Shown: one piece after another, positions 1-38,660 of the stretch | Position numbering within the stretch: position 1 is the stretch's first letter | How the letters are laid out: the number at the start of each line of letters is the position of its first letter | Assembly (NCBI GenBank): GCA_013044195.1 | Contig: JABEUV010000094.1 | Span: forward strand, 1 to 38,660 | Length of the DNA: 38,660 nt | From: Elusimicrobiota bacterium | Lineage (GTDB): Bacteria; Elusimicrobiota; Elusimicrobia; UBA1565; UBA9628 | Reading direction: 5' to 3' | Notes under the pieces: generated by a model | Told to the model about the DNA's origin: nothing | The model's database searches: none | What the model saw: the letters and a program-made list of their open reading frames with translations, nothing else | Made by a program: the position numbers and the translations under genes

Positions 1-81
1 GAAGAACAGTACCGACGGCGCAAGGAAATCTACTTAAGAAACCAGGCAAAAGCCTTCGGCTATTCCTTGGTGCCAGCTTGA
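1..81 (+). CDS. C-terminal end of a protein entering from the left; possibly a transposase
   Basis: An open frame runs from base 1 to a TGA at 79-81 and encodes 26 residues. It is strongly basic at first (QYRRRKEIYLRNQAKAFGY) and ends in SLVPA. A basic helix followed by (L)GYxLVP at the very C-terminus reminds me of several transposase families, but I cannot name one from so little. The codons (tta, aga, aaa) are more AT-rich than in the downstream genes, which fits foreign origin. It converges on the GT9 gene, overlapping its last 22 bases tail to tail. It could also be a chance open frame. Confidence 0.35.
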   Translation, partial: EEQYRRRKEIYLRNQAKAFGYSLVPA

Positions 82-1160
82 AGTTTATTAGAAGTCGCGG
101 TTCGTTCGCGCGCCAGCACGCTTCCCAGCGCATTCCAGGCTTCGTCGACGGTGGGGTGGCGTCCGTCCGTGTCGAGGATCACGTGCCCCGGCCGGTGTCC
201 GTAGCCGAAGCGCCAGGTCTCGGTGTGGCTGAACAATTCCACCGTCGGCGCGCCCACGGCGACGGCCAGGTGCATGGGGCCGGTGTCGGCGGTGAGCACG
301 GCGCGCGCGCGGGCGACCGTCGCGGCGAACGCGCGCAAGGACAACTCGGGCGCCACGACGACGCCGGGCGGGATGACGCGGCCGCGCAGGAGCGCGCGCT
401 CGGCCGGTCCTCCGGTCAGCGCCACGCGCCGCCCCGACGCGCGCAGGCGCGCGGCCAATTCTAGGAACCACTCCGGCGGCAGGCGCTTCTCGGCGCGCGC
501 GCCTAAAAAAAGCGCGACGGAATTTTCATCCAGGCCCCAGCCGTGCCACGTTTTCTCCCCCGCTTCCAATTCGCCGGGACCGAAGTGCCACTCGGTGCGC
601 AGGTCGGCGTCGGGCGGCAGATCCGCGCGGGGTGCCGCCGCGCGTGCCAGCCGGGCCAGGTTGACGGTCTCATGCGCCCGTTCGACCGGCACGGCAACCA
701 GGTCGGTCAGGAAGCGTTGCGCGTCGCCGCGGTCGAAGCCGAAGCGGCGCGGCGCGCCCGATAGCGCGGTCCAGGCCGCGCTCGATAGGGAGAACGCGTG
801 GTGCGGCGAGAAGTCGAAGGCCAGGTCGTAGCCGCGCGCGCGCAGACCGGGCAACGCGCGCGCCGTCAGGACTTCGTCGACGCAGGGGTTGAAGCGCAGG
901 GCGTCGCCGTAGGCGTCGGCGAGCAGGACGTCCACGCGCGCGTTCGCAAAGGCCCTCTTGAGCAGGCGCAAGGACGGCGTGAGCAGGAGCAGGTTGCCCA
1001 GGCGCGCGTCGTGGCGCACGGCCAGCACGCGGCGCACGGCCGCGGCGTCCACGGGCCCGTCCGGGCGGCGCGGGCGCGGCAGGAGCCCCAGCAAGCCGGC
1101 GCGCAGCGCGGCCTTGCCGCCGCGCTCCAGCGCCTTGCCCCAGCTTTTTAGTCCCCCCAC
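60..1160 (-). CDS. glycosyltransferase family 9 (heptosyltransferase-like)
   Basis: The 366-residue product fits the family-9 fold used by ADP-heptose:LPS heptosyltransferases, which add sugars to lipopolysaccharide core at the inner face of the cytoplasmic membrane. The N-terminal half carries the family motif RHDARLGNLLLLTPSL (usual form RxDxxGDxLxxxP). The C-terminal half carries LTADTGPMHLAVAVGAPTVE, the usual DSGxMHxAxAxGxP nucleotide-sugar site with Asp-Thr for Asp-Ser. I chose the GTG at 1160 because a TAGAAT box ends exactly 7 bases upstream, the same leaderless arrangement as in several other genes here. An open reading extends far upstream on this strand, but only as antisense of the crotonase gene. 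The precise sugar acceptor cannot be told. Confidence 0.85.
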   Translation of the reverse strand: MGGLKSWGKALERGGKAALRAGLLGLLPRPRRPDGPVDAAAVRRVLAVRHDARLGNLLLLTPSLRLLKRAFANARVDVLLADAYGDALRFNPCVDEVLTARALPGLRARGYDLAFDFSPHHAFSLSSAAWTALSGAPRRFGFDRGDAQRFLTDLVAVPVERAHETVNLARLARAAAPRADLPPDADLRTEWHFGPGELEAGEKTWHGWGLDENSVALFLGARAEKRLPPEWFLELAARLRASGRRVALTGGPAERALLRGRVIPPGVVVAPELSLRAFAATVARARAVLTADTGPMHLAVAVGAPTVELFSHTETWRFGYGHRPGHVILDTDGRHPTVDEAWNALGSVLARERTATSNKLQAGTKE

Positions 1161-1167
1161 GCGGGCG

Positions 1168-1187
1168 ATTCTATCACTTTGTATAAT
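1168..1187. promoter_or_regulatory. divergent pair of -10 boxes for the GT9 and crotonase genes
   Basis: On the + strand TATAAT (1182-1187) is followed by 6 bases and the crotonase ATG at 1194. On the - strand TAGAAT (1173 down to 1168) is followed by 7 bases and the GT9 GTG at 1160. With transcription normally starting about 7 bases after the -10 box, both messages would begin at or next to the start codon and so be leaderless. No convincing -35 or Shine-Dalgarno sequence is visible on either side. Confidence 0.6.
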
Positions 1188-1193
1188 GGACCC

Positions 1194-1961
1194 ATGCCGC
1201 GTGTGCTTTGGAGCGTGGACGGTCCGGTCGGGCGCCTGACGCTCAATCGCCCCGAGGCGCTGAACGCGCTCGATGAAGAGACGGCCGCGGAATTTTCCGC
1301 CGCCGTGCGCGCGGCGGCGCGTTCCGCGGCGAAAGTCGTGGTGTTGGAAGGCGCGGGCCGCGCCTTCTGCGCGGGCGGCGACCTCCACTTCATCGAACGC
1401 AACCAACGCCGGACCGCCGCCGACCTGGCCCCGCGCATGCGCCGCTTCTACGGCGCGTTCCTGTCCGTGCGCGCCCTGCCGCAGATCGTGGTCGCGAAGG
1501 TGCAGGGCGCGGCCTTCGGCGCGGGCCTGTGCCTGGCGCTGGCCGCCGACCTGCGCGTGGCCGCGGAGGACGCGCGGCTGTCCTTCAATTTCGTGCGCCT
1601 GGGCCTGAACCCGGGCATGGCGGCCTGGCCGCTGGCGCGCGCCGCGTTCGGCGACGCGCGCGCGCGCGAACTGCTGGTCACCGGGCGTACGTTCTCCGGC
1701 CGGGAACTGGCGGCCTGGGGCGGCGGCTTCGCGGCGGCCCCCGACGCGCTTCTTGCGGAGTCTGAGGCTCTGGCGCGGCGCGCGGCGGTCGGCTGCGGCG
1801 CGGCCCTGCGCCTGCTTAAGGCGGAGACGCGCCTGCAAGAGAACCTGGCGCCGTTTTTGACTTTCGAGGCGCGCGGCCAGGCGCGCGCGTTTCGCGGGCC
1901 GGACTTGGCCGAGGGCTTGGCCGCCGCGCGCGAGCGGCGCGAGCCGCTTTTTCGCGGCTGA
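1194..1961 (+). CDS. enoyl-CoA hydratase/isomerase (crotonase) superfamily protein
   Basis: The 255-residue length is normal for the crotonase fold. The oxyanion-hole motifs are present: AFCAGGDLHF near residue 60 and GAAFGAGLCLALAADLRV near residue 110. These polarise an acyl-CoA thioester carbonyl. The two catalytic glutamates of true enoyl-CoA hydratases (Glu144 and Glu164 in the rat mitochondrial enzyme) align with Cys (GAGLC) and Phe (LSFNF). Hydration of enoyl-CoA is therefore unlikely, while another crotonase reaction (isomerase, hydrolase, decarboxylase) remains possible. ATG 1194 is preferred to the in-frame TTG at 1179, which lies upstream of the likely transcription start. The gene stands alone, with no other fatty-acid genes nearby. 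Confidence 0.85.
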   Translation: MPRVLWSVDGPVGRLTLNRPEALNALDEETAAEFSAAVRAAARSAAKVVVLEGAGRAFCAGGDLHFIERNQRRTAADLAPRMRRFYGAFLSVRALPQIVVAKVQGAAFGAGLCLALAADLRVAAEDARLSFNFVRLGLNPGMAAWPLARAAFGDARARELLVTGRTFSGRELAAWGGGFAAAPDALLAESEALARRAAVGCGAALRLLKAETRLQENLAPFLTFEARGQARAFRGPDLAEGLAAARERREPLFRG

Positions 1962-2004
1962 GCGCACGCTCGGCGAAGGTTCTGCGAAATTATTTTTCTA
2001 GGTC

Positions 2005-2033
2005 TTGCACGCGGCTTAATTTCGATGTAAGAT
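2005..2033 (+). promoter_or_regulatory. sigma70-type promoter of the first REC-PAS kinase operon
   Basis: TTGCAC (2005-2010), a 17-base spacer and TAAGAT (2028-2033) form a good -35/-10 pair. The -10 is one arm of a perfect inverted repeat TAAGAT-A-ATCTTA (2028-2040), which could be an operator. The leader is about 50 bases and ends with GGGAG ahead of ATG 2092. The same layout (TTGCGC-N17-TAAGAT) sits before the paralogous kinase at 6053. Confidence 0.6.
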
Positions 2034-2091
2034 AATCTTAGTAATAAATAGAGCCTGTCCGCCCCGAATAAAAACCCCTCGGGAGCGCGTC

Positions 2092-3570
2092 ATGATCGAG
2101 AACACGCTGCGCGTGTTGGTCATCGAGGATGATCCGGATTACGTGGAGATACTGCGCCTGTGTCTCGACGAGTCCGACGCGATGGACCTCCGCTTCGAGA
2201 TCGACGGCGCCACGCGCCTGTCCGAAGGGCTCACCAAGCTTCTGGCCTTCCGCTACGACGCCGTGCTCGTCGACCTGGGCCTGCCCGACGCCAGCGGCCT
2301 GGAGGCTCCGCTGGCCGTTCTGCGCGCCGCACCCGACACGCCGGTGCTGGTGTCGACGAACTACGGCGACGAGAAGACCGCGCTTGAGGCCATGCGCCTG
2401 GGCGCGCAGGACTTCATGATCAAGGCGAGTTCCGACTCGCGCCTGCTCAAAAGATCCATCCGCTACGCCGTCGAACGCAAGAGCGTGCACGCCCAGCGCG
2501 ACCAGATCATCCGCGCCGCCGCCGACGGGATGGTGGTCATCGACGCGTCCGGCGTCGTCCAGTTCGCCAACGCGGCGGCCGAGACCGTCCTGGGCGCGCC
2601 GCCGCAGGGACTGATCGGCCGGGAGTTCGCCTTTCCCGCGCGCGTGGGCGACAGGACGGTGCTGAGCGTCGCGCGTGAAGGCTCCACGCCGGCCTCGATC
2701 GACATGCGCGTGACCGAGGTGTCCTGGAACGGGCGCCCCGCCGCGCTGGCCAGTCTGCGCGACGTGACCGAACTGCGCCGCGTCGAGCAGTTGAAGGCGG
2801 AGATCTCCGAGCGCCGCAGACTTGATGAGCTTAAGGACCAGTGGATCTCGATCCTCTCGCACGAGCTGCGCACGCCGCTGACGGTCATCAAGGGCGCCGT
2901 GATCGACCTGGACGACGACGAGCGCTCTCCGCTGACCGAGGAGCAGAAGGGCTTGGTCCGGATGGCGCGTCGCCAGGCGGAACGCATCGAGCGCATGGTG
3001 CTGAAGATTCTGGACCACGCGCGGCTGGAATCCGGAGCCGTGAGCCTCAATGCGGAGCGGCTTGACGCCGCCGAGGTGATCGCGCGCGTCGCCGAGGATT
3101 TTAGGCGCGCGGCGGCCGATCGGGCGCTGGCCTTGGAGCTCGACTGCGCGAAGGACCTGCCGCCGCTGAACGCGGACCGGGACCTGTTCGAGCAGTTGGT
3201 GGTGAACCTGGTCGACAACGCCTTGCGCTTCGCGCGCGCGCGCGTGGTCGTGCGCGCAAGGTCCGCGGCGGACGGGAGCTTCGAGCTGTCCGTGAGCGAC
3301 GACGGCGCGGGTATTCCCGAGGAGAAGCGCGCCAAGCTGTTCACGCGCTTCGGCCAGCTCGTGCGCGAGCGGGGCGCCGACGGCTACAGCGGCACGGGCC
3401 TGGGGCTGTCGATCTGCAAGCAAATCGTGGATATGCACCATGGCGCCATCGCGGTGGACGGCGCGCCGGGGCGCGGGACGGCGTTCACGGTGCGTCTTCC
3501 GGCGGCGGCGACGGCGACGGCGGGAGCGTCGGGCCGGGTCGAATCCGCCGGTCTGGGAGGTTCGCGATGA
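2092..3570 (+). CDS. soluble histidine kinase, REC-PAS-HisKA-HATPase
   Basis: This is a 492-residue cytoplasmic sensor kinase without membrane segments. An N-terminal receiver (about residues 5-125) has the acidic pair in VLVIEDDPDY, phospho-acceptor Asp61 in VLVDLGLPD and Lys in MIKASS. A PAS-like segment follows (about 140-230), then HisKA with His257 in LSHELRTPLTVIKG. The ATPase domain shows N-box LVVNLVDNALRFA, G1 DDGAGIPEE and G2 GTGLGLSICK. It should take phosphate on its receiver or send it from His257 to a partner. Its TGA overlaps the ATG of the next receiver gene (ATGA). It is a close paralogue of the kinase at 6053-7537, sharing most residues from the first Met to the ATPase end. 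Its signal is unknown. Confidence 0.93.
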   Translation: MIENTLRVLVIEDDPDYVEILRLCLDESDAMDLRFEIDGATRLSEGLTKLLAFRYDAVLVDLGLPDASGLEAPLAVLRAAPDTPVLVSTNYGDEKTALEAMRLGAQDFMIKASSDSRLLKRSIRYAVERKSVHAQRDQIIRAAADGMVVIDASGVVQFANAAAETVLGAPPQGLIGREFAFPARVGDRTVLSVAREGSTPASIDMRVTEVSWNGRPAALASLRDVTELRRVEQLKAEISERRRLDELKDQWISILSHELRTPLTVIKGAVIDLDDDERSPLTEEQKGLVRMARRQAERIERMVLKILDHARLESGAVSLNAERLDAAEVIARVAEDFRRAAADRALALELDCAKDLPPLNADRDLFEQLVVNLVDNALRFARARVVVRARSAADGSFELSVSDDGAGIPEEKRAKLFTRFGQLVRERGADGYSGTGLGLSICKQIVDMHHGAIAVDGAPGRGTAFTVRLPAAATATAGASGRVESAGLGGSR

Positions 3571-3956
3571 AGAACTACGGGGCGACGAAGCCGAAGGTGG
3601 TCGTGGTGGACGACGAGAAGGACTTCCTGAGGATCATCGAGAGCTGGCTTCAGGAACGCTACAGCGTCACGTGCCTGCCGGGCGGCGAAGGTCTTGCCGA
3701 GGAGATACGCGGCTTGGAGCCGGATCTGGTCCTCCTCGACGCGCACATGCCGGCGCAGAGCGGCTTCGACGTGTGCGGGAGGCTGCGGTCTTCGCCGGAC
3801 GGCGCGTATCTGCCGATCGTGTTTCTGACCGGCTCGAACGCGGACGAGGATTTTCTGCGCCACTTGGACGCCGGCGGCAGCCGCTACCTGACCAAGCCGA
3901 TCAATCGGCGCGAGCTGCTGGCGGCGGTGGCCGAGGAACTGGGGCAGGCCGTCTGA
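3567..3956 (+). CDS. single-domain response regulator (CheY-like receiver)
   Basis: The 129-residue protein is only a receiver domain. VVVVDDEKDF supplies the acidic pair, LVLLDAHMPAQSG the phospho-acceptor Asp, VFLTGS the Thr and YLTKPIN the Lys. It overlaps the preceding kinase by ATGA with GGGAGG upstream, so it is translationally coupled and is the probable phosphate acceptor of that kinase or a go-between to the next hybrid kinase 35 bases downstream. No output domain is present, so it must act by protein contact or phosphotransfer. Confidence 0.9.
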   Translation: MKNYGATKPKVVVVDDEKDFLRIIESWLQERYSVTCLPGGEGLAEEIRGLEPDLVLLDAHMPAQSGFDVCGRLRSSPDGAYLPIVFLTGSNADEDFLRHLDAGGSRYLTKPINRRELLAAVAEELGQAV

Positions 3957-3991
3957 GGACCTGCGCGTCTTGGAGTCGTCCGGGGGCTTTC

Positions 3992-5476
3992 ATGGGGACG
4001 CAGAGCGGCGCGGGCCGCGTGCTGATCGTCGGCGCCGGAGGCGAGGGCGGGTCGGAGCTTGAAGCGGCGCTCAAGGAGCGCGGCTTCGACGTGGTTTCGG
4101 CCGGCTCGGGCGCGGAGGCCTTGAAGCTCCTCGACGAGGACTTCGCGGCGGTCCTGCTTGACGCGAGCATGCCGGGAATGGACGGGGCGCAGACCGCGGA
4201 GCTGGCCGGCCGCTGCGAGCGCGGCCGCGGAACGCCGATCATTTTCATGACCGGGGAGTGCAAGGCCCGGGAGTTCGCCGACGGCCGCGGCGCGCGGTGC
4301 GCCTACGAGTGCGTCTTCAAGCCGCACGCGCCGCAGATGCTGAGCGCGAAGATCGCGCACGCCCACGTGAACGATCAGTGCGGCCGCTTCTTCTCCCTGT
4401 CGCTCGACATGCTGGGCGTCATCGGCTTCGACGACCGTCCGCGCGAGCTCAGCGCCAGTTGGGAGTCGACGCTGGGCTGCGCGCGAAAGGAACTGCTGGG
4501 GATGCGCTTGGACGACCTGCTCCACCCCGACGACCGCGCGGCGGCGCGCCAGCGCGTGGCGGAACTGCGCGCGGCGGCGGGCGCGCCCCTGACGTGGGAG
4601 AATCGGATTCTGCGCCGGGACGGAACCTGCCGCCGGCTATTATGGCGCGCGGCGGCTTTCGAACGCGACGAGGTCTACTACGCGGCCGTGCGCGACGTCA
4701 CGGAAAGCCGCGATATGGAGGAGCGCGTGCGCGGCCTCAACGCGGAATTGGAAAAGCGCGTGAGCGCTCGCACCGCGGAGCTTGAAGCGGCCAACCGGGA
4801 GCTGGAGGCGTTCGCGTACTCCGTCTCCCACGACCTGCGCGCGCCGCTGCGCAAGATCGACGGATTTTCCGGCATCCTGGCGCGGCGCTGCGGCGCCGGC
4901 CTGGACGAGGAGAGCCGCAGGCTCATCAAGGTCATCGGCGAGGGCTGTTCGCTCATGGGCCGGCTTATCGACGACCTGCTGGAGTTCTCGCGGCTGGGCC
5001 GCAAGGAGATGCGCAGCGGCGACGTCGACATGACCGCGCTCGCGCGCGGAGTTCTTGAAGACCTGCTTAAGCAGGCGCCGGGTCGACGAGTCGATATTCG
5101 CCTTCTGCCCCTGCCTTCCGCGCGCGGCGACGCCGCGCTGCTGCGACAGGTCTTGGTCAATCTGCTGTCGAACGCGCTGAAGTTCACGCGGGGGCGACCG
5201 GACGCGGAAGTCGAGATCGGCGCGGCGGCCGGCGGCGAGGCGGAAAACGTCTACTTCGTCAAGGACAACGGCGCCGGCTTCGACATGCGCCACGCGGGCA
5301 AGCTGTTCGGCGTCTTCCAGCGCCTGCACACGTCCGAGGAGTTCGAGGGCACCGGAATCGGCCTGGCGCTGGCGTCGCGCATCGTCAAGCGCCACGGCGG
5401 ACGCATCTGGGCGCAAGGCGCGCCGGGCGCCGGCGCGACGTTTTCGTTCGCGCTGCCGCGCGGAGGTCCGCCATGA
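3992..5476 (+). CDS. histidine kinase with degenerate receiver, PAS, HisKA, HATPase
   Basis: I start this 494-residue kinase at ATG 3992, 35 bases after the receiver gene. The open frame extends upstream, but only as an overlap of the previous genes. Residues 8-125 form a receiver-like domain that keeps Asp57 (VLLDASMPGMDG) and a Lys (VFKPHAP) but has VLIVGAGGE where receivers have VDDE, so the Mg-binding acidic pair is missing. A PAS domain (about 140-255) with HPDDRAAA and a PAC tail follows, then a coiled coil and HisKA with His280 in YSVSHDLRAPLRKIDG. The ATPase motifs LLSNALKF, DNGAGFDM and GTGIGLALA are present. The HisKA type matches phytochrome-like kinases whose partners are Rcp1-type receivers, and exactly such a receiver overlaps its stop codon. 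Confidence 0.9.
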   Translation: MGTQSGAGRVLIVGAGGEGGSELEAALKERGFDVVSAGSGAEALKLLDEDFAAVLLDASMPGMDGAQTAELAGRCERGRGTPIIFMTGECKAREFADGRGARCAYECVFKPHAPQMLSAKIAHAHVNDQCGRFFSLSLDMLGVIGFDDRPRELSASWESTLGCARKELLGMRLDDLLHPDDRAAARQRVAELRAAAGAPLTWENRILRRDGTCRRLLWRAAAFERDEVYYAAVRDVTESRDMEERVRGLNAELEKRVSARTAELEAANRELEAFAYSVSHDLRAPLRKIDGFSGILARRCGAGLDEESRRLIKVIGEGCSLMGRLIDDLLEFSRLGRKEMRSGDVDMTALARGVLEDLLKQAPGRRVDIRLLPLPSARGDAALLRQVLVNLLSNALKFTRGRPDAEVEIGAAAGGEAENVYFVKDNGAGFDMRHAGKLFGVFQRLHTSEEFEGTGIGLALASRIVKRHGGRIWAQGAPGAGATFSFALPRGGPP

Positions 5477-5925
5477 CGGCCGCGCTCGCCGCGGACGTTC
5501 TGCTGGTCGAAGACGACGCGCAGGAGGCGGAGCTCGCGCTCGACGCCTTGCGCCGCGCGTGCGGCGAAGCGCGCGTCGCGGTGGCGCGCGACGGCGAGGA
5601 GGCCCTCGATTTCGTGCTGGGACGGGGCGGACCGGCCGCGCCGGCCGCGCCGGCCGCGCCGGCCGCGGTCTTGCGCCTCATCCTGCTCGACCTGAAGCTG
5701 CCCAAGGTCGACGGCTTCGACGTGCTCTCCGCGCTGAAGTCGGACGCGGCGGCGAAAGTCATTCCGGTGGTGATCCTGACCGCCTCGAAGATGGATCAGG
5801 ATATCCTGCGCAGCTACCGGCTGGGCGCCAACGGCTACGTCGTCAAGCCGGTGGACTTCGAGGAGTTTTCCGAGGCGGTCCGCGCCGTAAGCGCCTTCTG
5901 GCTCGCGCTCAATCGCGGCGTCTGA
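5473..5925 (+). CDS. Rcp1-type response regulator
   Basis: This 150-residue single receiver has the hallmarks of the Rcp1 family, small partners of cyanobacterial-phytochrome-type kinases: VLLVEDDAQEAELAL, LILLDLKLPKVDGFDVL, IPVVILTAS, SYRLGANGYVVKPVDF and a C-terminal FWLAL. The ATG overlaps the TGA of the kinase upstream, so it is coupled to it and is its likely phosphate acceptor. Unusually, the loop before the phospho-acceptor strand holds PAAPAAPAAPAA, encoded by a perfect 9-base tandem repeat. There is no output domain. Confidence 0.92.
   Translation: MTAALAADVLLVEDDAQEAELALDALRRACGEARVAVARDGEEALDFVLGRGGPAAPAAPAAPAAVLRLILLDLKLPKVDGFDVLSALKSDAAAKVIPVVILTASKMDQDILRSYRLGANGYVVKPVDFEEFSEAVRAVSAFWLALNRGV
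5632..5667 (+). repeat. four perfect copies of a 9-bp unit inside the Rcp1-type regulator
   Basis: The unit ccggccgcg occurs four times without change (5632, 5641, 5650, 5659). Being 9 bases it keeps frame and encodes a PAA tripeptide repeat in a surface loop of the receiver. Copy number could vary by replication slippage without breaking the gene. Confidence 0.9.
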
Positions 5926-5971
5926 CGAACGCGACCGCGGTAAGTTATCGGTAATTTCCGGTCCCTGGGTC

Positions 5972-6000
5972 TTGCGCGCGGGCGGCGCCGGAAGTAAGAT
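5972..6000 (+). promoter_or_regulatory. sigma70-type promoter of the second REC-PAS kinase
   Basis: TTGCGC (5972-5977), a 17-base spacer and TAAGAT (5995-6000) form the promoter. The stretch GGTCTTGC-C-CGCGG around the -35 is shared with the promoter at 2005, so the promoter was duplicated with the gene. An inverted repeat GAAGT-N6-ACTTC (5991-6006) spans the -10. Just after the likely start site the leader has a 7-bp stem with a CGCT loop (AGGGCGG/CCGCCCT, 6007-6024). Upstream, CGGTAAGTT (5938) and CGGTAATTT (5949) are 11 bp apart. Confidence 0.6.
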
Positions 6001-6052
6001 GACTTCAGGGCGGCGCTCCGCCCTCCCGCTGACGACCCCTCGGGAGGCGGCC

Positions 6053-7537
6053 ATGATCGAGAACTCGGTGCGTGTTCTGGCGATCGAGGACGATCCGGAC
6101 TATGTCGAGCTGATTCGGCTGTGTCTCGACGAGTCCGACGGGATGGGCCTGACCTTCGAGCTCGAATCGGCCTCGCGGCTGTCCGAAGGCCTGACGAAAC
6201 TGCTCGCGTTCAGCTACGACGCAGTGCTCGTCGACCTGGGCCTGCCCGACGCGCGCGGCTTGGAGGCGGCCCGGTCGGTCCTGCGCGCAGCGCCCGACAC
6301 GCCGGTGCTGGTCTCGACGAACCTCGGCGATGAGAAGGCGGCGCTGGAGGCCATGCGCCTGGGCGCTCAGGACTTCATGATCAAGGCCAGCTCCGACTCG
6401 CGCCTGCTCAAGAGGTCCATCCGCTACGCCATCGAGCGCAAGGGCGTGCTCGCCCAGCGCGACCAGATCATCCGCGCCGCCGTCGACGGGATGGTCGTCG
6501 TCGACGCGTCCGGAGTCGTCCGGTTCGTCAACGCGGCGGCCGAGGCCGTCCTGGACGCGCCCGCGCAGGGCCTGCTGGGACGTCCGTTTCCCCATCGCGC
6601 CCAGGTCGGAGAGTCCGCCCTGCTGAGCGTGCCGCGCGAGGGCCGCCCGCCGGCCGTCATCGACATGCGCGTGACGGAGGTGTCGTGGAACGGCGCTCCC
6701 GCCGCGCTGGCCAGCCTGCGCGACGTGACGGATCTGCGCCGCGTGGAGCAGTTGAAGGCGGAGGTCGTCCAGCGGCGCAAGCTCGACGAACTGAAGGATC
6801 AATGGATCGACACGCTCGCGCACGACCTGCGCACGCCGCTGACCATCATCAAGTGCGCGATCGTCGACTTGAGCGACGACGGCGATCCGCCTCTGTCCGG
6901 GGAGCAGGCGGCGCTCGTCGACATGGCGCGGCGCCAGGTGGAGCGCGTGGAGAGAATGACGTCGAAAATACTCGAGCATTCGCGCCTGCGGTCGGGAGTC
7001 GCGACGTTGGCGCCGGAGCCTCTGGACGCCCCCGCGCTGATCTCCGCGGTGGTTTCGGACTTCCAGCGCGCGGCGGCCGATCGCGCCCTGGCGCTTGACG
7101 CCGATTGCGCGAAAGGACTGCCCGCGTTGCACGCGGATCGTGAGCTCTTCGAGCAATTGCTGGTCAACCTCGTCGACAACGCGCTGCGCTTCGCGCGTTC
7201 CCGGGTCATGGTGAGCGCAACGGCGACGGAGGACGGAAGCTTCTCTCTGGCGGTGCGCGACGACGGCGTCGGCATTCCCCCCGAGAAATCGGATATGATC
7301 TTCGCCCGATTTCACCAATTGGGGCGCGAGCGCGGAACGGACGGCTACAAGGGCACGGGCCTGGGGCTGTCGATCTGCAAGCAGATCGCGGACATGCACC
7401 GCGGCCGCATCACCGCGAAAAGCCGCCCGGGCGAAGGAACGACGTTCGAGGTCCGGCTTCCGTTGGCGGGACCCGTCGCGGCGTCGCCGGGGCCGTCGGA
7501 CCCTGGAGCGTGCGCCGACCCGGGAGGAGCGCGATGA
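6053..7537 (+). CDS. soluble histidine kinase, REC-PAS-HisKA-HATPase (paralogue of the 2092 gene)
   Basis: The 494-residue product has the same architecture as the kinase at 2092: receiver with IEDDPDY and VLVDLGLPD, PAS, HisKA with His257 in LAHDLRTPLTIIK, N-box LLVNLVDNALRFA, DDGVGIPPE and GTGLGLSICKQ. The N-terminal and receiver-to-PAS stretches are nearly identical to the first copy at both protein and DNA level. ATG 6053 is chosen because MIENSVRVLAIEDD matches the start of the paralogue and GGGAGG lies 8 bases before it. All catalytic motifs look intact. Its stop overlaps the ATG of a receiver remnant (7534), so this copy has lost its own receiver partner and may signal through the others in the island. 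Confidence 0.93.
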   Translation: MIENSVRVLAIEDDPDYVELIRLCLDESDGMGLTFELESASRLSEGLTKLLAFSYDAVLVDLGLPDARGLEAARSVLRAAPDTPVLVSTNLGDEKAALEAMRLGAQDFMIKASSDSRLLKRSIRYAIERKGVLAQRDQIIRAAVDGMVVVDASGVVRFVNAAAEAVLDAPAQGLLGRPFPHRAQVGESALLSVPREGRPPAVIDMRVTEVSWNGAPAALASLRDVTDLRRVEQLKAEVVQRRKLDELKDQWIDTLAHDLRTPLTIIKCAIVDLSDDGDPPLSGEQAALVDMARRQVERVERMTSKILEHSRLRSGVATLAPEPLDAPALISAVVSDFQRAAADRALALDADCAKGLPALHADRELFEQLLVNLVDNALRFARSRVMVSATATEDGSFSLAVRDDGVGIPPEKSDMIFARFHQLGRERGTDGYKGTGLGLSICKQIADMHRGRITAKSRPGEGTTFEVRLPLAGPVAASPGPSDPGACADPGGAR

Positions 7538-7644
7538 GAACGGCGCCGAGTCGTCGCGTTTTCAACGATCGCCCCGAGGAAACGGCGGAGCTTCTGCTTG
7601 TCGAGGACGACTCCGACGAGGCTGGACATTTAAGCCCGCGCTAA
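7534..7644 (+). pseudogene. truncated response-regulator remnant
   Basis: An ATG overlapping the kinase stop (ATGA), preceded by GGGAGG, opens a 36-codon frame. It reads ETAELLLVEDDSDEA, the first strand and acidic pair of an Rcp1-type receiver (compare ADVLLVEDDAQEAELAL at 5473), then ends after GHLSPR at a TAA. None of the phospho-acceptor or Lys regions follows in any frame, so more than 100 codons are missing. It is either a deletion scar or a translated stub. Confidence 0.75.
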
Positions 7645-7719
7645 TCAGGCTTTAAACGCGTCTGCGAGCGCGGCGGACACAATTAGTAATATGCGGACGG
7701 TTCAGGCGTGGGAATCAAC

Positions 7720-8085
7720 ATGACGCTCAACAGGCTGGAATCATTCATCGATCCGATGATCGCGATGGCCGCGACTCAATTCCCACGCCAATGCGGCAAT
7801 TGCCGGCGACAATTCTCCGATTTCAAGCAATACATTCAGGAGACGCGGCCTATCGGTCCGCCGACGCTCATGCAAGGCGCCGTTCTGGACCCGATCCACG
7901 TGATCTCCTGGACGAACTGCACGTGCGGCAGCACCTTGGTTTTATTTTGCGTGGACGCCGCGGAAGACATGCATGAGCGGTTCATTCGGGCCCTGGAGGC
8001 GGAGTCCGCCGAGAGCCGTCGGCCGATCGACGAACTTCTGCAGCTCCTAAGGGCCGAGGTGCGTCGACGCGTGCTTTCGTCATGA
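7720..8085 (+). CDS. small cytoplasmic protein with CxxC and CxC motifs, function unknown
   Basis: The product is 121 residues from ATG 7720, with an alternative GTG at 7708. I do not recognise the family. It has CGNC near residue 27 and CTC about 45 residues later (WTNCTCGST), spacing that suggests one metal or redox site built from two Cys pairs. The C-terminal half is acidic then basic and helical, and there is no signal peptide or membrane segment. A TAATAT at 7687 may be its -10. It overlaps the following binding-protein gene by ATGA, and that one overlaps a membrane kinase, so it probably belongs to this sensory unit. Confidence 0.75.
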   Translation: MTLNRLESFIDPMIAMAATQFPRQCGNCRRQFSDFKQYIQETRPIGPPTLMQGAVLDPIHVISWTNCTCGSTLVLFCVDAAEDMHERFIRALEAESAESRRPIDELLQLLRAEVRRRVLSS

Positions 8086-8912
8086 CGACGAAGGCGGCGA
8101 GGACGGTCTGCCTGGCGGCGATGGGCTTGCTGAGTTGCGCTTGGCCGGTTTTCGGCGAAACCTACAGCTTCGGCGTTGTCCCGCAGGAGAACTTGGCCGT
8201 GTTGAGCCGACTGTGGCTGCCGTTGCTGGACGTTCTGGCGCAGAAGACCGGCGTTAAAATTCAGTTTGAAACCGCTCCGAGCATCGAGGAGTTCAACGCG
8301 CGCTGCCGCCAAGGACGCTATGATTTCATCTACGTCAACCCGTACGTGTACGTCCAGGACGGCCGGGCGGCGGGCTATGCGGCCTTCGCCCGGGAGGCCG
8401 GCCGCATGCACGGCATTCTCGTCGTGGCACGCAAGAGCCCCATCCGCCGAGTCGCGGATCTGAAAGGCAAGCGCATCGCGTTTCCAGATCCGCAGTCTTT
8501 TGGAGGGACGTTCCTCAACAAACAGCTGCTGAAGGCTTCGGGGCTTGATCTCGAGCGCGACGTGTCCGTCTCCTATTTAAGCTCCCACGATGACGCCTAC
8601 CAGGCCGTGCTGAACGGTCTTTCCGACGCGGCGGGCGGGGTGCCGCGCACCTTCGGCTTGCTGCCGCCGCAGGCCCGCGCGCGCTTGCGCGTGCTGGCGC
8701 GCACGCCGGGAGTGACGACGCTGCCCTTCGCGGCCCAGCGCCGCGTGCCCGCCGCGGCGGTTGAAAGCGTCGCGCGGGCGCTGACGGGGCTGGCCGACGA
8801 CGAACGCGGCAGGAAGCTGCTCGAAGCCGTCGGAATCAAGCGGATCGTGCGGGCCGCGGACGCCGACTGGGACGACGTGCGGCGGTTGGCGGCGGGAGGT
8901 TTCGCGCGATGA
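8082..8912 (+). CDS. PhnD-like periplasmic substrate-binding protein
   Basis: This is a 276-residue exported protein of the phosphate/phosphite/phosphonate ABC-binding (PhnD) family. After the signal peptide come the usual landmarks: YSFGVVPQENLAVLSRLW, RQGRYDFIYVNPYVYV, LKGKRIAFPDPQSFGGTF and YLSSHDDAYQAVLNGLSDAA. Cleavage could be by signal peptidase I (PVFG/ET), or the protein could be a lipoprotein at Cys19 (LLSC, an imperfect lipobox). The mature part has one further Cys (Cys75). No permease or ATPase gene is near. The stop overlaps the next gene, a membrane kinase with a large external domain, so it more likely presents a ligand to that kinase, as AioX does for the arsenite sensor AioS. 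Ligand unknown. Confidence 0.88.
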   Translation: MTTKAARTVCLAAMGLLSCAWPVFGETYSFGVVPQENLAVLSRLWLPLLDVLAQKTGVKIQFETAPSIEEFNARCRQGRYDFIYVNPYVYVQDGRAAGYAAFAREAGRMHGILVVARKSPIRRVADLKGKRIAFPDPQSFGGTFLNKQLLKASGLDLERDVSVSYLSSHDDAYQAVLNGLSDAAGGVPRTFGLLPPQARARLRVLARTPGVTTLPFAAQRRVPAAAVESVARALTGLADDERGRKLLEAVGIKRIVRAADADWDDVRRLAAGGFAR

Positions 8913-10798
8913 GGCTGATCCCGCGGACCCTGTTCATGCGCATCCTTCTGCTCGTGGAGGGCGTGCTGCTTCTGTCTTCCGTCGCCGTCATCGGCCTGGC
9001 CTCGCGGACGATCAAGACTCTGCTCATGCGCAGTCAAGACGAGCGGGCCGGGGCGGTCGTCAGCTTGATCGACGGGATGCTCACCGACGACCTTTCGGGC
9101 CTGGAAAAGCAGATGAACGCGATCGAGACGATGCCGCGCGTGGCCGAATTGAGTCTTGCCGCGGGAAAAACGAGCGTGCCCGGAGGCCTTGCGGAGCGGC
9201 TCAACGCCCTGGCCGCGGCGCTGGGCGGCGACATCGAAATAGCCCGCGTCGGCGGCGGTATCGTTTACTCGACGAACCCGAGTCGAAGCCTCAAGCACGG
9301 ACCGAAGGAAAGGAAGTTCATGGCCATGGCGGCCAAAGGAACGCCTCTGCCGGCCCAGTTGATTTCGGACACGGGCGGGGTCACGCTTTTTTCCTCGCGC
9401 CCTCTCTATCGTCCTTCGGTCAAGAATGAGGCGAGCGCCCCGAGGATCATCTGCACCGCGTGGATCGATCTGGATTCCGGCTGGGTGGAGGAGATGGCCA
9501 CGCGGGCCGGCTCGCCGTTGGCCCTGCTTCAGGGAGGCACGGTCTCCGCCTCAAGCCTTGAGGACGTCGTCGGGCGCCATTGGCTGGATTATGCCCGCGT
9601 CTCGTCCTGGCCGCACGCCTTTACCGTCGAGAGCGACGGAGGAAAAAACTATTTTCGAATGCAGGCGAGCCCCGTCTCCGTCGCCGACCGCAACGGCGTG
9701 CCGGTTTTTCTCGTCACCGGCAGTTCCCTGAACTCTCTGCGGCGGGAGATCTTTCGAATTCAGCGCTCGTTCGCCGTTGCCGCCGCCGTCGGCGGCCTGA
9801 TCGTCGTTCTGACGCTCGCCTACATGCTGTGGCTGCTCTCGCCGCCGCTGAAGAGGCTGATCGAGGCCAGCAAGACCATCTCGGTCGACGGGCCGGAGTC
9901 CTTCGCGGGCGTGAAAATTGTCCCCGGCGACCCCCAGGAAATCCAGACCCTGGCCCTCCACTTTAACCGGATGGCCGGCGCGCTCAAAAATCGCGTCGAG
10001 AGTCTCCTGAAGACGCAGGCGGAGGTGCGCGAGCTCAACGCGAGTCTGGAGGCCCGGGTCCAGGAGAAAACGGCCGCTCTCAAGGACTCGATGACCAGGG
10101 CCTTCCACTCCGAGAAGATGTCTTCCGTCGGCCAGTTGGCCGCGGGGGTGGCCCATGAGATCAACAACCCCTTGGGCGTGATCCTGGGCTTCGCGCAAGG
10201 CATGGCGTCGCGCCTGAGCGCCGACGACCCGTACGCGCTGCCGCTGCGGTCGATCGAGCGCGAGACTCTGCGCTGCAAGGCCCTGGTGCAGAACCTCCTT
10301 GCGTTTTCGCGCCGGGGCGAGCGGGAGTTTTCCGAAGTGGATCTGCGCGCCGCGGTCGGCGCGGCTCTTCAACTTGTTAAACCCCGCGCGCATCTGCGCT
10401 CCGTGGAGGTGCGCGAGGAATTGGGCGTTCAGCCCCTGCTTGTCTGGGGCGACTCCGGGCAGCTGCAGCAGGTGATCATCAACCTGTGCAACAACGCCAT
10501 CGACGCGATGCCCGACAAGGGGACCCTGACGGTGCGTTTGGGAACAAGCGCGCTGAGGCCCGGTTACTCCCGGCTGGAGGTCGAGGACACGGGTTCCGGA
10601 ATTCCGGAGTCGCTGCGCGAGAAAATATTCGACCCGTTCTTCACCACCAAGGAGCCCGGGCAGGGCACCGGTCTGGGCTTGGCCTTGATCCATGAGATCG
10701 TCACGCGTCACAGCGGCAGCGTCGGGTTCCGCCCCGCTCTCGGGCACGGAACGGTGTTTCACGTGGAACTCCCCCCGCCTCCTGCGAAGCCGGCGTAA
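8909..10798 (+). CDS. membrane histidine kinase with large periplasmic sensor and HAMP
   Basis: The 629-residue kinase has a first membrane helix at about residues 8-31, a periplasmic domain of about 255 residues, a second helix at about 287-310 and a HAMP linker. A coiled coil follows, then HisKA with His416 in [18 protein letters not shown]. The ATPase motifs are [29 protein letters not shown] and GTGLGLALI. This core is of the NtrB/ZraS type. It overlaps the PhnD-like protein gene (ATGA), so the periplasmic domain probably reads the loaded binding protein. No receiver is in the same operon downstream; the convergent cluster beginning 33 bases away may supply one. The core is closely related to the kinase on the other strand at 10832. 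Confidence 0.92.
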
Positions 10799-10831
10799 AG
10801 CGCGAAAGGCGCGGCGGGTTTCCGGCCGGAG

Positions 10832-12397
10832 CTACGCGAGCGGAAAATCAGCGAAGAAGGACGTGCCGCGGCCTTCTTGCGTGGCGTATTCCAGGCGGCC
10901 GCGGTGCCGGCGGGTCAACTCGTGGACCAAGGATAGTCCCAATCCCGTCCCTCGCCCAGGCTCCTTGGTGGTGAAAAACGGGTCGAAAATCCTTGCGCGT
11001 ATGCCGGCGGGGATGCCCGTGCCGGCGTCCTTGACCTCAAGCCGCGCCCAGGCCTCGCCGTCGCGCTCGACGCGCCGGCAGGAGACGGTCACGGCGCCGC
11101 CGGACGGCGATGCGTCGATGGCGTTATTGCTCAGGTTGATGACGATCTGCTGGAGCTGATTGCCGTTGCCGACGATGATGAGGCCGTGGTCCGAGAGTTC
11201 CCGCGAGATCGTGATCCCGCGCAGGCGCGCCTGAGCGTCGACCAGCAGGAGCGCCGACGCGACGCAGGCCGCCAGATCCAGCTTCGCGTCAGCCGGGGCC
11301 TCCTGGCGCGAAAAAGTCAGGAGGCTCTGCACCAGTTCCTTGCAGCGCAGGGACTCTCGTTCGATGGAACGCAGGGGCATCATGATCTCGGAGTCCGGCG
11401 CAAGCCTGCCCACCGCGCTCTGCGCGAAGCCCAGGATCACTCCCAAAGGGTTATTGATCTCGTGAGCGACCCCGGCCGCGAGCTGGCCGATCGCGGAGAG
11501 CCGGTCGGAGACGCGAAGCCGATTTTCCAGCGCCCGCCTCTCGGAGATGTCGCGCACGGCGGTCATGACGACCTCACGGCCGTAGTAAAAATAAAGCTTT
11601 TCTTCGACTTCGATGGAAAAACGCGCGCCGTCCTTGCGCACGCCGATGGCCTCATAACGCCGGGGCTCCCGTCCGACGGCGACGGGCGCGGCGTCGTCCT
11701 CGGGAGTCATCAAATCCGAGAGCTTGCGGCCGGCCAGTTCGGCGCCGGCACAGCCAAAAAGCCGCCCGCACGTGTCGTTGGCGTCGAGGATGACGCCGTT
11801 TTCGTGAAGCGCGATTCCCTCAAGGGTTGAGTTGAAGAGGCGGCGCACGTTTTCCTCGCTTGCGGCCAGGCGTTCGATGAGTCTCAGGCGCGAGCCGAGC
11901 GAAACGCTGCTGACCACAAAGACCGTGGCGAGCCCGAAAAAAAGAACGACGCCGGAGGTCCCCCCATGGAACCGCACCGCGACGGCGGCGGTCAGGGCCA
12001 TCACGTAGGCGAAAAACCATAGGAGATCGCGCGGCGAATTCAATAATGTCGACGCGCCGAACACCACGATAAAGCAGCCTTCGACGTAGGCGACGTGGAG
12101 CTTGTTGGCGGAGAGGAGGAGGTAGTAGTGGGTGATGAGCGTGTAGCAGGCGGCGGCGATCAGGACGTCGACATGACGCCGTGCCCAGTCTCTCCAAAAC
12201 GTGGCGGCGAACATGGCGAGGAGAAGGCCGGCGACGGCGACGCGTCCGACAAGGTCGTCATGCGCTCCCGGGACCAGATACGTGAAAATAAGCCACCAGG
12301 CGGGATAAAAAAACGCTCCAAGCAGCAGGTAGCGGCGGGCCAGATGCAGACTCGTCGCCCGGCGCGGGGCGAGACCTTCCGCGGCGGGGCCGTTCAC
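10832..12397 (-). CDS. membrane histidine kinase, six helices plus PAS
   Basis: The 521-residue product has about six hydrophobic helices in its first 170 residues with almost no external loops, resembling membrane-embedded sensor regions. A PAS domain follows (about 180-295, NSTLEGIALHENG), then HisKA with His312 in [18 protein letters not shown] and an ATPase domain ([38 protein letters not shown]). It starts at GTG 12397 right behind GGAGGA, 8 bases after the stop of the upstream receiver, and is the last gene of a four-gene - strand operon. Its catalytic core is a near copy in sequence of the convergent kinase ending at 10798. Signal unknown. Confidence 0.9.
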   Translation of the reverse strand: MNGPAAEGLAPRRATSLHLARRYLLLGAFFYPAWWLIFTYLVPGAHDDLVGRVAVAGLLLAMFAATFWRDWARRHVDVLIAAACYTLITHYYLLLSANKLHVAYVEGCFIVVFGASTLLNSPRDLLWFFAYVMALTAAVAVRFHGGTSGVVLFFGLATVFVVSSVSLGSRLRLIERLAASEENVRRLFNSTLEGIALHENGVILDANDTCGRLFGCAGAELAGRKLSDLMTPEDDAAPVAVGREPRRYEAIGVRKDGARFSIEVEEKLYFYYGREVVMTAVRDISERRALENRLRVSDRLSAIGQLAAGVAHEINNPLGVILGFAQSAVGRLAPDSEIMMPLRSIERESLRCKELVQSLLTFSRQEAPADAKLDLAACVASALLLVDAQARLRGITISRELSDHGLIIVGNGNQLQQIVINLSNNAIDASPSGGAVTVSCRRVERDGEAWARLEVKDAGTGIPAGIRARIFDPFFTTKEPGRGTGLGLSLVHELTRRHRGRLEYATQEGRGTSFFADFPLA

Positions 12398-12405
12398 TCT
12401 CCTCC

Positions 12406-12816
12406 TTAGATCCTGGAGTTCATTGCGGCGGCCAGCATTTCCCGCACGAGAGCCCGCAGAGTCGCGGGCGGGCAGGGCTTGGTCAGGGACGCGTCCGCGC
12501 CGACCTGGGCGGCCGCGGCGCGTCCTTCCTGTTCGCTGAGGGCGGTGAGCAGAAGCGTGCGCGGAAGCGCCGCGCCCGGTTTCTCGCGCAGTCGCCGGAT
12601 CAAATCGCCTCCGCTCATGCCGGGCATCATCATGTCGACGATCAGCAGATCCGGCTTGTCTTGCAGGGCCGCGCTCAGCCCGCTAAGCCCATCGACGGCT
12701 TGGAGTATCCGATAGCCCTCGCCGCGCAAGGTCGCTTGAACAAGAGCGCGATTGACCGCGCAGTCGTCGACGATCAGCACGACGGCGGCGCCCGGCGCGG
12801 GGGCGGACGGGCTCAT
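12406..12816 (-). CDS. single-domain response regulator
   Basis: This is a 136-residue receiver-only protein: VVLIVDDCAVNRALV gives the acidic pair, LLIVDMMMPGMSGGDL the phospho-acceptor, LLLTALS the Thr and ASLTKPCPP the Lys. It overlaps the upstream receiver gene by ATGA and is followed closely by the membrane kinase. As a stand-alone domain it is likely a phosphotransfer step or a diffusible CheY-like effector. Confidence 0.9.
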   Translation of the reverse strand: MSPSAPAPGAAVVLIVDDCAVNRALVQATLRGEGYRILQAVDGLSGLSAALQDKPDLLIVDMMMPGMSGGDLIRRLREKPGAALPRTLLLTALSEQEGRAAAAQVGADASLTKPCPPATLRALVREMLAAAMNSRI

Positions 12817-13196
12817 GACGGAAGTCCACGCGCGGCCAGGCGGGCGGCGACCGCCTCCAGCGTGCGCCGCGGCAGGCTGGGCTTGGGGACGTATCCGTCG
12901 AAGCCCGCCTCAAGAGCGAGGCGCTCGTCGCCGTTCATCGCGTGCGCGGTGTAGGCCAGGACCGGTATATCGCGCCAGCGCGGGTCGCCTTTCAGCCAGC
13001 GCACGACCTCCCAGCCGGTCACGCGCGGCATGGAGAGGTCCAGGAGAATCAGGTCGGGAACCTCGCGCTTGACGGCGTCCATCGCCTCCTGCCCGTCTTG
13101 GGCGAGAGTGACCGCGTAGCCGGCGCGGGTGAGCGCCAAGCGCATGATCGTCCGATTGTCCTCGTCGTCGTCGGCGAGCAGTATCTTGTCAGGCAT
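12813..13196 (-). CDS. single-domain response regulator, DivK-like
   Basis: The 127-residue receiver has KILLADDDEDNRTIMRLAL, LILLDLSMPRVTGWEVV, PVLAYTAHAMNGDE and GYVPKPS. The AxTAHAM pattern and ADDDEDNR start are typical of DivK-type and hybrid-kinase-partner receivers. Its ATG overlaps the last 8 bases of the hybrid kinase gene upstream and its stop overlaps the next receiver gene, so all are made together. There is no output domain. Confidence 0.9.
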   Translation of the reverse strand: MPDKILLADDDEDNRTIMRLALTRAGYAVTLAQDGQEAMDAVKREVPDLILLDLSMPRVTGWEVVRWLKGDPRWRDIPVLAYTAHAMNGDERLALEAGFDGYVPKPSLPRRTLEAVAARLAARGLPS

Positions 13197-15111
13197 GAGC
13201 GGCCTCCTTGGGAGCGCCCGCGTGGAGCGCGGACAAGCGTTCGGTCAGCCGTCGAATCGCGTCCAGCGCGCTCAGCGGGGATTTCTCGATGACCAGCGCC
13301 ACGCGCCGGTCAAGCTCCGTTTGTTGGCTTTCGGTCAGGCTCGCGTTCGTCAAAACGATGACGGGAATATCTTTCCAGTCCGGCTTGCGCTCGATTTCCG
13401 CCAGGAAATCAAAACCGTCCATGTCCGCAAGGAGCAGGTCGAGAAAGATCGCGCCGGGCCGAGGCTCGGTTTCCAGCGCCAGAAGGGCCTCGGCGCCGGT
13501 CGTCGCGGCGTCGACGCGGTATCCCGCGTCTTCCAGAGCGCCGCGAAAGGCGGTTTGACTCTGCGCATCGGCGTCGACGACCAGCAGGCGGCGCGCGCGA
13601 TCGGCCGCCAAAGCCGCCAGTCGGGACAATAAGTCCCGCTTCTCGAAGGGCTTGACGATGTAATCCGACGCGCCCAGCGCGAAGCCCAGGCCCTTGTTCT
13701 CGATGATGGACAGGATGATCACCGGGATCGTCCTCAGCTCCGGATCGTTCTTGAGCGTCTGCAGGATGGACCAGCCGTCGCGATGGGGCATCATGATGTC
13801 CAGCGTGATCGCGTAGGGCTTGAGCTGCCGGGCCAGCGCCAAGCCCTCCTCGCCGCTGAGCGCGCCGACCAGGCGATAGCCGGAATGCGCGAGGGTGTCT
13901 GAAAGAAGGCGGAGCACCTCGGCGTCGTCGTCGATGGCGAGAATGACGGGACGCTCGTCGCCGGGCGCGCTTGGGGCGGCGAGAACCGGAGCGGACGGCT
14001 TCGGGGCCAGGACCGGCGCCGGAAGTTCGACGCCGAACACGCTGCCTTCCCCCACGCGGCTTTCGACCGTGATCTCGCCGTTGATAAGGACCGCCAGTTT
14101 CTTGACGATGGCCAGGCCCAGGCCCGTGCCGCCGTGCTCGCGGCGCGCGGAGCCGTCGAGCTGGCGGAATTCCTCGAAGATCAGCGGTATGTCGGAATCG
14201 GCGATGCCGGCGCCGGTGTCGGTGACGGAGAGGACGGCCGTCTTGCGGGCCTCGTCATGGACAAGCCTGACCGTCACCTTCCCCTTCTCCGTGAACTTGA
14301 GGGCGTTGCCGACCAGATTGACGAGGATTTGCTTGACCTTCGTGCGGTCGCTGTGCAGACGAAGCGCGGCCGGCCTCACGGCTTCCAGCCCGATGCCTTT
14401 ATTCAGGGCCAAGGCCTGCATCGTGTCGACGACTTCCTGGACCAGCGCCGAAGCGTCGAAGTCTTCCAGGAAGACGGGCATCATCCCGGCATTGAGTTTG
14501 GAAAGGTCGAGAACGCCGTTGATCAGCGTCAGAAGGTCCTGGGAGCCGGCGAGCGCGCGCGCCAGCGCCTCGTTCTGTTCCGTCGTCAACTCGCCGTAAG
14601 TGCCGTCCAAGAGCAGTGACGTGTATCCGACCACGGCGTTCAGCGGCGTGCGCAGTTCGTGGCTCATGTTCGCCAGGAACTCGGACTTCATCCTGTTGAG
14701 GTTCTCAAGCGCGCCGACCTCGTCTTTGAGCTTGCGGCGCTCGTAGGCGCGGGTCAGCAGGCGAACTAGGTTGTCCGGCTCATACGGCTTGGTGATGTAG
14801 TCGTAGGCGCCCAGCTTCATCGTCTCGACGGCCGTCTCCAGGGTCGCAAAGCCCGTGGCCATGATCACCTCGATCGAGGGGCGCAGGACCTTGAGCTGGC
14901 GCAAGGTTTCGACGCCGCTTAGCCCCGGCATCATTATGTCGCAGACGGCCAGATCAAAGTCGCGGCTTCGCGCCAGCCGCAGCGCCTCCTCTCCGCAAGA
15001 CGCCCCGACGACCGTAAATCCGCGCTCGGGCAGGACGTAGGCCAGCATATCGCGCAGACCCGCCTCATCGTCGATCACAAGGACGGAGGGCTTCGCCGGG
15101 GAGGTTTCCAT
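13189..15111 (-). CDS. hybrid histidine kinase REC-HisKA-HATPase-REC-REC
   Basis: This 640-residue soluble hybrid starts with a receiver (LVIDDEAGLRD, LAVCDIMMPGLSG, YITKPYEP) and a short coiled coil. HisKA follows with His151 in LANMSHELRTPLNAVVGY, then an ATPase domain (NLVGNALKF, DTGAGIADSD, GTGLGLAIVKK). An Ala/Pro linker precedes a second receiver (AIDDDAEVLR, TLDIMMPHRDGW, YIVKPFEK) and a third (LVVDADAQSQ, IFLDLLLADMDG, IEKSPLS). In the third, the acidic pair reads Asp-Ala, so it may be weak or inactive. It heads an operon with two single receivers and a membrane kinase. The layout suits a multi-step phosphorelay. No His-phosphotransfer domain was seen in it or nearby. Confidence 0.92.
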   Translation of the reverse strand: METSPAKPSVLVIDDEAGLRDMLAYVLPERGFTVVGASCGEEALRLARSRDFDLAVCDIMMPGLSGVETLRQLKVLRPSIEVIMATGFATLETAVETMKLGAYDYITKPYEPDNLVRLLTRAYERRKLKDEVGALENLNRMKSEFLANMSHELRTPLNAVVGYTSLLLDGTYGELTTEQNEALARALAGSQDLLTLINGVLDLSKLNAGMMPVFLEDFDASALVQEVVDTMQALALNKGIGLEAVRPAALRLHSDRTKVKQILVNLVGNALKFTEKGKVTVRLVHDEARKTAVLSVTDTGAGIADSDIPLIFEEFRQLDGSARREHGGTGLGLAIVKKLAVLINGEITVESRVGEGSVFGVELPAPVLAPKPSAPVLAAPSAPGDERPVILAIDDDAEVLRLLSDTLAHSGYRLVGALSGEEGLALARQLKPYAITLDIMMPHRDGWSILQTLKNDPELRTIPVIILSIIENKGLGFALGASDYIVKPFEKRDLLSRLAALAADRARRLLVVDADAQSQTAFRGALEDAGYRVDAATTGAEALLALETEPRPGAIFLDLLLADMDGFDFLAEIERKPDWKDIPVIVLTNASLTESQQTELDRRVALVIEKSPLSALDAIRRLTERLSALHAGAPKEAAHA

Positions 15112-15194
15112 AATACGGAGGATAATTCGCCGGCCCCAGCCGCGGCTGTGGCGGCGCTGAACGAATTCTTAAGCGCGAAGACCGGGTGAGGAAA

Positions 15195-16685
15195 CTACGG
15201 CAGGGCCGGAAGGTCGACGGTGAAGACGGCCCCGCCCTCGGGCCGGTTGGCGGCGGAAATGCGGCCGTCGTTGCGCTCGATGAGCAGGCGGCAGAGATAT
15301 AGGCCGAGGCCCGTGCCCTGCCCCGGTTCCTTGGTGGTGAAGAACGGCTTGAAAATACGCTCCATGTCTTTTTGCGCGATGCCGGCGCCGTTGTCCTCGA
15401 CGGAGAAGATCGCGCGTCCGTCGGCTTCGCGCACGCGCAGAGTGGCGTGGGAGTTCTCGCGCCCCTCGATGGCCTGGAACGCGTTGCGCAGAAGATTGAC
15501 GGCGACCTGCTTGAGCTGCACGGGATCCGCGTTCACCCGAGGCGAGACGGCCGGCCAGTCGCAGCGAACCTCGGGCGCGAATTTCACGGCGAAGCGCGCC
15601 AGCGTCAGCGAGGACTCCAGCAGCGCGACCAGCTCGACGTTCTCCTTGCGGGGCTCGCGGCGGCGGGCGAAATCAAGGAGGCTTGCGACCACGTCGCGGC
15701 AGCGGACGGCCTGCGCGGCGATGGTCTCGAGATCTTCCTTGTCCTTCGCGGCGAGGGCGGGGTTCGCCCTCAGGAGTTCGACGCTCCCCAGGATGACCGT
15801 CAAGGGGTTGTTGATCTCGTGCGCGATTCCGGCGGCCAGAGAACCGGCCGTATTGAGCTTTTCGGACTGGAGCAGAAGCTGCTGCGTCGTGAAAAAACGG
15901 CGGAACATCTCGGCGTTGCGCACGGCTTGGGCGGCTTGAGCCGCGAAGACGGCCGCGTGGCGGACGTCGCGGGCGCAAAAGGGCTCGGCGTTTCGGGCGC
16001 GTACGGCCGTGAGGTAGCCGTAAACCTCCGTTCCGGCCGTGAGAGTCTGGCTGAGCGCGGGGCGGTCCGCCGCGCCGCCCCCCGCGATCAACGCCGCGAA
16101 ATCGACGTCGTCCGCCGCGGGATCGCTGTCGGCCGCCGTCCTCAAGCGGCCGTCTTCCAGCAGCAGGATCACGGTGCGGTCGGCGGCCAGCACTCGCTTG
16201 GACAGGGAGGCGATCAAGGGCAGGATTTCATCGAGTTCGGCCGAGCGGAACTGCGCCAGGCTGGATTCGTAGATGCCGAGGAGGGACTTCAGCTCGCTTG
16301 TCTCCACGGCGCGCCGCACAAGCGAGGTGAGCTGGGCCGTGCCCACGGGCTTGAGCAGGAAATCGAACGCGCCCAGCTTCATCGCCTCGACGGCGACGTC
16401 GACGGTCCCGTAGCCGGTCGTCATCACGACCTCGGTCTCCGGGCAGGCTTTCTTAAGCTCCTTGAGCAGTTCCAGCCCGTCCATGCGCGGCATGCGCACG
16501 TCGCTAATCACGAGATCGAAGCGGCTTGCGCGCGCAAGCTCCAGCGCGCGGGCGCCGTCGCCGACGGCGACGACCTCGTAGCCGAGCGCCGTGAGTTCAT
16601 AAATAAAGAAGTCGCGCAGGCCCTGCTCGTCGTCCACGATCAGAATGCGCGACGATTGAGGCGGCGGCACGGCGTCAGGTTTCAT
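15195..16685 (-). CDS. histidine kinase REC-GAF-like-HisKA-HATPase
   Basis: The 496-residue cytoplasmic kinase begins with a receiver (LIVDDEQGLRDFF, LVISDVRMPRMDGLELL, FLLKPVG). A helical stretch and a GAF-like region (about 135-265: LPLIASLSKRVLAADRTVIL and a later cluster of small residues) come next. HisKA has His289 in [18 protein letters not shown], followed by an ATPase domain ([39 protein letters not shown]). The pattern is that of NtrB-like kinases fused to an NtrC-type receiver, but the sigma54-interacting and DNA-binding parts of NtrC are absent. It is transcribed alone or read through into the hybrid-kinase operon 83 bases downstream. Confidence 0.9.
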   Translation of the reverse strand: MKPDAVPPPQSSRILIVDDEQGLRDFFIYELTALGYEVVAVGDGARALELARASRFDLVISDVRMPRMDGLELLKELKKACPETEVVMTTGYGTVDVAVEAMKLGAFDFLLKPVGTAQLTSLVRRAVETSELKSLLGIYESSLAQFRSAELDEILPLIASLSKRVLAADRTVILLLEDGRLRTAADSDPAADDVDFAALIAGGGAADRPALSQTLTAGTEVYGYLTAVRARNAEPFCARDVRHAAVFAAQAAQAVRNAEMFRRFFTTQQLLLQSEKLNTAGSLAAGIAHEINNPLTVILGSVELLRANPALAAKDKEDLETIAAQAVRCRDVVASLLDFARRREPRKENVELVALLESSLTLARFAVKFAPEVRCDWPAVSPRVNADPVQLKQVAVNLLRNAFQAIEGRENSHATLRVREADGRAIFSVEDNGAGIAQKDMERIFKPFFTTKEPGQGTGLGLYLCRLLIERNDGRISAANRPEGGAVFTVDLPALP

Positions 16686-16819
16686 TGGGATGCTATGACG
16701 GAGTATGCCGAGGGGAGCCGTCAGGAGCGGTTATCTCTCCCTGAATCCTTGCTTAACTGCGTCCTGCCGCATCCGCGCCGGAACCAAATCCACGCCCGCA
16801 GACAGTTCCTGTTTAGCCA

Positions 16820-16849
16820 TTCTACACTTTGATGAAGAGGGCCGCCAAA
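16820..16849 (-). promoter_or_regulatory. possible promoter of the REC-GAF kinase
   Basis: On the - strand TTGGCG (16849 to 16844), an 18-base spacer and TAGAAT (16825 to 16820) resemble a sigma70 promoter. It would give a leader of about 130 bases before ATG 16685. The rest of the 229-base gap between recQ and the kinase shows nothing I can identify. Confidence 0.35.
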
Positions 16850-16914
16850 TAATTCGCCGCGGCCGTTCGTCACTCCGGTGGATCTTGACGAGTTCTCAAA
16901 GGTAGGGCGAAGCC

Positions 16915-18432
<1,518 letters not shown>

Positions 18433-18438
18433 GCGTCA

Positions 18439-18526
18439 ATTCTACGATTTCGCGGCGCGCCGCGCGGGTTTCGTCACGCGCTTGTGACGCGGCCGTCGAG
18501 AGCGCTCCATGCGCGCGGGTTAAGCT
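18439..18526. promoter_or_regulatory. divergent promoter region recQ / 18533 gene with inverted repeat
   Basis: On - TAGAAT (18444 to 18439) lies 6 bases before the recQ ATG. On + TAAGCT (18521-18526), a weaker box, lies 6 bases before ATG 18533. Between them CGTCAC-GCGCTT-GTGACG (18472-18489) is a perfect 6-bp-arm inverted repeat that could be an operator for either gene. No -35 box stands out. Confidence 0.45.
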
Positions 18527-18532
18527 GTTCGC

Positions 18533-20068
18533 ATGATTGCGGCGCTGCTTATCTTTCTGGGCGGCCTTTCCGGCGCGCCCGCCTTAGCGGACGCGGCCGC
18601 CGCTTTACCCGCCTTACCCGCGGCGGCCGCCCCCGCCGGCGGCATCCATGAACGGGCCGGGGACCTGTGGCGCCGCATCCGCACCGCGTCCGCTTCCGAT
18701 CCCGCGGCCGTCGGCGCGCTCCAACAAGAGTGGAACCAGCTCAAGGCCATCCAGCGCGAGTTCGGCTCGGATCCCGACACGCATGTCGTCATGCGCCAGG
18801 CCAAGCAGGCCTTGGCGATGCTGAACGCGGGCGTCATGCCGCCTCCCGTCGCCGGAGAGCCTGCCGCGGCTTCCGGGCCGCATCCGACCGTTTCCGCGCC
18901 TACCGCCGCGCAATCGCTGCTGAATGCCGCGGGCGGAGCGGTGAATTTGGACGGCGGCGCGCTGTTCGACGGTTCGCTTGCGTCCGGCGGCGAGGACTCG
19001 CCCGGTGCGGACCCATCCGCGGACTTGGGCCCCGGCAAGAAGGCGGCCAAAAAGAAAAAGAAGAAAGACAAGAGCGACGCCGCGGCCGATAAGCCCGAAA
19101 AATTCCACAAACATATATGGAGCACGACTTACGACGACGCCGCGTTGGTCATCCTGCAGAAGCATGCGGATGCAAGCGCGAGCATGGATTACCTGCAGAG
19201 AATCGCACATGGGATGGCCGCCAAGCTGCGCGACCGCAATATGTCGGTAAACTGGGACGACATCAAGAAGTTCCGCTTCAAAGTGACGAACGATCACTTC
19301 GTTATTCGATTGAAATACAAAGACCACAGCCGAACGTCTCTCGATCTCGGCGACGCGGGAATGTGGCTTCCGGGGTATAAAAGAAAGCATCGCAAGGACG
19401 CGAACAAAAAAAACGGGTCTCACGCGGCGTCTCTCGCCGGCCGGCGCCGTTCGCATGGCACCGCGTTCGCCTCTCACGGCCGCGGCGGCGCGCGCCGTCA
19501 GACTCCGCGTCGCGGCGCCGGGACGAAGGCCGAAAAGGCGGCCCGGAAGGATCGCGCGGCGTCGGACGCCGCGCAGCTCGCGGCCGCGCGCGCGGCGGGC
19601 GCGCGGGCGTTGAAGGCGGCGAAGGCGACGGCCTTGGGGTTGAAAGGCGGCGCGGCCGAGAAGCCGTCGGCGGGCGTCGCCGTCGCGGCCGCCGCGACGG
19701 CATTAGCGGGTCGCCGCGGATTTTACGCGCGCGGTCCGGGTTTCGACGCGGAGACTTTTTCTTCTATCGACGGACCGGCGGCGCGCCGCACCGTCGGCTC
19801 CTCCACGGCCGTTGCCGCTCGCGGCGCAGACGCGGATCCGGCGGATGAATCTTTGCGGGACGCCGTGGCGGCGGGCCCAAGCGATGGCGCGGCCGTCGCG
19901 CCCGCGCTCAAGGCGAAGCCGGAGGACTTTTCTCGCGCGGCGGCGCTCCGAGCGTCCGCGCCCGCGCCTTCGGCGTTCGGCGGCCTGACGACGGCCGCGG
20001 GTCTCCTCCTCCTTTTGCTCGCGCTGGCGGCGCTCGCCGTCGAGCGCGGCGCATCCCGCCGCGCCTGA
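18533..20068 (+). CDS. secreted Ala/Lys-rich protein with C-terminal membrane and basic tail, function unknown
   Basis: The 511-residue protein begins with a signal peptide (MIAALLIFLGGLSGAPALAD). A helical region containing EWNQLKAIQREFG and an Ala/Pro stretch follow, then a run of lysines (KKAAKKKKKKDK near residue 175). The compact segment at about 190-285, with WSTTYDDAALVILQKHAD and VNWDDIKKFRFKVTNDHFVI, looks like the only ordered domain. After it come about 190 residues rich in Arg, Ala and Gly. The C-terminus is a hydrophobic helix (GLLLLLLALAALAV) followed by ERGASRRA, the layout of sortase-like C-terminal sorting signals or a simple tail anchor. I know no family for it. The start is set by TAAGCT 6 bases upstream and the signal peptide. 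Confidence 0.8.
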   Translation: MIAALLIFLGGLSGAPALADAAAALPALPAAAAPAGGIHERAGDLWRRIRTASASDPAAVGALQQEWNQLKAIQREFGSDPDTHVVMRQAKQALAMLNAGVMPPPVAGEPAAASGPHPTVSAPTAAQSLLNAAGGAVNLDGGALFDGSLASGGEDSPGADPSADLGPGKKAAKKKKKKDKSDAAADKPEKFHKHIWSTTYDDAALVILQKHADASASMDYLQRIAHGMAAKLRDRNMSVNWDDIKKFRFKVTNDHFVIRLKYKDHSRTSLDLGDAGMWLPGYKRKHRKDANKKNGSHAASLAGRRRSHGTAFASHGRGGARRQTPRRGAGTKAEKAARKDRAASDAAQLAAARAAGARALKAAKATALGLKGGAAEKPSAGVAVAAAATALAGRRGFYARGPGFDAETFSSIDGPAARRTVGSSTAVAARGADADPADESLRDAVAAGPSDGAAVAPALKAKPEDFSRAAALRASAPAPSAFGGLTTAAGLLLLLLALAALAVERGASRRA

Positions 20069-20171
20069 GTCTTTGGTCCTAAAGCCCCTCGGGACTCTCG
20101 GGCAAATAAACGTCATGCAGGGTTGACGCGGCGCAGATTTTGGGGCTATTCGTTCGCGCGGGCGCGAGGCG

Positions 20172-20177
20172 TACAAT
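20172..20177 (+). promoter_or_regulatory. -10 box of the MFS/kinase fusion operon
   Basis: TACAAT is followed by exactly 6 bases and ATG 20184, which predicts a leaderless message. A TTGACG at 20123-20128 is too far away (43 bases) to be its -35. The 115-base gap before the gene also holds small inverted repeats (CTTT/AAAG, GCCC/GGGC at about 20070-20105) that may end the upstream transcript. Confidence 0.5.
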
Positions 20178-20183
20178 GTCGCC

Positions 20184-23100
20184 ATGATCCGAATCATTCG
20201 AGCCGGACTTGCGGCCCTCTATCTGATTTCCATCCCCGGCGCCTCCGCGTGGGCGCAGGTCGCCCGCGTGGCGGAGATTTCGGCGCCCGTGACGGCGCCG
20301 GCGCCGGCCGTCTCGCCTCTGGGCGCGGCCGCGCCCAACGTCGCGTTGACGCCCGCCGCTCTCGCCCCGTCTTTGGCGCCGGCGCCGGTTCCGGCTCCGG
20401 CGTTGTCCGCCGCCGCGGCGCAGCCCGCGGCGCCGACGGCGGCGTCGGCGGCCGCGGCGACGGCCGAAGCGGCGGCAGCCGTCCCCGCCCCCGCCCCGGA
20501 GTCCACCCTCGCTGCCGCGTCCCTCGCCGCGGCAACCCCGTCGGCGACGCGCGCGTCCTTCTCCGCGGCGCGACTTTTCGACGGCTTGCGCCGGCGCGCG
20601 GGTTCCGAGCCTTCCGTGCCGGCGGTCGCGGGGCGTGAGGCGGTTTCCGCGCCGCGGCTGTCCGCGGCGTCCTCCGCCGCTGAAGCTCCGGCGCTTCCCC
20701 CCGCCCCGTCGCCGCGCGCGCCGCGCTTGCGCGGCTACCTGTCCGGCGCGTTTCTGGCGCAACTGGCCAGCAACTCCCAGCAAGTGACCATGCCGCTGTT
20801 GTTCCTTAAGATGACGGGCGCGGCCGCGCCGACGGCGTATCTGCTGGCGTTGGGCTCCGCGCTGGACGCGGCCGGGACCTTGATCGGCGGGCGCATGACC
20901 GATCGCTGGGGCGCCAAGAACGTGTTGATTCTCAGCACGATCGCGCGCGGCGCGGCGGTGGTGTCTTTGCCCATTCTTGCCGCCGCCGGCGCGCTGGGCC
21001 TGCCCGTCGTGGTCTCGGCCTATGTGGTGGAAAGCCTGTGTCGCGGTCTGGCGGACACGGCGCGCAGCACCTTGCCGGTGGAGCTGTCCTCCGGCCATGA
21101 AGGGCTTCTCAAAACAATTCTGGCCAAGAATCAGCTTTTCTTAGAAGCCGGCGGCGTGGCCGGACCGTTCGTGGCGGCCGCGTTGATCGCGGGTCTGGGC
21201 GGCGTGGCCGCACCCGCGGCGCTGTGGCTGGCGCCGATTGTCTTCGCGCTGGTGACGGCGGCCTACGTGGGCATTCCCCGCGTGTCGCGCGCAGTCGACG
21301 CGCCGGACGCGCCGACGGCGACGGGCGCTGCGGCGAAGACGGACGGCGGCTGGATGCGCTGGGCGCTGATGGCGGCGGCCCTGCTCACCGTCTACCCGCT
21401 CAAAGGCCTTCTTCCCGCCGTGTTCGCCACGCAGGTTCTGCAAAGCGACGCCGCCGCGGGTTGGCTGACCGGCATGTTCGGCGTTGGAGGCCTGCTGGGC
21501 GCGCTGGCCTACGGCCGCTTCGGTCGGAGCGTGACCGCGCGGACGTGGCTGACCGGCGGCGCTCTGGGCACGGCCGCCTTCGCGGCGGCGTTCCTGCCCG
21601 GCAGTTTCGCCGCGGCCGCGGCGGCTATAATGGTATTCGCCGCGGCCAACGTGGCCGCGCGCCTGGCGCTCAGCGCCGCCATTCAAATGCGCGCGCCGCC
21701 CGGCCGCTCCGGGGCGGCCATGGGACCGGCGCGCTTCGCGGCCAACATCAGCGGCTTGGGCATCCGATTGCTGGCCGGGCTGGCGTTCTCCGCCGCGTTC
21801 CTCCCGTCGCAATCCTTCCGGCTGGTCGCGGCGGGCTTGGGCGTCGCGGCGCTTCTGCTGGCGTTCGTCGCGCGCCGTCTGACCGCGCCGCTGACGGCGT
21901 CGGCGCGTCGTCTCGGCCTAGCGGCGGCGCTGGGCGTGCTGCCGGCGACGGGCGCGCCGCGGCTTTCTGCTGTTCACGGTCTTCCGGGACGGCTGATCGT
22001 CGTCGAGGGTTTGGACGGCTCGGGAAAATCTACGCAGATGGAGCGGCTCAAAGAAGAACTGGAGGCGCGCGGCGTGGACGTGGTCGCGACGAGCTGGAAC
22101 TCGTCGGACTTGGTGTCGGACGCCGTCAAAAAGGCCAAGAAGGCGCGGGCGTTGGACGCGCGCACCTTCGCGCTGCTGAACGCCGCGGACCTGGCCGACC
22201 GCTTGGACAAGACGATCCTTCCCGCTTTACGCGCGGGCTCCGTGGTGCTGGCCGACCGCTGGTATTTCACCGCGTTGGCGCGCGACCGCGTGCGCGGCAA
22301 CGAGCCGAAGTGGCTTGACGGCCTCTACGCGTCCGCGCTGAAGCCCGACCTGACGCTCTACTTCCGCCTGCCCACGGCCACCGCCATCGAGCGCGTGCTG
22401 GCGCGCGCGCAAGGCAAGCCCGGGCTTTCGGAGGACTTCGACGAGGACGCCTCGGGCAAGGTTCTGGGGCAGAACTACTACGCGGTGGGCCGCGACCAAA
22501 ATTTCTCGTCCGACGACCTGGAGAACTTCCGTCAATTCCAGACGCGCGTGGCCGCTCAATACGACGCGCAGGCCCGCCGCTTCGGCTTTCGCATGATCGA
22601 CGCGGCCAAGGACCGCGACACGGTGACGGCGGCGACCTTCCAGACCGCGTTCGGCGCGTTGGGAACGCTGTCGTCGTTTCGCCGCCGTGACCAGGCCAAG
22701 AGCGGCAACCTCTTCGACAAGGACCCGGCCGGGGACGCCGACAACATCCGCCGCAACTACATGAAGGAGAAGCGCGGCGCGCACTTCTACTTCCGCAACA
22801 TGCTCTTGCCCATGCAGGAGCGCTTCGTGCAGCTGATGAACGTGTCCGCGATGCCGCGCGCGCTCCTGCACGGCTCGCCGCACGTGGACAACTACGCCAA
22901 GTCCAGTCAGGGTGCTGCGATGGTGGACTTCGACCGCTCCCGCGTGGGGCCCTACGCCTGGGACCTTCTGCGCCTGATGGTGTCTCTGTCGCTGCGGCGT
23001 AAAAAGTCCGACGAGGACTTGCTCGATAAGTCCGCGCTGAAGCAGTTGCGCAAAGGCTACCGTCACGGCCTGCGCCACCCGGACCGGCCGTTTTCAGAGG

Positions 23101-23831
23101 CGCGCCTGCTCAAGGACGTGGAGGCCGGACCGCACGAGGAGAGCGTCGACGCCTACCTGAAGGCGGACGGCAAGTGGGCCGCGGAGATGCGCGAAAACCC
23201 CCTGCCCGTCGATAACCCGGACGTGGTCGCGTTGGTCCAGGGCTACGACCGCAGCCTCGGCGGCGCCATACTGTCCGATTACAGGATTGAGGAAGCCGGC
23301 CGCGGCCAAGGCTCGATGGGCTTTCGCGGCCTCTTCCTGGTGGTTCTGGCGCCGCGCGATGAAAAGTCCGGACGCGACCGCATCCTCCTCAATATCAAAC
23401 AGGTGCGCGCCGACCCGGACACCGAATGGTTCAAGAACCCCTACGCGACGCAGATTCAGCGCATGCACGCGGCCGCCGACGTCTACGCGCCGGGCTGGGC
23501 GCCGGGTGCGGGCTGGGCGGTCTTGGACGGCGTCGAATACGACGTGCGCCGCATCGACCCGCTCAACGCCAAGATCAAGAAAATGTTGAACCTGGAATCT
23601 CAGGCCGACCTGGCCTACGCGGTCGGCACCCAGCTGGGGCGCGCGCATCGGCTCACGCTCCAGGACGGCGCGACGGCCGAGGACGTGGAGCGGCATTTGG
23701 ACGAGCACTTCGACGCGCTGGTCGCGGCCGGTGTGACGATCCGCGACGAACTCCTGGCCGCCCACGCGCGCTATCTTAAAAAGATGGCCCGCGCGGGCCT
23801 GACTCCGAGCGGGGGCGGCGATGAGCAATAA
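20184..23831 (+). CDS. fusion: Ala/Pro N-terminus, MFS transporter, thymidylate-kinase-like domain, DUF2252-like domain
   Basis: This 1215-residue protein joins at least three domains. Residues 1-26 look like a signal peptide (GASAWAQ), then about 155 Ala/Pro-rich residues follow. About 184-565 is a 12-helix MFS transporter with the loop motif GGRMTDRWGAKN after helix 2. About 600-820 is a P-loop kinase of the dTMP-kinase type: VVEGLDGSGKSTQ (P-loop 609-616), LADRWYFTALARDRVRG and DLTLYFRLPTATAIERVL. About 835-1215 resembles DUF2252, a protein-kinase-like fold: LLHGSPHVDNYA (896-905), MVDFDRSRVGPYAWDLLRL and GSMGFRGLFLVVL. In place of the usual GDxHxxN, the loop reads GSPHVDN. MFS-dTMP kinase fusions are known from actinobacteria; I know of none carrying DUF2252. 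The frame is intact throughout and overlaps the phosphatase gene by 11 bases. Confidence 0.88.
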   Translation: MIRIIRAGLAALYLISIPGASAWAQVARVAEISAPVTAPAPAVSPLGAAAPNVALTPAALAPSLAPAPVPAPALSAAAAQPAAPTAASAAAATAEAAAAVPAPAPESTLAAASLAAATPSATRASFSAARLFDGLRRRAGSEPSVPAVAGREAVSAPRLSAASSAAEAPALPPAPSPRAPRLRGYLSGAFLAQLASNSQQVTMPLLFLKMTGAAAPTAYLLALGSALDAAGTLIGGRMTDRWGAKNVLILSTIARGAAVVSLPILAAAGALGLPVVVSAYVVESLCRGLADTARSTLPVELSSGHEGLLKTILAKNQLFLEAGGVAGPFVAAALIAGLGGVAAPAALWLAPIVFALVTAAYVGIPRVSRAVDAPDAPTATGAAAKTDGGWMRWALMAAALLTVYPLKGLLPAVFATQVLQSDAAAGWLTGMFGVGGLLGALAYGRFGRSVTARTWLTGGALGTAAFAAAFLPGSFAAAAAAIMVFAAANVAARLALSAAIQMRAPPGRSGAAMGPARFAANISGLGIRLLAGLAFSAAFLPSQSFRLVAAGLGVAALLLAFVARRLTAPLTASARRLGLAAALGVLPATGAPRLSAVHGLPGRLIVVEGLDGSGKSTQMERLKEELEARGVDVVATSWNSSDLVSDAVKKAKKARALDARTFALLNAADLADRLDKTILPALRAGSVVLADRWYFTALARDRVRGNEPKWLDGLYASALKPDLTLYFRLPTATAIERVLARAQGKPGLSEDFDEDASGKVLGQNYYAVGRDQNFSSDDLENFRQFQTRVAAQYDAQARRFGFRMIDAAKDRDTVTAATFQTAFGALGTLSSFRRRDQAKSGNLFDKDPAGDADNIRRNYMKEKRGAHFYFRNMLLPMQERFVQLMNVSAMPRALLHGSPHVDNYAKSSQGAAMVDFDRSRVGPYAWDLLRLMVSLSLRRKKSDEDLLDKSALKQLRKGYRHGLRHPDRPFSEARLLKDVEAGPHEESVDAYLKADGKWAAEMRENPLPVDNPDVVALVQGYDRSLGGAILSDYRIEEAGRGQGSMGFRGLFLVVLAPRDEKSGRDRILLNIKQVRADPDTEWFKNPYATQIQRMHAAADVYAPGWAPGAGWAVLDGVEYDVRRIDPLNAKIKKMLNLESQADLAYAVGTQLGRAHRLTLQDGATAEDVERHLDEHFDALVAAGVTIRDELLAAHARYLKKMARAGLTPSGGGDEQ

Positions 23832-24504
23832 GCCCTTGCCGCGGCGCACGATCATCATCGGCGACGTGCACGGCTGTGCGGCGGAACTGCGCGACCTTCT
23901 GCGCGCGACGCGCGCGTCGGCGGGCGACCGCCTGATCAGCGTCGGCGACCTGCTCTGCAAGGGCCCCGACAGCCGCGGCGTGCTGGAGTGGGCCATGCGC
24001 GCGCCGAATCTGGAGTGCGTTCTGGGCAACCACGAACTGCGTTTCCTGAACTGCCGCCGGCGCGGTGTCCTACCCGACGTCAAGCCCTACGACCTTGAGA
24101 CCGTGCGCCAACTGGACGAACTCTACGAGCCCGCAATGCGCTTCGTCTCAAGCTGGCCGTTGATGATCGACGAGCTCGACCTGCTCGTCGTTCACGCGGG
24201 CTTCGACCCGCGCCGCGCGCTTGCGCGCCAGTCCGACGTGGCGCTGACCGGCCTGCGCCGTCTTAAGGACACCGGCGAGCCTTGGTACGAGCGCTACGAA
24301 GACGAGCGCCTGGTCGTCTTCGGCCACTGGGCGCGCCCGGAGCCGGTGGTGCGGCGCAACGCCGTCGGCTTGGACACCGGCTGCGTCTACGGCGGCGCGC
24401 TCACCGCGCTGATTCTGCCCGAGCGCCGGCTGGTGAGCGTTCCGGCGCGGCGCGTCTACGCGCGCAAGGAGTCCTGGCCGCCGCGCACGCTTGAGGCGGC
24501 ATGA
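23821..24504 (+). CDS. PPP-family metallophosphatase (PrpE/ApaH-like)
   Basis: The 227-residue cytoplasmic enzyme has the full PPP signature: IIIGDVHGCAAEL (metal ligands Asp15, His17), SVGDLLCKGPDSRGVLEW, VLGNHELRF, LLVVHAGFDP and VVFGHWA. These are the two-metal phosphoesterases that split phosphoproteins or dinucleoside polyphosphates such as Ap4A; GDxxxKGPDS is the ApaH/PrpE rather than the eukaryotic phosphatase form. Substrate cannot be decided. The ATG lies inside the end of the fusion gene and its stop overlaps the next MFS gene, so it is made with two transporters and a kinase and may reverse what the kinase domains do. Confidence 0.88.
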   Translation: MSNKPLPRRTIIIGDVHGCAAELRDLLRATRASAGDRLISVGDLLCKGPDSRGVLEWAMRAPNLECVLGNHELRFLNCRRRGVLPDVKPYDLETVRQLDELYEPAMRFVSSWPLMIDELDLLVVHAGFDPRRALARQSDVALTGLRRLKDTGEPWYERYEDERLVVFGHWARPEPVVRRNAVGLDTGCVYGGALTALILPERRLVSVPARRVYARKESWPPRTLEAA

Positions 24505-25772
24505 GCCCGGCGCTGGAAGTCCCCCCGCCAGCGTCGACGGCGCCCTCCGACGAGGCGTCCTGTTCGGCCGAGGCGGCTCCGGCGGGTTTTATCGGCGGCG
24601 TTCTGCTGGAACAGACCGTCAACGGCGCCCTACATTTGGCCCAGCCGCTGCTGATCGCGCGTCTGGCGGGCGGCTCGCTGGCAACCGCGGCGTTTTTTTC
24701 CGCGTTCGACACGGCGGTACACATGGGCGGCTCACTGGCCGCGGGCGGACCGGCGGACCGTTTCGGCGCGCGCCGCCTGCTGATCGGCGCGACGATCCTA
24801 CGCGGCGCCAGCCTTGCTTTGATCCCTCTGCTTTGGATGAGGGGCGGTCTGACCTTAGGTGCGGCGATGGCGGCCTACACTTTGGACGCGCTGGCGCGCG
24901 GCCTGTCGGACACGGCCGTCCACGCTCTGCCCCTGGAATTGGCGGGGCGCGACGGCGCGGCGCTGGACCGGATCAACGCGCGCTACGAACTGGCTTTCGA
25001 TATCGGCGCGGCGGCGGGGCCGCTTCTGCTGGGCGCGGCACTCCTGCGCGGAGCCGGACTTTTCGTGCACGCGGTCGTGGCCGCTGGATTTTTGCCGGCC
25101 GCGCTGGTCTTCGCGTTGATGCCGCGGCGCGCGCGTCCGGCGGCGCTGACGCCGCGCGCGCAGCGTCCGGGCGGCGCGAGCGGCGGCGCCCGACGCGGAC
25201 TGCGCGCGATCGCGGACGACCGCGTCCTGCGGACCGCCGCGCTGGGCGCGGCGGCGCTGAACCTGTATCCGCTGCGCAAACTGCTGTCGGCGTTCTTTGC
25301 TCAAGGCGTTCTGGCTTTGCCGGCCGCCGCGGGCTGGATCGGCGCGGCGTTCGGCGTGGGCGGGGCCTGCGGAGCTTTGCTGTACGCGCGGCGCGGCGGC
25401 TCGGGCGCGCGGTGGATCGCGGCGGGCGGTATCGGGGCGCTGGCGCTGGCGCTGGGCTGGATTCCGGGAACCCTGTCGCCCATGCTGGCCGCGGCGTTCC
25501 TGTTCGCGCTGGGCAACGTCGGCGCGCGCCTGGCGCTGACGCGACGCATGCAGGAGCGCACGCCCGCGGGGCTGATCGGCGGCGTGACGGCGGGCGCGCG
25601 CTTCGCGGCCAACGGCGTTTCGGTCTTGGCCAAGGCGTTGGTCGGCGCGGCGTTCGCTTTCGGCGGCGGGCCGCGCGCGGCCTTCGCGGCGGTCGGCGCG
25701 GGATTGGGGGCGCTTGCGCTGGCGCAGTTCGCGCTGGCCGGGCGCTGGTTCGGGACCGGGCAAAGCCAATAA
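24501..25772 (+). CDS. MFS transporter, paralogue of the MFS part of the fusion
   Basis: The 423-residue membrane protein has about 12 helices after a 30-residue soluble N-terminus. It shares landmarks with the MFS part of the 20184 protein: DRFGARRLLIGATILRGA after helix 2, LARGLSDTAVHALPLEL against LCRGLADTARSTLPVEL, AAAGWIGAAFGVGGACGALL against AAAGWLTGMFGVGGLLGALA, and ARFAANGVSVLAKALVGAAF against ARFAANISGLGIRLLAGLAF. The two therefore arose from one gene, and one copy gained the kinase domains. No substrate can be read from the sequence. It starts at an ATGA overlap with the phosphatase gene and ends 24 bases before ppk. Confidence 0.88.
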   Translation: MSPALEVPPPASTAPSDEASCSAEAAPAGFIGGVLLEQTVNGALHLAQPLLIARLAGGSLATAAFFSAFDTAVHMGGSLAAGGPADRFGARRLLIGATILRGASLALIPLLWMRGGLTLGAAMAAYTLDALARGLSDTAVHALPLELAGRDGAALDRINARYELAFDIGAAAGPLLLGAALLRGAGLFVHAVVAAGFLPAALVFALMPRRARPAALTPRAQRPGGASGGARRGLRAIADDRVLRTAALGAAALNLYPLRKLLSAFFAQGVLALPAAAGWIGAAFGVGGACGALLYARRGGSGARWIAAGGIGALALALGWIPGTLSPMLAAAFLFALGNVGARLALTRRMQERTPAGLIGGVTAGARFAANGVSVLAKALVGAAFAFGGGPRAAFAAVGAGLGALALAQFALAGRWFGTGQSQ

Positions 25773-25774
25773 GC

Positions 25775-25780
25775 TATCAT
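25775..25780 (+). promoter_or_regulatory. possible internal -10 box before ppk
   Basis: TATCAT lies 16 bases before ATG 25797, between the second MFS gene and the polyphosphate kinase gene. It could give ppk a transcript of its own in addition to read-through from the operon. It overlaps an alternative in-frame ATG (25779), which would then lie upstream of the transcription start. Confidence 0.3.
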
Positions 25781-25796
25781 GGTTCCCGAGCCCGCC

Positions 25797-27917
25797 ATGG
25801 CCCGCATTAAACTCCTTCCTCTGCGCATCGACGAGGCCCCGTCCGCCGCGCCGAGGCCGGACGAGGGCTTGAAGGCGTCCGAGCGCCTCTTCAACCGTGA
25901 CCTGTCGTGGCTGGCGTTCAACGACCGCGTGCTGTCGGAGGCGGCGGATGCGTCGGTGCCTCCCCTGGAGCGCCTGCGCTTCCTGACCATCGTCAGCTCG
26001 AACCTGGACGAATTCTTCATGGTGCGCGTCGCCGAGATCGGCAAGATCGCGCGGCATTACCCCCTGCGCCGCTTCCCCGACGGCCTGTCCGCGCGTCAGG
26101 CGCTGGCGCAGATCCGCGAGCACGCGCTGCGCCAGAAGTCGCGCCAGGCGACGGTCCTGGAGGACGTGCTCTCGGCGCTCAAGCGCGAGGGCATCGAGAT
26201 TCTGACCGAGTTCACCGGCGCGCGCAGCCCCGACCGCGAGATCCGCGCGCGCCTGCCGCGCCTGCGCGTGATCCTGCGCCGCCTGCCGGAGCCGCCGCCG
26301 CCGCTGATGAGCGAGCGCATCCACGTCTTCGTGCGCTTCCCGCGCGAGTACGCGGTGATCACCATCGAGGACCGCGAGGCGCGGCTCCTGCCGCTGTCGA
26401 CGCGCGGCGGCGCGCGCCGCTTCGCGTTGGTCGAGCGCTGGCTGGCCGACCGCGCGGCCGCGCTGTTTTCGGGCCGCGAGGTCATCGAGACGTTCCCGTT
26501 CAAGATCATCCGCGACGCCGACCTGCGCTACCGCCCGGACTACGAGGAGTCGCTCGAGGACCAGATCTGGGAAGCCGTCCAGCGGCGCACGCGCGCGAAA
26601 GTCGTGCGCCTGGAGGTCGATTCGCCCACCTACTCCGAGGGCGCTTTGTTCCTGGCGACGGCGCTGGGCCTGGACTCCGGCTCGCTGTACCGCTTCGACC
26701 TGCCGCTGGATCTGCGCACTTTGGCGCGCATCGAGCCGTCGAAGCCCGGCGCGCTGCGCTACCCGCCCATCGAGCCGCGCGTGCCGGCGCCGTTTCGCAA
26801 GCCGCGCTCGGCCTTCGCGATCGTGCGCCGGCGCGACATCCTGCTCCACCATCCTTACGACTCGTTCGACATCGTGGTGAAGTTCCTGCAGGGCGCCGCG
26901 CGCGACCCGCAGGTGCGCGCGGTCTACCACACGCTCTACCGCACCAGCCAGGACTCCCCGGTCATGGAGGCGCTCAAGAGCGCTGCGGCCAACGGCAAGA
27001 AGGTGGTGGCCTACGTGGAGATCAAGGCGCGCTTCGACGAGCTCAATAACCTGCGCTGGGCCGAGGAACTGCGGGGCGCGGGCGTGCGCGTGGTGCGCCA
27101 CCTGGGCCGCTTCAAGGTCCACTCCAAGGTCACCCAGGTCCTGCGCGAGGAGGACGGCGCCGTCGTCTCCTATCTGCACCTGGGCACGGGCAACTACCAC
27201 CCGGTCACGGCCAAGCAGTACACCGACTTGGGGCTGTTGACGTGCGACGCGGAACTGGGGCGCGAGGTCGCCGATTATTTCACCGCGCTGTCGCGCGGCC
27301 GCCCGCCGGAGAAGTTTCTCGAACTGCTGGTGGCCCCCGTCAACCTGCACTCCAGCATGCTTGCGCTGATCCGCGAGGAGACGCGACTGCAGAAGGCCGG
27401 CACGCGCGGGCACATCGTGGCGAAGATGAACGCGCTGGTCGACCCTGTGCTCATCGAGGCGCTCTACGACGCCTCGCGCGCGGGCGTGAAGGTGGACTTG
27501 ATGGTGCGCGGCATCTGCTGTCTGCGCCCCGGCATCTCGGGCATGTCGGAAAACATCCGCGTGGTCAGCGTCGTGGACCGATTCTTGGAGCACAGCCGCA
27601 TCTACTACTTCCGCGCCGGCGGCGCGCGCAAGCTCTACTTATCGAGCGCGGACTGGATGCCGCGCAATTTTTACTCGCGCTACGAGGTGGCCTTTCCCGT
27701 CAAGGACCCGGTGCTCAAGCGCTACGTGCACGACACGATTCTGGGCAAGGGTCTGGCCGACAACCAGAAAGCCTGGCTCTTGCGCCCCGACGGGTCCTAT
27801 GGGCGCGTCGTCTCGGGTCCGGGCGCCACGCCCATCCGTTCGCAGACCTTCTTCGAGGCGCTGGCGCGTTCCGACTACCGCGACACCGCCCTGGCTCAGC
27901 GCGAGACGACGGCCTGA
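25797..27917 (+). CDS. ppk1: polyphosphate kinase 1
   Basis: The 706-residue enzyme reversibly makes inorganic polyphosphate from ATP and has the usual family length. The N-terminal domain starts with LFNRDLSWLAFNDRVLSEA and continues LRFLTIVSSNLDEFFMVRV; the head domain follows. The catalytic domains contain His442 in FKVHSKVTQV, matching the phosphorylated His435 of E. coli, and His599 in DRFLEHSRIYYF, matching His592. LYRTSQDSPVMEAL and LGTGNYHPVTAK are also family signatures. I start at ATG 25797 (MARIKLL). It is the last gene of the fusion-phosphatase-MFS run, so polyphosphate or its by-products may be linked to those activities. That link is inference. Confidence 0.95.
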   Translation: MARIKLLPLRIDEAPSAAPRPDEGLKASERLFNRDLSWLAFNDRVLSEAADASVPPLERLRFLTIVSSNLDEFFMVRVAEIGKIARHYPLRRFPDGLSARQALAQIREHALRQKSRQATVLEDVLSALKREGIEILTEFTGARSPDREIRARLPRLRVILRRLPEPPPPLMSERIHVFVRFPREYAVITIEDREARLLPLSTRGGARRFALVERWLADRAAALFSGREVIETFPFKIIRDADLRYRPDYEESLEDQIWEAVQRRTRAKVVRLEVDSPTYSEGALFLATALGLDSGSLYRFDLPLDLRTLARIEPSKPGALRYPPIEPRVPAPFRKPRSAFAIVRRRDILLHHPYDSFDIVVKFLQGAARDPQVRAVYHTLYRTSQDSPVMEALKSAAANGKKVVAYVEIKARFDELNNLRWAEELRGAGVRVVRHLGRFKVHSKVTQVLREEDGAVVSYLHLGTGNYHPVTAKQYTDLGLLTCDAELGREVADYFTALSRGRPPEKFLELLVAPVNLHSSMLALIREETRLQKAGTRGHIVAKMNALVDPVLIEALYDASRAGVKVDLMVRGICCLRPGISGMSENIRVVSVVDRFLEHSRIYYFRAGGARKLYLSSADWMPRNFYSRYEVAFPVKDPVLKRYVHDTILGKGLADNQKAWLLRPDGSYGRVVSGPGATPIRSQTFFEALARSDYRDTALAQRETTA

Positions 27918-27992
27918 GTGCTGGGCCCACCTGTCAGGACCGAAAGACCCTGGTTCGCGCTTCGGCTGAGACCTATCATGGTGAAGCTTTCC

Positions 27993-29021
27993 ATGTCGAT
28001 CATCTTTCCACGATTGCAATGTCGGCCAACGGCGGCGATTCTGGCGTCCGCGTTGTGTTTGGCGGCGCGCGGCGCCCGCGCGCAGCCCGACGAGGCCCCG
28101 GGTGCTTTGCGCTCCGCGGGCTTCGCCGAGGTGCTAGCGCTCGCCGCGCAAGAGGCGCCCGCTCCTCCGCCCGCGCGGGCGTCCGCGTGGCGCATCGATC
28201 ATTTCATGTACGACACGGGAGTTCCGTTCGTGGGCTCCGTCGATATCCGCGCCGGCTATTATGAAGAGGCCGTCGGAGTCCCGTTTCGCGGCAACATCCT
28301 CTATCTCGAGGGGCTGGGCGACTCGATGCTCAATCACGAGCCGCTGTTCTCCGCGCTGTCCCAGGCCGGCTGGCGCGTGATCGCGTTCGACTATATGGGC
28401 CAAGGAGGTTCCGGCGGGACGATGAACCATACGCGGATCCTCGATCCTCTTTTCCCGTCCCTTCAGATATCGAAGCTTGCCGACGCCGTTTGGAGTCGTT
28501 ACGTACGAAACGATTCGCTGGCAGGGAACCAAAAAATCGTGCTGGGCTGGTCGACCGGCGGTCTGGCCGCCTACGAGATGGCGCACCGCGGCGCCGCCGA
28601 CGCCGTCGTCCTGATCGCCCCCGGGATCGTCCCCAAGCTGATCGTCGGAGACAGGCTGAAGATCACGGAGTCTTCCCTGACGCGCGCCGTCTACGCTCGC
28701 GGCGACGATCCTCATGTCGATGCGATAAGGCCCGACAGTCCGGTCGAGGTTCCGCTGTTCGCGGCCAATCTTCTCTTCACCGCCGAGCTCGCGCGGCACT
28801 GGAAGATGTCGTCGGGCGTCCGAGGCCTGGTCCTGCTGTCCGGCCCGTCGGACACCTACGTCGACGGCGCGAAGACGCGCGCGATCCTTTCGGCGAACGC
28901 GCCGCGCTTCGACGTCGTCGTCTACCCGGACGCGCTTCACGAGATCGACAATGAAGTGCCGGCGATCCGCGAGGCGCTGACCGCCCAAGTCCTGCGCTTT
29001 CTCGACGGACGCGGGCGCTGA
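27993..29021 (+). CDS. secreted alpha/beta hydrolase (serine hydrolase)
   Basis: The 342-residue protein has a signal peptide (ILASALCLAARGARAQ), then the short module ALRSAGFAEVLALAAQEAP and a Pro/Ala linker. The alpha/beta-hydrolase domain shows LYLEGLGDSMLNH near the oxyanion strand, VIAFDYMGQGGSGG, the nucleophile elbow LGWSTGG (Ser), the acid in LLSGPSDTYVD and the His in ALHEIDNE. This resembles the lysophospholipase/S33 group; the substrate is unknown and the site is periplasmic or extracellular. ATG 27993 is preferred because GGTGA lies 8 bases before it; ATG 27978 is possible. A TATCAT at 27974-27979 could be the -10. It probably shares a transcript with the YIP1 gene two bases downstream. 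Confidence 0.82.
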   Translation: MSIIFPRLQCRPTAAILASALCLAARGARAQPDEAPGALRSAGFAEVLALAAQEAPAPPPARASAWRIDHFMYDTGVPFVGSVDIRAGYYEEAVGVPFRGNILYLEGLGDSMLNHEPLFSALSQAGWRVIAFDYMGQGGSGGTMNHTRILDPLFPSLQISKLADAVWSRYVRNDSLAGNQKIVLGWSTGGLAAYEMAHRGAADAVVLIAPGIVPKLIVGDRLKITESSLTRAVYARGDDPHVDAIRPDSPVEVPLFAANLLFTAELARHWKMSSGVRGLVLLSGPSDTYVDGAKTRAILSANAPRFDVVVYPDALHEIDNEVPAIREALTAQVLRFLDGRGR

Positions 29022-29023
29022 TT

Positions 29024-29824
29024 TTGCGCTCTTCGTCGCCGTCCCGGCCGGGACTCGTCTCGACCGCCCTCGCCGTCATCCGTTGTCCGGGACGCTTTTA
29101 CGCGCAGATGCCCAAGTCAGGAGGCTTCGGCGAGCCGATGGTCTTCGCGGCCGTCATGGGTGCGGCGGCCGGCGTCGTTCATGCCGCGCTGTATTTCGCG
29201 GGACTGCGCCCCGGGGCCGGAGCGATCGCGGCTCTTGCCGCCGTCTTCGTGATGCCCGTGGCGTCCGTGGTGTTCGGCTTCGTCGTCAGCGCCGTGCTTT
29301 TCGTGATCTGGAAGCTCATGGGCTCCCGGGAGTCGTTTGAAACGGCCTACCGCTGCGGCGCTTACTCGACGGCGATCTCGCCGATCAACATCGCGCTGGG
29401 CGTCGTTCCTTTCGCCGGCGCGGCGGTCGGCGCGATCTGGGGCGCCGTGATACTGATCGCCGCCAGCGTCGAGACGCACAAAATACGCGTCGCGACGGCG
29501 CGCCTCGTCTTCGGCATACTGTGCGGCGCGTCGATTCTGCTGGCGCTGTCGGCTCGGATCGCGGGGCGCGCGATGTCTCGACGGGCGTCGGCGATGCGGG
29601 CGGAGACCGCGCGGATGCAGGCGGAGGCCGCGGGGATTCAAGGCCGGATCCGGCGGATTCAAGCCTCCGCGCCGCTCCCGCCTCTAAGTACGACTCTCCC
29701 GGCCCTGATGCCGCCGGGCCGGCCTCCCGCTCCCCCGGACGGGTCCCTGGAGGATCAACTGAAGAATATCCAGGTCCTCAAGGCGCAGACCCAGCCTCCC
29801 CCGCCCCCGCAGAACGGGAACTGA
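29024..29824 (+). CDS. YIP1-family membrane protein
   Basis: The 266-residue protein opens with STALAVIRCPGRFYAQMP-GGFGEP, the family signature (P-xFFxxMPxxGG), then about five hydrophobic helices: FAAVMGAAAGVVHAALYF, IAALAAVFVMPVASVVF, FVVSAVLFVIW, INIALGVVPFAGAAVGAIW and LVFGILCGASILLAL. After the last helix come a basic, Arg/Ala/Gln helical segment and a Pro-rich tail that should be cytoplasmic. YIP1 domains in bacteria have no settled function. The only start that keeps the signature is TTG 29024, two bases after the hydrolase stop; this suggests translational coupling. Confidence 0.75.
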   Translation: MRSSSPSRPGLVSTALAVIRCPGRFYAQMPKSGGFGEPMVFAAVMGAAAGVVHAALYFAGLRPGAGAIAALAAVFVMPVASVVFGFVVSAVLFVIWKLMGSRESFETAYRCGAYSTAISPINIALGVVPFAGAAVGAIWGAVILIAASVETHKIRVATARLVFGILCGASILLALSARIAGRAMSRRASAMRAETARMQAEAAGIQGRIRRIQASAPLPPLSTTLPALMPPGRPPAPPDGSLEDQLKNIQVLKAQTQPPPPPQNGN

Positions 29825-29873
29825 GCGTCCGAGGTCTGTGCCGCCGACGCCTCCCGCGTCTGGTGGGCCTTTG

Positions 29874-29898
29874 GGCCTATGTCTTAAATAGGTCTTTT
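29874..29898 (+). terminator. weak rho-independent terminator candidate
   Basis: GGCCTAT (29874-29880), the loop GTCTTAA and ATAGGTC (29888-29894) form a 7-bp stem with one G-U pair, followed by TTTT. It stands about 50 bases after the YIP1 stop and before the separate promoter of the next gene. The stem is short, so the call is tentative. Confidence 0.4.
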
Positions 29899-29957
29899 CG
29901 ACTTGATTCGTCACGCAGGATTCACGCCTTCGCGACACGAAAGGCAGGGCCCGGCGC

Positions 29958-29963
29958 TACGAT
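29958..29963 (+). promoter_or_regulatory. -10 box of the GLUG-like secreted protein gene
   Basis: TACGAT is followed by exactly 6 bases and ATG 29970, matching the leaderless layout seen at 1194, 18432 and 20184. No Shine-Dalgarno sequence is visible. Confidence 0.45.
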
Positions 29964-29969
29964 CAAGTC

Positions 29970-30794
29970 ATGAAAATATTTCTTTCCGGCGTTCAGGCTC
30001 TGACCCGTCGCAGGATACGTCTCGTCGCGGCCGCCGCGTTGGCCGGCCTTCCGATGCTGCGCGCGCCCAGCCGCGCGGACGCGTTCGCCGACCTTCGGCA
30101 CGCCGGATTCAAGGAGGTCTCCGCGGCGGCTTCCTCGGCTCCCGCGGCCCCGCCTTCCGCTTCGGTTGTCCCCTCCTGCGCGGCGGACGGCGCCTCGGCG
30201 CCGTCCTTCGCGGGCGGCGCCGGAACTCCGGCAAGTCCTTTTGGAATCTGCACGGCCGGTCAGCTTCGACGCATGGAGAATGCTCCGGGCGCGTCCTATC
30301 AATTGTGGGCCGACGTCGACCTTGGGCTTTCGACCGGCGACGCGAAGGGTTGGAAACCGCTCTTTTCCTCCAAGGCGCCGTTTACCGGAACCCTGGACGG
30401 AAGCGGGCATTCCATTCGCGGTCTTTCAATCTCAAGGCCCGACGAAGACGACGTCGCCTTCATCCGCAGTTGCGCCGGCTGCGCGATCATGAATCTAAGC
30501 CTCGTCAACGTCCGCATCAGGGGCCGCGACGACAGCGCCGGTCTTGTCGGCTCCTACTTTGTCGCGTTTGACTACGACGCGAAAACCGCGGAGATGAACC
30601 GCATGGAGAACGTGTCCGTCAGCGGAACGATCTCGGGCATAGAGGGCGCGGGAGGCGTGTTCGGATACGTTTACAACGTGTTTCCACGGCTGTCGGACGC
30701 GAACTTCACGGTTAAAGGCGTCAGATTTTCGGGAACCGTGACGGACTCTCGGGGCGACGGCGTCCGGCTGGGCGGCGCGTACGACTACGACTAG
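29970..30794 (+). CDS. secreted GLUG-like / beta-helix protein
   Basis: The 274-residue protein has an N-terminal export signal rich in basic residues (LTRRRIRLVAAAALAGLP), followed by FADLRHAGFKEVSAAASSAP, the same module as in the hydrolase at 27993, and a Pro/Ser linker. The body starts with FGICTAGQLRRMEN and carries PFTGTLDGSGHSIRGLSI, the typical entry of GLUG-repeat surface proteins. It continues with repeating short strands (IMNLSLVNVRIRG, MENVSVSGTISG, VKGVRFSGTVTD) that should stack as a right-handed beta-helix. Two Cys in CAGC may pair. A role at the cell surface is likely but not defined. It may be short for the family, and it ends cleanly at a TAG. Confidence 0.75.
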   Translation: MKIFLSGVQALTRRRIRLVAAAALAGLPMLRAPSRADAFADLRHAGFKEVSAAASSAPAAPPSASVVPSCAADGASAPSFAGGAGTPASPFGICTAGQLRRMENAPGASYQLWADVDLGLSTGDAKGWKPLFSSKAPFTGTLDGSGHSIRGLSISRPDEDDVAFIRSCAGCAIMNLSLVNVRIRGRDDSAGLVGSYFVAFDYDAKTAEMNRMENVSVSGTISGIEGAGGVFGYVYNVFPRLSDANFTVKGVRFSGTVTDSRGDGVRLGGAYDYD

Positions 30795-30860
30795 CGTCCA
30801 AGCATCCGGGCCCGTTTTTCGCCCAGTCATCATCGAACGTCGCATTTCAAAGGAGATGTC

Positions 30861-31856
30861 ATGAAGAAAATAATCCCCCTGTTGGTCGTCGTTCTCTGCG
30901 CGGGCTTCGCCGCGGCTCAACCTTCCTCCGACGACGCCGCGTTCGCGCGGGCGCTCGCTGTTCCGTCCGCGGCGCTGACCGCGCGCGCCTCCGCCATGCC
31001 GACGCCGCCGGCCGCGCCCGCACCCGCAAGCCGGCCCGCGCCCGACTCCTGCGGGCCGGCCCCCGAGTTGGAAATCGCCTATCAATTGACCGTGCCCGGC
31101 GCGAGCGGACCGATGGAGCTCGCCTACGCGGGCTGCCGCGAGTCGGGCCGCAATGATTACGACCCCGGCTATACCGAGCGCTACTACAAGGGAGCCGGAG
31201 GCTACGGCCTGACCTTGATCACCGACCACGGCGACGGAGCTTATCCCTCCGCGGGCGACCAGGTGTCGGAAGTGTTGGTCACCAAGGGAGGTTCGCACGA
31301 GGTGGTCCAGTTTTTCGGAACAATCGCCAACGCCCGGATCGTCTCCGGCGCGACGCTCGTCAAGAACGGCTTCTCCCTTGCGGCGCGCACGCCCGAGGCG
31401 GCCGCGGCGATCCTCGGCCGCGCGGTCGGCTCAGCCGCTTATACGAACGAAACCGAGGCGGGGGCGGAGCACGACGTGACGCTCTTCGTGCGCCGCGTGT
31501 GCGGCCCGTCGCGCCGGGATGCGTGCGCTCCGTACTGCACGCCCGCCGGCTGCGCCTTGGACTACCCGGTGGCCGCGACCGTGTCGACGCCGGAGGGCGC
31601 CCTCGGACGCTGGGTCTCAGACATCGACTTCGTTTTTCCGGATATGACCGTCAGCGACGGCAAGGTTCTGCGCGGAAATGAGGCGGTCGGGGTGGTTGAT
31701 CCTCGGACCAGCGAAGTCCGGCTTGAGAAAGGCTGGAAGGTCCGCCTCGTCGTGGGCTCGCGCTCCGACGGCATCTGCCGCGCGCGCGGCGACTGCCCCG
31801 GCGGCGGACAAGCGCGCTACGACGTCACTCTGACGATCGAGCCCGCTAACCCCTGA
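30861..31856 (+). CDS. secreted Cys-containing protein, function unknown
   Basis: The product is 331 residues. AAAGGAG stands 7 bases before ATG 30861, one of the clearest ribosome sites here. The signal peptide MKKIIPLLVVVLCAGFAAAQ is followed by an Ala/Pro linker (about 45-65). The body has beta-rich stretches (LEIAYQLTVPG, YGLTLITDHGDG, HDVTLFVRRVC, ARYDVTLTIEP) and a cysteine cluster (CGPSRRDACAPYCTPAGC). The cysteines suggest disulfides outside the cytoplasm. I do not recognise a family. It lies 66 bases after the GLUG-like gene and could be cotranscribed. Confidence 0.72.
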   Translation: MKKIIPLLVVVLCAGFAAAQPSSDDAAFARALAVPSAALTARASAMPTPPAAPAPASRPAPDSCGPAPELEIAYQLTVPGASGPMELAYAGCRESGRNDYDPGYTERYYKGAGGYGLTLITDHGDGAYPSAGDQVSEVLVTKGGSHEVVQFFGTIANARIVSGATLVKNGFSLAARTPEAAAAILGRAVGSAAYTNETEAGAEHDVTLFVRRVCGPSRRDACAPYCTPAGCALDYPVAATVSTPEGALGRWVSDIDFVFPDMTVSDGKVLRGNEAVGVVDPRTSEVRLEKGWKVRLVVGSRSDGICRARGDCPGGGQARYDVTLTIEPANP

Positions 31857-31931
31857 CGGGAGGGGGCCGGCGCGCCGACAGGCCGGACGCGAGAGGCGAG
31901 AAGCGCCGCGCGCAAGAATGAAAATCGGGGC

Positions 31932-31963
31932 GGGGATGGCCGGTATTAATGCCGGCCATCCCC
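31932..31963. repeat. perfect 12-bp inverted repeat, likely transcription-end hairpin
   Basis: GGGGATGGCCGG (31932-31943) and its exact complement (31952-31963) flank the loop TATTAATG. It lies 76 bases after the stop of the 30861 gene and before the decayed glycosidase. No T-run follows, so it may act as an RNA-stabilising or factor-dependent end rather than a classic terminator. Confidence 0.6.
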
Positions 31964-32068
31964 CCTTCCGCGCCGATGGATTTACGGATGCCTTCGGCGG
32001 CGGTTAAAATAATTGCGCAACGAACCAACGGCCTTTTGTGCGGTCCTTGGCGCGACCGCTGCGTTCGC

Positions 32069-32537
32069 GGCGTCGACTGGCGGCAGGCGGATGTCTCGGC
32101 CGGCACGTTCGATTGGAGCAAAGTGTACAGGCGCGTCATGATTCCGGTCGGCGCGTCATCGGCGACGCTCGTCATCGGTCTGGAAAACGCATCCGGGGCG
32201 GCGTGGTTCGACTCGGTGGCACGCCAACTTGATCCTCTGGCAGCTCAAGCGCACGAATGTCGAGGCGTGGTCGGGCGGCGACGTGAGGGTGGCTTTTCAG
32301 CCGGCCGGACGCGCAGCGCCGCTTCGTCGAGGCCTGGCGGAAAATGGCCCGGCGCTACAAAGGCGAACAAGTCATATGGGGGTTCGATCTCGTCAACGAA
32401 CCCGGAACGCATTCTGATCGTCGAACCGCCGCGTTCGGGCGGACGTGATCGACGGCCGCCCGTGGGATCGGGATCGGCTGTTCCAGGCGCTGCGACCGGC
32501 CATGGACTTCGCCCGGGAATACCGGGTGCATCTCTAA
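32069..32537 (+). pseudogene. decayed GH5-type glycosidase (cellulase family) with carbohydrate-binding-like front part
   Basis: Pieces of one protein lie in order but in different frames. At 32069-32222 is VDWRQADVSAGTFDWSKVYR and, later, LVIGLENASGAAWFDSVA, a beta-sandwich end like those attached to GH5 enzymes. At 32223-32303 in another frame is ANLILWQLKRTN. At about 32311-32448 in the third frame is AQRRFVEAWRKMARRYKGEQ followed by VIWGFDLVNEP, the GH5 strand with the acid/base Glu, ending at TGA 32446. At 32445-32537 is RDRLFQALRPAMDFAREY-RVHL then TAA, where intact enzymes continue with the nucleophile Glu. So the gene has frameshifts, internal deletions and a lost C-terminus. Confidence 0.7.
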
Positions 32538-32593
32538 GAGTCTGACCATCGGCGCGCGCGGCGCCGATGGGGCCGACTGAGGCAGGGTCACGG

Positions 32594-33085
32594 TCAACCG
32601 TCGATCATGGCCGGCGCCGGCCGTTTGATATACGATGAAAAATCGGTCGCTTTCGGGTGGTAGACCTCGTCCATCAGCGGCGACGAAATCAGGAAGTCCG
32701 CCGTCGAGCGATTGCACGCGGTGGGGATGTTGTAGAGGACGGCGATGCGCAGCAGCGCCTTGACGTCCACGTCGTGGGGCTGAGGCTCCATCGGATCCCA
32801 AAAGAATACGATCAAGTCCACGCGACCCTCGACGATCAGCGCGCCGAGTTGCTGGTCGCCGCCGAGAGGGCCGGACTTGAGCTTGACGATCTCCACGCCC
32901 GGCGGCGCGGCGCCGCCGTTGCGATGACGCATCTTCGCCAGCGCCTCCTCAACGAGCCTTCCCGTCGTGCCCGTCGAGAGCAGCTTGTGCTTGTGGAGCA
33001 GAGTCTGGTTCCATTCCACCCACTCGATCATGTCGGCCTTGCGGTTGTCGTGCGCGACAAGCGCTATGTGCTTTATCTTTTTCAT
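32594..33085 (-). CDS. mgsA: methylglyoxal synthase
   Basis: The 163-residue cytoplasmic enzyme converts dihydroxyacetone phosphate to methylglyoxal and phosphate, a bypass of lower glycolysis that relieves phosphate shortage. The family landmarks are IALVAHDNRKADMIEWV (His12), LLSTGTTGRLVEEAL for phosphate binding, SGPLGGDQQLGALI with catalytic Asp77 (Asp71 in E. coli), and FFWDPMEPQPHDVDVKAL with His104 and Asp107 (His98 and Asp101). NIPTACNRSTADF completes the site. It lies 21 bases after the stop of the - strand gene at 33107 and may share its transcript. All catalytic residues are present. Confidence 0.96.
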   Translation of the reverse strand: MKKIKHIALVAHDNRKADMIEWVEWNQTLLHKHKLLSTGTTGRLVEEALAKMRHRNGGAAPPGVEIVKLKSGPLGGDQQLGALIVEGRVDLIVFFWDPMEPQPHDVDVKALLRIAVLYNIPTACNRSTADFLISSPLMDEVYHPKATDFSSYIKRPAPAMIDG

Positions 33086-33106
33086 TCGGGATGAGTGACT
33101 CGGCGT

Positions 33107-34081
33107 CTAGCGAACGAGACGGCAGGCGTTGCCCCAGGCGGGCGGGTCCTGGTCGTCGTCGGTCCATTGCCAGCAGGAGATGGGAGCGTCGAACGTCAGG
33201 GCCGAACTGCGCCCCCCGATCTCCCGGGTCACGGCGCCGTAAAGACGCTGCGCGGTTTCGGGCGACTCCTTGGGCTCGGCGTCGGCGGCGCGGCTGACGA
33301 TGCGATACGTCGCGCCGTCGGCTCCGTCCAAGGCGGAGTAGGATGAGCGCTCTTGCTCGCCTTTTTTGGCGAGGGCGGCGACGGTGGAAAGCCTCGCGGG
33401 ATCGATTCTCCCATCGGAGATTCTTTTGCAGAGACCGTTTGCGCAGAGAAACAAGCCTTCATCGCCGGAAGAAATAAAGTCGCCCGACGGCGTGTACACT
33501 CCCGGAATGGAGTTGCGCAGGAAGTTGTCGTCCCGCGGATCCGATCCGGGCGCTAGAAAGCGCCATTTGGAGTAGCGTTGAAGCGCGACGCCCGAGGCTT
33601 GGCGGCAGGCGTCGGGGGTGCAGTGCCAGCCGGCCTGGTCGGCGTCGTCCGAACCGTAGATATCGCCTTTCGGCCCGACGGAGACCGCGAAGGTCAGACT
33701 CACACCGGGCAGCAGCAGGTCGCAGCGCCGCGCGGTGCAGTAGCCGGCGCCGGCTCGACCGGTGAAGTAAAGCGCGCCGGGCGCGGCGAGCACCGCGTCA
33801 TCGACGCCGGTATTGCGTAGAAGTCGGCAGCCGGCGGCGGAGCAGTAGTCAAGGCTCCCGTCGAGGGCGGACTGCAGGAACACCCCGCCGTCGCCGACCG
33901 ACGCGGACGCGACCACGGCGGGGGCGGCGGCGGGCATGTCGGCGGATGCGGCGCGATCACGGACGTCTTGGAAGCCGATGTCCTCGAAGCCGGCTGCGGT
34001 TTGAGCGGCGGACGCGCAAGACAACAGCGGCAGGAGAACCAGGGCGGCAAGCGCGGTGCGGCGGGGTTTTAAAGCGTTCAT
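33107..34081 (-). CDS. secreted protein with four CX4C repeats, function unknown
   Basis: The 324-residue product starts at ATG 34081, behind the strong ribosome site GAGGTGATC. A signal peptide (ALAALVLLPLLSCASAAQ; LLSC could be a lipobox) is followed by FEDIGFQDVRDRAASADMP, related to the module in two neighbouring secreted proteins, and an Ala/Pro/Val linker. Four units then each end in a CX4C pair after a short beta hairpin: LDYCSAAGC, GYCTARRC, WHCTPDAC and LFLCANGLC. Between them lie Gly/Asp-rich turns such as GPKGDIYGSDDAD and SGDFISSGDEG, which suggests a small propeller-like or repeat fold read-out protein. I know no family. The C-terminal 90 residues lack the repeat. Confidence 0.75.
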   Translation of the reverse strand: MNALKPRRTALAALVLLPLLSCASAAQTAAGFEDIGFQDVRDRAASADMPAAAPAVVASASVGDGGVFLQSALDGSLDYCSAAGCRLLRNTGVDDAVLAAPGALYFTGRAGAGYCTARRCDLLLPGVSLTFAVSVGPKGDIYGSDDADQAGWHCTPDACRQASGVALQRYSKWRFLAPGSDPRDDNFLRNSIPGVYTPSGDFISSGDEGLFLCANGLCKRISDGRIDPARLSTVAALAKKGEQERSSYSALDGADGATYRIVSRAADAEPKESPETAQRLYGAVTREIGGRSSALTFDAPISCWQWTDDDQDPPAWGNACRLVR

Positions 34082-34115
34082 CTTGATCACCTCTTCATGC
34101 GATTTGCTTGGCAAC

Positions 34116-34121
34116 ATCATA
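34116..34121 (-). promoter_or_regulatory. -10 box for the CX4C-repeat protein gene
   Basis: On the - strand TATGAT (34121 to 34116) lies 34 bases before ATG 34081 and ahead of the GAGGTGATC ribosome site, so this gene has an ordinary leader. No good -35 is seen. Confidence 0.4.
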
Positions 34122-34408
34122 CCGGCCGGCCCTACCCTGCGCGTCACGGACGTGCGAATTCCAAATGACGAAAGAAGTCGAAAAGACCCGGGGCGAAAAC
34201 GGGCCGAAGGGCCCGGAAAGCCGACGGCCGTGAGGCGTCCTGGCTTAACCAGAGGCGGCGGCCGGAAAAAATAAGCGCCGTTTCATCTCCGCGGCCTATG
34301 CTTAAAGGCAAACGGCGACGCCCTTTTCGGCGGTCGATCTTCGCGGGGTCGTCGAACACGCGCTGGGCCCGGGGGGCGAAGACGGCGGGCGACCGTGGCG
34401 GATCGGCG
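34122..34408. other. gene-free stretch
   Basis: I see no supportable gene here. It holds a 6-bp hairpin with a GAAG loop (CGGGCC/GGCCCG, 34200-34215). On the - strand there is a T-rich run at 34263-34272 preceded by a poor GCCG/CGGC stem, which might end transcription of the glycosyltransferase gene. A 71-codon open frame on - (34144-34359) looks like random high-GC coding. Confidence 0.4.
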
Positions 34409-35974
34409 CTACGGGATTGGCGCCGCCGTGACGCGGCGAAAGATCAGCAGGGAACTGCCTCCGCGCGGCGGCGAGAAAAGATGCGTGCCGGGATCGGGCG
34501 CGTCGGCCAGGACGGGGTCGCGGCAGACGAAGGGCTGGAGGGCGTAGCCGGACCCGGGAGGCGCTACGCGACCCCGCAGAAACTGGAGCGCGGACCAGTC
34601 GCGGCCGGGGTCGCGGCTGAGCTCGTAGGGATGCAGCACGGCCCAGTCCGGAAAGTTCGGCCACGGCGGGCCTTGTTCTCCCCCGCGCACACGCAAAGGC
34701 GTGTAAAACTGCAGGACCGTGTCGCCGTAGTTCGTCATCACCACGTCGTCCGGACGCGCGCGCTCCTCTATATAAGCGGCGGCGGCCTTGTCGCAGGATG
34801 GATAGCCGCGGAGGATTTCGAGGGCCAAGCCGACTTCCGGCGAATGTGCCGGACCGGGGTCGGCCCAGCTCGCGGCGCTCAGGCCCAGCAGACCCAGCGG
34901 GACGCGTGCGTAAAGGTCGGTGGCCAGCAGCGTCAGCGCGACGGCGGCGGCCAGGCGCGAGCGGGCGCGCAGGCGGTCCAGCGCCGCGCCGATAAGCACC
35001 GCGGCGACGGGCGCGAGCACCGCGAGATAACGGAAAAAAAGCCACGGCGCCGACGCGAGGATCAGGAGGTAAAGACCGATCGCGGCCAGCAGAAAACGTA
35101 CGCGCCGAGAAGAGGGCGCGTCGCCGCGGACGCCTGCGCTCAGTAGTAGGCCGAGGACGAACGGCCAAGGCAGGACGAACGCGGTCAGCAGAACGGCGCC
35201 GTGTCCCAGTTGGGAGAAGAAACGCGCCGTGTTCCAAGAAGTCGCGCGACCGAACACGTGAAAGTAGACGAGGCCCGGCGCGGCGCCCAGGAGCACGACG
35301 GCGGCGGCCCGCGCCAGGCGGCGCGCGCCCGCGCGGTCCGGCTTCAAGAGCGGCGTGGACAGCGCCAGCGCGGCGAACAGACCCAGCGCGACCAGGTAGT
35401 TCGTGTAGAACAGAACCAGCGCCGCCGCCACGAAAACCAGCGCGGCGCGGCGGCGGCCGCGCAGAAGTCCGTCGAACGCGAGAAGCAGGGCCATGAGCGC
35501 CAGCGCGGCCAGGGCGTAGCCGCGCGCCTGTCGCGCGGCGAGCAGGAACGGCGTCGACAACGTCAACGCGAACAGGGAGAGGCGCGCGCCCCAGAGCGAG
35601 GAAAACCAGCGCCTCGACAGCAGGAAGACCGCGGGCAGGCACAGCCAGCCCGCCAGCGCGAAGGGCAGGCGCGCGGCGGCCTCGCTTTCGCCGAAAATGC
35701 GGAACGCGGCGGCGTCCAGATACATCGGCAGCCACGGCGACCAGTTCCAGACGCCGTCGGCGCCTCGGTCGCGGCCCAGCTCCGCGGAGACGGCGTTGAC
35801 GCCGTCGTCGGCCCGCGGCACGCCGTAGGTTCGCACGCGCCGCGCCAGCACGGCGGTCTCGGCCTCGTCCTGCCACAGTCCGCGCCCGCCCAGGTGTCCG
35901 AAGCAGAAAAAAGCGCCCAGCAGAAGCGCCGCGGCGGCCGGCGGCTGGGCGAGGGCGCGCAGCTCCCGGAGCAT
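34409..35974 (-). CDS. ArnT/PMT-like membrane glycosyltransferase (GT39/GT83 clan)
   Basis: The 521-residue protein has about 11-12 hydrophobic helices and a C-terminal soluble part. The first periplasmic loop carries GLWQDEAETAVLARRV, the DE motif of polyprenyl-phosphate-sugar transferases such as ArnT and PMT. LPFALAGWLCLPAVFLLSRR and RQARGYALAALALMALLLAF are also typical. Such enzymes move a sugar from an undecaprenyl carrier to lipid A, protein or another acceptor on the outer face of the membrane; the acceptor is not evident. The soluble tail (about 390-521) has YIEERARPDDVVMTNYGD, as in related proteins. It starts 5 bases after the CYTH stop, so the two are cotranscribed. Confidence 0.8.
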   Translation of the reverse strand: MLRELRALAQPPAAAALLLGAFFCFGHLGGRGLWQDEAETAVLARRVRTYGVPRADDGVNAVSAELGRDRGADGVWNWSPWLPMYLDAAAFRIFGESEAAARLPFALAGWLCLPAVFLLSRRWFSSLWGARLSLFALTLSTPFLLAARQARGYALAALALMALLLAFDGLLRGRRRAALVFVAAALVLFYTNYLVALGLFAALALSTPLLKPDRAGARRLARAAAVVLLGAAPGLVYFHVFGRATSWNTARFFSQLGHGAVLLTAFVLPWPFVLGLLLSAGVRGDAPSSRRVRFLLAAIGLYLLILASAPWLFFRYLAVLAPVAAVLIGAALDRLRARSRLAAAVALTLLATDLYARVPLGLLGLSAASWADPGPAHSPEVGLALEILRGYPSCDKAAAAYIEERARPDDVVMTNYGDTVLQFYTPLRVRGGEQGPPWPNFPDWAVLHPYELSRDPGRDWSALQFLRGRVAPPGSGYALQPFVCRDPVLADAPDPGTHLFSPPRGGSSLLIFRRVTAAPIP

Positions 35975-35979
35975 CGCGC

Positions 35980-36768
35980 TCAGGATTCGGCGAAGAACGA
36001 CGCGCAGCGGTGGTATTTATCCAGCGGCTCGCGGCGCAGGTCGAAGCGCTTCTCGACGGCGGCGTTGAAGTCGTGCATCTCGTCCATGTGCTCCAGCTTC
36101 GCGCGCAGGGAGCCGTCGCCGGCCTTGATCTCGTTTTCGAACTCGCAGAACGTGGACAGCGGGTGCAGGCCTTTCTTCGCGATGTGGAAGGCGAACACGC
36201 GGTCGAGCGAGGGCTCTAGAAATGCGGAACCAAAATCCACTTCGAATTTTTCTTTTTGATAGAGCGCGATAATGGGCCCGCTGGTGATGCGGCGCACCAC
36301 GCCCGCGCCCAGGTGGCGGCGCATCGCGTCGGCCATCTCGGTGGAGGCGTGACCGCGCAGGATGGAGTCCACCGTCGCGTCGGTGAAGTGCACGATGTCG
36401 TGGCGGCTTTCTTCCAGGAACACGCCGGTCAGGCGCGCGGAGGAAAACTCCGAGCGGTAGAGCACGCCGTCGCGCGTGAAGCCGGGGCCTTTGTATTGAA
36501 GATAGACCGCGGAGCCGCCGCGTTTGTAGCGCAGGCGCAGGCTGGCGCCGGCGCGCAAAAGCGAGCCGGACTCCGTGTCCAGAAACTGATCGAAGAAAAA
36601 CGCGCTCTTGCGGTGCTTGACGCCCTTGCGCTTCTCCAGCCATTTCTTGAGCTCGGAGGATTCCTCGGGCAGAACGCGCTTCTTGCACTCGATTTCGACG
36701 AAGCGCAGATCGTCGATGGCCAGACGCCGCTTCAACGAACGCGCGAGAGCGTCGAAGCTCATGGGCAT
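35980..36768 (-). CDS. CYTH-domain protein (triphosphatase / VTC-like)
   Basis: The 262-residue cytoplasmic protein has the CYTH signature ExExK at residues 25-29 (VEIECKKRV) and alternating charged strands typical of the triphosphate tunnel: SLRLRYKRGGSAVYLQYKGP, LYRSEF, KEKFEVDFGSAFLEP and CEFENEI. CYTH enzymes bind triphosphate compounds (inorganic triphosphate, thiamine triphosphate, ATP) with Mg; the longer versions include polyphosphate polymerases of the VTC type. Its length and the YKRGGSAVYLQYKGP strand lean towards the VTC/triphosphatase side, but the activity is not decided. ATG 36768 is fixed by TATCAT exactly 6 bases upstream. With ppk1 it is the second polyphosphate-related gene in the window. 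Confidence 0.82.
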   Translation of the reverse strand: MPMSFDALARSLKRRLAIDDLRFVEIECKKRVLPEESSELKKWLEKRKGVKHRKSAFFFDQFLDTESGSLLRAGASLRLRYKRGGSAVYLQYKGPGFTRDGVLYRSEFSSARLTGVFLEESRHDIVHFTDATVDSILRGHASTEMADAMRRHLGAGVVRRITSGPIIALYQKEKFEVDFGSAFLEPSLDRVFAFHIAKKGLHPLSTFCEFENEIKAGDGSLRAKLEHMDEMHDFNAAVEKRFDLRREPLDKYHRCASFFAES

Positions 36769-36774
36769 GGGCGC

Positions 36775-36784
36775 ATGATATCAT
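36775..36784. promoter_or_regulatory. palindromic two-way -10 box (CYTH gene / sixA)
   Basis: The palindrome ATGATATCAT contains TATCAT on both strands. On - (36780 to 36775) it is 6 bases before the CYTH ATG 36768. On + (36779-36784) it is 7 bases before the sixA GTG 36792. Both messages would be leaderless, and polymerase could occupy only one direction at a time. Confidence 0.6.
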
Positions 36785-36791
36785 AAACCCC

Positions 36792-37295
36792 GTGGAGCTC
36801 CTGATCGTGAGGCACGGACCCGCGGGCGACCGCGACGCCTGGCGCCGCGCCGGTCGTCCCGATGAGAAACGGCCGCTGACCGCGCGGGGCCGCGACAAGA
36901 CGCGTCAAGCCGCTGCGGGCTTGGCGCGCGCGGTCGGCCGTTTGGATTTGACGGCGGCGAGCCCTTGGACGCGCGCGGCGCAGACGGCGACGTTGGTCGC
37001 GCGCGCCTGCGGCGGCGCGGTGGTGGAGCGCGTGGAGTTGATTCCGGACCGTCGCCCAGAGGAACTGCTTGCTTGGCTTGCGACGCGCCGCGAGCGCCGC
37101 GTCGCACTCGTCGGCCACGAGCCGCACCTGTCGCGCTTCGCGTCCTGGCTGCTGACCGGGCGGACGCGGTCTTTCCTGCTCCTCAAAAAATCGCAGACGC
37201 TTTTGATGGAACTGCCGCGTCCGCGCTCCGGTGCGGCCGTCCTGTTATGGTCCCTGTCCCCCCGCCAGCTGCGCGCGCTGGGCCGAAAGTCCTAA
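36792..37295 (+). CDS. sixA: phosphohistidine phosphatase SixA-like (histidine phosphatase family)
   Basis: The 167-residue enzyme starts VELLIVRHGPAGDRDAW, with the family Arg-His-Gly triad (His8 takes the phosphate). It continues KRPLTARGRDKTRQAAAGL, SPWTRAAQTATLVAR and ALVGHEPHLSRFASWLL (second catalytic His), the usual short SixA layout. SixA removes phosphate from phospho-His in histidine-containing phosphotransfer domains or PTS proteins. This gives a possible tie to the kinase island, although no HPt protein was found here. The GTG start is set by the -10 box 7 bases upstream and by homology. Confidence 0.87.
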   Translation: MELLIVRHGPAGDRDAWRRAGRPDEKRPLTARGRDKTRQAAAGLARAVGRLDLTAASPWTRAAQTATLVARACGGAVVERVELIPDRRPEELLAWLATRRERRVALVGHEPHLSRFASWLLTGRTRSFLLLKKSQTLLMELPRPRSGAAVLLWSLSPRQLRALGRKS

Positions 37296-37322
37296 AGCGG
37301 GCGTAAGACTTCCGGTCCCGCG

Positions 37323-37331
37323 TGCTAGAAT
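37323..37331 (+). promoter_or_regulatory. extended -10 promoter of the ribonuclease gene
   Basis: TGcTAGAAT is a full extended -10 element, which does not need a good -35. It predicts a leader of about 25 bases containing AGGAGG ahead of ATG 37361. Confidence 0.55.
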
Positions 37332-37360
37332 ATTTCCGGGCCCGGGAACCCAGGAGGCAC

Positions 37361-37906
37361 ATGAAAAAGTCCGCGCTGAAGGTCCTGCTGTCCGCCGCCG
37401 TCGCGTCCGTCCTTGCCGCGCCGTCGCTCGCGCAAAGCCCCGCCCTCGCCCAACTGCTCAACGCCGTCGGAGCACCCTCGGCGCCCGTCGCGCCCGCTGC
37501 GCCCGCCGCTGCCGCCGCGTCGCGCGTGAGCGCCGGAGCACTCACGTCGGTCGCGCCGGGCAGCGACCTGCTGCCGCATTTCAGCGACCCGGGACGCGTG
37601 CAGACGATCATGACGATCATTTCCGAGGTCTACAACGGCCAGCCTCTCCCCTACGGTCGCGACGGCATCGTCTTCCAGAATCGCGAGGGCCTTCTGCCGC
37701 AGGAGCCGCGCGGCTACTACCATGAGTACACGGTCATGCCGCCGAGCGGATCGCCGCTGTCTTTGACGGTCGGCAGTCAGACCTTCTCGATGGAGGCGCC
37801 CAACGGCACACGCGGCGCGGAGCGCCTGATCATGGGCTCCAACGACGAGCTCTACTACACGCCCGACCACTACCGCGCCTTCATCTCCCTGCAAGTCGTT
37901 CCCTGA
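37361..37906 (+). CDS. secreted guanyl-specific ribonuclease (RNase Sa / barnase superfamily)
   Basis: The 181-residue precursor has a signal peptide (MKKSALKVLLSAAVASVLAA-PSLAQ) and an Ala/Pro linker. The mature domain matches Streptomyces RNase Sa very closely: PLPYGRDGIVFQNREGLLP, RGYYHEYTVMPP, NGTRGAERLIMG and YYTPDHYRAFISL. The catalytic set is complete: Glu122 (Glu54 in RNase Sa), Arg151 and Arg155 (Arg65 and Arg69) and His170 (His85). About 18 residues are inserted between the EYTV strand and the TRG segment. It would cut RNA after G outside the cytoplasm. AGGAGG lies 5-6 bases before the ATG. A barstar-like inhibitor gene begins two bases after its stop. Confidence 0.92.
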   Translation: MKKSALKVLLSAAVASVLAAPSLAQSPALAQLLNAVGAPSAPVAPAAPAAAAASRVSAGALTSVAPGSDLLPHFSDPGRVQTIMTIISEVYNGQPLPYGRDGIVFQNREGLLPQEPRGYYHEYTVMPPSGSPLSLTVGSQTFSMEAPNGTRGAERLIMGSNDELYYTPDHYRAFISLQVVP

Positions 37907-37908
37907 CC

Positions 37909-38307
37909 ATGGACCCGGCGGCGGCGCTGACGGACTCGTCGGCGCCGCCGCTGGCCGAAGGTCTGGACGCGGCCGCGTTGACGGCGCTGGAGGCCGCGGC
38001 GGATGCGGCGGGCCTGTGCTGCGCGCGCGCCGACGCGCCGGACAAGGCGGGCGTGCTGGCCCAGTTGGCGCGCGGGCTGAAGTTTCCCTCCCACTTCGGC
38101 GGCAACTGGGACGCGCTGGCCGACTGCCTGATGGATCCCGGCGCGGACGCGACGCGGCTTGTCGTGGTGGCCGCGTCGGCGCTGGCGGACCTGCCGCGCG
38201 AGCGCGCGGTTCTGGAGGACATCCTGCGCGAGGCCGCGCGCGACGCCCGCGCGCCGCGCCTGTTCGTCGCCTTCGAGGCGCGCAACACCCCCCCGGTCCG
38301 GCGCTAA
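37909..38307 (+). CDS. barstar-family ribonuclease inhibitor
   Basis: The 132-residue cytoplasmic protein is related to barstar, which plugs the barnase active site and protects the producing cell. The key segment LKFPSHFGGNWDALADCLMD matches the barstar helix-2 region (YGENLDALWDCL), including the Asp that sits in the nuclease active site (Asp39 in barstar). ALEAAADAAGLCCARADAPD matches the first strand and helix, and RLVVVAASALA a core strand. It has no signal peptide, as expected. It follows the ribonuclease by two bases, so the pair is made together, with the inhibitor staying inside. Confidence 0.9.
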   Translation: MDPAAALTDSSAPPLAEGLDAAALTALEAAADAAGLCCARADAPDKAGVLAQLARGLKFPSHFGGNWDALADCLMDPGADATRLVVVAASALADLPRERAVLEDILREAARDARAPRLFVAFEARNTPPVRR

Positions 38308-38323
38308 CGATAATCAGTGGCAC

Positions 38324-38339
38324 CGGTGATAGTTCACCG
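38324..38339. repeat. hairpin between convergent genes
   Basis: CGGTGA-TAGT-TCACCG is a perfect 6-bp stem with a 4-base loop, 16 bases after the barstar stop. It could serve as a shared end for the two convergent transcripts, but no T-run follows. A second inverted repeat, CGCCGC-N9-GCGGCG (38367-38387), contains the stop of the inhibitor gene in its loop. Confidence 0.4.
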
Positions 38340-38374
38340 CAGTGCTTCGATCCAGGGCGGGATAATCGCCGCTA

Positions 38375-38660
38375 TTACTTTGCGGCGTGAGCAACGACGG
38401 TGAGGCGGAGCGTGAAGGTCTTGGCTGGAGGGCCCTTTTCCCCAGAGCGCCGGTAGACGAACACCGCCTTGGTCCGTCCCGGCTTGACGCCTTTGATCGA
38501 CACGACGCAGACGCCGCCTGCGCCGATCAGTCCCGAGTCGTCCTTCTGAAATATTTCGGGACCGGCAGGGGCCGCGATCCGGCGGTTTACACTTTTAAGC
38601 CGCCATTCGTAGCCCGTCGCCGGACGGCACGGTAAGCGAACGCGGAAAATTTCACCCACC
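38375..38660 (-). CDS. chagasin-like (I42) protease inhibitor, N-terminus outside window
   Basis: At least 94 residues are visible, and the frame is open to the window edge, so the start (and probably a signal peptide) lies beyond it. The inhibitor loops of the I42 family can be recognised: RPATGYEWRL stands for NPTTGYxW, IGAGGVCVV for the GxGG loop, and the end is FTLRLTV. These small beta-barrels block papain-like cysteine proteases. The third loop, normally RPW, reads KPGRTKAVFVYRR, so activity is not certain. It converges on the barstar gene. Confidence 0.7.
   Translation of the reverse strand, partial: VGEIFRVRLPCRPATGYEWRLKSVNRRIAAPAGPEIFQKDDSGLIGAGGVCVVSIKGVKPGRTKAVFVYRRSGEKGPPAKTFTLRLTVVAHAAK

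Follow-up and report, generated by a model that had tools for sequence, protein, structure and literature searches.

A transporter-kinase-DUF2252 fusion protein in a polyphosphate-gene setting of Elusimicrobiota

The fusion gene and its neighbors

The window (the whole 38,660-nucleotide stretch of Elusimicrobiota DNA analyzed) contains one stop-free frame of 1,215 codons at 20184-23831 on the forward strand. Its 1,215-aa product consists, in order, of a signal-like leader, a disordered Ala/Pro linker, a 12-helix major facilitator superfamily (MFS) part, a P-loop kinase and a DUF2252 domain. To the left lies a divergent recQ helicase gene (16915-18432, reverse strand), the left neighbor of the cassette in the genus, and between the two is a 511-aa ORF (18533-20068, forward) without a Pfam match; of the loci compared, L031 alone has a partial homolog in the corresponding position. 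The end of the fusion gene is overlapped by a gene for an ApaH-like metallophosphatase (23821-24504, forward; Pfam Metallophos). MFS2 (24501-25772, forward), a leaderless paralog about 35% identical to the MFS part of the fusion, and polyphosphate kinase 1 (ppk1; 25779-27917, forward; four PP_kinase Pfam domains) come next. About 8 kb from ppk1 are a CYTH-domain protein gene (35980-36768, reverse; Pfam PF01928, E 2.5e-08) and a gene for a SixA-like histidine phosphatase (36792-37295, forward; Pfam His_Phos_1).

A sequence-only reading of this DNA had described an intact 1,215-codon frame with four parts in this order, subject to an assembly error having joined separate genes. The stop-free translation bears out the frame, and Pfam and NCBIfam profiles, structure prediction and relatives bear out the order. 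An assembly or annotation artifact is hardly credible and was rejected: the MAG is fragmented (299 contigs), which would leave room for one, but the whole chain occurs in a single frame in five genomes, namely that of the window and L031, L032, L034 and L037 (1,209, 1,244, 1,193 and 1,197 aa), and its codons are constrained. The dN/dS values of linker, MFS, kinase and DUF2252 parts are 0.64 (over 59 codons), 0.17, 0.09 and 0.10 against G008, a 93% relative; 0.31, 0.28, 0.20 and 0.24 against G010; and 0.46, 0.45, 0.27 and 0.35 against G016. Constraint is strongest on the kinase against each of these three relatives, and weakest on the linker against G008. The same chain in relatives together with this codon constraint indicates a real, constrained gene.

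At least the C-terminal half of the fusion is present in 8 of 19 genomes of the genus. A contig end cuts it in three genomes (L007, L033 and L036). At L035 it measures 990 aa from the first start codon, a search there for a match to the fusion leader found none, and MFS2 and ppk1 are each split over two frames. A contig scan, which reaches close relatives only, returned three loci corresponding to genus members G008, G010 and G017. No description of an MFS-kinase-DUF2252 fusion appeared among the papers listed in the literature searches.

The leader (residues 1-24, 20184-20255, forward; ending in ASAWA, followed by Q) was recognized by eye as signal-peptide-like. A similar one begins all six homologs with an available N-terminus, the window's included, and within this genome a Lon-type protein and two others share it. 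The Ala/Pro-rich linker (residues 25-180, 20256-20723, forward) is marked by low pLDDT (below 50 for residues 14-165) and by its weak constraint. Profiles, structure prediction and loop charges support the MFS domain (residues 181-570, 20724-21893, forward), predicted as a 12-helix bundle mostly at pLDDT above 90. It falls just under the cut-off of MFS_1 (30.8 against 33.4 bits, E 1.9e-07), and its match to TIGR00900 (H+ antiporter, MFS; residues 187-522, E 1.8e-15) is far under the subfamily cut-off (57.2 against 319.6). Its loops carry 11 Lys and Arg on the side of both ends and 2 on the other, which by the positive-inside rule predicts a cytosolic C-terminus and N-terminal end. Loop charges and leader are in conflict here: the former predict a cytosolic position for either end of the MFS part, whereas cleavage of a signal peptide would leave the linker outside.

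A thymidylate-kinase-like domain apart from dTMP kinases

Profiles, motifs and a tree place residues 601-815 (21984-22628, forward) among the WNSS-type (ST1543-like) P-loop kinases, a grouping made in this analysis. The motifs are Walker A GLDGSGKS (609-616), WNSS (638-641) and DRW (691-693); the GLDGSGKST P-loop and DRW are invariant in all eight fused kinase domains. The domain shares fold, P-loop and DR motif with canonical dTMP kinase, and the thymidylate-kinase-like assignment made from the letters holds at the level of Pfam Thymidylate_kin (residues 607-743, E 6.7e-20, 72 bits against a cut-off of 27). It does not extend to a canonical dTMP kinase: the TIGR00041 equivalog cut-off is narrowly missed (79.7 against 83.25 bits), and the TREPGG, ASRAQH and ER[YF]..STDxYQG motifs of the genus tmk proteins are absent from the alignment of the fused kinase, replaced by SWNSSD, AADLADR and DRWYFTALARDRVRG. 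Of the 13 tmk-type proteins fetched, 11 entered this alignment, including 3 that come from fusion genomes. A second gene, of tmk type, is present in all eight fusion genomes.

A profile of the eight fused domains gives 168.6 bits with Sulfolobus tokodaii ST1543 and 72.3 with the next PDB sequence; as a control, the genome's own tmk gives ST1543 37.5, its best match being 138.9. ST1543, deposited as a 'dTMP kinase' (PDB 2plr, 4nzy, 4rzx and 5h70), is an archaeal protein of 213 residues without MFS or DUF2252 parts. In a tree of 30 rows, including ST1543 as a 131-residue fragment, 14 of 16 viral loci (near-copies L089 and L093 omitted) and 6 of 13 tmk-type loci, the fused kinase clades with ST1543 and viral-contig kinases, apart from tmk (support 100/99). 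Judged from these comparisons, its clade is separate from dTMP kinase, and it probably does not function as a thymidylate kinase. The TIGR00041 miss, the replaced motifs, the profile scores, the tree and the second tmk-type gene all disfavor dTMP kinase activity. Salvage of nucleosides or thymidylate, in which a nucleoside or nucleotide imported by the MFS part would be turned into dTDP or another NDP by the kinase, is thus distinctly unlikely; the lost TREPGG, ASRAQH and YQG motifs and the tmk-type gene in every fusion genome count against it, as does the polyphosphate gene context described below.

All three viral-contig clade proteins scanned carry an inorganic pyrophosphatase (InPase) Pfam domain, but this stretch also matches phage head and portal proteins (phrog_4660, E 4.2e-11; PDB 9b41, gp19 portal, E 5.6e-08), and thus may be no enzyme. 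Phage records gave no match to the kinase part and plasmids two weak ones. The sequence-only reading mentions MFS-dTMP kinase fusions in actinobacteria; a Streptomyces plasmid tmk is stand-alone in the one record opened of two found. PPK2 is matched marginally, and in the P-loop region alone: the NCBIfam models TIGR03707 and TIGR03708 score 14.7 and 12.5 bits against cut-offs of 301.8 and 547.65 (E 0.018 and 0.042), and the fused-domain profile gives E of about 0.4. PPK2 (PF03976) is absent from the 15 Pfam families matching the fusion up to E 1, its curated cut-off not being reached, nor is PPK2 among the 50 Foldseek and 50 VIA matches listed, an absence that excludes nothing.

A DUF2252 domain with a degenerate catalytic loop

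Pfam and motif comparison identify residues 835-1215 (22686-23828, forward) as DUF2252, a kinase-like family with flipped lobes. The PF10009 score is 44.9 against a gathering threshold of 22.3 bits, in two stretches of which the better covers residues 863-963 (E 1e-11). Thymidylate_kin and DUF2252 are therefore both above their Pfam cut-offs in the domain search that the sequence-only reading had proposed, with MFS_1 just below its own. The fused copy, joined to a transporter, retains the Gly-rich loop, Lys, Asn and DxD of the family but has a degenerate catalytic loop, HGSPHVDN (residues 896-903, 22869-22892, forward; motif comparison). The catalytic Asp of the GD.H..N loop is found in all ten stand-alone proteins opened and in none of ten fusion-family members, which have Ser or Asn instead; the window has GS where stand-alone DUF2252 has GD. 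Because this Asp is lost, the domain is probably no ordinary kinase.

The plasmid control for DUF2252 comprised 7 proteins opened of 12 records found, 5 of the 7 being annotated as DUF2252; by their rows, the unopened five are two near-copies of opened ones and three short-stretch matches only. A narrower motif pattern caught two of the seven, and a wider one, read by eye, all seven. The DUF2252 part of the fusion itself has no match in plasmids or PDB sequences. The structure predicted for the kinase-DUF2252 half (mean pLDDT 69.9, pTM 0.45) is poor beyond the kinase and gives no basis for assigning DUF2252 a fold. G106 encodes an MFS-DUF2252 chain lacking the kinase, which is thus not essential to the architecture; neither ppk1 nor an ApaH-like gene was found in the loci fetched around it.

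The earlier suggestion of transport coupled to phosphorylation survives in part only, the DUF2252 domain being without its catalytic Asp and the kinase not a canonical dTMP kinase. A protein whose P-loop kinase is likewise non-catalytic and which senses phosphate or energy so as to gate its MFS part, in the manner of eukaryotic SPX-MFS phosphate transporters, would accommodate both the lost Asp and the kinase-less chain of G106. It is very improbable, however, given the invariant GLDGSGKST and DRW of the kinase domains and the kinase's consistently strongest constraint.

Polyphosphate genes around the fusion and its possible role

The fusion stands first in a cassette with the ApaH-like phosphatase and MFS2 genes, lying between recQ and ppk1; this order holds at all eight genus loci, and ppk1 follows directly in all six whose contig extends there. 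Where the genus lacks the fusion, recQ and ppk1 are adjacent at all six loci fetched that include a complete ppk1 neighborhood. The order in G248 is ApaH-like, MFS2, fusion, CYTH; ppk1 has the opposite orientation there and is separated from the fusion by about 3.7 kb, so the fusion-ppk1 link survives rearrangement. In another genus, ppk1 adjoins the ApaH-like gene without fusion or MFS2 (4/4 genomes fetched). Of 21 loci searched, 13 have a CYTH gene, which in the 12 from the genus is close to ppk1 and in G248 adjoins the fusion, and 11 have a SixA-like gene next to it; neither was found at L035.

Ppx/GppA is absent from all 19 genus genomes, so polyphosphate degradation, if any, needs other enzymes. 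The ApaH-like gene is missing from the four fusion-less genomes checked (G001, G003, G004 and G012); since these also lack Ppx, it is not simply a Ppx substitute. Its product best matches PDB 2qjc ('Diadenosine tetraphosphatase, putative', E 2.1e-31). It is a neighbor of the fusion, not a part of it, and belongs to the family that includes the yeast endopolyphosphatase Ppn2 and T. brucei ALPH1 (PMC8220851). As ppk1 (17/19 genomes) and PPK2 (18/19; on other contigs in the window genome) are already widespread in the genus, a further polyphosphate kinase is not needed.

The context of ppk1, ApaH-like, CYTH and SixA-like genes points to polyphosphate, not thymidylate, and speaks for a function tied to the phosphate-energy store of the cell instead of the salvage of DNA building blocks. 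Archaeal PPK3 enzymes, as Hofmann et al. reportedly described, are likewise thymidylate-kinase-like P-loop proteins in a polyphosphate gene context, but are separate subunits in Crenarchaeota, as opposed to the single chain here. ST1543-like proteins may be PPK3 enzymes, and the fused kinase is possibly a bacterial relative. Published work describes a biomining-archaeal cluster of SixA, PPX, 'dTMP kinase', CHAD, ProC and MFS genes (PMC10892726), a polyphosphate-synthesizing enzyme of Crenarchaeota characterized in S. acidocaldarius under the title of archaeal family 3 polyphosphate kinase (PMC11677633) and a 'distinct PPK-type enzyme' (PMC13318637).

We give an even chance to the fusion being a membrane protein of a polyphosphate or high-energy-phosphate locus, with a kinase of polyphosphate or nucleotide energy metabolism and the degenerate DUF2252 as regulator. 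The DUF2252 part would bind nucleotide or phosphate, perform no ordinary transfer, and act as regulator of either kinase or transporter; a phosphate-linked solute or counter-ion would be moved by the MFS part; and phosphoanhydrides from this pool would be hydrolyzed by the ApaH-like enzyme and CYTH protein. Substrates shift readily among P-loop kinases, and recQ and ppk1 occur with or without the cassette between them, so that chance could account for where it sits in the genus. The kinase could accordingly act on another small molecule or nucleotide, the polyphosphate genes supplying or recycling phosphate without being partners. This possibility is rather doubtful, because rearranged G248 keeps the ApaH-like, MFS2 and fusion genes together with ppk1 near, and because ppk1 adjoins the ApaH-like gene even where the fusion is missing.

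A more specific form of the polyphosphate-locus reading, tentative and unlikely, is a PPK3-type, membrane-integrated polyphosphate kinase of bacteria, in which polyphosphate/nucleotide phosphotransfer would be coupled to the MFS part under control of a DUF2252 pseudokinase. It would be a functional counterpart of eukaryotic VTC and SPX-MFS, membrane proteins linking phosphate or polyphosphate chemistry or sensing to transport; no sequence relation is claimed. If the polyphosphate-locus reading is right, proteins annotated as thymidylate kinases, including the archaeal structure, the viral kinases and the fusion, would be misannotated and belong to phosphate-energy metabolism, and there would be a clue to the role of a DUF2252 domain that has lost its catalytic Asp. 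The fusion, whose parts can be expressed and assayed separately, would then allow the joining of a transporter to polyphosphate chemistry to be tested in a bacterial protein.

Architecture and conservation of the fusion

The gene at window positions 20184-23831 (+), called the fusion here, translates as 1215 codons without a stop, bearing out the single intact frame of the sequence-only reading. The domains named in that reading were all detected by domain search, DUF2252 at E 1e-11 and a thymidylate-kinase-like part at E 6.7e-20 over residues 607-743; the MFS match is weak, slightly below the Pfam cut-off. Structure prediction from an alignment of 14 sequences gave 12 helices in the MFS part, most with pLDDT >90, and low confidence for residues 14-165. 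The MFS loops carry 11 Lys and Arg residues on the side of both MFS ends versus 2 on the opposite side, a charge distribution that places the kinase parts on the cytosolic side. By eye, residues 1-24 resemble a signal peptide and include an AxA site; a profile search found this leader (...AWAQV...) and the Ala/Pro linker (window 20184-20400) to be common to four proteins of the window genome. The other three are encoded at loci L085 (G000:C121), L086 (G000:C260) and L087 (G000:C29); one is a Lon-type protein (Pfam AAA, LON_substr_bdg, Lon_lid), another is MFS-like below the Pfam cut-off, and the third is without a Pfam match and has an MFS look by eye.

The kinase-DUF2252 half is present at E <1e-200 in 8 of 19 genomes of the genus, counting the window genome and including G015, where a contig end truncates even this half. 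In a sample of the phylum, matches with E values up to 1e-20 occur in 6 of 247 genomes; that of G106 covers the DUF2252 part alone. The full chain occupies one frame in the window genome (1215 aa), G010 (1209), G016 (1244), G017 (1193) and G248 (1197), and is cut by contig ends in G008, G009 and G015. The fusion of G011 measures 990 aa after its first start codon; base errors are likely in this genome because its ppk1 and its second MFS gene (MFS2) are each split over two frames. In G106 the kinase is missing, and the encoded MFS-DUF2252 chain has 973 aa. At L038:8219-12155 this chain overlaps a downstream phytase-like gene (PF13449, E 1.2e-50).

Compared with G008, the window gene shows dN/dS ratios of 0.64 in the linker (59 codons), 0.17 in the MFS part, 0.09 in the kinase and 0.10 in DUF2252. 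With large synonymous change, the ratios against G010 are higher in the MFS (0.28), kinase (0.20) and DUF2252 (0.24) parts, with 0.31 in the linker, and those against G016, also with large synonymous change, are 0.46 (linker), 0.45 (MFS), 0.27 (kinase) and 0.35 (DUF2252). In all three comparisons the strongest constraint falls on the kinase. The fusion is a real, conserved multi-domain protein; no description of its architecture was found in the literature searched.

Kinase and DUF2252 parts

Judged from its sequence, the fused kinase part is no canonical dTMP kinase. It misses the TIGR00041 cut-off by 3.6 bits, and a second, tmk-type match exists in all eight fusion genomes. An alignment of 11 of the 13 fetched tmk-type proteins (3 from fusion genomes) reads TREPGG, ASRAQH and ER[YF]..STDxYQG, positions at which the fused domain shows SWNSSD, AADLADR and DRWYFTALARDRVRG. 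Searched against PDB sequences, a profile of eight fused kinase domains scores 168.6 bits with ST1543, a Sulfolobus tokodaii 'dTMP kinase' (next match, 72.3), whereas the tmk of the window genome scores 138.9 bits with its best match and 37.5 with ST1543. In a 30-row tree, the eight fused domains, a 131-residue ST1543 fragment and four viral-contig kinases form a clade (support 100/99), within which the fused domains are not resolved as a clade of their own; the join of the whole clade to its long-branched neighbours is flagged by the tool as possibly false.

The viral contigs carrying ST1543-like kinases have a GC content of 29-30%. All three scanned proteins of this clade (L088:7938-9092, L090:7920-9083 and L092:7917-9119) show, C-terminal to the kinase, a match to the inorganic pyrophosphatase domain InPase (PF18823; E 1.2e-12, 6.6e-11 and 2.1e-12, respectively). 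In L090 this region is also similar to a phage minor head family and to a portal structure, and pyrophosphatase activity is thus not assured.

According to a survey (PMC9758233), the N- and C-lobes of DUF2252 are flipped. Stand-alone DUF2252 proteins have GD before x-H-x-x-N, as in all three from Elusimicrobiota and all seven plasmid proteins opened from 12 records found, whereas the fused parts have GS or GN at this place (HGSPHVDN in nine of ten, HGNPHLDN in G106). All ten retain the Gly-rich loop and the Lys. By these motifs the fused DUF2252 part is degenerate, and the loss of GD, together with the retained loop and Lys, points to a domain that would bind without ordinary phosphotransfer.

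Polyphosphate genes around the fusion

The surroundings of the fusion concern polyphosphate. In the window it is followed on the same strand by genes for an ApaH-like phosphatase (closest to 2qjc among PDB sequences), MFS2 and ppk1, with a CYTH protein and a SixA-like phosphatase about 8 kb beyond ppk1. Next to the SixA-like gene, an ORF at 37322-37906 begins with a signal-like sequence and encodes a ribonuclease domain (PF00545, E 7.6e-14). Histidine kinases and response regulators are densely packed at 2092-16685, a run that includes a phosphonate-type binding protein (8082-8912).

The order fusion, ApaH-like, MFS2 recurs in all eight genus loci, followed by ppk1 in the six whose contig extends there, and recQ lies divergently on the opposite side in the five loci that reach it. 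The interval between recQ and the fusion holds a 511-aa ORF without a Pfam match in the window and a partial homologue of it in G010 (L031); it exceeds 2 kb in G017 (L034) and G011 (L035) and is only 169 bases in G016 (L032). G248 has the order ApaH-like, MFS2, fusion, CYTH; its ppk1 lies in opposite orientation, some 3.7 kb away from the fusion. Among fusion-less genomes of the genus, recQ adjoins ppk1 in all six with a whole ppk1 neighbourhood (G001, G002, G003, G004, G007 and G012), a comparison that omits G013 (contig starting within MFS2) and G014 and G018 (ppk1 fragments only). The spacing between matched parts is 45 to 100 bases in five and 566 in G001, where the gap contains no nameable ORF. 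In a second genus, ppk1 adjoins the ApaH-like gene in four of four genomes, without fusion or MFS2. The ApaH-like gene occurs in 10 of 247 phylum genomes, namely the sample's five full-fusion genomes, the four of the second genus and G219, in which ppk1 was not seen on the 9.8 kb covered.

Of the 21 loci searched, 13 have CYTH and 11 have the SixA-like gene; the 19 kb around the G011 fusion showed neither. Ppx/GppA is absent from all 19 genus genomes versus present in 10 of 14 control genomes, while PPK2 occurs in 18 of the 19 and ppk1 in 17 (not detected in G005 and G006). The link of the fusion to the polyphosphate locus is strong in the genus and its near kin. On the best reading, the fusion would serve polyphosphate/nucleotide energy metabolism as a kinase-transporter in the membrane, putatively catalytic, with the degenerate DUF2252 part as its regulator.
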